NCBI GenBank assembly: GCA_016169945.1
Contig: JADLSH010000373.1
Span: forward strand, 1,674,001 to 1,738,000
DNA from: Trachythela sp. YZ-2020
Lineage: Eukaryota > Cnidaria > Anthozoa > Malacalcyonacea > Clavulariidae
DNA: 64,000 bases
Direction of reading: 5' to 3'
The notes beneath the pieces were generated by a model. That model did no database searches, was not told the origin of the DNA, and was given only the letters and a program-made list of their open reading frames with translations. Position 1 is the stretch's first letter. The number at the start of each line of letters is the position of its first letter. Both the position numbers and the translations under genes were made by a program. Positions 1 to 64,000 of the stretch are shown piece after piece.

Positions 1-216
1 TGAAGATGGGGGATGATAAACACAAGCAAGAATGACGCATGTCACACCTCTTGGTAGTCTGTTTGGTCTAGTGTGAACCCAAAGTACCTCAAAATTTGGA
101 TTTTCGAGCTCATCCAGGCGTATGCATTTTATGTCTTCTCTGATGTATATACAAACCCCTCCATGTAATCCAAATAAAAGGTCACGCCTTATCAGATTAA
201 AGTTCTCTTCATTCTT
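1..216. other. no gene seen
   Basis: No convincing coding sequence is visible before the LINE fragment at 217. The stretch could be an older part of the same element or unrelated flank. Confidence 0.4.
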
Positions 217-1098
217 ATGATTAATGATCTAAGAACTCCAGAGAGCGATTGTTGGATTGTTGAAGTTGTAAGCAAAGGCAACACAAGCACAATACAAAAC
301 TCTGTCGACGTCGTACAAAATTGGTCTATCATGAACAAGCTACAACTCCATGACTCCAAATGTAAAGAATTAAGGTTTGGTTTTACAAGATCTGGTCATG
401 CTTCACTACATGAGAATGTCGTAGTCTGCGGTAACCAACTTGAAGTTGTCACCCACGCTAAGATTCTTGGCCTGACTATTAGCAGTGACTTGAAATGGAA
501 TAAACATATTCTTAACACTATCAAGAAGGCGAACAAGCGGTTCTACTTGATTGTCCAACTTAAACGTGCAAAGGTTCCAACTGCAGATATTCTTAACTTT
601 TATTGTGCCTGCATTAGGCAAATTTTGGAATATTGTTGCCAAGTGTACCACTATGGATTACCATGCTATCTTTGTAACGCCATTGAACGGGTGCAAAAAC
701 GTGTTATGTCTATCATATACCCAAATTCAAGTTATGACGACAGCCTTGCTCTTAGTGGCATTTCTAAACTTAGTAGTAGACGTGAAGAAGCATGTATAAA
801 ACTTTTTAATAAAATAGTTAACATTCCTGATCACAAGTTGGCGTATCTCTTGCCCCCTAAACAGGAAACAAAGTATGATTTGAGACTGTGAACACAAATA
901 GATTGTTAAACTCTTTTTTCCTTCGGCGGTTAAAACTTTTAATATAGCTAACTGTAAATAGATTTAAATTGAGTTGATAAAGTCGTGTAAATATTCTCCA
1001 ATAATTGTATTTTAATCTATACGTTATGTATTTTGCACACAATTCAGCTCTGTAGCTGCAAAGTGTAATTTATTAATAAACTATTCTATTCTATTCTA
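217..1098 (+). mobile_element. 5'-truncated non-LTR retrotransposon (LINE), RT C-terminus and 3' tail
   Basis: An ORF of 224 codons (217-891) matches the end of a LINE reverse transcriptase: the post-palm segment (HAKILGLTISSDLKWNKHI), the thumb (RQILEYCCQVYHYGLP) and the 'IERVQKRVMSIIYP' motif. The palm with the catalytic YxDD lies upstream of the preserved part, so this is a dead 5' truncation of the usual ~900-1000-residue ORF2. After the stop, about 190 bp of 3' UTR lead to AATAAA and a pentanucleotide tail (ATTCT)n at about 1080-1098, typical of CR1/L2-like LINEs. The first ATG at 217 is probably internal to the original ORF. Family membership is inferred from motifs. Confidence 0.85.
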
Positions 1099-1782
1099 CA
1101 AGTATTTTATGGAATGCCAGCATACTTAAAGCAGAACTCTTGTAAGGGTCATGCAAAATACATGTACAATCGATTAAAAACCTATGTAATCAGGCAGAGA
1201 AATAAAGGCATGCGGCAGGGGGTAAATTTCCTTTTTGGAGCTATTAAGAGACTTAATCGCACTGAGCAATAAATTTTATTTACACCGTCTGAAGATCGGG
1301 TAAATTTTCACCATAAGCTGTTTTTCGAATGAGTATTATCCCGTATTACATAATTTTCTCTTATTGCATTATCCAGTTTTCATATATCCTCCATAGGTGT
1401 TTTCATTTCTTTTATCACCCAGTTGAAATTCATTTAATTTTCCATTATTAAATTATTTACCATTACCAGATTTAAACTGCATAAACCAATATTCATAATA
1501 AAAATTAAAATGAACTGCAATTTTTCCGTAATCAATCTGTTCCAACTTAAAAACCATATCAGGCATTAAAATAGTGTGTTTTTGACACACTTTGTGTCCT
1601 TGTAAAAGGCGAATGTGTACTTAAAAATAACAGACAAATATATATAATTTAAATTTGAGAATTTGAAATAGTTATTTGTTTTTAAGTATATAAAATGCTT
1701 CAATTTAAAATAATATAATCCAGAGTTTTCTGTCTGGCTGAACAAAATTCTGGAAGTCCCTGAGCCCGAGTGCCGACTTCCG
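1099..1782. other. no gene seen
   Basis: AT-rich sequence with no ORF I can support and no repeat I recognise. Confidence 0.4.
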
Positions 1783-1870
1783 GCACAGTATAGAGACGAC
1801 CAGCAGTAGGGCCACTCATTTGAAATTTTGTGTGGCCGCTCATTGCGCACTGGTCGTCTCTATACTGTGC
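1783..1870. repeat. perfect 21-bp inverted repeat (hairpin/MITE-like)
   Basis: The arm at 1783-1803 (starting GCACAGTATAGAGACGACC) is the exact reverse complement of 1850-1870, separated by 46 bp. Such a short palindromic unit resembles a very small MITE or the junction of two terminal repeats. No target duplication is obvious. Confidence 0.7.
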
Positions 1871-4297
1871 TTCAGGTATTGCAATGAGCCTGCTTTGTAA
1901 TTTCAGTGATTGTTTATTTCAAACAACACATGCAAGAACTTTGAGAGGTATGTGCTTTTGTTATTTAAATCTATAAATTTGTAATGCAAATCTAACCATC
2001 TTTGGCGCCCCTCACCCAAAACGGACGAAAATACCACCAATCAATCACCAATCGATTCAGCAAACACACCTGTTCTCGACTAAATCCAAACAAATCGCTA
2101 AATACATTGTTTTACAGATCTCCGTGAGTTTTAACACCTTTGTAATCTGATATTTATTATTATCGTAAACTAATTATATATTCAGTACCTTTGGTCGATT
2201 ATAACTTCTGTTTTAAAATCTGTGTGATCTTCGCTAATACACCGTTTTATAGAGCTTTAAAAACAGTACATACTGACCAACTTTCAAAGAAACACAAAAG
2301 TTATGGCGAAATTTGAAATGTAGCGTACGGGTCAAACCGGAATTTCAGACAAAAACAACCGGAAAAGGCCCAAACACAAACAAAGACTGTTGCTATGGTT
2401 TTTTAAGTGGCCGGAATGAATTCCCCAGGGTACAATACCCTATATAAGATATTTTTGTCGGGACTGAAGCGTGTGGGCAAACCATATATAGTCAAACTAC
2501 GACAAGCGCGTGCATGTTGGAAAATTCCCGATAAATAAAAAAAAATTCCAAATAAATATTCCTAAAAGCCGTATCGAACGCACGTTTTACAGCCTAAAGA
2601 AACAGATAAAAAGCTAAATTTCGACCATTAGGAGTCTTTCAAGATATTAAAGATATTAAAGATTGTTTGAGTTGAACTGAAGTATGACTGGAGGTATGTT
2701 TGGGACTAAACTTTTAGTATTTTTGATTCTGTAATGTTTAGTCGGCAAAATAGCCCACTGTTAAAAAGCTTATTTTGTAAGGATTCCAATGGTGTTAATT
2801 TCATTGCCAGGGGGTAATTATTTTGCAAAGGAGATCGTACTCAAAGTGCTCTTGCGAGAACATAATTAAAATGCGACCGACCAGAAAGAGTTAAAAAAAG
2901 TGAATCAATGAGGAAAGAGAATATGTATTTACACTTCAGCATGTATCTTTAATAGTTTGATGGCCAAAGGCCCCTGGAATTAAGAGTCGACTTTTTAAGA
3001 TGTTTGAGGGGGATATCTAAAAATTCAATAGGTTTCAATCAAATCTACACTCTATCCCGGGTGAGTTTTCAGTGACTTGTGCATCGTTTTAGTGTGAAAA
3101 ATAATTTTTCAAGAATAGAAACATTAGTATTTAGTAACTTATTAATGCCTATTTGAAAGTTTAATGCATATAGTATACTATAGTGACAGAATGACCACAT
3201 GTATAAAGCATGTACAGGACAGTACAGTGTTACATAGGAAATAACCAGGTTATGTCAAAGGTTATGTTTTCGATAATAAATTATCTACTAAAATTGTTTC
3301 GTATTGTATGTTAAACATAAATTTATTCTCATTTCTTTTTACAAGGCCAAGGCAAGAGGTTTAACACACCTACCTCCAATCCATTGCTACGTTAAAATGC
3401 TACAAATCAAATTTATATGCCAATAATGTTTATTATAGAGATAGAAATTTCTACCAAAAAAAACACAATAGCTGTGACCACAATGCGTACAGTATTTGCA
3501 TACATGAATCTAATTGTCTGAATTTTCTTTTTTCATATCTTGCACTGGTATGGCCCTGTAACAACCAGGGTTTTTTGGCACAACTTCTCATGACATGCAT
3601 TATAGTATTCGAATTAATTAGAAGACAAAAATTTGCATAGAGTTAAAAATTTGGAATAGTTTGAGATGGAAATAGTCTATAGTCCTCATTCCTAAAAAAA
3701 CGAAGAGATAAACAGTACTCTCAGGTAGCTTAATGCATGGGTCACATTTCAGCCAAGGCCAAAATATGAGTATACCAAGTTATGGGTGATTTTCGATGTG
3801 AAAATTTAGTTAATATAATGCCGTTATGATTTAATGCTATAGATTTCGACATGGAGAATTTTTTTCTGATTTTTATTTTATTTTTCCTCGTTTGCCTTCG
3901 GAGATATATAGTCTGAAATGTCAATAAACACTGGTCAAAATGAAATCCGTTTCTCTGGAACATAGAATCGATTTCCCCGACTGCAGGATTGGTTTAATGT
4001 GAAAGAAATGGTTCAGTATCATGTGACACGTTTCTTCTATTAATCAAGTGTCTGTCAGCGAACAATATATATTTATCTTCTGAATGTAAGCTACAGGTAA
4101 ATTGTGTATCATGAAACGTAAACTCTTGTATATCAACGTTATTTTTGATAACACAAGATGAGAGCATTGGCTTTACAAGCAGCGGTTTGGGAGCCTGGTC
4201 TACCTAACATTTCACTCTGATATTAAATCTAACAAAAATCCTTTCCACTGTAAAACATGTCAAAGAGGGTTGTATATCAGTAAACTATTATACTTAC
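1871..4297. other. long non-coding stretch
   Basis: About 2.4 kb without a supported gene. Short ORFs occur on both strands but show no domain. The next recognised exon of the DUF6589 gene ends at 4298; later exons of that gene, if present, were not recognised here. Confidence 0.4.
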
Positions 4298-7200
4298 AGA
4301 AAGAAACTTAAGTTCTGTATGCCAGTCCACGATCTCGCAGTGTAATCCTTCCAACCTTTCCTCAGAGGAGAAGCCATTTGACAAAGATAATATTACTGCT
4401 CGTTCAATTGTCAGCTGATCACCAACCACACCAGCTTCATGAAACACATTAACACTCTTGTCTGATGCATTCTGAGACCAGATATGAAAAGGCCATTATT
4501 ATCGTTATTTCACACCTTGTACACTCCCCCACACACTTTCTGCCCTGATTTTAAACTTTTCGCAAAGGAGAGTACTGGAGGTCATTTGGGGGGAGGGGGG
4601 CAGATATGGTCCCCTTGCTTGGCTGTGTCACTGCTGATCATCATCACAGCTTACAACATGTAGTACTGTTGGTGATCATGGTGATTGTCAGACATTTATA
4701 GGCTACAGGATAAAACTCCTAAATGTGCCCTTTCTCTTAACAGGGTGGTTATATGAAATTGTGAATTTATGTCAACAGTTGGAAAAACGAAGGCAGCATG
4801 TGGATCCTACCCCAGGAATCAGATATTGTAACCTTATGTTAACATTTTTATAGGCTACAGTAGCTTTACAATCGCAAAATATGATGATTTGTGTGGATAG
4901 ATATACTGTAATTACCATACCTTTTGGGATTTAATCCCAGTTTGTGCTGCATAGTTGTGTAGTATATGCATGTTCACCACATCTTCACAGAATTTAAGGT
5001 AAGGTATACATGAAACAAGAATCCTTTCAATAAGGGTAAGGTTGTCATGTCTTTGCATAACATGTTCAGAGGGTGAAGGGACAATTTTAGCATTTTCCAA
5101 CTCATTGATTTCACAAATAGGTCCGTCATCTGGAAGATGATTGCCTGAAACTCTATTTGGTATTCTGTTATAATTTACCGAGTGTAAATCTTTATTTTGA
5201 TTCTCTTCAGTCATTGTCCTAACTCTTTCAAAAATGTCAAAATTATCAATCACATACTTGCATCCAGGCGACAAATGTAATGTACTTTCCTTAGAAGTTT
5301 TGCTTGCCTTAATAAGGGAGCGCTCAGCAGTGGAATACACCACTTTACTTGATACTGATGTTACAATTTGTTCCAGTACCTCAACAACAATAGGATCAAA
5401 TTATTTCTCTTTAGATGCTTTCTTTCGTGTGAGTGTAAGTGACTCTTTCATCAACTTGTCACATTTGTTATTAAAATATGGTGCTGATACACCAATTTTC
5501 ATTGTTGAAAATAGATTACACAGTGCCTGAAAAGACCAATAAATAACAATTAAAAACAAATTTCCTGAACTTAAGGAATATTTACATGACTGTCGCAAAA
5601 TATTGATATTAAGAATTAAGAACATAATTATATGATGTTACATCACCACACACCGAATACTCAGGATTATAATTTCTGCTGCCAGAAAAAAATTGCAAAG
5701 GATGATAGTTTGTATACACACAAATCAAACCAATAAGAATCTAAATCTGTGACAGTTAACAATTGGAAAGCAACCTTTTGGGCATACTGTACCAGTACAC
5801 CCATCTGTCAGGAACGATTTCTGTTAGGTCTCTGCCTACAGTTAAATTAATTAGAGGCAATGGCAGTTTTGGTAACCGATTAACTGGCAGTACTCTACCA
5901 CTGACAAGTAAACTTGTCTGGCATTAGACAGAGTAAATACTAAAGCGGGCGCATCTGGACGCATTGTCAGCTAATGGTTAACTTTTAAGCTGGCCCTTAC
6001 AAACAAGCAAGTTCTCCTTGGCAATTTTATTTGCCCGTGTGTACAGCAAAAAATTGACATGTTTTCCTTGACAAGGAGCCTTGTTTAAAAAGCTAGTCAA
6101 ACCAGACAATAAGAAGTTGATCAAAAAAACTTGCTTGCCTTACACACAAACAAATAAACTTGTCAAGGAAAACGTGCTCATACTGTATGTATGGACCTTT
6201 ATTTAACAATTGCACCCCTTTTCAATCCAGGGGTGTATTACTTCAAAAATCCTCAGACACATCTGGAGACATCTTGCCTGACATTTTATGGCACATAAAA
6301 TAAATTCAGTCCTAAATAATAATATTCTAATGGATGGTAAACATACATGGAATCCATTGAACTTTATCAGCATCATCAGAACAAGCTGCACACACTGTTG
6401 ACCAATTTACACCTTTGCTTCAGAAGTATGGAGGCTGCTACAGCAACACTTGGAGTCCATTCAATTTGCTCCTTGCATTGCCTACCAGGAATTGCTATGG
6501 TCATTAACACCGAATACAACAAGGGTGCTTGTGTTTTCATTTCCACACAAATTCTCTTCAATGAAAATCGAATGTCATTAACACCACACTTCTAAATGAT
6601 GTCTTCTCTTTTTCCCTCGATGAAACAATGTTACAACACTCACCAGAGAGTTGCTTCAGCAAACATTTATATAGCTCAGACCTGATTTCCTTCACACATA
6701 AGGATGCGGAAGCAATTTCCTTCCATGTTCCTCTCAAGAGAGCACGACCAAGTGGTTCAATTTCTGGTTTCAGTTTACGACGTCTACTCTGGGATGGCGA
6801 TGACACTACAACCTACATAATGGAAAAGGTTTTTTGGATTACTATGCCATGTTGGATCCCAGTATTAATACAGCCATCATTGCATGCCCATGCCATGGAA
6901 GTATACTGTAGACACTGTATTTGATGATTTTGATCCAAACTATTAAATATTAGTTAACAACATTTTTTCATATATTAATATCCATTATAACAACAAAATC
7001 AAATCCACCAACAATCGGAAACGTATTATACATGAAATATATTCATAGCATACCTGTACACCATGTTCGAGAGATTCAGTCTGCCCTGCATTCGTAGCTA
7101 TCCTATTTGATGATGGACGAGATTTAATTGGAGTCGCGCCATTGGAATAAATGCATCTGTCTCTGATGTACAATCGTTATCATCACTCAATGCAAGGTAC

Positions 7201-7440
7201 TTCGATGGTGATGTGAAATCAACTTCATACGCTGCCTTCTGTCCAGAAGTTTCAGGCAATGCTTACATATCACGCTGTCTTGGGCGATAATACAGGCCAA
7301 GAATGCAGACTTCCACTCAACTGGAAGGTACTTATATAATCTTGATGCATTGTTGGCATTACGTCCACTCTTGTCAAATATAATACCTTGATCCTTTTTC
7401 TGTGTAATTCGAGCATCACATGCAAATCACTTTCAATATT
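4298..7440 (-). CDS. DUF6589-type gene, multi-exon, probably decayed
   Basis: Minus-strand pieces in family order. About 7430-7190: a segment with cysteine pairs (CDARIT..., ICKHC). About 7173-7070: a linker. About 6800-6200: 'WKEIASASLCVKEIRSELY' and the characteristic 'CKEQIEWTPSVAVAASILL'. About 5530-5400: 'LFSTMKIGVSAPYFNNKCDK'. About 5400-4921: 'YVIDNFDIFERVRTMTEENQ', 'NRVSGNHLPDDGPIC'. A final exon at 4471-4298 reads 'GVVGDQLTIERAV' and 'LHCEIVDWHTELKF'. The last exon has clean splice sites (acceptor CAG before 4471, donor GTAAGTA after 4298), and the 4921 exon ends at a GTATGG donor. A stop near 5400 and a frame change near 6390 suggest decay or unseen introns. These repetitive genes are of unknown function and common in cnidarian-like genomes. 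Divergent from the P2RX7_C gene. Confidence 0.65.
5860..6190. repeat. dispersed repeat inside an intron (related to ~13.1-13.5 kb)
   Basis: The segment contains GGCAGTACTCTACCACTGA at about 5887, found again at about 13470, and loosely inverted AAACTTGTCAAGGA/TCCTTGACAAGG-like blocks. It appears to be a non-autonomous repeat sitting in an intron of the DUF6589 gene. Boundaries are uncertain. Confidence 0.4.
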
Positions 7441-7487
7441 TGCGCAGACATATTGAATTTCAAAGACTTGTGTAATTTATGCGAACG

Positions 7488-7710
7488 TTAAAAAGGGAAC
7501 TCCAGCCCCAAGACAAGTTAGGTTTATATAAAAGATAATACCTTAAATAGATTGTTCCTGAAATATCTCGGCCTAATTCTTTATAGTAAAGGAGAAATTG
7601 TTCGTCAAAGTTCGCGATTGTTGCAAATTTCTACGTCATATTGTTCTTTCCCGTGCAGATGCGAATTTGGTCAGCGCCCTCTTTTCGACGTCATTGCGTG
7701 CTTCTGAGCT
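7488..7710. promoter_or_regulatory. bidirectional promoter region that is itself a repeated, TTAA-bounded sequence
   Basis: This lies between the divergent DUF6589 and P2RX7_C genes. From TTAA at 7488 it reads AGGGAACTCCAGCCCCAAG... and recurs in reverse orientation at 26985-27156 (ending at TTAA) and 14848-14905. Homology to 27.1 kb stops exactly at TTAA, suggesting an element end with a TTAA target, as in piggyBac or Kolobok families. It also supplies the unoccupied version of the site used by the 12-kb element (around 7645-7660). Confidence 0.6.
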
Positions 7711-7734
7711 GTTGTTGTTGTTCTCGTATTACAA

Positions 7735-8515
7735 GTGTTTTGTATAGAGTTCATTGTGAATGCCAATGTTTTAAGTTTGTCAAGCGATGATTCATCGGAT
7801 TCAAGAACTTCTAGTTCTTCAGGTGAGAGTTTAGACGAATTGCATAGGAATATTTTACAAGGGGGCGAAATCCTGGGCTATCAGTTTGAACCTAGACGAG
7901 ATTCCAACAGCAATAGTGGTGAATCAGCTGACATCAAAGGCGAACATAATATGTTGATTGACGAATCGTCTGTTCGTTTGGGTAACCTTGACTGGTAAAC
8001 ATCATAATTTATAGTTTCTATTGGCAAATTGAATTTTCTTGTTCTTAAATTGTATCATTCCCCACACAATCATTTGTTATTGTTAGGTGTTTATGCGAAC
8101 ATTATCAGATAATGGATAGGGAGGAAGAATGCGTCTGTTGCCATGAAATTGTACAGTTCGCTAATAAAAACGATGAGGTTAATCAATATGTAAAGCCAAC
8201 CATGCCATATGATTGTATAACAGATAATCCAGGTTTCCATACAGTCTGTTTAGATCAATGGGTTTTACAGGCTGCTTGGTTACAATATAAACAGGAGTAT
8301 GGAAGTAAAGCGTATGAAGGTCCTGATCACAAAATCTTTCGGCATGTTGTGTACCGCCAGTACAGGTTGTGTACCGATGGTGTTGGGAAGTTGTAGGGAA
8401 AGAAATACAAGTTGTTCTTCCATCATATGCTGTTAGCTGCATTCGAGCACACTTTGCACCCCCAGGTGATGAAGACGACTTCGAATTTGTTGGATTTCGT
8501 TTTGCTGATGAATAG
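7735..8515 (+). CDS. P2RX7_C (P2X7 intracellular) domain protein, two exons, one frameshift
   Basis: Exon 1 runs to 7994 (acidic and serine-rich, ending RLGNLDW); the intron is 7995-8086 (GT...TTAG); exon 2 starts at 8087 and rejoins in frame as 'DWCLCEHYQIM'. Exon 2 then gives the zinc-binding 'ECVCCHE', 'CITDNPGFHTVCLDQWVLQ', 'AWLQYKQEYG' and 'FRHVVYRQY'. These are hallmarks of the cysteine-rich domain found at the C-terminus of vertebrate P2X7 and as stand-alone invertebrate genes. A one-base shift at about 8356-8372 moves to the frame carrying 'RWCWEVVGKEIQVVLPSYAV', which ends at 8515. No in-frame ATG is evident at the start of exon 1 (position 7735 is GTG), so the true start may be lost or further upstream. 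There are no membrane segments, so it is not a channel. Function unknown. Confidence 0.8.
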
Positions 8516-8559
8516 CTCTATTGTTGCAGTGTGAGAATTTGAGGTATTTGACAGTGAAT

Positions 8560-9358
8560 TGAATTTTTTTGAATTGAATTTATTAATAAAAAACGCATTG
8601 CAATCAAAGATTGAATTGCACGATTTTACAATGATATTATACTATAAGATATATATATATATATATATTGCACTAATGTAATTTGTTCTATGAAAAGGAC
8701 TTAATTGCATATGGTATAAAACTATTCCTAAATCTTTCTGTTCTAGTTTTAATGAACGGTAAGCGTTCATTTCGCAGTTTATAATTGAAAGAGACTGTTA
8801 GAAGGCTTATTTATACGATTAAAATATTTACAGCATAAAAGTTATCTTCTTTCTTTCAGTTTCATTAAACCAGTAGTTTCACTATTTCCTGTGTATGAAT
8901 AGGACTGGCAAATAATTCGGAGGGCCCGTTTTTGTACAGTTTCCACTTTATCACAGAGGTATTCAGGAATACCAGAATGCCATATCGGGCATGCATACTC
9001 AAGTACAGGACCCATTTAGTTGCATATGATTTCTTTCAACCCACTCGATAGTTCTAGATAGCGCTGAATCAAGTTTAGATCTTGTGTTTTGCAGTACAAT
9101 TTCAAATAGAGTAGAATCATCCACATATTTAACTGTGTTCCTACAAGGTTTCATATCATTGATCATCACCAGGAACAACAGAGGACCAAGTTTGGTACCC
9201 TGTGGTACTCCCGCATGAACATTTACCCAATTGGAAGTACATTGATTTAGCTTGACACATTGTTGGCGGCCAGAGAGAAACGCAATGATCCAGTTAATCA
9301 ATACTGGATGGACATTCATGTATCTTAATTTGTCAATCAGCAAATTGACACCATTATT
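8560..9358 (-). pseudogene. LINE reverse-transcriptase fragment with internal deletion
   Basis: Minus-strand residues at 9343-9000 read 'LINWIIAFLSGRQQCVKLN', 'GVPQGTKLGPLLFLVMINDM' and 'KYVDDSTLF': RT palm with a YVDD active site. The frame then jumps, at about 9010, directly to the C-terminal thumb ('PVLEYACPIWHSGIPEYL', 'VQKRALRIIC'), so roughly 100 residues are missing. Downstream is AT-rich, including a (TA)n run at 8650-8668. The 5' side stops at about 9358, where the THAP-type transposon begins with TTAA. Not functional. Confidence 0.8.
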
Positions 9359-9360
9359 AA

Positions 9361-12067
9361 CATTAAAGGTGATGTAAAGTCCGGCGACGTCCGTTTGTTT
9401 ACATTTTAAACATGCTATATTTAAAAAATTATGATGTGTTCTGGTTCGCTATGCTTTAAATAAATACAGATTCGAGTTTCTGATTTAGAAAATGTTGAAT
9501 TTTAGTCGAAACAACGCGCAATTTGGGCATTGTTTACATCGCAGGACCCCCCATAGCACATGCACAGAATGGACGTTACATGGTCTTTATCAATAACTTC
9601 CAGTTCACCAAGACAACAGGTCTGTCACTGTTGTTTATGCTTTTCTATAACTTCCTGTTTTGGTGGCTTAGGTGTTGGTGCTATACATTTAGCTTGAACG
9701 GTTGGCTTATACCTAAATTTTTTGCCTTTCTTGCACAAAACCACATCATTCAGCATACCCTCTACATGGCTGTATGACTTTGGGGTCTTTATCTCTTTGG
9801 CCACCCAGTTCTTCCTCTGCTTGCCACAGGCAACCTTGTACCGTTTCTCGCCTTTATTTCGTCCCTTATTTACTTCTGCCTGGATTCTACCCACATTTGA
9901 ATTGTGATCCAAGATAGCTAGCTGAGTTCGCGCCACCATTCCATTATAACGAAAATGCTCACGTTTTGGTACATATTTTGTCATAACGGAATGGTAGGAC
10001 TCTAACTCACCAGTGTGATGGAACTCTGTGAGCTTTGATATATCTTTCAGTAGCTTCTTGTTTGTGATCACTCCCTCCAAAGCAACATGAGCAGGGGAAC
10101 CATTTTCAAGCCAAATAATTGTTTTTTGCTCTTTCGCACTGATTCTGGGGTGTCCACATTTTCTAACCAATCTAAATTCTTTAGAGGCCCTCCATCGGTG
10201 TTTACCGGTGATGTGGTGTAACAAAGATAGCCACCTCTCCCTTAGGATATCTGCATTCTTATCACATGTTGCAGCACAAAACCACAAATGATTAGACACA
10301 CTCTGAATCCATATGAGCAATTCTTCACAGCCCTTCTTTTTCGCCTTCTTTGTCAGCTTTTTTGTGACCGATTTACTCAAATGCCACACATCATATTGAT
10401 GTTCAATGTTTCAATAGTTCTTCCTCAGTCGCGCTAAATTGTGTTGTATGGCAGTCTGTTGCAAGGCATCGGATTGGAATTTTCTTCTTGATAATTGCCC
10501 AGGACTATCGCACCGCCCGTCACCACATACATCCACACTGCTGCTTTTCTTTAACTGTTTCACTATGGTTGTCTGGGTTGTTCTCCAAGTCTGTTGTACT
10601 ACTGGGAATAGAATAGTTTTCTGGGTATCATAGTAATGGGGGGAGCTAACAAATTGAATGTGTTGCTGCTAAATAGAATAGCTGCTGGAATTAGTAGGTT
10701 TTCCTGCTGTATCAGGTTGTGATTGCCAGGATACACAATGCCCATTCGTACAATTTGTAGTTATAGTAACCATACTTCCTTGATCGTTTTGGTTGTTGTA
10801 TCAATTGGACTACCACATTGTTGACAAATCTTAAACAGTTTATGTAGCTGACTTTCAAGAGAAGGATGTGCAGTACTGCTGGAATATTCATCATCTGTTT
10901 CAGACTCGTCATCAGAAGCTGAAGGACAATATGAAGAACAGCTGTCACTCAGACAGCTATCATTATCCGCTTCATTTGAAGATCCTTGGTTTGTTGATTC
11001 CACAGTTACCTCATTTTGGACATCACCACAATCAAGCAATTGTTCTTTAGAGACTGCTGTGCATAGTGTTGGACAAGGTTCCAAAATTTTTCTATTCCTA
11101 TCTGTTGAAGGATCATTATTTGTGCCCGAGGAGTAACTCTGATCTTCTAAATGAAGTAATTCATTGATATCATCAGGGTGTTTGCTAGTAGTTCCTTGTA
11201 CATGGAAATCTTCAGTTTGGGTTCCAATAGTCCTTAACATGGTAATCTGTTCAAAGTATGTCAGTTAGTTTGTCCAACATCATCATTTGAAGTGTCTATA
11301 TTTATATCTGCACAAGAACCACCCAGAACAAATTTGTCTTGTTCCAATGTTGTTGCAAACCTTGACAATGTTAACCAAAAAAAAATTGACTGCATGGCTA
11401 CAATTTAGCCTGTTAATTCACATATAAAATATTCACCCTATTAATTTACTCTGGTTCTGCTAAATTTCAACCAGTCCAGAAGTAAAGCTATTGAATTAAA
11501 AGTAAAAATTAGAATAGGACATGCTTCTTTGGCACTAACTGATAATCTTGTCAATGTTGCAAAACCTCCTTAGTTAGAATGAATATTGTGATGGAAGTAC
11601 TGGATGACGAATTTGTACATATTTGTTCTTTATACTATATTTACATTATTTAAAAGATTGTATTCTATGTAAACAAATATACAAGTAAATGGACTATCAG
11701 TATTCAGTACGTAAAACAACTAATCACCAAACCTTTCGTGCTCGATTTTGTATTTGCCTCACACTTGATGACCTTGTTTTCGTTTCGTTGCGCTTGGTTG
11801 GAAAAGTAAATATAGTTGGTACTGCCGATGGCTTTAGCATTTTACGTTTCTTGAGACCAGGAATTACTTGGGTAGCTGGTTCAAAACAATCTGGTATAAA
11901 ATGCGCACTGCAGACGTACGTATTCGCACGCTCACGAGGGTTCTCGCGACGTAAATTCTGCAGCCAAACACTTTTGAGTGGCCATATGGTAATCTATGAT
12001 AACTAATATCCGTTCCTTTGGTATTTCGACTGCCATTTGTGCACAAAGGCACGGTACAATGCGGCAT
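9361..12067 (-). pseudogene. THAP-domain DNA transposase (Kolobok-like), degenerate
   Basis: Minus strand. 12067-~11720 encodes a THAP zinc finger (starting MPHCTVPLCTNGSRNTKG, later a C-x2-H 'CAHF' in another frame, so one shift plus a stop). 11240-10640 holds 'GTQTE', an acidic serine-rich linker and a 'CQQCGSP' knuckle. Around 10590 is 'GDGRCDSPG', typical of the first catalytic aspartate region. The frame then passes over an apparent deletion to 'EHQYDVWHLSKSVTKKL', and 10389-9625 gives the conserved C-terminal half ('NHLWFCAATC', 'LLKDISKLTEFHHTGELESY', 'MVARTQLAILDHNSNVGR'). TTAA at 9361 followed by AGGTGATGTAAAGTCC may be an element end. THAP plus this DDE core plus TTAA fits Kolobok; the superfamily name is an inference. 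Confidence 0.7.
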
Positions 12068-12240
12068 TTTGGTTTTATTAAAGTGCTTATATACTGATTC
12101 GGATAGAACATAAAAAGTTAGTTAATAAGTTCTAGATTAGTTTTTGGCTTAGACTTTTAGTTTCGGAGATATACAGGCTCAAAGTCGCTATTTTGGAAAA
12201 AAAGTAGCGTATTCCGGGGGACTGGGTCCCAGGAACGTGT
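12068..12240. repeat. inverted partner of 14585-14790
   Basis: The sequence upstream of the THAP start (…CTAGATTAGTTTTTGGCTTA…) recurs reverse-complemented at about 14585-14790, with close identity over ~150 bp including the GGGTCCCAGGAAC / GGTTCCTGGGATCC flank. It may be a terminal or promoter segment of the same transposon family. Confidence 0.65.
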
Positions 12241-14584
12241 GTATTTAATTTTACTATAAAAACAATTACATTTGGATAAATCATCTTGAAAAGTCGGCTA
12301 TTTCTTGAGGAAAAAAACACATTTTTGAACTCAAACACATTTTTGAGTGTGTAAAGTAACCCTTCTAGTGGTTTGCATCGTCAATCGTGGAATATAGACG
12401 AAGGAATGGATTTAAATGCGATTTCAAAGTCGATCGTGGAGACGACCATGACACTTCCAGTAACTTATGTCTATAAATTCTGGGACATAGATGCCTCTTC
12501 TGGCGAACCAATTGCTTATAAAATTCTTTCGTATAGTATCAAATAAAGAAAGAAGAAATAAATGAACGAATGCAAGGGTTAAAAGTTTGTTGGAATGGAA
12601 CTTAAACCTTTTACTGCATTGTATAGTCTTCATGCCTTCATGGACATGGGAATCGGTTGCATTTCATTTCTGATTTCTACACCTGCTTTAAAGTTGGTTC
12701 TCACTTTAGCAAGGAAGCTTGTTTCCCTACAAATTTTACATCCAAATTTACCCAAAATTTGGACATTTTCAAGAATAATAACTGGTTAACTGCAACTGGC
12801 CAACCCACAATCTAATGAAATTGGCCCCCATGTATATTCTCACAGAACCTTTCATAGGAAGATTGGTTGACAGATTGTCATCTTTGTCCATGTAAATGAA
12901 AGATGATCAATACACAGATATCATAAACTGGATATATAGATATATGGAATTATTGTGACAACACTAAACATTAATTGCCACATAAATAGGCTTAGAATAA
13001 TATTCATCTTTTGAGAATGTTTTAGTGGGGAAACATATCTAATTTAATAAATAAGCCATAAGGCCAGTATGTGATCTGTAAAACATCATACTTTCTATGA
13101 CAGTAGCTTTGCCTGTGTGGGCAGAGCAAACATGCTTCAACTTTCACATTAGATGTCTGGTGTGAGAGTGATGTTTGCTTTACTCAGTGTACACACATCC
13201 AACTTTCTTGGCATGCCCACATAGCTGATTTAAGTGACTCAGAAAGGTGCTTCTCTGTGCAAGTAAAATGACTTTCTCTCCATGGAGGGAAATGGATGTT
13301 GACCCCCTCCCCTACCAGATGTCCTTGCACATTTTATAAGTGGAATCTCTCCTTCCAGATGGGTAAAGTTCCTCCATAGTGGGAGTCTGGCTCTTTTCTA
13401 GGTAACCCATTACCCAAAAAGCAGCTAAGGTTTAGCCGATCCAATCAAGCGTAGTTAACCCATTAATTGGCAGTACTCTACCACTGATGAGTAAAATTTG
13501 CCAATTTATGGGTTAAGCCAATCAAGGGGCTGAGCTATTAAAAGTGCACTTGCCCCCAAGACACAGTAGAGTCACAATACAACATATATTGATAAAGATG
13601 TTTAATAAATATTTAATTAAAAATGTTAATTCATCTTTCACTGATGGTTCCAGTTTACTTCACTGATAATCTAGATGAAATGACAAACAAATAGTTTAAT
13701 GGGCTATACAATTATGAAGTGTATATCTCTATTTTTCTTAGCCTCCCTAAGGTTCTTCAACATAGGTGGCTAACAAACCAAGGCCTAACTGCAGAAATGC
13801 CTGATACTCAGGTTAAGGTGGTTCCACTAGTGGGACAGTGCAGCACTTGGTGATCAACTTTGTGCCAAATACATGTATCAATCAAACATATAGCATCAGT
13901 ATCTCACTGTCATATAAAACATTTGACATTGACCACATGTGTAGGATAATACAAGACACTGAAAGTCCACATATAAAGTAGGTTGAAATCTAAAAGTAGA
14001 ATGGCCTATTAATTTATATTAGTTAAATACCATAAAGGCATTAAAGTTGTGATAATTTTCACATTGAAACATATATGATATATTATTCTATAACAGCAGT
14101 ATGTAATCTCTCAGAGGTAAAAGCACTTCAATCGATTTGTGTGCCAACAAACACCGTTGTACACCGTTGTATACTTAGCAAATAATATGCACATTTAGGT
14201 GGCATGATTCAACGTTAAATATCCAAAGTTCATACGCCGAATAGACATCATTGCATTTGTTAAAATCACAGCTTACCTGTATGTTGATTCCTGTCCTATG
14301 TTGGGACAACTGGGTACATTTGTCTTTGTTTATAGGTCGATAACTATGGCCTGTATTTGCCACCAAATGTCTCAGATCGATGAGTTTCGTGTCCTCTTTC
14401 TATCGGTTTAAAGCCGTAGTAGGTGATTTATCATCCAAAAAGGTGTCAGATAGCTAGATATATTACTGTTGGTACTTTCTGTGTAATATCACGCACAAAC
14501 GAAACATCGTTTAGACAAAATATGCAAAAAAACACAATACATCGATATCTTCGCCATACATTTCTTAGTTGTTTATCAAAGTTG
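12241..14584. other. gene-poor stretch
   Basis: About 2.3 kb with no ORF I can assign. It includes a second copy of the GGCAGTACTCTACCACTGA repeat near 13470. Otherwise nothing recognisable. Confidence 0.4.
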
Positions 14585-14905
14585 GGTTCCTGGGATCCAG
14601 GCCCTTGGTGATATTTTGGTCGCGCTACTTTTTCAGAAATGCCAAAATTTGCCTGTTTGAGCCTTTATATCTCTGAAACTAAAAGTCTAAGCCAAAAACT
14701 AATCTAGAACTTACTAACTAACTTTTCATGCCTTATCCGAATCAATAAAAACCCATTTTGGGTTTATAAGCACTTTAAACTTTTATTGCTATAAGTATAG
14801 AATTTTAATACAGCGCGCCAGTAATTTTTAAATTCCTGTGATAAAGAAGCACGCAATGACGTCAAAAATGAGGGCGCTGACCAAATTCGCGTCTGCATGG
14901 GAAAG
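14585..14905. repeat. left part of the target copy interrupted by the 12-kb transposon
   Basis: 14585-14790 matches 12068-12240 inverted; 14848-14905 matches 7653-7710 inverted and ends in GGGAAAG. Its continuation is found after the 12-kb element at 26985-27156, so the two are halves of one repeat copy. The join is shown intact at 7645-7660. Confidence 0.75.
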
Positions 14906-15346
14906 TACGGTGGCCCACAACGGCAACACAGATATATAAATTTAGTTGCAGAAGTATATATGGATTCATTAATATATTAAAAATGCAGATATACATTTCC
15001 ACTACAGAGATATATATTTCTACTACACAGATATATATTTCCACTACACAGATATATATTTCCACTACACAGATATATATTTCCACTACGCAGATATATA
15101 TTTCCACTACACAGATATATATTTCCACTACACAGATATATATAGTTCACTACACAGATATATATATACTACACAGATATATATTTCCACTACACAGATA
15201 TATATTTCCACTACAGAGATATATATAATATATTGACACCACATGAACGATAATCATGTCAGTTTGAGCGATGGAAAAAAGAGCCCTAAACCACGTGCAA
15301 ACAACATCGTCAAAATGGCCGCCTGTTCAAGTGGCGTGAAGTTCTG
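14906..15346 (+). repeat. left terminal inverted repeat of the 12-kb element
   Basis: Contains, in order, the conserved ~100-bp tip, an array of 21-bp tandem units, the block ATAATCATGTCAGTTTGAGC, and ATGGCCGCCTGTTCAAGTGG at 15315, equal to the start of the HECT gene in the right TIR. This left copy is uninterrupted and shows the empty site of the LINE that split the right copy. Confidence 0.85.
14990..15230. repeat. 21-bp tandem repeat array (left TIR)
   Basis: About eleven copies of a 21-bp unit, CCACTACACAGATATATATT plus one T, with point changes. Because 21 is divisible by three, open frames run through it on both strands, producing spurious heptapeptide repeats (QIYISTT, VVEIYIC). A shorter inverted array (~5-6 units) lies at 26785-26905 in the right TIR. 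Confidence 0.9.
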
Positions 15347-15413
15347 CATCAATTGTCTATAAATGACTAAATGTCTACATCAATTGTGGGTTTTTCCGTT
15401 TTTGTTTGAAACT

Positions 15414-16571
15414 ATGGCTATGGCCGCAACAAGTTCGTCCGATTCAGATTCCTTTGAAGATTAACAAGATTTGATAGAATACTATTTTTCAAGAGGATTT
15501 CAGTATAAAAGCATAATCGACTTTCTGTCTAAAAAGCATGGAATCAACATTTCTGAACGAACGTTATGAAATCGTTTGAAGGAATTTGGCCTACAAAGGA
15601 GATCGCCGGTTTTTTATGCCAATGAAATACGTTGAGTTATACAAGATAAATTAAATGGTCCAGGCAATATGGGAGGATACAAAACGATGTGGCATGCTCT
15701 TAGAACTGAGGGACATCAAGTTCCAAGGCGTATTGTTGAAGAATTTATGAGAGAACTGGACCCTGAGGGTTGTGAAACCAGGCGTGCAAAACGCTTACGC
15801 AGACGAACGTATCGAGTACCAGGCCCTAATTACTGCTGGCATACAGACGGTTACGATAAGTTGAAGCCATACAGGTTTCCGATACACGGGTGTATCGATG
15901 GATGGAGTCGAAAAATTATATGGCTGCGTGTCGCAAGGTCTAATAACAAACCAGAGATCCCGGCATCGTTTTACGTACAAAGTGTAGAGACATATGGCTG
16001 TCCAGTAAAATTACGTAGTGACTACGTAGGGATTATGGCAGCAATGCAGTGCGAGTTTCGTTCCTGCGCCGATGCGCATTTTTACGGCACATCACCTGCC
16101 AACCAGAGGATCGAGGCCTGGTGGTCCCAGTTCCGAAAAAACCGTTCTACGTGGTGGATGAATTACTTCAAGGATTTGTGCGAGAGGAATCTGTTCAATC
16201 CAGATAACCATCTTGAAAACGAGTGTCTTTGGTGCTGTTTCTCAGATGTCCTTCAGAATGACCTCGACTATGTAAGACAGCAGTGGAACACCCATCGAAT
16301 CTGAGATTCCAAACATGACACAATCCCCGGCATTCCGGACGAGTTATTTTATTTTCCTGAGAAAAAAGGGGGCATAGAGAATTTAAATCTTCCAATTTCC
16401 GCTCAACAAGTACATTTTGTACAGGAGAATCTTTTACAATTTAACGAAGAGGAAAATATCATGCAGGATTACTTTAACTATATTTTCGAAAACAGTGGAC
16501 TTCAACAGCCAACAAATTGGGAAGAGGCTGAACAGTTGTACTTCACCCTTATGGCAATTGCTAGGAGATAA
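15414..16571 (+). pseudogene. integrase-core (DDE, rve-like) transposase, four in-frame stops
   Basis: A single uninterrupted frame of 386 codons, with no shifts but four premature stops (TAA ~15462, TGA ~15572, TGA ~15629, TGA 16302-16304). The N-terminus is acidic/serine-rich, then an HTH region ('FSRGFQYKSIIDFLSKKHGI'). The core reads 'GPNYCWHTDGYDKLKPY' (first catalytic Asp), 'HGCIDGWSRKIIWLRV', 'SDYVGIMAAMQCEF' (second Asp region) and 'GTSPANQRIEAWWSQFRK' (Glu). After the 16302 stop the same frame continues with 'TIPGIPDELFYFPEK', normal for the family. Stops without frameshifts suggest recent inactivation by C-to-T-type changes. A 15-codon upstream ORF from the TIR precedes it (15315-15362). 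Confidence 0.85.
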
Positions 16572-17404
16572 TGACTTTACTGTAAAATAGTCTTCAAAAT
16601 TTACATTATTTTGTTGCCCTAATTTTTTGCAAATACCTTTTGGCAACACCAAATATGTAACATCTATAATATATCTATAAAATTGTACTGAGGGATATTT
16701 TCAAGCATTTAGGTCTACTACCGCTTTTCGGAAAACAGAAGATTGAGTTTCTAAATATTCTGTATAGTTCATGCTTCCCCAGAAAATTTTGAATTTCAGA
16801 AGTCCCAGAACGCATTTCCGGCGATTCCTGCATGGAATTGGTCCTCGTTACAGTCGTCGTTCTCTCTTGAGTATGGAAAGTATTACCTGGAATCGAATAT
16901 TTTCTTCCTTTTACAGCTTAATTTCGTCCGGATAAATTGATTTGGGAAAAATAATAATTTACGTAGGAAAATTGAGTTTCAAAACTCAATTGAAGATTGA
17001 GTATTTTTGCCGTATACCGGTAGTACTGGTACTGTTAGCATTTCAAAATACGAACTCGGCCACCGTACGTATTTGCCATTGATCTATGACATTTGCCATT
17101 GTAAATAATAACAAATTCAATAACACTTTTATTTTAAGCTTCAATGTATGTTCAAATAAGTGGACTCCATATATTATGAACAATGAACACTTATATTTAT
17201 ATGCAATTTATATTTATATGCAACAAGATGGGAATATGTAAAATGTTCAAAAAATTAGTAAAATGTTCAAAGATTTATAATGTTCGAAAGTAAAATGTTC
17301 AAAAATTTAGTGTTAGAGAAATCAGCAACTTTATACAATACTCATTCACAATGGGTAGACCAATTCATGACTGTCTAGTTTATACACCCTGTAGGAAAGT
17401 TCCA
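16572..17404. other. non-coding centre between the convergent genes
   Basis: AT-rich sequence between the transposase end and the HECT gene end. No ORF supported. Short direct copies of AAAATGTTCAAA occur at 17240-17300. Confidence 0.5.
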
Positions 17405-18309
17405 TTAAACCAGTAAGATTTGCGGTGAGCCGATTATGCCTGTCGTCATTTCGGTTTTGAAGTCGCCAAGATCACAATAGGTAGCAGTGGGCAACAAAAT
17501 GGTGGGACCACATGTACGTGCTTGCGGCAACCTTGACTCTTTTGATGGCACCATACCATCTGAAGATGGCTGTTTGGGATCTATGAACATTATCATCGGT
17601 ACGTTATTTGCTTCCCATCCAACATTGGTTTTTGCTCAGAACCACTTGCAAAGCGAAGAATGTCCTTTGTTTCGACTGTGGATCCTGGCTCTGTGACAAA
17701 AAAGTATATTCATATTAAAATGCTATGCAGTATACCCTACAGATTAGGTCTTAGTAAATAACAACACAACCAATACAAGACAACATTGTAATTACTGTAA
17801 TATAAGGATACTGAAAAACCAACATCATTCACAACATCTGCCAGGAATTTGAGAAATGTTCTTAAAACTTGACGAATTTTTTACTTCAGGTACTACACTG
17901 CAGACTATAATATTGTTAATATATAAGCATTATCAAAGTAATATAATAACGACAATGGTATAACCTGAAGTGCTTCTGACAAAAGATAACCACAGTTCAT
18001 AGACATCTTCTTCTTTCTCCCTTCTGTTGGTTCCAACGTCACTGAACTGTGGCAGAAAGGTTCTGATTAAATAATCAGCGCAAACATCGTCCTGCTGAGC
18101 TTCACCATATACAAACACAGGGCGGAATGATGGAGCATACATCTTGATTAGCTCCAACAGTTTGAAATGTGCCAAGCCCTGGCAGAATTCTTCCAGCTCA
18201 CTTCTACATAAAGGAGTATAATGTATTAATGTAAACAATAATTTTGTCTTCATAAATATAGAAATCAATAATATTATATGTCAAAGTGCCAAATCAGACT
18301 AATCATAGT

Positions 18310-19535
18310 TAGAGTACATTAGAGTAAATACAGCGGTTGACTGTTGTGTAAAACTACCTGAAAAATACAATGAGAACTTCGACGTGTCGAGCGAAGGCCC
18401 TTCGTCTGGAAGTTAGTAGAATGGGTCGGGGGAAAACATGTGCTTTTATAGTGAATACAAAAGCGATCACGTGATAAAATAAACCAATCAGATGGATTTA
18501 ATCAAAACAAACTATAAACAAAATATGGAAATCACATCACAAAATATATTAGCATATAAGGAGCAGCGAACAAAGATAACAAAGCAAGAAAGACAGAAAA
18601 CAAGGAACAAAGTATTAGATCAGGTGAGATGTAGAGTATCTGCTGATGGCAGGCATAAGCAGATAGGAGTTAAATGTAAGAGAGGCGCTCATTAATGCCA
18701 AGAGGATGAATGGTGCCAAGTTGGGAAATGAGACGCATTTCTTGCCTTTTGCGGCTATCATTACTACCAGAAATGGGACACAGAGCTCGAATTTTCATAT
18801 CTGAAACACTGTGATTGCCAGTGTTGAAATGTCTGGCAACAGGTTGTTTAGCATCATTGTTTACGACAGCACGACGATGCTCACCAAACCTTATCCTTAA
18901 ATATCTACCAATTTCACCAATATAGAGCATCCCACATTTACTGCATGAAATACAGTAGATGAGATGAGAGGAGGTGCACATGAAATGGTGCTTAATGGTG
19001 TACTTAGATTTTGGTGCCGAAATTGTAGTGGAAGAATCTATATACTTACAGGTTTTACACAGCTTCACACCACAAGGAAACGTGCCATTAGGTGATGACG
19101 AGTCCTGTGGTAGAGAGCTGTGGACTAGGGTTTCACGGATATTTTTACTATGTCGAAACAAGACTAAGGGATTATTGGTGAAAATGGAAGATGTTTCAGG
19201 GTCGTTTTTCAAGATATGAATATTCTTCCTAATGACATCCCTTACTTTGAAATTGAAGGGATGGTAACCGAGAACTAGGGGTATTTTGTTGTTGGGAACA
19301 TTAGACACATGGTCTCAAAGGGTTTCAGATCAGGGAATATTGGAGGCCTTCGAAAAGGCAGTATCTAAGAGAGGGGTTGGATAACCACGTTGGACAAAAA
19401 AGTTTCTCATTTCCTGACTTTTGGTATGGAAGTCCTCATCTTCACTGCAAATGCGGCGGCGAAGGAACTGAGAGAAGGGAATGGACCTTTTAGTGTGGTT
19501 GGGGTGGGAAGAAGTAAAGAGAAGATAGCTATGGA
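18310..19535 (-). mobile_element. 5'-truncated Penelope-like element with GIY-YIG endonuclease
   Basis: Minus strand. 19535-19320 holds the end of the RT domain ('SYLLFTSSHPNHTKRSIPFS', 'RRICSEDEDF', 'FFVQRGYPTPLLD') with stops and a frame change. 19308-18670 encodes the C-terminal module: 'GYHPFNFKVRDVI', a Cys-rich linker (CGVKLCKTCKY), and the GIY-YIG core 'SCSKCGMLYIGEIGRYLRIR' with 'FGEHRRAV' and 'ARHFNTGNHS'. This RT + GIY-YIG order defines Penelope elements; here nearly all of the RT is missing. The 3' terminal segment at 18310-18430 recurs inverted at 48290-48400. It interrupts the HECT coding exon after 'VIGKCRYSND'. Confidence 0.85.
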
Positions 19536-21149
19536 GTCATTAGAGTACCTGCATTTACCAATCACCAAATGCTTGATAACATAGTCCACAATAGCTTTGA
19601 TATCTTTCAATTTGAGTGACAGGTTTTGGTAACCCGCGTCGTACATCAGTTCGGTTACTGCCTCTTCCTGCAAGGTCTTCCGTAAGACCACTTCGCTGTC
19701 AATTTCCAGAAGCTAGAAGGAATAAAATGATGCACATTTCATGTGTTTGGACAAACCCGTGGCCCAAAAATCATACCAGAAAAACCTTTTACTGACTTTT
19801 TTGAAATATGTTTACAGTACTGTGAGTGGTACGTACTGATCATAAAATTTATACTGCATCTATTGTTGGCAAATAAGTGCTAACAGTGTGCTAATTATAC
19901 TTCATAAAAATTGTTCTGCTTGCTAAAATGCTTAAAATTATATAAAATTAAATGTACCAGTTACGCAAGCTTGACGCAAGTGCTAATGAAGGAAAAAGGC
20001 CAGTAAGTAAAATCCTGTCCAGTCCAGTAAATAAAATTTTGTTCACCCACTACGATGACTGATACATACAATGATTTTGCCAATCTGCATATATAAATGT
20101 GTGCAAACGCTCTCCTTCTTAAGGATGTCTCTATGTGGAGCATAGGGAACTTCCTCCATGGATGGCTTTGTCTTATCATACCCAATTGTTATATAATCGT
20201 AAATGGACGGTGAAAGCACAGACGGTGGATCTCCTCCAAAGATTAATGAAACACCAAACGCCCGTCCTGCCATGTAATATTCATGGCTATTCAGCTTACT
20301 GGCATTATGCGTCAATATATATTCTCCTTCATTAGCAGTTTCTTGAAAGCAACCTGAGTATTGCACCACATTATTCCTAAGTAACCTTAGGAACTCTCGT
20401 TTTGGTCCTTGGTCATCTACTGTTTTCATGCTATCACTAAACTTTATCTATGAACACAAACATTAAATAGCATTATTATGTAGCCTTGTGTGATAATGTG
20501 CAAACTTTGCAGGGATATACAGTACGTTTTGCATTTTACAATTACAGTTTTCCAGTAAACCTTGCATTTTACTCACTTTAAGGCAATGGCTTTTAATTTC
20601 TTCATCTTAATGGCTAAATCTAGAATTTTATCAAAGCTGAGGATGTTTATTACACATCTTCCATGGCTATATACCGGTAGTAAGAAAGTTTCCTCTCTGT
20701 AAACATTTAGTGATGAGTAAAAAGATACTAGAAAATACCTCGAAATCCATTGTGTCATTTGTGTAACAAAGCTTTTCCATGGTTTCGATCTTCGAATGAC
20801 AAACACAACCGATTTTGTCAATGATACGACTGAGCTAACATGGTTCCTTAATAATGTAGCTACATCAAGCACGTCATTTATACATACAGGACCATCATCC
20901 CTATTAATTGAAAACAAATAATTTGGTGATGTATACACAATCCAAAAAAGGTTGTCCTTTTGAAATCTAAAATATAAACTCTAAAATCAGATAATTTTAT
21001 ACCTTGTCATAGAATAATAGCACAATGCAAAGCAAGGATATGTAAACAGCTAATTAAAAAAAGGTTGTCTCTTTGAATTCTAAAATATAAAATATGAAAC
21101 CAAAATGCCTTCTTCACATGCTCACTGAAGAAGTGCGTACAAGATTTTC

Positions 21150-21220
21150 GATTATATATCAAGTGATGTGTACTGTACTCTACTGTACACTGTATTGTAC
21201 ACTGTACTGTACACAAGACA
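21150..21220. repeat. GTACACTGTA-type simple repeat
   Basis: Degenerate tandem of TACTGTACACTGTATTGTACAC, self-complementary in part. Lies in a HECT intron. Confidence 0.6.
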
Positions 21221-21254
21221 ATTTATTTAGTACTTACAAGAAATTAACTATTTT

Positions 21255-22010
21255 AAATATAGTCCCCGAGCCGGCGCGAAGCGCCATGCGAGGGTATACT
21301 AATTCCACTCGGATATTTACACCCGGGTATGTGAAAACATTGTGGAATGCAAAGTTGTCCGCCATTTTTTTTGTCATGGACCCGACGGTTTTATAAGTTA
21401 TGCGCATGCGCGAGTTCAAGCCGAGAGAAGACTTCCTTTTTGCAAACTTTTTTCAAAAATAGTTTTGCACTCATTTTATAAGCAAGTCTCTATGTAAGTA
21501 AGTTTATATGTTAAAGGACATTGGCAACGAAAATTTTTATTGCCTATATATTTCAGGCCTTACCTACGGAATACTTAATTTCGCATTTTCGCTTGTCTGC
21601 TGCATTTAGTTCTACTGCATTTAGTTCTTGAGAAAATTATGAAAATGTTCGGCAGTTGTCCGCCATTTTGAAAAAATCCTGATATGCTAATTTATGCATG
21701 AATCATTTTGTGACGTCATTAGTAGGGTTCCGCAAATATAACAATATAAGATCAGTATCGCATTTAACGCGTTCTAAGAACATTTTGTCAAAAGATGGTC
21801 CACTAAGATTAAATAAGCCAATAAAAATTTTCGTTGCCAATGTCCTTTTAAGTCTCCAAAACAAGGTAAATGAAAATTATTTAGAGGACAAATTAACCAG
21901 AGGAAAAACAGTCGAAGACCAAAAAAGGAGCGCGTTTCAAATGGGCAAGTGTCTATTTTGCATGCTTGCTTTGCCGATTTATAGCATGCAGAATAGTTTG
22001 TGAATTTGAA
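21255..22010. repeat. dispersed non-autonomous repeat, copy A
   Basis: Shares long blocks in the same orientation with 39745-40290: GAGGGTA(TA)CTAATTC, CTCGGATATTTACACCC, AAGTTATGCGCATGCGCGAG, AGTCTCCAAAACAAG and the GCATACTTG-like end. It sits in an intron of the HECT gene, so it entered after or with the 12-kb element. Likely a MITE-type family; copy B is shorter by internal deletion. Confidence 0.65.
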
Positions 22011-22712
22011 AATGTGTAGAGCATTCTGTGTGATCAATACAACATTGATTGATCTTAAGAGTATTTTAGTATTGATTCAAATACGTTATAGAAAAATATA
22101 TTGCCACCAAAAACAACTTGCTGTTTGTATGCCTTCGGGTTTGTTCGAAAACATATTTACTCAGAACCCTTTTTCTTTTGCCAAACAATTCGGTTGCCAG
22201 CAGTTTTAATTTACAAGTTCCCATTTGCTTTTCTTGAACATCACAAGTTTTGGCACATCTAATGCCTGCAGACTCAGTGTATTACTAACAAACATTGTTT
22301 TTGAAAGCTGTAAAACAACAACTTTGCTTTGGCTTCATTTTTCTATTTTCATGTTTTGTTAGGATCTTCTGCAATACGCATGCGTTGACGATTGTTTTTC
22401 AACTTAAAAAAAATGATTGGCTGCCATAAGTCTAATTTTGTTCTCAAATTTAATTATTCAAGCACTGCCTAAAATTCCAAAATTTATGGCTTATAATGAG
22501 CAAATTTAATTTTATATGTTCTATTTATCATTTGTTTGGTCTATATAAACGGTTTTGATCAAGTATTATTGTATCTCGGAACTTTCTAAAATGCTCAAAT
22601 TCATGTCTGAACATGTTTCAGTTGCTTCATGTTCTGACGTACGCTTTTCAGCCAATCAAAAACGTTCTTATATTAGATATATATTTTAACAGATTTATTC
22701 TTGGGTTAAATG

Positions 22713-22862
22713 TCTTAACCCAGGGTTAACTAATCGCACCGCTAACCGACCTTTGAGCAACGCCAAATTAACCCAGGATTAGCTAACCCAGGGTTAAGGA
22801 TTGTTAACCCTGGGTTAGCGCTAATCCTGGGTTAAGTTAACCGGCTTTTGAACAACCGGCCC
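22713..22862. repeat. palindromic MITE with TTAACCCAGGGTTAA arms
   Basis: The core is a near-perfect palindrome: arm 22768-22797 (TTAACCCAGGATTAGC...), 6-nt loop, arm 22804-22835. It is flanked by GGTTAACTAATCGCACCG... and GTTAACCGGCTTTTGAACAA. This resembles a hairpin repeat type seen in many animal genomes. Confidence 0.75.
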
Positions 22863-23918
22863 CAGGTCCACAGATGCTGTGTGACACAGCCTGTGCATGT
22901 CAACATCTTGTTCAGCATATCGAACTACATATCTCTGCCAAGTTTCATACTGGTATCACATTTTGCACGATTCTGCTAAATTTGGTAATAAGCTATGGCC
23001 ACTACATGGCTCAACTTACTTAGTTGCTTTCACATCATCTTTTGAAGTGGAGACAATCTTGGCTTCTGCTGCATTATCACCTTAATCAGCAAATCAAATA
23101 TTATCTTAGTTAGTACATTTTACAACAATGCAGGCCAATGACAGGGCTCAATATTTGCAGTATCCCGATATCCTACGTTTGGATACTAGATACTGTCAGC
23201 TCAGTATCTCAGACGGATAGTCTATTAAATATTATGAAATGACAATTGCGATTGGAGTGAATAGTAAAAATGCTAGTATCCACTTGGATACTGGGAAATA
23301 CTGGAGCCCTGAATTAGGTCATGCCCCTTGCAGCTAGTCAACAGTATGGCACTATATATTCTGGGCTTCTGGCAAACAATTGATTTATATATAAATATGA
23401 TTCATGCTGTATTTTATGTAGTACTCACCAAAATTACTTTACAAAAGACAGCATACAACTGTACATTGATATTTAGCATGCACTTTAACTTGTCATTGCT
23501 ATAATGCTGGTGTTAGACCCTACCGGACCTTATCATTTATTGTATTTTGCTCCAATGGCCTTGTTTTCATGTGGGTTGTTTCTTCATGTTTCATGCACAG
23601 ACTTGTGATTGGGCTCACAATCAACGAGAAACATATTTGTGCACAAAACATGGGGATATAACCTGCATGTGTGGCATTCTAAACCAGGCAAACATGGAAA
23701 TGAGGCCAATTAGCTAGCTAATTAGCTTACTAGGCTAATTTTTGTTATTTGTAGTTATATTAGCATTTGTATTGTATGTATGTAATCATGGGTGTATTAC
23801 CTTGTAGGGGACCTAGAGTCCTTTTTGTAATGTCACCTAACCCTTTGAGTAAAGTTTTTAAATGATTAAAAAATTAGGGTAAAATTCAATAAACAGTAAA
23901 ATCTATTACTATATACCA

Positions 23919-24302
23919 AGTGTCAAAGTTCATTTTTTTCGTGGCTTTTCATTGGACAAGAGGTCCACGCGTGGCGGTCGGAAAATTATATTGTTCCACG
24001 TAACCAATGGCAACGGGCAACAATACATTTATTGTTGACTGGTCAACGACAAAACCGGAAGTAAACAGCAATGGCAAAATTAAACAAAATCTTAAAATCC
24101 TTGTAATCAAACAGATTAAAATCTTTTTAATCGAAAAAAATTGTTGTTATTTTACCCTTAGTAAATAATAAATCACTTATTTACTGAAACCTTGGGAAAC
24201 AGTGTGTTTTGTTCTCGGGTCCACAAAACACACTGTTTCCCTCGTGTTTAATAAGAGTTAAATAGTAATCGTATAAGATGAATTTTCAACTTTTGACACT
24301 TA
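23919..24302. repeat. MITE with AAGTGTCAAA termini and internal hairpin
   Basis: The left end AAGTGTCAAAGTT and right end AACTTTTGACACTT are inverted copies. Inside, 24194-24212 (GGGAAACAGTGTGTTTTGT) pairs perfectly with 24223-24241 around a 10-nt loop. It lies in the first intron of the HECT gene. Confidence 0.6.
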
Positions 24303-25016
24303 CTTGTAGTAGATATTTAACTTCTCGACATGCATTGTGTGGATGATTCCCCTAACCATGTGACAGGTTGCAGTTCTTCTCCACTATCACTGCTGTTGAC
24401 ATGTATCATATCCGTTTCGACTTCTGTCGAGGTTGGTAAAAGATATAAACTAACGCGTGAATATCCAAATCCCGAAACTTCCTTATATCTCTCCAAGGTA
24501 AATGGCTCTGGTGGTTCTGTGCCCGGAACATATTCGACATTGCTGCCATCTTTAAACACCAGCACATAGGGGATTTCACCGTCGAATCACTTGTTAAAAT
24601 CGGCATGCTTTTTACCGCCACAAGAATCGCATCTACAAAGGCGGACGTAGCAATTTTTAGCAGAATGGTTTCTCCACGTTTGACTTTTAAGTATTCATCC
24701 ATGATGCCCACTTGAATGACCACTTCTTTGTTTTGTATCTTCCTCTTCTTTTGTGCGCTCGAACCCTTATTCTTCCTCGAAAAGAACTTTGTCGCCGGTT
24801 TCTTTTTCGCTTTAAAAGCGTAAAGCTCGGAAGCGAAAAACTAGGCAGAGAAAATCTGCTCGAGATGCTCCTCTTTCTGCGTGACCACATTTCCAGAAGC
24901 ATTATTAACAATTTTGTGACCACACTTTGGGCAAAAACAAAGCTTTGCTCTAATGCAAACCCATAAGTTGAACAGAACTTCACGCCACTTGAACATGCGG
25001 CCATCTTGACGATGTT

Positions 25017-26660
25017 ATGAAGATGCAGCGGAAGAAATCGTTGCTTCTCTGACTCAAATCTTTAACAAATCAATCAGTACTGGTATTTTTCCAGATGATT
25101 TGAAAATTGCAATAGTCTCACCAATTTATAAAACAGGAAATAGAAATGACTGCAATAATTACCGGCCAATATCCATTTTGTCAGTAATCACAACAACTTT
25201 CTGCATATCTAGAAAACAACAACATTCTAACAAAACAGCAAGCAGGTTTTAGGAAAAAACAGTCAACACAAACATCCCTATTAGGAGTTACAAATAGTTG
25301 GTATATAAACATGGATAAAGGGCTATTGAATGGAGTTATATTTTTGGATTTGAAGAAAGCATTTGATTGTGTAGATCATGATATTTTGATTAAAAAATTA
25401 TGAATTTATGGAATTCACAGATTAACATTGGATTGGTTTAGATCGTATTTGAGTAACAGAAAACAAATATGTAAAAGTAATCAGGCAATGTCGAGGCAAT
25501 GTGCTATAACATGTGGAGTACCACAGGGGTCGAATTTGGGGCCCCTATTATTCTTAGTTTATATTAATGATTTGCCAAAATGCATGGATGGTGCTTCGGC
25601 AAGCATGTTTGCTGATGATACTAATTTAACTGCCACAGCCAGATCGATTGACGAATTAGAGGAAAATCTGAATAAAAATTTGGAATGTGTACATCAATGG
25701 CTAATTAGCAACAAATTGACCCTAAACAAAGATAAAACAGAATACATGATAATAGGCTCAAGAAGTAAACTAAATAGCATCGATCGGGATCCCTTAATAA
25801 AACTAGCAGATACAAACATCAAACGTGTAAAACAATGCAAAACGTTGGGGATCGTTGTTGATGACCAGCTTTTATGGAATGAGCATGTTGGTAATGTAAT
25901 AAAAAAAGTTTCTAAAGGATTAGGTATGCTAAGGCGACTTAAGCAGGTTGTGCCAAAAGAAATTTTGATCACAGTATATAAGTCATTGGTTCTTCCTTAC
26001 TTTGATTATTGTAGCATGGTCTGGGATAATTGTAGTAGCTATTTGCTTGATAATATGCAGAAAATGCAAAACAGAGCGGCAAGAATAATTACGGGTAAAT
26101 CATACGAGATCCGATCAAGAGACCTGTTGAGAGAACTTGGTTGGCAAACACTTAAGGAAAGGAGAGATATTCAGAAAGCTACACTTATGTTTAATGTTAA
26201 AAATAAGGAAGTGCCGGAAAATATGGCTAATATGTTCAGTTTATCTAATAATGAAAAGTATCAACTTAGAAGTAACGGGCTTAATTTTCAGCTAAATAAA
26301 CCTAGAACAAATTTCCTGAAAAAAAGCTTTAGTTACACAGGAGCAAAATGCTGGAATGACTTGCCAAATAAGGTTAAGACAAATGAAATGTCGACAGGTC
26401 AATTCAAGACGTCTCTCAGAGAAAACAGTAACATTAAATAGATCTAGCTACATATGTTCCCATCTGCATGTAATAATTTTCCTTTTTAAATATTTTTAAT
26501 AGTGTGATAATTTTATACTTATGTGTGCATTTGACTAGGTTTCATTCTTGTTTTCTAATAATATTATGTAATAGCAGTTTCAAACGGCCTCTTGAAAAAC
26601 AGATCATAGGTGTTCTGAAGGGCTACCGTTGTAAAATATTTGTAAATAATAATAATAATA
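25017..26660 (+). mobile_element. 5'-truncated LINE inserted in the right TIR
   Basis: Coding sequence begins mid-ORF2 ('VASLTQIFNKSISTGIFPDD', 'NNYRPISILSV'), has a short deletion/shift near 25190 and a stop at about 25400. It then runs open at 25428-26441 with 'GVPQGSNLGPLLFLVYINDL', an intact 'FADDTNLTA' active site, 'NKTLTLN'-type motif 'SNKLTLNKDKTEYMI' and the thumb 'YCSMVWDNCSSYL'. The 3' UTR ends in (AAT)n at 26645-26660. A 5-bp duplication ATGTT flanks it (25012-25016, 26661-26665). The uninterrupted site is at 15303-15310 in the left TIR. Confidence 0.9.
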
Positions 26661-26784
26661 ATGTTGTTTCACCTGTTCGCACGTGGTGTAGAGCGCTTTT
26701 TTCCATCGCTCAAACTGACATGATTATCGTGCACGTGGTCACAGATTAATGATCTTTAATCTGTGATGTGGTGTCAATATATTA

Positions 26785-26905
26785 TATAATTATATCTGCG
26801 TAGTGGAAATATATATCTGTGTAGTGGAGATATATATCTGTGTAGTGAACTATATATATCTGTGTAGTGGAAATATATATATCTGTAGTGGAAATGTATA
26901 TCTGC
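26785..26905. repeat. 21-bp tandem repeat array (right TIR)
   Basis: About five to six units, inverted relative to the left array (TAGTGGAAATATATATCTGT type), with more sequence drift than the flanking TIR tip. Confidence 0.85.
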
Positions 26906-26984
26906 ATTTTTAATATATTAATGAATCCATATATACTTCTGCAACTAAATTTATATATCTGTGTTGCCGTTGTGGGCCACCGTA

Positions 26985-27156
26985 GGAAAGAACAATATGG
27001 CGTCGAAATTTGCAACAATCGCGAACTTTGTCGAATAATTTCTATAAAGACTTTCTTTACTATAAAGAATTAGGCCGAGATATTTCAGGAACAATCTAGT
27101 TAAGGTAAACCTTTTATGTAAACCTAACTTGTCTTGGGGCTGGAGTTCCCCTTTAA
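26985..27156. repeat. right part of the interrupted target copy
   Basis: Begins with target duplication GGAAAG and continues AACAATATGGCG..., matching the reverse complement of 7653-7488 to its TTAA end at 27153-27156. Together with 14585-14905 it is one copy of the TTAA-bounded repeat. Confidence 0.8.
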
Positions 27157-29289
27157 TGAAATAGTTTTGGTAATTTATGCAATAATTATATACTAGCCAA
27201 TCAGAAGAGATGCCCAGAATCGGGGCATATTGACGTCATCAGTATGGAATTTTTGAGGTTATTTCGCAGACGTTCGTTTGGTCAAGGAACGAGACAATCG
27301 GGCTGCTGTTATTCGCAGGCTAGTTCAAGGGTGTATTTTTTGAAAACAGCGTTGGTGATGACGAGATCGACATGGCAGAGTTGTCAGAGGAAGCTGTCTT
27401 TTGGTTGACAGAAGAATTAAAAAGGGATAGGGACAGTCAGACCGTGCTTTGCATCGCTATGCTCTTTTTAAGGCTCACAATTACGAAGAAACCATTTGAT
27501 ATTTCTTAGAGTTATAACAATTTGATTGTATAAACGATGAATGAAATAACATTTCAGCTATATCTAGGTTTTTCCAACATGTTTCTAGTTTTTAGTGCAA
27601 AGTTTAACTTTGCAACTATTGTGATTACAGGGCAAAAATTCACATAAGTGACTCAGATAGGCATAGATGGATAGATAAATGGATATATGAATAGAGTAAA
27701 CAATCCGAAGGGAGCTTACACTTGATGTTCTCTATTAGGTTATATATAATTAAAGGGCTTATTATTACTTTTTCAAACATTGAAAAAAAAATTATTTTTA
27801 ACTACAATTGCACGTTTCATATTGTTTTTCTGTCTGTTTAATGGAAACGTTGGGAAAGGTTGATAAATTACCCGCCTAATCAGCCCTATAATATATTTCA
27901 TATCGTAATGAATTTTCCATTCGCCAATGAGGAAATCGGCTATTCACCCCCTGTAACACGAATTTTTGTGAGAACTGCAAATCAATGTGGCGCATATAAA
28001 ATAAACATGACAACGTACGAGTGTGTGCCGGATTGGCATATATTATTTGGGTTGCAGTTAAATAGAACAATATTCTATTTCAGTGTACGACTATGGTCTA
28101 TGGCTATGCTCAATATTGATGTTGACGATTTCAAAATATATAACAAGACCTATCGAAAATGTTGTGCGTGATTTTGTCAGCACTATATTAGACTTGGTAA
28201 GTTTTCTACACTTTAAAAAACATCTATTACTGACGTGTTCCTGGAGTACATTTATAGACTACTCATTTGGTTCGCTACAGCGGTTGCTTGTTGTATTACT
28301 ACTGGCAGTTCTATGAAACTCTGACACATCTGTTCATGAGAATGCGATAGAAATGTTATAAAATAATGGTAGTTTTATTCTTGAAGATTTAAACACTTCT
28401 TTGTTTATAATAAAAACTTGTTTGATACATTCTTTTAAATGTGTCCTGAAGTGTGTGTAGTCTTGTCGCTTCATACGTAAATTTATCCGCATGGACCGCA
28501 CTCTACTGCACTTATACTCATTAATTCTCTAGATAAAACATTTTGTATTAATTCTATCTATTGTCTTTAGAGAGTTCGCTTTTTGTTCGCTTGTCCAACT
28601 AATTCATCTTCAAGTTCTACTTCAACTCTGGAGTATACATTGAAAGACAAATTTTGTGAAAATTTATCTATCCTCTATAAAGGCATTTAGACATTTTTCC
28701 AACATAAATATATAATTTGCATGCAGCATAGCCGGTGAACAGACATGCTCTCCATCACACAAGAGTTTATTTATGGCCAGCATATTGAAATATATAAGGA
28801 AATATATTTCGTTCGCTTTCTAATAAGTGTGTGGCCGTGAATAGAATAATTAGTAAAGCACTCATGCGTATGCTGATATTGACAAAATCACAGGCTGCGT
28901 GCTAAAGAAAATAATTGAATTTGCTGGAATATTAAAACAATAAAAGTAATTATAAACACTGTTTACAGTGCTATTTATAGAAAGCGATAGACTCATGCAA
29001 ATTGCTTCTGCTTTAAAGGAAATGTCCTTTCGAACATCATTTGGTACAATTACATACTGAACAATGAATTACAAGTGAGAATAATTCAGTCATTCAAATA
29101 ATTTATATTTAAGTGTTGCAAGAAATTACAGCTGTGTTGGCCTCTATTAAGCTCTATAACTATAATTGTTATATAGCTAGTGTGAACGCTAAATGTGATT
29201 GGCTGATTTGCGGTCATGTGGCTTCAGATAAATGCAATGTATTCTGCCGGGAAACAAGTAAAAATTGTAGCCCGCTCAGACAGTCAGTT
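27157..29289. other. gene-poor stretch with short unassigned ORFs
   Basis: A 45-codon ORF at 27372-27509 (begins MAELSEEAVFWLTEELKRD) and a 103-codon ORF at 27860-28171 show no domain I recognise. They could be remnants of a gene or chance. The rest is AT-rich without features. Confidence 0.35.
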
Positions 29290-29940
29290 ATGGAGCCGGA
29301 AATTAAAAAATAACGTTTTTCGAGGTTATCAAACGATGAAATACAGCAACTAATAGAAAAAAAAGAATCTCCGCCGAAAGACTTTGAATATCTGGAGGAT
29401 ATCTTGAAGAAGAACTCAACGAATTTTTGATTGCCTTTTACCCAAATGCGAGGAAAAAGAATGGGATTGAGATTTGGTCTTCAGAGACATTTTTTACTGA
29501 AAAGGAATTTTAATATTATTGGTGATCAAGAATTTGCTAAATCAAATCAAGTATATGTTTAACATCACAATGCAATATCCAAAGAAGATCTCCAAAAAAT
29601 ACAGTTGTCTTACAATTCTGTTGTTTCTGATCCGAAAAGCCTTCAACAATTTGTTTGGTTTAACATTATGTTTCACCTAATTTGTTGAGGAAGAGAAAAC
29701 CTTTGACTTCTCACAAAGCAGTCGTTTGCTGTGCAGACTGATGCGACAGGGAGAAAGTTTGTTTATCAGGTGGCAGATGAACTAGACAAGAACCACAAAT
29801 CATTGCATTAGGACGACAGCTGTGTCGTCACTTGACAAGTGTAATTTCGAAGCTCGTCATATTATGCGTGTTTCTGGGCATAAATCTGAGAGCAGCATTC
29901 GCTCATACTCTAGACGACTCTCAGAGGTAAAACAGAAACA
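29290..29940 (+). pseudogene. Crypton-type (DUF3504) tyrosine recombinase remnant
   Basis: Several frames together give 'MEPEIKK', 'SRLSNDEIQQLIEKKE', 'LEEELNEFLIAFYPN' with 'GLRFGLQRHFLLKRNFNII', a middle piece ('QTDATGRKFVYQVADELDKN') and the C-terminal catalytic part 'HCIRTTAVSSLDKCNF' followed by 'ARHIMRVSGHKSESSIRSYS'. The H-x-x-R, G-H and Tyr residues of the tyrosine-recombinase site are present. About 80 residues are missing between 'DKNH' and 'HCIR', and several frameshifts and stops occur. The family includes Crypton transposons and the QRICH1/ZMYM-type domain. Non-functional. Confidence 0.75.
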
Positions 29941-30073
29941 AATTTCACTCTCTCTCAGTAGTGCTTGTTTTAACAGAAAAATTTAAAATATTTTTTTGCA
30001 CTTCACTTGGTTGAACTAGAATACTGGGTTTGGTGGGTTCAATTCGCAACTGTTCCTGGTTAGGTCTTACATT

Positions 30074-31268
30074 GTGTATATATCTACTCACTTGATATAT
30101 TGTATATATCTATCATTCCTAGAGGAAAATAAATTAATCTCAAAGTTTCAATTTGGTTTTAGGCCCAATCTGTCGACTGAGTTGGCTGTTACTCTCTTGC
30201 TTGATGATGGAGTAACTGGAGTACCCCAAGGCTCGATACTTGGACCTTTACTATTTCTTATCTTTTTCAATGACATAACCGATGTTATAGAAAACATAAA
30301 TATCATTAAATATGCATACGACACGGTACTTTATGTTGATGATAAGAATTTAGAAATCATTCAAAATAAACTGAATAAGGAACTTGATGCTGTTGCCGAT
30401 TGGCTAAATGAAAATGAACTGATCATTAATTTGAAGAAACGAAAGACTAAATCGCTCCTTTTCGGGACTGCAAAAAGATTAGCGAACCAAAGTGAACTGT
30501 TTAAAATTTCTTACAGAGGTGACGTAATATCAGAAACGAAAGATTACAAATATCTAGGGATGGAAATAAACAGTAGCTTGAACTTGAATTCCAATTTTGA
30601 GAAAAGTTTTAAACGTGCTTCCAGGAGGCCGAGGCTACTAGCTAAACTTAAAGATTGCCTTGATTTAAAATCTGGTAAAGCCATATACCAGTCCACGATT
30701 CTACAGACGCTTACCTATTGTGGTATATTGCAACTAAAGCTAACCTCAACACAATTGAAGAAGCTGTCGTACTCCAACACTCCCATTGAACTGCCTTCTG
30801 TTATCAACTGTAATCGTAGAAGGGCATGTACAATGGTGCGAAAGTGCTTAAATAAGGATATATGCTTGATTTTCCATAATTATTTTACTATTATAAATCA
30901 TAATACAAAAACTAGGAATAATGAATGTCTTCTACGACTCCCAAAGATTAAAACTGAATATGCGAGGAAATCTTCTTTTTTATGGGAGCTAAAGTTTTTA
31001 ACGAAAAATGCCAACGGAAATACCAAAACGGATTATAAGGATTTTGAAAAACTTTTAGAAATTTAATTTTAACTATATTTTTACCTTCCTATCTTTATTT
31101 CTATTTTAAATTATTCTATTTAAATTTATTTCTTTTTCTTATTTGTTTCCCTGTAAATATAATTATATACATATTTTAGGTTAGCACAGGACACACATTG
31201 ACAACAGCTAGTTTCTTGCTGAAGTGTTTATCCTGTATAATAATTTGTGTAATAATAATAATAATTGG
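30074..31268 (+). mobile_element. LINE with deleted palm and altered active site
   Basis: The ORF at 30074-31066 (330 codons) starts 'FLEENKLISKFQFGFRPNLS', then jumps from 'VTLLLDD' straight to 'GVPQGSILGPLLF', losing roughly 80 residues of the RT palm. The catalytic motif reads YAYD instead of YADD. The C-terminal region (DYKYLGMEINSSLN...; thumb) is retained. The 3' UTR ends in (AAT)n at 31253-31265. The long open frame despite deletion suggests a recent loss or selection-free youth. The first codons upstream of 30120 are probably not original coding. Confidence 0.8.
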
Positions 31269-31299
31269 ATAATCCACCAAACCCAGTATATCAGAAAAT

Positions 31300-32300
31300 T
31301 CACTTTAGGATTGTAAATGCCTTTCCACATTCTTGTAGTGCTGCTTGGAGAGCCACCTCAAACAAACCATAAGGCAAGACACTTGTTGGCAGCTGAAGCT
31401 TCAGAGAACATGTCGATGCTTGAATACAGCTTTGGTTATGAAACTCCGCAATTTTCTTTCCTTGTAGCAGACAAACATCATTGCCTCCAATGCAAAACTT
31501 CAAAAAGCTTTGCAGCCTTTCTTGAGACGACTGTTCCAAAAACCTAGTGAGCATAATGCCAACTACTTGATGATGAAGTTCAGTATGTTGCTGAGGGAAA
31601 TGGAGACATTCTTTAAAGGGCTTATGCAGCGAAAATTCGGTTCGAGTGAAACTCTCTTATTAAAGAGAACGTTTGAAGTTATGAAGATTGACGTTTCGAG
31701 CTTTTCCATATCCCACTTCGTTCTTGAGATATTAAGATGTGTTTGATATGTAAATAACATCACTGTGACATCACACTGCATAATGAATTGTTGGAAAATC
31801 ACGAATATCTCTGAGATTATTTAACCAATTGCTTAAACTGTCATTTGTTTCTGCCTATCGAAGGACACCACACAAGTCATGCAGAGTTTGAAGTGATTTA
31901 ATTCAATTATTTCAAAGATATTCGTGATTTTCCAACAATTCATTATGCAGTGTGATGTCACAGTGATGTTATTTACATATCAAACACATCTTAATATCTC
32001 AAGAACGAAGTGGGATATGGAAAAGCTCCAAACGTCAATCTTCATAACTTCAAAAGTTCTCTTTAATAAGAGAGTTTCACTCGAACTGACCAAACTTCCG
32101 CTGCATAAGCCCTTTAATGCATACAGCTGTAAGAGGTTTTGGTTTTGGATGGAACAGATCTTCGAATAATTGGGGATATTTTTGCATAAGCACCAGAACA
32201 CCAAGGGTTTCCAGCCCCTTGCGGAGTTGGTCCAGTGCCATCTTCCGCTTGCCAATTACTTTGTATGCTCCAATTGATTGGATTATATTTCTTTATTTGT
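31300..32300 (-). pseudogene. HECT-like gene fragment interrupted by a TTAA MITE
   Basis: Minus strand. 32300-32118 encodes 'GAYKVIGKRKMALDQLRKGL', 'LVLMQKYPQLFEDLF', matching the HECT C-lobe entry. After the MITE, 31612-31300 encodes 'CLHFPQQHTELHHQVVGIM', 'RFLEQSSQERLQSFLKFC' and the terminal 'QASTCSLKLQLPTSVLPYGL', with the TC-x-L motif that carries the catalytic cysteine in HECT ligases. Removing the MITE with one TTAA leaves a continuous frame. The exon 5' of 32300 was not found. It differs in sequence from the HECT gene of the 12-kb element, so it is a separate paralogue. Confidence 0.65.
31613..32117. repeat. ~500-bp MITE with ~190-bp TIRs and TTAA target duplication
   Basis: The ends AAAGGGCTTATGCAGCG... 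(after TTAA 31613-31616) and ...CGCTGCATAAGCCCTTT (before TTAA 32114-32117) are inverted copies. The arms remain nearly identical for about 190 bp (GAGTGAAACTCTC..., ACATCACTGTGACATCAC...). No coding. TTAA targeting points to piggyBac- or Kolobok-type mobilisation. Confidence 0.9.
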
Positions 32301-33240
32301 GAGCTAAATTTGAAAGAAATTTGTGCTAGGTTTTAACTAGGTTGTGACAATTTTTTGCAGTAACCTATGGAAAAAACATTAAACATAACTTGGATGAAAG
32401 ACAATCTAAGTACATGCAGGGTATCTAAATAACCACAAAAATATATGTATATACATGTATTACTATGATTTAATAAAAATGTATTTACTCTAATACGTTT
32501 AGTAGATTTTGAATATATTTAGATTCAAACTAACCTTCAACATACTTGTATCTCCACATGATGAAAACACATTCAGCAATTCATTATTCATCTGCCAATA
32601 TCTCAAACTGGTGTTCACTGGTGGCATCCAAAACCTTTGGGCATAAATTTGAAACATATAGTGAGTTGATTAACAAAACTTTTCGGATTCCCGAAAATGT
32701 CAGTTTGTGGATTTCTTGTTTATCTATTAATCGAGATACGTACCAAGATTGAAAGTTTTAGTATCCCAATTATATTAATAGACCCTTGAAATGCCGTATA
32801 CCAATGTAGGTGTCAAAATGTAATCACTCCTTAATTGATGACGATCAATTGATTGTGATAAACCAATGGGAACAGCTTCAATTTCATGGATACTAACGAT
32901 TATATATAATAATAATCTACAGAGCTAATACCTAAAATTAGAATATGCTTCATTATCAAATCACAAATCAAAATATTCGAAGTTGCTATGAGACAAAATG
33001 GATAAATCTGAGTAAACAAATACCTAGTCATTTAATGTTCTTTTTTTCTTTAATGAGAGCTTAAGCATTAGCATAGTCTTTGAGAACTATTTTCGATTTA
33101 CTGTATTCTTTGCCTCTTAGATTACATATACAACGCCATCTTCCACAACAAATAGTTTTTATACTATAACCATGTATTCCTACAAACGAAGAGCCAAGAC
33201 TACCATTGCAACAACTCAGACGACAAGCCATTTTTCAAAA
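32301..33240. other. no gene seen
   Basis: AT-rich sequence leading into the AT-rich island. No ORF I can support. Confidence 0.4.
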
Positions 33241-33328
33241 AAACACAAACTCGCACATATATAACAAAAACATTTTTTATTCATTAACAATTATTCATTT
33301 TTTTTTTATTCGGCACATTCACAAGGTT

Positions 33329-33673
33329 TTACATTAGTTGGATATAAAAGCATATATCCTTCAGGATTACGTAATATCCCTTTGTTAGGAGTGTGCAGTC
33401 TTTTTCGCAACACAGCCTCATAGATTCTCTTTTCATCTCTTCGATAAGTTGTTCATTATAATATAGTTTAATAATTTCTTCTTCAATCCATGAACACTCT
33501 ATATTCTCTGTTTTTTCATCGTTTGCTCTTTTTGTCAACGCGTCGCTAACTCGAGCAAATTGTTCCATATAATAGGAGTTTTTACGTTTAAAAAACAAAT
33601 GTCGAAGTCGGTCGATTATGTTCTCATCCATCATATTATCTGTTTTTACCGTCATATCTGTTTTTACCGTCAT
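33329..33673 (-). CDS. hypothetical 114-aa protein, AT-rich island
   Basis: Charged protein with a duplicated N-terminal 'MTVKTD' (a short tandem DNA repeat at 33645-33690) and a helical middle ('DENIIDRLRHLFFKRKNSYY', 'EEIIKLYYNEQLIEEMKRES') ending with 'RLCCEKDCTLL'. No recognisable domain. Start could equally be the Met at residue 14 ('MMDENII'). Same strand as its neighbours up to 34700. Confidence 0.4.
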   Translation of the reverse strand: MTVKTDMTVKTDNMMDENIIDRLRHLFFKRKNSYYMEQFARVSDALTKRANDEKTENIECSWIEEEIIKLYYNEQLIEEMKRESMRLCCEKDCTLLTKGYYVILKDICFYIQLM

Positions 33674-33851
33674 ATTATCTCATCCGTCATATTATCATTA
33701 TACTGTTTTTACCGAATCTTACACACTTGTTTATAACGTTTAAAGGATGTTGATCTAAAATTTGTTTGTTCGCAATAACCGTCCAATACCGTCCAGGACA
33801 ATATCCAATCTTTCTTCTTCTATATTTGCTCTTGTAGTGATGGTAATATAT

Positions 33852-34022
33852 TTAAAAAAACACAGTTATCGATTGTAGCTTAGGTCTGTTTGACATATAC
33901 CGTATATCATCATAAGTGTTTACCACTTTATATATGGCCGCATTGTTTCTTTTTTTCGCTAAATCATACTCGATTTTACCTCTAATAGGTAATTTATCTT
34001 TTTTGTTAAAAAAATAATTCAT
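33852..34022 (-). CDS. hypothetical 56-aa ORF, AT-rich island
   Basis: Begins 'MNYFFNKKDKLPIRGKIEYD' and ends at 33852. Its ATG overlaps the end of the preceding gene (stop near 34026), as in compact genomes. Coding-like residues continue past the stop in other frames down to about 33770, so it may be a broken longer gene. Confidence 0.4.
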   Translation of the reverse strand: MNYFFNKKDKLPIRGKIEYDLAKKRNNAAIYKVVNTYDDIRYMSNRPKLQSITVFF

Positions 34023-34025
34023 TTT

Positions 34026-34336
34026 TTATAAATTTTTTATTAAATCCTGTATCGTAAATGCAATTTCTTCTTTTTGTTCTTTTATCGTACAACACCAATT
34101 GTCTCTACTAACCGCTTCTTTTTTATATTGCACATTTTCTAAAAACGCTGACTTGAAATTGTCGCTTTCAGAATAATATATTCTTCCACCACTTGTTTTA
34201 TCAATATAATAATAATAATCTTGATCTATCTTTTCACCATGTTTGTTCATATGTTGTATTGGTCCGATACAGGTTACGTCAAGTTTTATTTTTTATTTTT
34301 ACACTTATCATCTTCATCAAATGTTCTTTTAGGCAT
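34026..34336 (-). CDS. hypothetical ~100-aa protein with one frameshift, AT-rich island
   Basis: A start at 34336 ('MPKRTFDEDDKCKNKK') stops after 16 codons, but the neighbouring frame carries on through 'DVTCIGPIQHMNKHGEKIDQ' and 'DKTSGGRIYYSESDNFKSAF' to 34026. A shift in an A-run near 34290 would explain this; alternatively the ORF simply starts at the internal Met at 34250. No domain recognised. Confidence 0.4.
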
Positions 34337-34559
34337 CTTGTAGAGTAATAAGCGGGAATAAACAAGTGTGTTCATTACATACAAATTCGTTTGCTATAAT
34401 CCATATATCATGTTTGGGAAATGTTTTAATCATAATATCCTCCATTTGTTTAACCGTATAATATTAAATAACCGTATAATATTTCCGTTTCAATAGCAAT
34501 CCATAGATGCACATGTCTGTTTAATCGTAGGGCCACAAGCATTTCGAATAACGATTTCT

Positions 34560-34700
34560 TTAAAACAGTTTTTTTTCCTCAGATAATTCTAACCATTTAC
34601 GCGTAAAATCCATCGTAAGTCTTTCATACGTTAAACAATCATACTGTGTAGCATGTATTTCTTGAACAAATATCTCATACTGTCGTGATTCTATATCCAT
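34560..34700 (-). CDS. hypothetical 46-aa ORF, AT-rich island
   Basis: 'MDIESRQYEIFVQEIHATQY' ... ending after an A-run; the adjacent frame then continues with 'LFEMLVALRLNRHVHLWIAI' to about 34470, so the original product was probably near 80-90 residues. Preceded by TATATATATA sequence. Function unknown. Confidence 0.35.
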   Translation of the reverse strand: MDIESRQYEIFVQEIHATQYDCLTYERLTMDFTRKWLELSEEKKLF

Positions 34701-35139
34701 TACAAATCCGTTTTTTATTATGTGTGTCTATATATATAACCACTTACTATATATATATAAATTTTTCTTATAAAACACGCGATGGAGAATGTCACAAGTA
34801 ACAAGCACTTTTTAACATATTTTAAATTCATGAGAGATTAATTAATATACGACTTCTTACAAGCATTTCTGATATTTTCGCTGTGTTATGTAATTGTCAA
34901 CATCTAAAACACAACATATGGATGGGAAAAAAATAAAATTGTTTTTCAGATTTATAAATAAAGAAGAAGATAAAAGGCAAAAAACATAAAGAACAAGATC
35001 GTGATATATTTTTTCAAGAAACGTTTTTTAATAATGTTAATGGTATCGAAGAAGATAATAAAGAACGGTATAAAAGAGCTATAATGGGACATGAAATAGA
35101 TTATATATATATTAAAAATTTCAAAAACTGTTTAAAAGT

Positions 35140-35307
35140 ATGTGTTATCAAACAGAGAACTATAAGAAAACCATAATAGTAAAAACACAAGTAGAAAGTA
35201 TAATAGAAGCACAACACGTCGACGAATCTAATTGGTATTGTATTCATAATGTGTGGCATAGAATCTTTTTTGAAGAATCTTTTTGTAATCCTAATTTTTG
35301 GAATTAA
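35140..35307 (+). CDS. hypothetical 55-aa ORF, AT-rich island
   Basis: 'MCYQTENYKKTIIVKTQVES' ... 'DESNWYCIHNVWHRIFF'. Directly after its TAA the same frame stays open ('NIYQQESNPFFKKSATAYIL') to about 35408, suggesting one nonsense change in a ~90-residue protein. An overlapping upstream frame (about 34980-35195, 'DRDIFFQETFFNNVNGIEED') looks coding too. No family recognised. Confidence 0.4.
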   Translation: MCYQTENYKKTIIVKTQVESIIEAQHVDESNWYCIHNVWHRIFFEESFCNPNFWN

Positions 35308-35622
35308 AATATATATCAACAGGAATCTAACCCGTTCTTTAAAAAAAGCGCAACAGCATATATATTATTATGCAGATCTTCTTACGATCTGCTTACAAAA
35401 ATTAGATAGACCTTTGATAGATAGGCATAGAAAGAACAACAATGTCGAAAATCTTACACACACAATGTCTACACATACCATACCCCTATATATATACATA
35501 ACGATATTAAAAAACCATTTTGTTAAATATATGTGTATATAAAAAATATATTTTAACAGAGATCGTCACATTCCAGCGGTAGGATAACAAACACACGCTC
35601 ATGTTGCCTGCTACTTGAATGT

Positions 35623-35690
35623 TTATTTTATTACCAATAACTGAACTGCACGGTTTTTCTGCGTAGTTCAGTAATTGGTGTTAAAATACA
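35623..35690. repeat. hairpin, ~15-bp core stem
   Basis: 35633-35647 (ACCAATAACTGAACT) pairs with 35665-35679 with one mismatch. Pairing extends outward imperfectly over TTTATT/TTAAAA. The loop holds GCACGGTTTTTCTGCGT. Could be a transcription end or replication-type structure; no evidence decides. Confidence 0.5.
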
Positions 35691-35968
35691 CACCAACACA
35701 TCATCAACACATTGATTTTTTTAGATAATCTAAAGATGTTTTTTCTACGTTGGCAACAGTTCAGAATGATTAATTTTTTACTCATTCTCTGATCTGTTTC
35801 TTACAATTAAAAAACCAAAAAAACACAGATGACGAAATTTTTTTCTGGTGTATAAGTTGTCAAAATGATCTATTATAGGCTATACATCATTCTGATCAGT
35901 TTATACACTATTTAAAAAAATGCTCAGATGAAAAACAGATGTTGTGTGACATTGCAGATGCTATCATG

Positions 35969-35984
35969 GGGGGGGGGGGGCGCG
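35969..35984. repeat. G homopolymer
   Basis: A run of 12 G followed by CGCG in otherwise AT-rich sequence. Length may be unreliable. Confidence 0.7.
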
Positions 35985-36294
35985 TAGCATGGGTTAATTC
36001 AATATTGATGTAAATGGTGATGATAGATGTGTCATTTTAGATGCTATCATGAGGTTGCGTAGTATGAGAAAAATAATATCATTCTAGATGGTGTCAAGGG
36101 GTCGCATAGTATGAGGAAAATAAAAAGACTCTTGTAGTAATGCTCTTGTTAATGATAGTGTAAGTGTACAGAAGATATATTTTGCTGTCCATATATGGTC
36201 ATCTTAAGCCTCATTGGTCAGATTCAATTTAGTGTGAGTAAGAGATCAGAAGTCTTCCTAGCATAGTTACAAGTTATAGCTTCAAAACAACAAC

Positions 36295-36604
36295 ATGGAT
36301 AAACGTTTACCCAAGACAAGACAAGACAAGACAAGGAAACGAAAACGTTTACCCAAGAAAATGTTTACCCAAGACAAGCAGTACCTATCTCAACGACAAG
36401 ACATATCTCGATATGCAAGCGGTATGGTCTCGAGCACGGGTCTCAACTGAGAATAAGAAAGAGTCATGGTCTCGAGTGTGGCTTGAGGGAATTAAATATT
36501 CACACCTATACCCTATATCATCATCGGAAAAAAACTCAACAAATATTAGCATGGTTAATGCTTGGCTGACGAACCTTTTAAAAAAAAAAGGAAAAACAGG
36601 TTAG
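36295..36604 (+). CDS. hypothetical basic protein with one frameshift
   Basis: ATG at 36295 starts a very basic peptide ('MDKRLPKTRQDKTRKRKRLP') encoded partly by an ACAAG tandem at 36313-36336. It stops at 36450, and the neighbouring frame continues with 'SWSRVWLEGIKYSHLYPISS' and 'NAWLTNLLKKKGKTG' to 36604. The basic N-terminus looks like a nuclear-localisation signal. After the stop, CAGGTTAGATTCCTGTT occurs at 36597 and again at 36731. Function unknown. Confidence 0.4.
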
Positions 36605-36899
36605 ATTCCTGTTAGTATAAAAATCATTATATTATAAAAATAAAAAATCATTATATAGAAAACGAACATATATTTGCGTGAAAATATATAAAAATAATAA
36701 TAAAAAAAAATTTGACATCGTGCATGCACGTACAGGTTAGATTCCTGTTGATATAAATAGAAGGCGCACATGCTTATTTTTAAAGACGACCTAAATCCGT
36801 TAATATACGCCCAAATATAATCTGTTCAGCAGCTCGATTTTATAATTTTTTAAAGGTGTTTCAAAACACCACACAATATATTCACAAAGTTAATTTGCT

Positions 36900-39332
36900 A
36901 TGTCAATTTCACATATCTTCACACAATCAATACTGAAATCTTGTACCCTAATGTTTTCTCGAACCTTGGCAATCAGTGGCTGCATTTGATCCTTGTAATC
37001 AGCGGGAAACTCCAGATCGTCCAGATCCTGGTCTCTGACAAACTTTCTCATCAACTATAACTCAACGGATTTGTTATTGGTGTGGTATTTCCCCAAAATT
37101 CTGTTATATCGGTCAAAGCTAAACTGGTCCATAATCTAAAACACAATCAGCCAAATGGACGTGGAGGTGCATGTTTGGCGTCACACATTCTTTGCCATAA
37201 ACGTTTTCAAATTCTTTACAAAATTGTAAAAGATGATGATGCGCAACACATACATCTGTTATCTTTATTAATGTGGTGCAAAGAAGATTACATGCGATGA
37301 CAAAATGCACCCAGCAACTGTATTCTCTTTTGGGAAGATGGCGAAACAAAGCAAACAATGAAAAAACAGTGACCCAATTCTTCCACTGTTCCGCAGTAAA
37401 CCCTGAAAACATCTTTGCGATCTTAGTTGAAATACGTCCTAGTTCAGAGGGAACACGGCATGAATCTACTTTCTCTCAAACCTGTTGTAAGTCATTCGCA
37501 CTTAAAGTCAAGAGTTCTAACCAAACATCAACCAAGTGTTTTGCTGTCCCCAAGAAGAGATTATGCATGGGGTCAACTACAGTAAAACGAACACAGTTGA
37601 AGTTTGGAAGTCTTAAGAGCTCAGAATACCACACGCACTGTATAAAGATTTAGTAGTACTTCTAGCTTCCTGTGTTGTCTGTGCTAGTATCTCTTCGATA
37701 TGTCTTCGGTGTTCTATTATATTTTGTGAAGTAAAACTCTCAAAGCCCAAGTAGTCATTTGGAACACCCACTCCCCCAACTCCAAAAGCTTTGTTACATT
37801 TATTGCATCCCATCCTGGAATGATACCCGGTGAAACCACATACTTTTCTGCTAGCCGGAATATCGCAAACAACGCACAATAGAGTAGCTCTAAAACATTC
37901 AGGGATAATTTGTGAAACAGCGTGTCGAATCATCACCCCATCATTCCACAGAATAAGAAGTTCATCCACAAGAGGTGAAATATATGTGTTTATATTTAGC
38001 TGGGGTTCACTTGGACCAGGAATAAGGCCAACAAGAATTACATTTTCTCTCTTAAAATGCTCATGCCTGGGAAGATTCATCAACACAAGGTATATCACTC
38101 CCATAGAATAAATTGTACGGTCGAACGGCTGCATCCAATCAACGTTTAACATCAGTGCATAATTTTGTGGAGCAGCTAAGAACGGCACACCTTCGTACAT
38201 TTGAAAATCTCCCAAATCCGCCCATTGAAAACATCACCCATTATTTGACCGACGGAACATACTTCACGAGTGCGCCACAGTTAACAACGATCGACAAAGT
38301 TTGGCCGTTTCACCAACCTCTTGATACTTTCAATTACACTCTGGTAGCAGTAGACTTAATGAGAGTATAATCGCTTCATGTTGTCTTTCAAAGTTACCTC
38401 TTTAAGCAAGGATATCGTAGACTTTAATTCAGCGTCGATAAGGCCACACGACACAGTAGAACATATTGAGGTTTGAACTTCATTATTTGCCTAGGTGTGT
38501 AAAGATATAAACAAAATCTCAAAACGTCGAGATTTTGTTTATATCTTTTAGGCACACGCGAAGCAACCCTCAATTTGTTCTCTTTAAGCAAGGTTTTCCC
38601 ACAAGGGCACCGTCTCCGATGCTGCCTGTGATTGGCAAATTTCACGAAACTGCACTTTTTGGATTTGTTGCATGACCCTACACTATAATAGCTATCTTCG
38701 AATGTGTATAAAGAGTAGCACTTTGGACATACAACGTATTTTCTAAACTTGTCTTTCGTTAATCCAAGTTGTTTCTTGAAACAGTACATTGTGCCAGGGA
38801 AAGCAATAGCAAGGCCTGCAAACAAGTTACTAGACATACTAAATTATTCAAATAATCGTTTTAAACCAGAGAGTAAAAATTCAATCCCATTGTCAGATAT
38901 ACCAAAACACGTCCAGAAGTAAGCAAGTAGAATAAATAAACAACGAGTACATGCACTATTCAACGGATGAACAGGGCGAGAAGTGGATTGGGTTTGCACA
39001 TCAACAGACGGTGGAGTTTCGTTGTGTTCAACAAAATCGTCATCAATCTCAGCACGTTGAGTATTATCCCACACCTTGTGATATAGTAGGCTGTCTTGGT
39101 CACGATTATTATTATCATTATTCAAAGACTCATCGGAGTTGTATCGATTATCACAATCTGAATTAATTTCCATTGGCCCCACGTCTTCATCACTACTTAT
39201 TTCATTACTTTTTTCCCAATCATCAGTAAGCCATGTCATAAAATCTTTCCCTGTGGTAGCGAAACGTCCTAGGTGGTAAAGAAGTCTTGCAATGCGGACA
39301 GAACGTAGTATAATTAAGGCTGAATCCGCCAT
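36900..39332 (-). pseudogene. CACTA/EnSpm-type transposase (tnp2-like)
   Basis: Minus strand. 39332-38844: acidic N-terminal part. 38837-38424: zinc-binding segment (CPKCYSLYTF, C-x2-C 'RRRCPCGKTLL'). 38380-37613: core with 'NVDWMQPFDRTIYSMGVIYL', 'NLPRHEHFKRENVILVGLIP', 'CDIPASRKVCGFTGYHSRMG', 'CNKC'. 37412-36900: C-terminal 'MFSGFTAEQWKNWVTVFSLF', 'VTPNMHLHVHLADCVLDYGP' and 'LMRKFVRDQDLDDLEFPADY'. This is the order of EnSpm-type transposases with a tnp2 domain. Frameshifts near 38220 and 37600 and stops show it is inactive. Short introns cannot be excluded for some gaps. Terminal CACTA motifs were not located. Confidence 0.75.
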
Positions 39333-39744
39333 GATGGTTATAAGTCAGTTACCATAGCAACAAAACAATTTGACCACTATGCGAGGGATAGGAGGGGATA
39401 AGTAGACATACCTGATGTAAACAGAGGATACTGTTTCGCATCATGTGACTGTTTTTAACCAATAGTAGCACATACAGTAAAAATAGCAGTGTTAGGCTGG
39501 AAAATATTTCAGATTTTAATTATTATTTTTTTATCTCCATGCGTTTGGATTGAGATTTTTCGGGGGAAAAAGCATGAACGAGTGCAAGACAATTAAATGG
39601 CCAGAAGGATTCTACAAAATCAGCGGACCATCCTGCAACAAAATACAAAAATACTGGCATTCCAGGAGATCATGAAACTGAATCAGTCAAATGACAAATC
39701 GAAAGAAGTTGTGCCAGCCATTGTCAAGGTAAGCCCAAAGAATT

Positions 39745-40290
39745 ATATGAAATGCAGTGCGAGGGTACTAATTCCGCTCGGATATTTACACCCAAGTATG
39801 TGAAACATTGTTGAATGCAAAGTCATCCACCATTTTTTTTTGTCATGGACGGTTTTTTAAGTTATGCGCATGCGCGAGTTAAAGCCGAAAGAAAACTGGT
39901 AACTAGCAACATCATGATTGGCTAAGACAACAATTTTGTTTTTATATGCATACATCAGAAAAATAACTGCCATTTTGGCATTTTATTTTTGGCATATAAA
40001 ATGGATTTATGTGAAAACTTTTTTCAAAATTGTACTCTGGAGTCGGGATCACAGTGATCGGGACATATTAATTCAGACAAATATTAAGTCTCCAAAACAA
40101 GAGAAGTGAAAATTCTTTAGAGGACTTTCATTTATTAAAGTCAATAAGAAAATAAATCGGTCAAAAAGCCGAGAAAGGACATAATTTTTTAGTTTTAAAG
40201 CGTTTTAAATGGGTAAGTATTTATTTTGCATACTTGCTTCTGCACTTTTGCCGTCAATTGGCATGCACTATAGTTTGTACAGAAAAGAAA
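39745..40290. repeat. dispersed non-autonomous repeat, copy B
   Basis: Matches copy A (21255-22010) over GAGGGTACTAATTCCGCTCG, TTATGCGCATGCGCGAG and AGTCTCCAAAACAAG, with a shorter middle. A 68-codon ORF (39597-39803) that runs into it is probably chance. Confidence 0.65.
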
Positions 40291-40299
40291 TATAGAGTA

Positions 40300-41370
40300 T
40301 TTTATAAAATACAGTGTTTGCTTGCGTGTTACCATGGTTACAGTAAACGATTTAGTACTTCATGTTACAATAACTTTTGAGTTGTTCGGGAGAATACTTG
40401 TTTGTTCTAATGGTGAGGGGTTACTGCATGAATGTATTTCTAGTGATGTATAATACAGGAACCAGCCTTTTGTACATCCGCCCTAGGCACTAAACCTATT
40501 GACAGTAACATTAAATATAGAAAATTGCACAGCTAAACTAGTGTTTAACAAATGTAAAGCTAGTGTTTCTGTTTTGCCCAAAGTACTTTTTGTCTCTTAA
40601 GGCCACTGACACAGTGCTAATATATAGTTAAAAATCAGCTAGGTAACAGTAAATTAACACAACAGTGACCTTAAAACAGGGATACATTAATTATTTTGGG
40701 TTTACTGTTTCCACAACTCTGATACACATTACATTTGTTTGCTTGTTCCTAATCACTATTTACCTGAGACTCACCATCATCTACAGTTAGATCAAACCAA
40801 CAATCTATAGCCAAGGTGAATTCAGAGCTAGACAAATATTTTGCAATGATCTGAACTGTAGAACAAGTCAATAATACAAAAATGCATGCTAAATTGACAA
40901 CATTGAATTTTTATTGTATTTTTGAAATATACATAAAAACTAAAATGACTACTGATTCCATCCCATCTAAAGCAGTTGACCTGTATATATTATACATTTA
41001 CTGTTAACATTTTGTTTCATCAGCCATGCATGAACTGTAAAAAGGTTCAAGGACTTTCTATTTTTTTTGGCTTTTTGCATATTTTGTAACAGTAAAAATT
41101 GGTAAGGATCCTAACCAAAATGCAACATCAAACCATTGAAAACAAACTCAGTCTGGTTGATCGGTAACCAACACCCAAATATACAGTGTGTATTAATTCA
41201 AGGGTGCATGGCAGTACACATTTTGATAAATTTTAAGAGTAAATTCTGATACTAATTCTCATTTCATCTTTATCTTCTTTAGTTGCAAAATATTATAGAA
41301 AAAAGCTTTGAAAATTTAGATTAACTTCATGCTGACACATTGTTGAAAAAATCAGCACAAACAAACTTCT
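40300..41370. other. no gene seen
   Basis: About 1.1 kb of AT-rich DNA without a supported ORF or repeat. Confidence 0.4.
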
Positions 41371-41384
41371 GGTCAGCGCGCATG

Positions 41385-42925
41385 CGCACCCGGATGTTAT
41401 CGATAAATATTTACCTGACAAAGTTCATGCTCGCAAGGTGGTCAGACCTTTCGACACGCCTCCTTTTCCAAACATTCATATTAGTCGTTTTGGGGTGATT
41501 CAAAAAAAAGGCAAGCCAATTCTTGGCGGTTAATTTTAGACTTATCTTTTCCATCCGATCATAGTGTAAATGACGGAATACTGAAATATGATTTTCCTGT
41601 GGGGTATAGCATGGTTCAGGACACCATTCGTATGATTATTACTTGCTGGTACTCTTTCAGCAGTGTTACAACAACGAGTGGTTCTCGGCGGCGTGGTTAC
41701 CTGATCAAGAACGGTTTGGTATGTCCTACAAGGAATTGTACTCAAGTGTTGTTGCATGTTACCTTTGGGGCCACCACTGGCGTCATCAACGAGTGCTTCT
41801 TTCACTGCGATAATCAAAGTGTCGTACAGATTGTCTAAGAATGATGACACCATGGATTTGGTCAGAGAGCTGTTTCTTATTGCAGCGAAATACGATTTCC
41901 ACCTCTCCGCGGTACACGTCCCTGGCAAGGAAAACCTCACTGGCGCATTATCTCGCTTCGAATTACAGGAGTTCTTCCGACTGGCCTCCCAAGCATCCAA
42001 GGTTCCCGTGCCCATCCCACCAGAACTGCAAGCTCGGCTGACCTCCAGTCTCTAAGGGAACAGGCCACGTCTCTGCTCCTTAATGGTCTCGCCAAATCCA
42101 CACGACAGACTTACAATGCGGCCCAGCATCGTTTTCTTCAGTTTTGCTACTGGAGTGGTAACTTTCATGAGAGTGGCTCTCCTTTACCAACGAACGAATG
42201 GACTCGTGGACTTGTGACCAATTCCCTCAAAGTGAGCTCGATCAAGGTTTATCTGCCGGGGGTTCGTTCCCTACACGTTGAAAATGGTTTTGATAACCCT
42301 CTCAGTAACTGCCTTCATTTGGAGCAGGTTCTTCGTGTTATGAAACAAGTTCAAGGCGTAACAGTCCGCCCTTGTCTTCCAATTACTGCTTCAATTCTCT
42401 GTCGTGTTCACTCGCTCCTAGAATTGCATAACTATCGTGATTAAATGTTCTGGGCGGTGTGCTGTACTGGATTCTTCGGCTTCTACAACCCCAAAATCCA
42501 CCTCTCCCTGTCCGATGTGTCCGTGGATCAAAGGTCTAGGTGGTGTGTCTTCGCATCAAAGCTTCCAAAACAGATCAGTTTTCGCAAAGGGGCACATTCT
42601 TCGAATTGGCAGTACCAACACATCATGGGGTATCTACACCGGCGTGGTAGTACACCTGGCCCCCTGTTTGTGCATGAAAATGGCACTCCTCTAACGCCTT
42701 AACCACCTGGTTTTGTGGACACGGGATGCCATGATTCGTCTAGGTTTGGACAGCAATTTCTCGGGCCACAGTTTTCGTATTGGGACAGTTACCACAGCCG
42801 CCTCAGTGGGTGTTCCGGACCACCTTATCAAGACTATTGGGAGATGGCTTAGTGACGCTTATCAGATGTACATTTGCACTCCACCTAGTGTAATTGACAG
42901 CGTAGCCGTACGCCTAGTGTCTTAA
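41385..42925 (+). pseudogene. DIRS-like retroelement: RT fragments, RNase H and tyrosine recombinase
   Basis: 41390-41640: RT N-terminal part ('PFDTPPFPNIHISRFGVIQK', then in another frame 'LILDLSFPSDHSVNDGIL'). The RT palm is deleted. 41790-42055: RNase H end ('HCDNQSVVQIV', 'ELFLIAAKYDFHLSAVHVPG', 'EFFRLASQASKVPVPIPPEL'). 42060-42440: N-terminal core-binding part of the recombinase ('STRQTYNAAQHRFLQFCYW', 'SSIKVYLPGVRSLHVENGF'). 42445-42702: 'GFFGFYNPKIHLSLSDVSV'. 42713-42925: 'GLDSNFSGHSFRIGTVTTAA', 'TIGRWLSDAYQMYI', giving H-x-x-R and the nucleophilic Tyr. RT + RNase H + tyrosine recombinase order defines DIRS elements. Frameshifts and the stop at 42442 inactivate it. Confidence 0.8.
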
Positions 42926-43039
42926 TGGCTGCGTAGTTGTTGTGTTATTGTTGGTTTTAATATGTGTAAATATGTATAACGGGTTAAACAGGGCGGTATG
43001 TATGACAAAACAAATAATCAACGACACATAGTTCTTTGT

Positions 43040-43850
43040 GTTATTATTATTATTGGTCTAATGTTGTGCTACCATCTCAGCTAGTAACAACGTTCAGGGG
43101 CTCATGTTTGAGCTATAGTTGCCTTACCATACAGTCTGGTAATGGTATTCAATATTTCGTTGTGTTATTCTATTTGACCTTTGTGCTACCATTTCAGCTG
43201 GTAACAACATTCAGTGGCTCATGTTTGAACTGCAATTGCCTTACCATACACTCTGGTAATGGTATTAAATATTTCGTTGTGTTATTCTGTTTGACCGTTG
43301 TGCTACCATTTCAGCTGGTAACAACATTCGGTGGCCCATGTTTGAACTATAGTTGCCTTACCATACAGTCTGGTAATGGTAATAAATATTTTGTGGTGTT
43401 AGTCTGTTTGACCGTTGTGCTAGCATTCAGTTGGTAACAACGTTTGGTACTACATGTGTGAACTATAGTTGCCTTACCATACAGTCTGGTAATGGTATTA
43501 TATATTTTGTTGTGTTATTCTGTTTGACCGTTGGGCTACCACTTCAGCTGGTACAACATTTGGTCGCTCATGTTTGAACTATAGTTGCCTTCCATACAGT
43601 CTGGTAATGGTATTAATATTTTGTTGTGTTGTTCTGTTTGACCGTTGTGCTACCATTTCTGCTGGTAACAACGTTCGGTGGCCCATGTTTGAACTATAGT
43701 TGCCTTACCATACAGTCTGGTAATGGTATTAAATATTTTGTTGTGTTCTTCTGTTTGACCGTTGTGCTACCATTTCAGCTGGTAACAACATTCTGTGGCT
43801 CATGTTTGAACTATAGCTGCCTTTTATACAGGCTGGTGAGGGCATCCAAT
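43040..43850. repeat. 117-bp tandem repeat, about seven units
   Basis: Landmark TGCTACCATTTCAGCTGGTA recurs at about 43068, 43185, 43302, 43419, 43535, 43649 and 43766, giving a 117-bp period (114-116 in two units). Because 117 = 39 codons, long open frames cross it. It begins just after the DIRS recombinase stop and may belong to the 3' region of that element. Confidence 0.9.
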
Positions 43851-43979
43851 AGTGTGCTGTCCCTGCATCTGTGTGACCGTCTCTGTTCGCAACCCTTTGT
43901 CCGGATCTGTGCCTGTCAGCTGTTACTTGGAGGGGTTTCAGGCTTTAGAGCTCCTGAAAATGAAAATGCAGGATCTTAG

Positions 43980-44866
43980 TTCGAAACATCAAGGCTTTGG
44001 ATGGAATGGACAAATTTCCTAACTTTCTATTTGAACGTAAGGCAATATATGTTCATGTTACCGTTGTTTTTTAATATGAACTTCTTTGTAAGCCAGAATG
44101 TATCTTACTTTGGCTTGCTCTATGATCCCAATTGTTAGCTTTACTGGGTATTTCCCACTTACATCCAAGTGGTTTCCTTCTGATGTACAAAATTCTCTGG
44201 TGTTTAGTAGATGAATGCAGCAAAATAGACTAGGGATCCAAGGATTGTGCAAAGTTTCAAAGAGCCATATAAAGTTTTGAGGAAAATGGAAGTGAAAATG
44301 GGGGGAAATTCAGTAAGGAAAACGAAAGATTAATATGGAAGCACTGAAGTACTCAAACTCTGCGGCAAAGACACATTTTTGTTGAATTTTGGATCCTGTA
44401 ACACCATAATTTACAAGTAAATGCAAGTAATGTTTCAGGAAAATCTCCCCTTGATCCTACAGATAAAGAATATTTCACAATTAGCCGTGGGAAGTGTATG
44501 CGTATTTATTGCTGACGTAAATAGATGAGTCATGCATGTAATTATAGCTATAGCAGTATTTATATGTCAAGATTGTCAAGTTCTCATGACATTTGTTTTT
44601 CGAAGGCCTATTATTAACTTCGCTTTTGAAAATCGTGTTTTTAACGCCAAGCGTAAACATACGCATGCAAATTATGCCCCATTTATAATTACTTGTAACA
44701 AGAGACGGACCCTACCAAGCTTTCCAAGAAAATGATCATTGAAACTTTGCTTTTAGTAAAAAAGATTTTATTTGTAATCTTGAGAGAGGACAAAGTTATC
44801 AAGGCAATGAATGTTGTGGATGAATAGTTACAGTAAATATTACGTTGTCGTTGTGTTGAAAGAAAA
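43980..44866. other. no gene seen
   Basis: No supported ORF between the tandem array and the large palindrome. Confidence 0.4.
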
Positions 44867-46084
44867 ACATTCGTTAATCGTTATGTTTATGACTTATACT
44901 CAGTATTAAGTTATAGAAAGACAAAGAGTAAAGAGTAGTTACATGTATGATATAGTTTAGTTTTGTAAATATTACAGGGTTCATATTATTATTAAATTTT
45001 GTTTACAGTAATATGGCGTTTACACTAATACTGTATATGTTTCTACTCTATAATTCCGGACTGTCACTTCAAATTTTGCACATGGGCGGCTATTATATAT
45101 TAGCCCAAGTTAAGTAAGTCCAAGTCGAAAATCTGAATTGTTTGGTGAAATAGTATAAAAACTAAGGGTGTATAGTCGGCCACTGCCTTCAACTAGAACA
45201 CCGACACAATTTTTAAGGGGATTTTTTTCAAAGCGGAAATACTGTTTAACTTTCGTTTTCCTAACAATGTCAATGACAATGCATATATAAACAGTACTGT
45301 TGTTTACGTTCACACTTCAAAACGTAATTATTTATATCACAGAAAATACAGATTACAGATAGAATACATGCAGTATACTATGTATATCCAGCCATCGACT
45401 TGCACAAGTTTATTGACATTGGCATTGTCCCTATAGTTCATAAGGCTATAGTTGTATTTGCAGTAATATAGCCTTTAAACTGCTACCACATTTACCTTCC
45501 TTATCATTTATATAATCTGCAAACTCGCATTTGAGATACAGTCTTTAAATATTTTGTCATAATCATATTCTCGAAAGCAAATGTCAAGTAATAATGCTCG
45601 GGAAGCGAAAATAAGTGAATTTCTACAATCCTTCCCGTTGATTATCCAGTACTGAAGGCACGTTGGTAAGTCAGTTATAATGACTGATTTCTCTCCGGTT
45701 CATCGACATATAGTTATACTATATATTGATAATTTGATATAATGATGTCTTGTCGCTAGACTCGCTACACCGCACATGTACGAATCTTGCAGTCACCTCG
45801 CGGCCACGCACTTGACAGCGCACGCGCATTTGTGATTGCACAAAAAATTGCGTGTTCCGGGGGAAAGTTCGCCAATTTAATGTCAATTCAACGTCTTCAG
45901 CAAATGTTTCAAGTTCAATATAAACTCTCTAATTCAGCATAGTTTGTGTAAAGTCGCCATAAGATCAAAATAATATTTAAAGAAAAATGTGAAGTCCTGT
46001 CTTGAAGGACTAAATCACTAAATGTTAATGAATTTAAAAAGAAATATAAATTGTATGCACCCCCCGGAAAGTTTACACTATGAT

Positions 46085-46112
46085 TGAATGAATGAATGAA
46101 TGAATGAATGAC
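46085..46112. repeat. (GAAT)n microsatellite in the left arm
   Basis: About six GAAT units at 46085-46110; the corresponding right-arm site (46580-46612) has fewer and altered units. Confidence 0.85.
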
Positions 46113-46254
46113 TGACTCGTTTGAATTTTCGCCACTCACCACAATATTGCAAAGTTTCGAAGAAACTTTGCACTAAAAATGGGTAGCATTCAGCCACATT
46201 GCCTGTTGCTGACTTGGTTAACACAGCTTTACAGTAACAATATGCAGTCACAGG

Positions 46255-46467
46255 ATGGCCGTGAGAGGTCTCGGTCTAGCTGGCGATTTATTGTTTATTT
46301 TGCATTTGTGGTACACACATGAAAGTTTGGAAAATTTTAAAGCCAAAGTCAAACTACTGTTCAAACACGCTCACTATGCGAATCTTCTTAAAATCGACCA
46401 TTTTTCAAGAATATATAGCATTAAGGACAGTGCGCAAAAGGTATGTACTTTGACGTATAGAATCTGA
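46255..46467 (+). CDS. hypothetical 70-aa ORF in the palindrome centre
   Basis: Hydrophobic start ('GLAGDLLFILHLWY') then 'FKAKVKLLFKHAHYANLLKI'. The only open frame of note in the single-copy spacer between the arms. No homologue recognised; may be chance. Confidence 0.25.
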   Translation: MAVRGLGLAGDLLFILHLWYTHESLENFKAKVKLLFKHAHYANLLKIDHFSRIYSIKDSAQKVCTLTYRI

Positions 46468-47989
46468 AAATACCCTATATTCAACTCTATCAGCAGCTTA
46501 TCAGCTATATGAATAATTATTTTCGAATGATCCTTTTTAGTGCAAACTTTGCAGTATTGTGGTGAGTGGCGAAAATTCAAACGAATCAGTCATTCATTCA
46601 TTAATTCAATCAGTCTAAACTTTCCGGGGGTGCATACAATTTACGTTTCTTTTTAAATTTAATCAACATTTAGTGAGTTAGTCCTTCAAGACAGGGCTTC
46701 ACATTTTTCTTTAAATATTCTTTTGATCTTATGGTGAATTTACACAAACTATGCTGCACAAACTGACTCTAAATTGGCGACCTTTCCCCCTGAACACACA
46801 ATTTTTCGTGTAATCACAAATGCATATGCGCTATCAAGTGTGTGGCAGCGAGCTGACTGCAAGATTCATACACATGCCGTATAGCGAGTCTGGCGACAAG
46901 AACATTATCATTACATCAAATTATCAATATATAGTATAACTATAAGTTTGTTGATGAACCGGATAGAAATCAGTCATTATAACTGACTTACCAACTTGCC
47001 TTCGGTACTGGATAATCAACGGGAAGGATTGTAGAAATTCACTTATTTTCGCTTCCCAAGCATTACTATTTGACATTTGCTTTCGAGAATATGATTGACA
47101 AAATATTTAAAGACTATCTCAAATGCGAGTTTGCAGATTATATTTATGATAAGGAAGGTAAATGTGGTAGCAGTTTAAAGGCTATATTATTTCAAATACA
47201 ACTATAGCCTTATGAACTATAGGGGCAATGCCAAATTTCAAGGATATTTAAGAACAATTTACGACAAAAAGAGGAAATTTAGATTTGAAAGTGGAAGCAC
47301 TGGATGGGATATGCCGCATGGGATTTGAAAATTTAGTGAATGCAAATCAGAGACTTTCATTCCCATGGCCTTATAACCTCTATGGTATAAAACGGGATAA
47401 TATAAACGTGCTGCAAAGCCTGCAGTCCCAATAGTCGTGTTAATTTAAACTTTACAGTATACCTTGAATTGATGGGATATAATTGGATTGGGATGTATAA
47501 TCTTTGAAGTGTGAACGTAAACAACAGTACTGTTTATATATGCATTTTCATTGACATTGTAAACAGTATTGTGTCTGTGTTCTAGTTGAAGGCAGTGGCC
47601 GACTACACCCTTAGTTTTTATACTATTTCACCAAAAAATTCAGATTTCCGACTTGGACTTAATTAACTTGGGCTAATATATAATAGCCGCTCATGGGCAA
47701 AGTGACAGTCCGGAATTAGAGAGTACAAACATATACAGTAGAGTCATATTACTGTAAACAAAATTTTCAACACAACATTTAATAATATGACCCCTGTAAT
47801 ATTTACAAAACTAAACTATATCATACATATAACTACTCTTTGTCCTTCTATAACTTAATACTGAGTATAAGTCATAAACATAACGATTAACGAATGTGTG
47901 AGACAATCTTTATTGCAGCAAAAGCCTCCTAAATTTTGTTTTTTCTCATCAACAATAATCAAGTGTGCTATGACATGCATTTCTAGATC

Positions 47990-49300
47990 TTTCTGCATGC
48001 TTATATTTCAAGTCGAACATCGAGCGAACACATTATTGTTGTTGTCATCAACAAACTCGAAAGTGAGAAGTATAAAGTACCAATTGATCGAAGGCAAAAA
48101 TGATGATATCGAAATGCTTATAAACAATAACAGAAAATTGGGCAGTGAACTTGATACCATGAAAGTAACCCTAGAACAGGTGTAACTTGACAGTGAACTT
48201 ATCCAAAAGGCATTCGACGTGAAACAGAATGCCTGGATTAAGGTGAAGTCTCCAACTCAGTATAACTACATGCCAGGTTCTGACTGTGCGCTTCACTAAC
48301 TTCCAGACGAAGGGCCTTCGCTCAAAACGTCGAAGTTCTCATTGTATTTTTCAGATAGTTTTACACCACAATCAACCACCATATTTGCTATACTCTACCC
48401 ACACTGGCACCACACGTTTCTGATTGTACAGTTCAGGGGCCCTCCACTTCAAAATCGTTAAGACTTACCAGTTCATATTTCAGACAGTGGCTCAGACAGT
48501 GGTTTGATTTCAAAGAAATCTCGAAAACCAAAACAGAAGAAAACAAGTGTTACTAGCCATTGTGATGGTGCCAGAAGTCAGCCATCACACTCTCAACAGA
48601 ATAAAGTGATCATCATTGGTGATTCAATGGTCAAGAACATTGCCAATCTTATCGTGGAGCAAAAATTCAACATCTCAAACAAAAGATCAAGGAACATTGG
48701 TCAGAAGATTATCAAAATTATGAGGCAGTCATTATCCATGCAGGAACCAATAACTTGGTCAACGACAGTACAAAACAACTTGCTCAACGTATGGAAAGCC
48801 TTATTCAAGAGGTCAAGGTTCACTCAAGAAATGTTGCGGTATCAAGTGTGGTGAAAAGATATGATGGTAAAGTACCACACCAAAATATTCAAGAGGTAAA
48901 CAATCTGTTACTCAGCTTGTGTCAGAGGTATGAGATAGCATTTTTAGACAACAGTGAGATAGATCTATTCTATCTTAATAGATCCAACCTCCATTTGAAC
49001 AGAAATTTGGACAAATTGTTAGGCAAGCAATTTTGCTCATACTTAAAGTTAATAAGAATTAGCCGCAATTCTGTTAATTATTCACCAAAGCTGTATGCCA
49101 ACAATGAGCCATTTTTTCAGCATACACCAGGCCATCGGATGAAGGAATGGTCAGATCACCTGAAGCTAGTATCCAATGTAATGAATAAATAAATACTATT
49201 GATAGTCGCTCTATAACACAAAACATAAGCAGCAATTTTTCCAATGAAATTAATTATATTCCTAATGAGAGAGGCTTTAAAATTGCCTTTCTAAATATTG
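47990..49300 (+). pseudogene. LINE ORF1 with SGNH (GDSL-like) hydrolase domain, start of ORF2
   Basis: 48010-48280 encodes a coiled-coil-like stretch ('IEMLINNNRKLGSELDTMKV'). After the Penelope fragment, 48480-49192 continues with a serine/lysine-rich linker and the SGNH domain: block I 'IIIGDSMVKNI', then in another frame block III 'HAGTNNLVND', a helical part ('QRMESLIQEVKVHSRNVAVS') and block V 'NRSNLHLNRN'. About 49250-49310 begins ORF2 ('ERGFKIAFLNIVSLPK', the usual start of the AP-endonuclease domain), and is cut off by the Helitron. SGNH domains in ORF1 are known in CR1/L2-type LINEs. One frameshift near 48720. Confidence 0.75.
48285..48405 (+). repeat. Penelope terminal fragment
   Basis: Reverse-complement match to 18310-18430: ACTTCCAGACGAAGGGCCTT, GTCGAAGTTCTCATTGTATT, then the TTTTACACCACAATCAACC block. 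It is a solo terminal segment of the same Penelope family, lying inside or beside the LINE ORF1. Confidence 0.75.
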
Positions 49301-49304
49301 TTAG

Positions 49305-51830
49305 CTTGCCTAAACGATATGATGAACTCGAATCCTCGACACTGACAGTCACTGCAACATATAGAAAGTCAAATCCTGAAAAGATTAAAGAATCAAATAA
49401 AACTGCCACTAAAACATACAGAAAATCAAATTGTGCAAAGGTTGCGGAATCGACAAAATTGTCAAATACTATGTACAAGCAGAATTATTCGGAAAGAGTT
49501 AAAGATAGTCAAAAAAGGCAATACTTTAAAATAAAGTTAGATTGTAGTGAAAATGGAACTAGTAAGATGAATAAATACAAGAAAGTAGAATATAATTCGA
49601 ATGATAATTTACGTGAAGCTCCACAGACATAACAAAAGCAACTGAATTATTTCATAAGAACATAAGTGTTGGACCAGAATACATTTGTACATGTTGTGAC
49701 CAATTATGGTATATAGATAATCTGTTACTGAATGCAATGTTTCTTTATATAAATCTTGTTCAAAAGAAGTCCTTGATTTGTGTCTTACTGGTCTGAAGAG
49801 CATTGATAACACTGAATGGATATATGTTACATGTCACTCAAACTTAAAAGTTGGGAAACTACCAAGTTGTGCAAAGGCAAACAAAATGACTTTCCCAGAA
49901 AAGCCTGAGGTCTTAAAGAATTTAACACCTCTTGAAGAAAGATTAATTTCGCCAAGAATACCTTTTATGCAGGTAGGGTAATTGCCTAGTGGAGGTCAAT
50001 TAAGTATTGTAGTTAATGTTCCTGCTGATGTTAACACAACCGTTAGCGTTTTACCAAGACCAATTAACGAGTAACAAATTATACCAATAAAACTGAAATG
50101 ATGGCTCGGATACCAACATGATTATCAATTTCAGAATGTTAGACCTTCCAAGGTTTTACATGCTGCTCAATACTTGGTTCGCACTGGTGAAATATTCAAG
50201 AACAAAGGAATACAAGTAATGGATAATTATGTGTCAAATCCAGTCAATGATGATGAGGAGTGGTCAGAATTTATTGCTAAGAACACCAATGATACTTCAG
50301 AGAATCTGTCAAACGATTTGAATACTCAAAATCAAGAAACAGTAGAGACATGAACAAGTAACAACTCTGTTGACAATGACACTGATGATGAGTGGTGTGA
50401 AGTAACTGAACGACCATCAGGTGTTATGGATACATTATTACAAGAACCAAGACATTACTCAAGATGGTGATAAAATAATAAGTTTTGCTCCAGGAGAAGG
50501 AAATAGACCACTTGGTGTATTTACAGATAAAGACGCCGAATTTCTGTCCTTTCCTGCCATTTACTTTGGCAAACATCAAACTGATAACAGTGAATGACTT
50601 GTGCCTGTTCACTATAGTGCAATTTGTAAATGGGAATTACGAAGTCAGGATAGAAGAGTTGCTCAGTGTGTGCCAAATATTTTTTACAAATAAAAAAATG
50701 ACAGATCAGACAAATTCAAGGAAGTGCAAGCTTATCATTGTGTAAGTGTAAAACCAAAGGTAAAACTTACACAGCTGGAGATTTAAAGTCAGAAAATTCT
50801 GTTAACAAGCTAATTAATTTAGATGAAGGATTCAGAGTTAAGAAATTTACACGGTTCCCCTCCATACTGTATTTAGATAAGGATCTATTTGCAATGATTC
50901 GTTAACTTGGGACACCTAGATGGTTCTGTTCATTTTCAGCTGCTGAAACAGATGGATTCATTTTATTAAAATTCTTGGTCATCTTATTGACAACAAAGAC
51001 TATACTGATGATGAGGTGAAACAAATGACATGGCAAAAGAAGTCTCAACTGATACAGAAAGATCCTGTCACATGTGCATGGAATTTTGAACATATGGTCC
51101 AATTATTTATTCACAATTTTATTAAAAGTTCATGTCATCCAATTGGAGAGGTTGACTTTTTCTATCGTGTTGAATTCCAACAAAGAGGTTCTCCACATAT
51201 CCATGGATTATTCTGGATCAAAAACGCACCCGAGTATGGCAAAGATTCTGATGACGATCTTGTCAAGTTTGTAGATAGCTACGTATAATGCACAGCTGAC
51301 TCAGATGATTTAACTGAACTCGTAAACTTACAAAGGCATAAACACTCTAAAACACGCAAGAAAAGAGGAAATGCTGTTTGCAGATTTAATTTTCTGTTGC
51401 CGCCAATGCTGAGAACTATAATTTTAGAGCCTTTGTCTGAAACTGATATGGACGATAATGTCGACAATATATTAAAGAAAGCTTTAGGATGGATACATTC
51501 ATTGCTGATTAGACTCAATCAAAGCTGATGAAACCATGACCTTTCATGAATTTATCGAAACGTTAGATTTAGTGGAACACCAATATCTAAAGGCTATAAG
51601 ACTCTCTCTTAAACAAAAAACTTTGTTATTGAACGATCGGCAACTGAGATTAGAATCAACTGTTACAACCCAAACTTACTAAAAGCTTGGAAAGCTAACA
51701 TGGATATTCAGTTCATATTAGATCCTTATGCTTGTGCTGTTTATATCCTTTCATATATTACTAAAGGTCAAATGAGCAAGTTACTTTGTAAGGCATGTGA
51801 AGAAGAACTAGTGATCCAAGGACGGTGCAA
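49305..51830 (+). pseudogene. Helitron-like Rep protein remnant (helicase missing)
   Basis: N-terminal repetitive basic region ('YRKSNPEKIKESNKTATKTY' and relatives, 49350-49530), a zinc-finger segment ('CTCCDQLWYIDN'), 'TEWIYVTCHSNLKVGKLPSC', 'LTPLEERLISPRIPFMQ', then across frames 'GEGNRPLGVFTDKDAEFLSF', 'PVHYSAICKWELRSQDRRVA'. 51016-51290 holds the Rep HUH motif ('QQRGSPHIHGLFWI'), and 51660-51790 a tyrosine motif ('YACAVYILSYITKGQ'). This order is that of Helitron/Helentron RepHel. The helicase half and 3' terminus are absent. Many stops and shifts. It cuts the LINE ORF2 at about 49310. Confidence 0.8.
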
Positions 51831-52850
51831 AGTTTTAAAAGACAAATGCTGTTACATGGTTGTGTTGTATTTGCATATTACGTACTTACACGAGCAATTT
51901 TTATTTGGCAATTATTTTTACCTTTATACTATTTTTATTTGCCCTTGAAAATTGATGAAATGACAAGCTTTTGAAAAGCTAGCATGCCAGTTTTTCAACA
52001 AGTGCACTTGTCAATGAAAAGCTTGTAATATTTCATCATTCGTAATTCTAAATTCGCGATGAGTGATTTATGTTTTTGCCAATATATTATAGTAAGCAGA
52101 TAAAATTGTCTTTTGTTTACGGTTGCAATATTTGATTAGTTTTATTCAACTAATTACAAATATGTCAACTCAACTTCGATTATTTCAAATTTTATTTATT
52201 ATTTCATCGTGTATATAAAATTTCGAGAGTACGGTTGTACACAGACTACTAAAATAAAGGCTAAGCAAAACTAGAATGTATATAGAATGCATCATACATC
52301 ATAGTTATATATACAGACGCATCCTCACCAAAATGCCATTCGCATTTGTAAACAACTGCCCCGTCAACAGAGATGTGTTCTATTAATATTGCATAACAAA
52401 TGTCAAATTTCAAAATTATGCAGTTCATACTACACTCTACTACTCTAGTGACTCTACAAATTACACTCTACGAGTCTACGGACAGAGTATAGCAACTTCT
52501 CCTATCTATAAAATTCGCCAGAAACAATACAGTAGCCGTATTAATGTGTATAAATTGTATGCAAGTCGACTTACCTTAGATCGCTGGTAAAATCCAATGC
52601 TGTATACTATAACTAACATATTCGCTATTTACGGTAAGGCCAAAGCGATGTCATCGGGTCTTTAATCTTGTATTTGAATTTTTTTATATATAACCAACAC
52701 GAACTACCAAGTCCCAAATATGTGACATGTTTGACTCGGTTGTTGTTGAGTCCCAATTACAATAAATTCTGTTCTATCATCGTTTGGCATGAGCTTGTCA
52801 GAACACATCCAGCGTCTGATATCTTTGATGCAAGATTCCATAGCATTAAT
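51831..52850. other. no gene seen
   Basis: AT-rich, no supported ORF. Several direct CTACTCTAC-type short repeats at 52430-52490. Confidence 0.4.
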
Positions 52851-53610
52851 TGCTGTTTCTTCGTTGGTTAAACTCGTAGGGCTGAATGATAAATAGAGCT
52901 GTGAATCGTCAGCGTAACAGTGTACATCAAGCAGATGACGATGAATAATTTTGAATAGCTTGCTTGCCTATATATTAAACAGTAATAGGCCAAGACACAA
53001 TCCCTGTGGAACACCACAATCCAGACGAAACGAGTTTGAGGCTGACCATTAACATACACAAGTTGCGATCTTCCTAGGTAAGACTCAAACCAAGACAACA
53101 CAGTGCCGTTAACCCCAAATTTAGACTGCAGACGGAAGAGAAGAATGTCATGGTTGATAGTTAATAGATTTTTTGTTAATTCACATTTATCTTGCTTCGT
53201 TTGGGATTTTAAAACCTTACCTTAACAAAGAACTTGCCTATGTCATTGGCTACAACTTCTGTATCTGATCCTTCTGGTAAATAATCTGTTAGTAAGGTCT
53301 TTGCCACATTGAAAAGAATTTCTCTTTTAGTTTTCCTTCATTTGCGCCCAGCTCCTCGTCTTGCTCTAATTGCAGCCTTTATTTCGTCATTAAACCAAGG
53401 TTCACAAATCCTGTTAACGACTGTTCTGGACTACAGAAGAGCATGCAGGTCTATCAAAGAGGAGATTGCTGAGTTATAACTGCTGACAAGTTCATCCATA
53501 TCAGTAATATTATCAGTGCAAAGGGCAGACTTGGCAAGATCACTTCTTAAAACGTCCAAATCAATGAACTTGAGTTTCCTGTAACTAATTGACCGCACAG
53601 ACGCACATGG
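52850..53610 (-). pseudogene. LINE ORF2 fragment with internal deletion
   Basis: Minus strand. 53600-53230 carries the linker between endonuclease and RT ('SVRSISYRKLKFIDLDVLRS', 'TVVNRICEPWFNDEIKAAIR'), with a stop and shift. After a jump, 53150-52850 carries RT ('INHDILLFRLQSKFGV', 'VLSWFESYLGRSQLVYVNGQ') and the active site 'CYADDSQLYLSF'. The region between RT motifs 1 and 4 is largely lost. Family CR1/L2-like by motif style. Confidence 0.75.
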
Positions 53611-53854
53611 TTTAACAGAGTTCAGGAGGCTGCTTCATTTACTGTTCGGAGTACTCCGGATTTTGGGAACACTAATCGAATGGAACAGAACACAATCACA
53701 TGACTGTTCGAAACTGTTCTGGCTGCCCCAACTTCAAAGTAGGGGCAGCTAGAACAGAACAAGTTTGCCACATGATTTTTGACGTGGAAAATGGCGGCGT
53801 CTGTTCCAACTTTCTTTCAGTGCTCGTTTTGCAGATTGATATTTAAAGATTTTG

Positions 53855-54957
53855 CTTAATTTAAAAGAAGCGTAAATAACGCAAGGAAAGAGAAGCATCA
53901 AATTCGAAACACAACCAGTCAACCGCTGAATATTAGTAATACATTTGCTACTAATTCAGGAAACTATGAAAGCACAAGTCATCTGTTGGTAAACAACGAC
54001 ACCTTGAGTGAAGATCAAAGCCCACAACTAATCCGATCCACAAGTTTGTTGCGGAACAGCACAGCAACAGGTAAAATTAAGTCTCAAATAGGTGAACTTC
54101 TGAGATAAACAATCTGATAATCAGATTTAATAGAGAACAACTAACAAATTTTATGAATTTGACAGGCCCAAGCCTGGTGCAAAGCCAAAGTAGTGGAGAG
54201 AATGTAAGTCGAGAACAAACCATAGAACCCTGTAAGTATATTTGTATGTTTGAATGTGTTTTTAATGGTATAAAACCTTGGGTATTTGTCACATTTAACA
54301 GAAAATAATTTTAAATGTTATTTCATTCTAGCTGATCAGAGTGGCAATACCCAGTGGGGACGCCCTGACACATTATTACTTATTGATCTTTACAAGACTT
54401 GGCAACTGAAGATTAAAAAGAAAAAACACCTGTGGAGTAAAATAGCAGAGCTTATGAAGTTGCACAAATATACCTATTCAGGTGAACAATGTGAGGGTTG
54501 TTGGAAAACATTGTTAAGAAGTTTGAAAAAAATTATAGATCACAATGCCAAATCTGGACAAGATTTTAAAAGACACCCATATGAAGAACAGCTTGATTTT
54601 CTTATTGAGCAGCCAAATATTAAACCTTCATATATAGTAGGTAGCACCGTGGATGGTAACCTGCAATCAGGTGTTGAGGAAAGTACAAATGAAGATAGTG
54701 ATAGTGATCTGGACGGTAGTATATCAGTGAGGTCAACATCACCACCACCACCAGCCCCAACCCCAACCCCAGCTAAAAAGAAAAGGTCCAATGTGTCAGA
54801 GGTATTAGATGTTTTAAAGGAACATATAAGTGTACAAAATGGCAGAGAACAGAAAAATAGTGAATGGCAGAAGGAAATGCATGAAGAGCTTATGGCTGTA
54901 ATGAAAGGGTTCTTGGAAGTTTTCAAAGATATGAAAAAAACAATGAAACTTCAGTAA
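53855..54957 (+). CDS. Myb/SANT-like DNA-binding protein of a PIF/Harbinger transposon, three exons
   Basis: Exon 1 ~53860-54070, intron with GTAAAA...ACAG, exon 2 54166-54231, intron GTAAGT...CTAG, exon 3 54332-54957. Both junctions rejoin in frame ('TATGPSLVQ', 'EPSDQSGNTQW'). Exon 3 begins with a trihelix Myb/SANT-type domain ('TQWGRPDTLLLIDLYKTWQL', 'WSKIAELMKLHKYTYSGEQC', 'CWKTLLRSLKKIIDHN'), then an acidic and proline-rich linker and a C-terminal coiled coil. Harbinger elements encode such a protein beside the transposase; the transposase here converges from the other side. No ATG is visible in exon 1 (a stop lies just upstream), so the start is lost or in an earlier exon. Confidence 0.75.
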
Positions 54958-55745
54958 AACTGTTAAGTATTGTTGAATATTTGTATTACTGTTTTTAATT
55001 ATTTAGACTGAACAGTTAACTGTTAAAATTTGTTTTGGGTTTTGTCAAGGTTTTGTCCTGGAATCATTAATGGTACTCTTGTCATCATACTATATGTATA
55101 GTATATAAAACATAATTGGCCTTGCCAACTTGTAGAATCTTGCATGTACACTAGCTCAAAGCTATATCATACATATAGTTACACAATACTTAAGTGACAA
55201 AGGTGCCATTAATAAAAATTAATATTCAGTATAGGTTATGCATGTTTATGTTAACAAAGTTTACATGGAGGAGTTGATCATGATATTAAATTGGTGTTCA
55301 CACTATACTGTTTGTCAGTTCAGTGTCTTTTATGCATGTTTATTTGAGTAACTGGATGGCTGGACTTATGCAAAATATTATGCTATAATCTGTTCCGATT
55401 CAATCATACAAGCCCTTTTTCCTTTACTTATGATTGGGTGGGGTATTAGAGATCATATCTCATCTTGTCTGTTACAAAATTAAAAATAAAATGCAAAGGC
55501 TCATAAATGAAAGTAAAAATCACTGGGTTTGATGTAAATACCAATTTTTGGCTTGGTGGGAATGGTGAGGGCCATGAAGGATGTAGCCTTATTGGATAAT
55601 AAGTTAAAAATGGAGGAGGGCTTTAAAAGTTTATTAATTACAAAGGGCTTACTTGTTAAGGGGTCTTAACAAAGTTGTTAGGGTAGCCGCTTTTTAAAAC
55701 ATGTTAGAAATACGGATTTGTTTTTGATCATCACCATCATGATCA
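54958..55745. other. spacer between convergent Harbinger genes
   Basis: No ORF supported. Contains a (CATCATGAT)-type simple repeat at 55728-55755. Confidence 0.5.
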
Positions 55746-56229
55746 TCATGATGATGGACTATAGTCATCAGGATTTTCTTCTTCTCCCCCGTCTGTGATG
55801 TACTGATCTAAAATGTCGTCGTTGATGATACATATATTGTGGAAAATACAGCACACAATGATGGTGTCAACAGCTGTTTTAATGGTTTTCGTATCTAATA
55901 ACTGAAGACAACGGAATCGGCCTTTAAGCAAGCCAAATGCTTGCTCTATTGCAGCACGTGTTGAAGACAAAGGATAGTTGAAACGACGTTGAATGCGAAC
56001 AAGATGACCGTTGTTCCTGAATGGTTTAAGTAGCCAGCTTTGCAACGGATATGCTCCATCTCCTAACAGATGATTATTATAGGGCCACACCACAAAGGAC
56101 AAATATTCCATACATCAGAATTGCGAAGTATCCTTGCATCATGGACACTTCCTGGCCAACCTGCAACTACATGCAAGAATTGAATATTATGGGAGCAAAT
56201 ACCCTGAAGAACAATCGAGTAGAATTTGT
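55746..56229 (-). pseudogene. PIF/Harbinger (HARBI1-like) transposase, C-terminal half
   Basis: 56229-56110 carries 'HVVAGWPGSVHDARILRNSD' (first catalytic Asp). After a one-base shift, 56111-55746 carries 'HLLGDGAYPLQSWLLKPF' (second Asp) and 'TRAAIEQAFGLLKGRFRCL' (Glu), then 'IIVCCIFHNICI' and an acidic tail. The DDE triad is thus present across a frameshift. The N-terminal helix-turn-helix half is missing beyond 56229, replaced by an AT-rich stretch. Partner of the Myb/SANT gene upstream. Confidence 0.8.
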
Positions 56230-56912
56230 TCAGGTTTTTAATTAATTTAAAACGTTTTTGTTTTTAAAATTTGGCAATTGGCAGTTCTCTGCCACGCAGA
56301 TTATATATATTTTTAACTTAATTTAAAAACGTTTGTTTTTATGAAAATAAATTAAATTATTTTTAAATGTATAATAATTTATTTTGAATTGGCAGCTCTC
56401 AGCCACCATTTTTCAGTAATGCTGAATAAGAAGGGGAAGAATGGTCAATTCCATTTTTGACTACATGTACCAAATATAAATAAAATTAATATACTATGAA
56501 CAGCTTTTGCAGACCATCAACCTGACCATAACAATTCATTTCTTTCCTTTCAGCTAAAAATATAAACAAAATACTTGCATCACTCAAAAAATAAACACCA
56601 CATAAAATGAGGGACCCCCTGGATATATCAGCACAAGTTCTAAACCAAATAAACGAGTCACTGATATTTACATCTAGAACTAATTAGGCCCATTGTAGTT
56701 TGATTAATCTATCAGCCTTCTGGAGGCTAGAACTCCTGTTAAACAGGTAGCCAAAAGGTAAGCAAGTATAAGTAAGTTAAGAAGTAAAGTAATTCTTGAT
56801 AATTTTGAAACTGGGAATGTTTTGCATTCAGTGGGGGTTCATTTTTTTCAAATGCAAGTGACCCTATTCTTTGGGCAACATTACCCAAACTACTATAAGT
56901 CTAATTAGTGCT
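56230..56912. other. no gene seen
   Basis: AT-rich flank. GGCAATTGGCAGTTCTCTGCCA near 56272 and GGCAGCTCTCAGCCACC near 56391 are small imperfect hairpins. Confidence 0.4.
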
Positions 56913-57266
56913 ACAATCAAGGAATAGTTGCATTGGGACAAATGAAAAAATCTTACGTCAAAACAAAAAATCATTTTGCGCACTAGTATTATCCCCTCCC
57001 CCGCCCCCACCTTACAATGTTGCCGGTTGACAAACATGTGCCATTGAAACATATTATATGCTTTTTCCCAATACAGATTGTGGTGAATAACCAACATTGT
57101 ATGGTGGGGCGGGGGGAGGTGGGAGTCCATGTAGGTGTATGAGGTTTTTTAGTATATGCGCTATAGTCTTATAATGTCATTTAACCTTTATCTAATTGTA
57201 GATAATACGATATGTCAGAAATGCCGTTTTGACGGAAATTGTGCCGATTAACTATTCTCTGATTGT
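56913..57266. repeat. 354-bp direct repeat, left copy (MITE-like)
   Basis: Starts ACAATCAAGGAATAGTTG and ends TAACTATTCTCTGATTGT, so it has imperfect ~18-bp inverted ends. Nearly identical, same orientation, to 60880-61234. Preceded by TA. Internal G-rich and C-rich tracts (CCCCTCCCCCGCCCCC; GGGGCGGGGGGAGG) could pair. Confidence 0.9.
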
Positions 57267-57399
57267 CTGAAGTGGGCCTGCCAGGAAATATTAGCGAAAT
57301 ACGGGGAAATCTAGTACTAAATTTCAGCCATAAAAATATCGTTTATTTCAGATATATCTATTGTTTGCAATTTCCCGGCTAAGGCTTGTAAGTTATAGA

Positions 57400-58640
57400 A
57401 TGGCTCAGCGCAATCTTAGAAGTAGACAACAGTGTATTGTATACCTGGTAACCTACAGCCGAGCTGATTTGTCTATAGTTCCTACAAGACAGGTCTTTGC
57501 CAATATGGTGGTTAAAGCGTTCGAACAACTCGATGTCGCCAAAGTTTCGCACTGGGTTGTCGCACAAGAGAACCATCATGACAAAGTATCAGGACCACTT
57601 GGTAGTCATTATCACATGGCTATAAAACTTACTCGCCAAGCACGATGGTGTAGAGTCCGTGCCAGATTGGAGTCAGAAAACGGAATAAATGTTAATTTCA
57701 GTTCTAGTCACGCTACATACTACAGCGCATATAAATATGTCACTAAAGAAGACAAACATATTGTGCTATCGGACGGACACCCTGAGCTTAGTGGTCCACC
57801 GGTGACGGAGGCGGCAACTAAAGCTAAAAAAGGCAAACTATCAGCGGGCAAGGGGAAAAAAGGTAGAAAAAGGGAACGCTATACGACATTTGATGTGGTG
57901 GAGATTATTCGGGAAAATAAGATCAAGTCGAGGTTAGAACTTATTAATCTGGCTCTAAGACAAAAAAAAAAAAGGGAAAAACTACTCTAGCTGAGTTCAT
58001 AGCTAACCGCGGTCAGAAAATCGTGAACGAGGCATTGGATTTGGCAAAGGAGTTCAACGATGCACCGCAAAGATTTGCACGAATGGAGAAAAGCCGTGTG
58101 CAGCTTTTGAAGGAAGCGTATTCCGGAGAATGTGTAGGTGAATGCAATGGCAAATGGTTGGAATTGGGGCTGAGCTTACTCCAGTGAAACGACATCCCAT
58201 TTCCAAGTTTTTGTAACGCAATGTTAAAAGCGCTTAGTCGTGGTCGGGGGAAAATACCGAAATGTGTTTTTATTTGGTCCAGCTAACACGGGAAAGTCAT
58301 TTATGCTATCACCGCTCAAGTCAATTTTCAAGACTTTCACAAACCCAGCAACTGGTACATTTGCATGGATGGGGGTTGAAGATGCAGAGGTTGTGCTACT
58401 GAATGATTTCCGTTGGCATCCGTCCATAATAGCCTGGGGCGACTTCCTACAGTTACTAGAAGGTGATACAGTCCATATCGCAGCTCCCAAAAACTTTTGC
58501 AGCAAAGACATCGAGTTTAGCAAGGACACACCTTTCTTTGCTACAGCTGATGCTCCCATTGTTCTGGTGAAAGGTGGCTCCCTGGATCAATGTAATACCC
58601 AAATGATGCAGGTCAGATGGGTATTTTTTCATTTTTGACG
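57400..58640 (+). pseudogene. CRESS-type Rep (HUH endonuclease + SF3 helicase), endogenous, frameshifted
   Basis: The reading frame opens at ATG 57400. Motif I is near 'VYLVTYSRAD', the HUH motif is 'SHYHMAIKL' and the Tyr/Lys motif is 'YKYVTKED'. This is followed by a basic Lys/Gly linker. A poly-A run at 57962-57973 shifts the frame; a stop lies near 58185, and another shift at about 58240 enters the helicase: Walker A 'GPANTGKSF', Walker B 'VVLLNDFRW', motif C 'PFFATADAP'. It ends about 58638. These are the two modules of replication-initiator proteins of circular single-stranded DNA replicons; the helicase also resembles parvovirus-type SF3. The breaks mean it is inactive as it stands. 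No capsid gene or obvious origin stem-loop was found nearby. Confidence 0.75.
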
Positions 58641-59530
58641 GCAAATTCCCCAAGATGCTCAAGTTAGTTTACCACCATGCCCCAAATGTTTTGCAAGGTT
58701 AATAATTGACTATAGCGAAAATTCTACATAGCTTATTATTATCACAGTTATTAGTTATCTATGTAATACTCAATCTCACGTCTCAAAATGGCTTTGCATA
58801 ATTTTGTGGCCGGGAATATTAGCAAAAGTTGTTTACCAACTGAACCAAGATGATTACGTTATCCCTTAGTACAAATCTAATATTTCCTTAGCCTTTTATG
58901 ATTAAAAAAGGGAGAAACCAAATTTTCAAAATTATTACGTCATGCCATTTTTGAGGATGGAAACGAGTATTTCAGTAGCTGAATGCGGTACTCCCTTTCG
59001 GTACTCCATCAAAAAGCAAATATTTCTCATTTAATATACTACCTTTTTCCTCGTACTTTTCCGTGAAGATAAATTGCTGTTGATACACTTCTTTTTGCGA
59101 TTGCTTATTGTTCAGCGAAGTTTTGTTTGTGAGTTATAAACGTTGCTCCATGAAAGTACCAAAAGTATAAACAGATTAAATTAAAATACTTTATTGTGCC
59201 GCAAATGGAGTACCGCCTCAAACTTTGATTTATTGCAATATATTTTTTTATAAACTGAAAATTTTAATAAAGATCGAATCGCCCTATAACACACTGCAAG
59301 AACAATAACATATTTTGAGTTTATTCCGTAAGAAATTCTTAAAGTTACATGGAGTACCGCGTATGTATATGGACATGTATATATATATTCAAGTTTCAAA
59401 GGTCAAAGTTCATATTAACACTGCAATTAAATTATATGGATTTTATGTATTACTATTACTAGCCAAAGTTAATATTAAAAACTGTCCTTTAATTAAATGG
59501 ATTGTACTATATTAGTAGATATAGAGACTG
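58641..59530. other. spacer within the direct-repeat cassette
   Basis: No ORF supported. The octamer-like GGTACTCC / GGAGTACC motif occurs several times (58989, 59004, 59209, 59349), in both orientations. Confidence 0.5.
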
Positions 59531-59536
59531 TTATTT

Positions 59537-60617
59537 CTAATACTTTGTTCGAGAACTGTGTCCGTTTATCACTGCATTAATACGTCTCGGTAAACTTTCG
59601 ATCGTCCGATCAATTGTTGATGTATCAATATCATCGCAGCAACGAAAAACCCGTTCTTTAAACTCCTCAAACGACTCTTTTCCAATCTTCATACTTAAAG
59701 CTTCGTCTGCCAAACGCTTCTTTATCAGGTGGAAAACGTTCTCGATCGGATTTAGGTCCGGAGAACGTGGGGGTATGCGGTGCAGCTCTGCTTCAATTTC
59801 GCTAAGCGCACCAATAGATTTCTTACTGGTTTGACATGGGTCGTTATCCATAACAAATAACCTGCCACCGTTGGCTTTGGGACCAGCTTTAGCAAACGTT
59901 ATATTAAATCGACTTCGGATAAACGAAGAGAAAAAATCTCCAGACATTTTCTCATACGCTTGTTTTAAAATGATGCCTTTTCCGTGTGCGATAGCAACCA
60001 TCAGATGCAAGCGCCTTCCGCCAGCGAGTTCTTTGCTGCCTTTGGCTGTGCACTGAAGTCCCTCGCCGCGCTTTCGCCACACACGAGATTTTGTTTGGCA
60101 AGCATCTCTCATAGGATTGAATTTATGAATAAACGACACACCGTCCAGGTAAAAGAGATGTGATTCTCGTAGAAATCTGGGAAATCACGCAGCATTTTTC
60201 TCATAGAACAGGTGTGATGATACCTTCGTTTCTTGTCGTCGTCTGATAATAATCCTTTCTTTCTTGCTTGAAGAAATTTGAATCCCATCGCATTTAGGTA
60301 TTTTGTGTACGTTCTACGATGTAGGAGTGTAGGATTTAAACCTGCCTCCCTAACCAGCGACATAACTGTTATATGACGTTTATCCTTCCGCATGTTTTAA
60401 AAAGTTCTCATTAGCACACGTTTATCTCTGGAATTAAGTTTTGGTGTCGTGTTTCATTCTCGGTGTTTGACATACCACATAAAGCATTTCTTTTCTTCCA
60501 AATACGATGCACTGATGACTTGGACATACCTGACATTGTGGCAATCTTTCTAAAGCTGCCTTTCCGATTTTGTCTTAACAAAAGCGCGTAAGCTTTTTGA
60601 AAACTACTTAGTTTCAT
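59537..60617 (-). pseudogene. Tc1/mariner transposase (DD34E-like), two shifts and one stop
   Basis: Minus strand. 60617-60430: N-terminal HTH ('FQKAYALLLRQNRKGSFRKI', 'SGMSKSSVHRIW'). A shift is followed by a short piece with a stop near 60395. 60393-60120: 'HITVMSLVREAGLNPTLLHR', 'YLNAMGFKFLQARKKGLL'. A one-base deletion in a T-run near 60150 separates the first catalytic motif ('YLDGVSF'). 60139-59537: 'GRRLHLMVAIAHGKGIILKQ', 'LFVMDNDPCQTSKKS' (second Asp) and 'IPPRSPDLNPIENVFHLIKK' (Glu), about 34 residues apart. Overall length ~350 residues, normal for Tc1. Sits in the same direct-repeat cassette as the Rep remnant. Confidence 0.85.
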
Positions 60618-60879
60618 CGCGTCAATGTACTTCTTAATGGAAGTTAAATTTTAGGAATGATTGTTTGTGACGTTTTAATTATTTAATAATTATCAAGCAC
60701 TTAATTTCTTTAAATAGTCATATATCCTTCAATTCGATATCAAGTTTCAAAAATATCCACAATGTAAATTAATATATAGCATTGAGTCATTCATAGTTTC
60801 AATGTTTTTAACCACATTTGAATAAAATTATACGTTTTAAGCCAAAAAAATCATAAAAAAGAGTTGCGTCCGTTTTCAG

Positions 60880-61234
60880 ACAATCAAGGAATAGTTGCAT
60901 TGGGACAAATTAAAAAATCTTACGTCAAAACAAAAAATCATTTTGCGCACTAGTATTATCCCCTCCCCCCGCCGCCACCTTACAATGTTGCCGGTTGACA
61001 AACATGTGCCATTGAAACATATTATATGCTTTTTCCCAATACAGATTGTGGTGAATAGCCAACATTGTATGGTGGGGCGGGGGGAGGTGGGAGTCCATGT
61101 AGGTGTATGAGGTTTTTTAGTATATGCGCTATAGTCTTATAATGTCATTTAACCTTTATCTAATTGTAGATAATACGATATGTCAGAAATGCCGTTTTGA
61201 CGGAAATTGTCCCGATTAACTATTCTCTGATTGT
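60880..61234. repeat. 354-bp direct repeat, right copy
   Basis: Same orientation and near-identical to 56913-57266 (a handful of differences). Followed by TA-GGTATG. The inner flank reads TTTTCAGA, the mirror image of TCTGAAGT after the left copy. Confidence 0.9.
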
Positions 61235-61482
61235 AGGTATGATTCATTTGGTTAGAACTTTTGCTGGCAAATTTTATTTTTGTGCAGTGTTTTGGTGTGT
61301 GTGCGGGTGAACGAAAACAATAGATTGTCAATTGGACTCTTTTGTTTTGTCCACCAGCACAGAGGTCATGTCCCTTGTTATTCCATTCTCTGAGGATCGG
61401 TTGAAAACCACCAATAAGCTCTTGTGAATAGATAATTTAATTTCTTGACTCAGTAGACATTGATCTCTCATGGTTGAAGACT

Positions 61483-62425
61483 TTAAATAAAGCTGATGTC
61501 ATATGAACAGTTAACAACCTGTTGAATCTTCCCCTTCCCATTCAACCCTGGTAAGCCCAATGACTGTAGTATTGAAGTAAGTTCATTTCCATGCAATTTG
61601 TTAAGTATGACAGAAGGTCCAGATTTAAGAAAAACATCAGTCAAAAAGTTGCAGTTGCTTTCAGTTGCAGTTGTTCCCTGATGATTTGCTGTTTTGATTT
61701 CAAAAACATTGTAACAACTCTTCGTAGTAATATCACAGAACCAGCATGAAAAGGTCATTATCGTCATCTCCAAGTAACTTGTGCCACATTTTATGTAGGT
61801 TTGGATCTTCGCTCAAAAACTTCAAACATTTTTAGTATGTCTTTCTCTGCACATGTGTCAAGTCCATCTTTAACAGTATATCCAAAACTTCTGAATTGGG
61901 GTGAATAGAAATCTTCCTGGCTGAACCAAGTCATCATGCCCCAACCATTTAATTGTTGTGGATTTGGCTGCGTTGCACGTATATTTAATACAGCACTGTT
62001 CTCTTCTAATTCACAATAATGGTCAAAAACTACAGAACTCCAAATCTGCTGTAAAACATGATTTAAAATAATATTTGTCTTTATTGATAACTTATCGCGG
62101 AATGTCGTAAAACTCTTCAAGGTTCATCATTTTCTTATTTAAACAGTTGATATCTTGAATGTTTTGATAACAAGCATGGAAACAGATTGTTATCTGTTTC
62201 AAAAAGTTAACAACAAGATCGATATTTTGCTCAGAGTGAGATAAAATTGTTCTTGCAGTACTGGATTAAATTGTCTCACCCACTGTACGACCAACACTAT
62301 TGAGAATGTTGGAAACATTTTTTTGACCACTTTCAGAGTACATCCAGTTTAAGTTTTGCAGAATTTCCAGAAGATTTATTCTTCTATGCAAATTTCGCTC
62401 ATGCTGTCCGCCATTTTTATGGTAT
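61483..62425 (-). pseudogene. unrecognised gene, frameshifted
   Basis: Minus-strand coding-like segments: from about 62420 'LHRRINLLEILQNLNWMYSE', 'NILNSVGRTVGE', 'HSEQNIDLVVNFLKQITICF'; 62120-61791 'TNIILNHVLQQIWSSVVFDH', 'LNGWGMMTWFSQEDFYSPQF', 'GLDTCAEKDILKMFEVFERR'; 61773-61483 'WFCDITTKSCYNVFEIKTAN', 'ELTSILQSLGLPGLNGKGK'. Frames change several times and stops intervene. The residue make-up looks like real protein, but I do not recognise the family. It could be a decayed element gene or host gene. Confidence 0.4.
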
Positions 62426-62429
62426 AAAA

Positions 62430-63640
62430 CGGGGGTACACAGATCACACAGACTAGGGGTGCCATACCACAGTTAAGTCTTGTATAGTGACTTTTAAAAG
62501 TTATTCAACATATTTTTGTTGCTATATATGCATTATATGGCTGTTAGTTCCAACACAGCTAAAAGAGAGCTATGTGTTCCTTTAACAAATAACAAGTATT
62601 TATGATCATTTGAGGTTTATGGGTAAATGTTTGGAGGCTGAATATTATACTTACCAAAGCTAAGGCAATAAACATGTATAGAAGCAATAGACAGTCATGA
62701 GCTGTATTTACACTGCAAGCCTGACCTAATTTGGCTTATGCATTGGGTAATAAATTAGTGGAGCAAAACCTGGCCTAGCCCTAAGCTTGTAGTGTAAACA
62801 CAGCTAATGCAGGCCTCTAGCATGCCTCGGTCAAGCAAGTCATCATGGGCCACAGAGTTGCAAGTTATGGCAACTGACCGTTCTATGACACAGTGTTATT
62901 TACTTGCTATTTGTGTTATAATTATGCCAATACCATCATTTAGCTTCACCAGCCCTTGCTGAAAATATCCCTAGATATTTTGTGTTGCTTTAATGTCATC
63001 ATTTTTGTTTCTTCTAGTTTAATTTGTGCAAGCCTTATCTGCAAGTGATGAAGTTTCTGTGAATGATTGGATCATTTTGCATTGTCTCTGTTATTGCTGC
63101 AGAGCTAGCGAAGCAGCAGCCTAATTTGTGCAGAGGGTTTTTTTTCAGTAAATTTTTCTAGCGTGTTGCATTGTGGTTTGTGCTCAGTTGTTGTGCGCAC
63201 TACACATCCACCCGATTCCATGTGCTTTGACCAAGAAACATTCCTAGAGACTAGATATATTGAATACTTGGTTGTTGCGACCCCACCCGATTCCACATGA
63301 TTTCTAGTCAAGAGTATAATTTTAATCAGCAAGGTTGCATGTTGTTCCTGAAATATTTCAAGCTGAAGCTCCATTTTTACCTATACTTGAATACTAATTT
63401 TAGATTTTCTTCTAATAAATTTTCTTCTAATAAGAAATATTCTACCAGTACATTCTATTGTGTTTTTGGTGTGTCACCACACCTTGTGTGTTGGTGTCCT
63501 AGCACGCCTCGTTTTGATTTTTGCCATTCACAAATTGTTTGCAGCAATGAAGCCATAAAGTTTGTTCTCGTTGTTGTGAAATATCATATTTGTAGTCAAA
63601 TACTGCCAGTAGCATCTAACATGCATGGTTTGCCCATTCA
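62430..63640. other. no gene assigned
   Basis: AT-rich with no recognised protein. Two direct copies of CACCCGATTCCA at about 63208 and 63285. Confidence 0.4.
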
Positions 63641-63649
63641 CGTTCATTC

Positions 63650-64000
63650 CAACTGGAATGGGCACACAATTTTTGGAAAGGTATTGCTTAAAAGGTGAAC
63701 CCAATAAAGAGGGGCTTCAATGGAGATTCAACTGTACATTCGATTATTCAAATATCACTACACTCGAGTTTCAATCAGTGCATACAAAAGATAAAAGCAA
63801 AAAATACAAAGCAAGTATAGTAACTGCAAGGAATGATCCTAGATTGAACACTCATCAGAAAATTCAACTTGTTGGCTGGAGGACCAACTGTGCGTACACG
63901 ATATGCAAGCAATACTAGATTATCATGCTTGTGTTGAATATTTGTGCAAATATGCTGCAAAAGGTGAACCCAGGTCCAACACATTGAAAAACACATTCAA
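63650..64000 (+). pseudogene. second Helitron-like Rep fragment, running off the window
   Basis: Frames between 63700 and 64000 give 'SVHTKDKSKKYKASIVTARN', 'RLNTHQKIQLVGWRTNC' and, after a shift near 63905, 'QAILDYHACVEYLCKYAAKG' followed by 'EPRSNTLKNTF'. This is the region of the Helitron Rep with the catalytic tyrosines (Y-x2-x-Y-x2-K). It differs from the 49.3-51.8 kb copy. The element continues beyond the window. Confidence 0.75.

Follow-up and report, generated by a model that had tools for sequence, protein, structure and literature searches.

A HECT ubiquitin ligase gene within a probable two-gene IS3EU transposon of an anthozoan genome

The 64,000-nucleotide stretch of Trachythela DNA analyzed here (the window; C124:1674001-1738000 of the 578-Mb host assembly) contains a segment of about 12 kb bounded by matching inverted tips, within which a transposase gene and a HECT ubiquitin ligase gene face one another. 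Is this a single mobile element, to which class does it belong, and why would it carry a ubiquitin ligase? A first-pass annotation took it to be one insertion, fairly recent and autonomous, of a type not known to be described. We find that it is almost certainly a degenerate copy of an IS3EU DNA transposon with two genes, in its identity and in its two-gene architecture alike, resident in an anthozoan genome that the element's nearest named relatives suggest to be octocoral-like, and the convergent arrangement of the two genes is borne out by their positions and strands (Table 1).

One insertion and its relatives in the host genome

The element corresponds to window positions 14906-26984 (12,079 bp). 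Its inverse tips are identical for 103 bp inward from both ends, in agreement with the ~100 bp originally noted, and 131 of 133 positions agree between 14906-15038 and the reverse-complemented 26852-26984. Alignment of 14906-15346 with the right end, as the first-pass annotation proposed, reveals terminal inverted repeats (TIRs) longer than stated there, 14906-15346 pairing with 26984-26674 plus 25016-24973, with the right arm split at 25017-26673 by a nested LINE. The BLAST pieces have 96.9% (194 columns), 82.8% (232 columns, in and around the tandem array) and 95.5% (44 columns) identity, and a global alignment of the outer TIR (398 versus 311 bp) is identical in 296 of its 308 gap-free columns, the tandem array being gap-rich. 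The GGAAAG duplication is present as claimed at 14900-14905 and 26985-26990, a 6-bp flank match with a chance expectation of ~4e-4 at local composition. When joined, the flanks align with the minus strand of 7705-7491 at 201 of 226 columns with a single GGAAAG; the claimed empty site stands to this extent, and is by this alignment a related repeat copy elsewhere (a paralogous empty site) and not the same locus empty. Paired inverted ends, target site duplication (TSD) and empty paralogue together confirm one genuine insertion.

The same ends lie 10-12 kb apart at two further sites in the assembly, C82:8072286-8083472 (11.2 kb, CGTAGG on both sides) and C79:2113070-2123263 (10.2 kb, ATTACC on both sides), each an independent insertion with its own 6-bp duplication; neither of the observations that the first-pass annotation had named as speaking against a single element, ends always belonging to separate short elements or a lack of 6-bp duplications, was made. 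A chance placement, 12 kb apart, of two unconnected short elements whose ends resemble each other might be entertained because short non-autonomous relatives exist, including one of 2,307 bp flanked by TATTTC, but a single TSD pair encloses both ends, nothing of what lies between them is present in the empty paralogue, and the C82 and C79 copies, which have their own TSDs and for most of their length run collinear with the window copy, refute such a placement, to which we assign next to no probability. In a search for an empty site of the C82 copy, its flank proved to be an abundant repeat, and the three repeat copies compared cease to match 22-27 bp short of the junction.

A copy at C126:154464-166589 has the flanks of the window copy (identical over all 464 bp of one and at 98% of 512 columns of the other) and differs from it by 36 substitutions and 18 indels; with shared flanks and so few differences it is most simply read as the other haplotype of the window locus, although it may be a segmental duplication. 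The window/C126, C82 and C79 copies, three independent insertions, are referred to as family A, and there is one further copy on C195 with a large insertion inside, the right end of which was not found. Family B has four two-ended copies of 6.7-7.4 kb with 99.3-99.7% identity, duplicating TATAAC, ACAACG, AATTTG and GTTATC, and a fifth at C82:8120873 without a right end. A two-ended copy on C385 has no TSD and its right end appears altered. A perfect 6-bp TSD is present in seven of the eight independent insertions with both ends found (window and C126 counted once).

The 12.08-kb length noted originally holds for the window copy as it is, and includes 1.66 kb of LINE that is missing from the C82 and C79 copies and that entered the right TIR arm later. 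The argument for a fairly recent insertion from identical tips is weak: tip runs of 94-124 bp are identical in all three independent family A copies and coexist with 5-6% divergence of the window copy, so that tip identity provides no dating evidence. The window copy differs from C82 at 5.9% and from C79 at 5.0% of aligned columns, C82 and C79 differ from each other at 1.1%, and at synonymous sites the window and C82 transposases diverge by 0.046. As it is present in both apparent haplotypes and has a LINE within it, the window copy is, to judge from these comparisons, not among the youngest, and family B is younger. An Rfam search gave no match at gathering scores.

Table 1. Coordinates of the element and associated features in the window
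Feature	Position	Strand	Basis
Paralogous empty site, same flanking repeat, one GGAAAG	7491-7705	-	
Left TSD copy, GGAAAG	14900-14905	+	sequence
Left TIR, tip TACGGTGGCCCACAACGG	14906-15346	+	alignment of ends
21-bp tandem array in left TIR, 11.5 copies	14986-15226	+	
Left-TIR copy of the HECT start region, reads MAACSSGVKF, inner repeat end	15315-15346	+	
IS3EU-type DDE transposase pseudogene, four in-frame stops, GTEN lost	15414-16571	+	Pfam rva_4
HECT ubiquitin ligase gene, exon 1 frame broken	17405-25004	-	tblastn exon matches
HECT exons	25004-24341, 20911-20765, 20447-20115, 19712-19551, about 18200-17948, 17694-17405	-	
HECT C-lobe exon, catalytic-cysteine motif ARTCGPTILLPT	17405-17694	-	
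GIY-YIG-like ORF within HECT intron, presumably a Penelope-type retroelement remnant	18670-19314	-	weak match, E 0.11
Right TIR inner part, holds first HECT gene codons	24973-25016	-	
Non-LTR retrotransposon fragment nested in right TIR (RT ORF 25404-26441)	25017-26673	+	
Right TIR outer part, terminates CCGTTGTGGGCCACCGTA	26674-26984	-	
21-bp tandem array in right TIR, 5.4 copies	26791-26904		
Right TSD copy, GGAAAG	26985-26990	+	

Class assignment and the transposase

The combination of TACGG..CCGTA ends, 6-bp duplications and an IS3/integrase-like DDE transposase places the element, on these sequence features, in the described IS3EU superfamily, so that its class is not new as the first-pass annotation had supposed. 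In the text of PMC10045372 drawn on here, IS3EU elements have TA..TA ends, usually 6-bp TSDs and a DDE transposase related to those of IS3, IS481 and integrases; our element likewise has TA..TA (TAYGG..CCRTA) termini, 6-bp TSDs, TIRs longer than 30 bp and an IS3/IS481-like DDE transposase, the window copy of which is itself damaged. The long family A TIRs (~440 bp) with tandem subterminal repeats are unlike the IS3EU elements presented in that text. IS481EU (4, 15 or 25-bp TSDs and TNT..AYA ends) and Ginger1/Ginger2 (4-5-bp TSDs) are described there with features that do not agree with the 6-bp TSDs and TACGG..CCGTA ends found here. The 2,307-bp non-autonomous relative mentioned above (C124:580516-582822; tips TACGGTGGCC) is also IS3EU-like, and has HECT exons on one side and, on the other, a further IS3EU tip at 583352 of the same contig.

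Polintons (Mavericks) encode an integrase as well as polymerase, packaging ATPase and capsid genes; the integrase would favor their candidacy, but the element shows only two genes of its own, and no polymerase, packaging ATPase or capsid gene was seen among the selected ORFs scanned. Polintons also make 6-bp TSDs, and GingerRoot has both TA..TA ends and 6-bp TSDs (PMC10045372, in the same text), but TACGG..CCGTA ends fit IS3EU, and membership of either other class instead of IS3EU seems to us very improbable. Because IS3EU and GingerRoot group with support in a single lineage (bootstrap 99% in that text of PMC10045372), the choice between these two is one of naming.

The transposase scores above the Pfam cut-off for rva_4 and below it for HTH_21. 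In an alignment with 22 relatives the D, D and E residues are invariant, as is the GTEN stretch, and its loss beside the second catalytic Asp together with the in-frame stops contradicts the earlier description of the window copy as autonomous; it would be mobile only in trans. The C82 transposase has an open frame with D, D and E all in place, and that of C79 is open with the first D changed to N; among the family B copies the frame is open in C219, interrupted by a single stop in C390, and shifted in C267, where K occupies the last catalytic position. A search for relatives gave 1,089 matches, of which 120 are listed, and wherever an organism is named among these it is a cnidarian (Dendronephthya, Montipora, Desmophyllum, Paramuricea, Xenia or Clytia); searches of viral contigs and prokaryote genomes with the transposase alignment gave 43 and 38 pattern matches respectively, with no relatives at that sensitivity. 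The predicted fold matches those of MuA, IstA, TnsB and retroviral integrases, with low whole-chain TM-scores (0.14-0.30 of the query among 50 matches listed); these belong to different elements, and a PDB sequence search with the transposase profile at E up to 1 found no match.

The HECT ligase gene and its pairing with the transposase

The second gene encodes a protein of the HECT fold, the C-lobe of which carries a catalytic-cysteine motif of the form TC..LP; the cysteine is retained in families A, B and D (the families checked). The exon borders are those of tblastn matches, not transcripts, and the start codon lies inside the right TIR. The window gene is a relative of cnidarian models named G2/M phase-specific E3 ubiquitin-protein ligase-like (P0121 of Dendronephthya and P0122 of Paramuricea), which are presented at source as ordinary genes, whereas here the HECT gene is part of a transposon. 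P0121 combines a weak zinc-ribbon match (Pfam, 20.1 bits, cut-off 25), a UBL-like fold and HECT (PF00632, 20.0 bits, cut-off 23.9); its structure model has low confidence (mean pLDDT 55) and it has no match in a PDB sequence search. A further protein, P0130, scores 72.5 bits to PF00632 and matches mostly HECT domains in the PDB, and its matches in the host genome too adjoin IS3EU transposases.

Pairing of the two genes was measured across the host assembly, where the transposase query P0002 gave 108 matches (merged to 106 loci) and two HECT queries gave at least 72 and at least 79 matches (merged to at least 104 loci). A HECT locus lies within 10 kb of at least 29 of the 106 transposase loci, with 0.42 expected, and all 29 pairs are convergent and no more than 5 kb apart (23 within 3 kb); among these, loci present as two haplotypes (window/C126, for example) are counted twice. 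At 20 kb there are at least 31 pairs, 30 of them convergent. With so many pairs, all 29 in one orientation, chance capture of the HECT gene is unlikely. The convergent pair also occurs in other families with transposases ~46-59% identical to the query. Among the matches listed, 77 loci of the transposase and 75 of HECT are without a partner at 10 kb, and the HECT loci at C124:577-580 kb and C109:868 kb have no adjoining convergent transposase of IS3EU kind, the surroundings of the latter having only weak (26-43%) integrase-like matches that are not convergent.

Both genes appear to diverge together: their identities to the Dendronephthya pair are correlated (rho 0.89 over 16 loci for the N-terminal part, and 0.70 over nine loci with families A and B reduced to one copy each), rho here being a description, as the loci are related and P-values are invalid as tests. 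In Dendronephthya the transposase and HECT proteins are both placed on a 1,230,288-bp contig, which suggests that the pair is linked there too; none of ten other HECT proteins was on a contig of the same size as a transposase among the 120 matches listed of 1,089.

All three independent family A insertions have HECT lesions. Exon 1 of the window copy is out of frame because of seven small gaps relative to C126 clustered within 24613-24938 (eleven others are spread over the rest of the 12 kb), a cluster that may be a local assembly error in the window; the same exon has one stop in C126. A single stop and a single frame change affect the C82 gene, and in C79 exon 1 is partly missing. The dN/dS values of HECT exons between families A and D are 0.11 and 0.13 with dS ~2, near saturation; family A versus C109 gives 0.12, family D versus C109 gives 0.83 and 0.51, most other between-family comparisons are saturated, and near-identical copies range from 0 to 1.5 with few changes. 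The HECT gene is apparently under selection. The alternative, that one family took up a host HECT gene as a passenger with no role, would be in keeping with the commonness of HECT genes in animals, the family A lesions, the 77 transposase loci without a HECT neighbor and those dN/dS values that are not low, but we consider it improbable given the recurrence of the convergent pair in several other families, its constant orientation, the position of the HECT start within the TIR, the low values between families A and D, and the joint fall in divergence of the two genes.

A zinc ribbon, below the Pfam cut-off, opens the HECT frame in all four family B copies and the transposase frame in three of the four. 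Transposase frames of C246 (L036-L037), C219 (L043-L044) and C390 (L034-L035) start with a zinc-ribbon-like CxxC..FCPxCG that resembles the start of the HECT partner. A zinc-ribbon exon common to both genes by way of the TIR was considered and set aside; in C246 the starts fall outside the DNA-similar part of the TIR, so a common origin of the ribbon is unsupported.

Possible roles of the ligase, and other features of the window

What is unexpected is not the superfamily but the recurrent HECT ligase gene, which we have not found described with IS3EU in the literature searched; Repbase entries were outside its scope, and a description in a database only is possible. Neither 'HECT' nor 'ubiquitin' occurs in the main text of PMC10045372. 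A close parallel is in the TET+ IS3EU elements of rust fungi, which, in the part of PMC12730594 that concerns them, have TAYGG..CCRTA ends, 6-bp TSDs and a gene for a protein-modifying enzyme, an alpha-kinase, opposite in orientation to the transposase; they differ in having this kinase rather than a HECT ligase and a TET/JBP gene between, and no TET gene was seen among the ORFs scanned in the window element. The comparable position of the fungal kinase points to a repeated pairing, within the superfamily, of the transposase with an enzyme that modifies proteins.

The DDE transposase, of IS3/integrase kind, reads inward from one TIR and the HECT gene from the other. We envisage that the transposase would bind the tips and perhaps also the 21-bp subterminal repeats, excise the element, and join it to a target whose strands are staggered by 6 bp; the TIRs would supply a promoter for both genes, and the ligase would be a selected accessory of the transposon. 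The ligase's most likely action, put forward tentatively, would be to ubiquitinate a host factor by which the element is silenced or restricted. Removal of MuA complexes depends on the ClpX unfoldase, and by analogy a second choice, which we hold to be rather doubtful, is that the ligase would ubiquitinate the transposase-DNA complex, host machinery then removing it after strand transfer. We lean slightly towards the broader view that anthozoan IS3EU is a two-gene class in which the element's own HECT ligase is an ancestral, selected partner of the transposase that steers the ubiquitin system for movement. If so, many invertebrate 'G2/M phase-specific E3 ligase-like' models would be transposon genes and not host expansions, and 'G2E3-like' gene models of invertebrates should be viewed with the warning that they may be mobile DNA. 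A transposon-carried ubiquitin ligase would give a direct handle on the manipulation of host protein turnover, in a system made testable by the nearly identical copies in the host genome.

The window contains several other repeats. Direct repeats of 355 bp at 56913-57266 and 60880-61234, 98.6% identical and ~4 kb apart, enclose a 218-aa ORF (57334-57990, + strand) and a Tc1-like DDE_3 ORF (59537-60184, - strand), and are possibly one composite element with them. A large fold-back inverted repeat lies at 44867-47897, its gapped arms 80% (466 columns) and 84% (748 columns) complementary, and a smaller one at 31637-32089 has 188-nt arms that are 96% complementary and spaced by 77 nt. There is also a tandem array of 6.7 copies of a 117-bp unit (43063-43837) and a Transposase_21 fragment (37613-38233), which we take to be CACTA-like.
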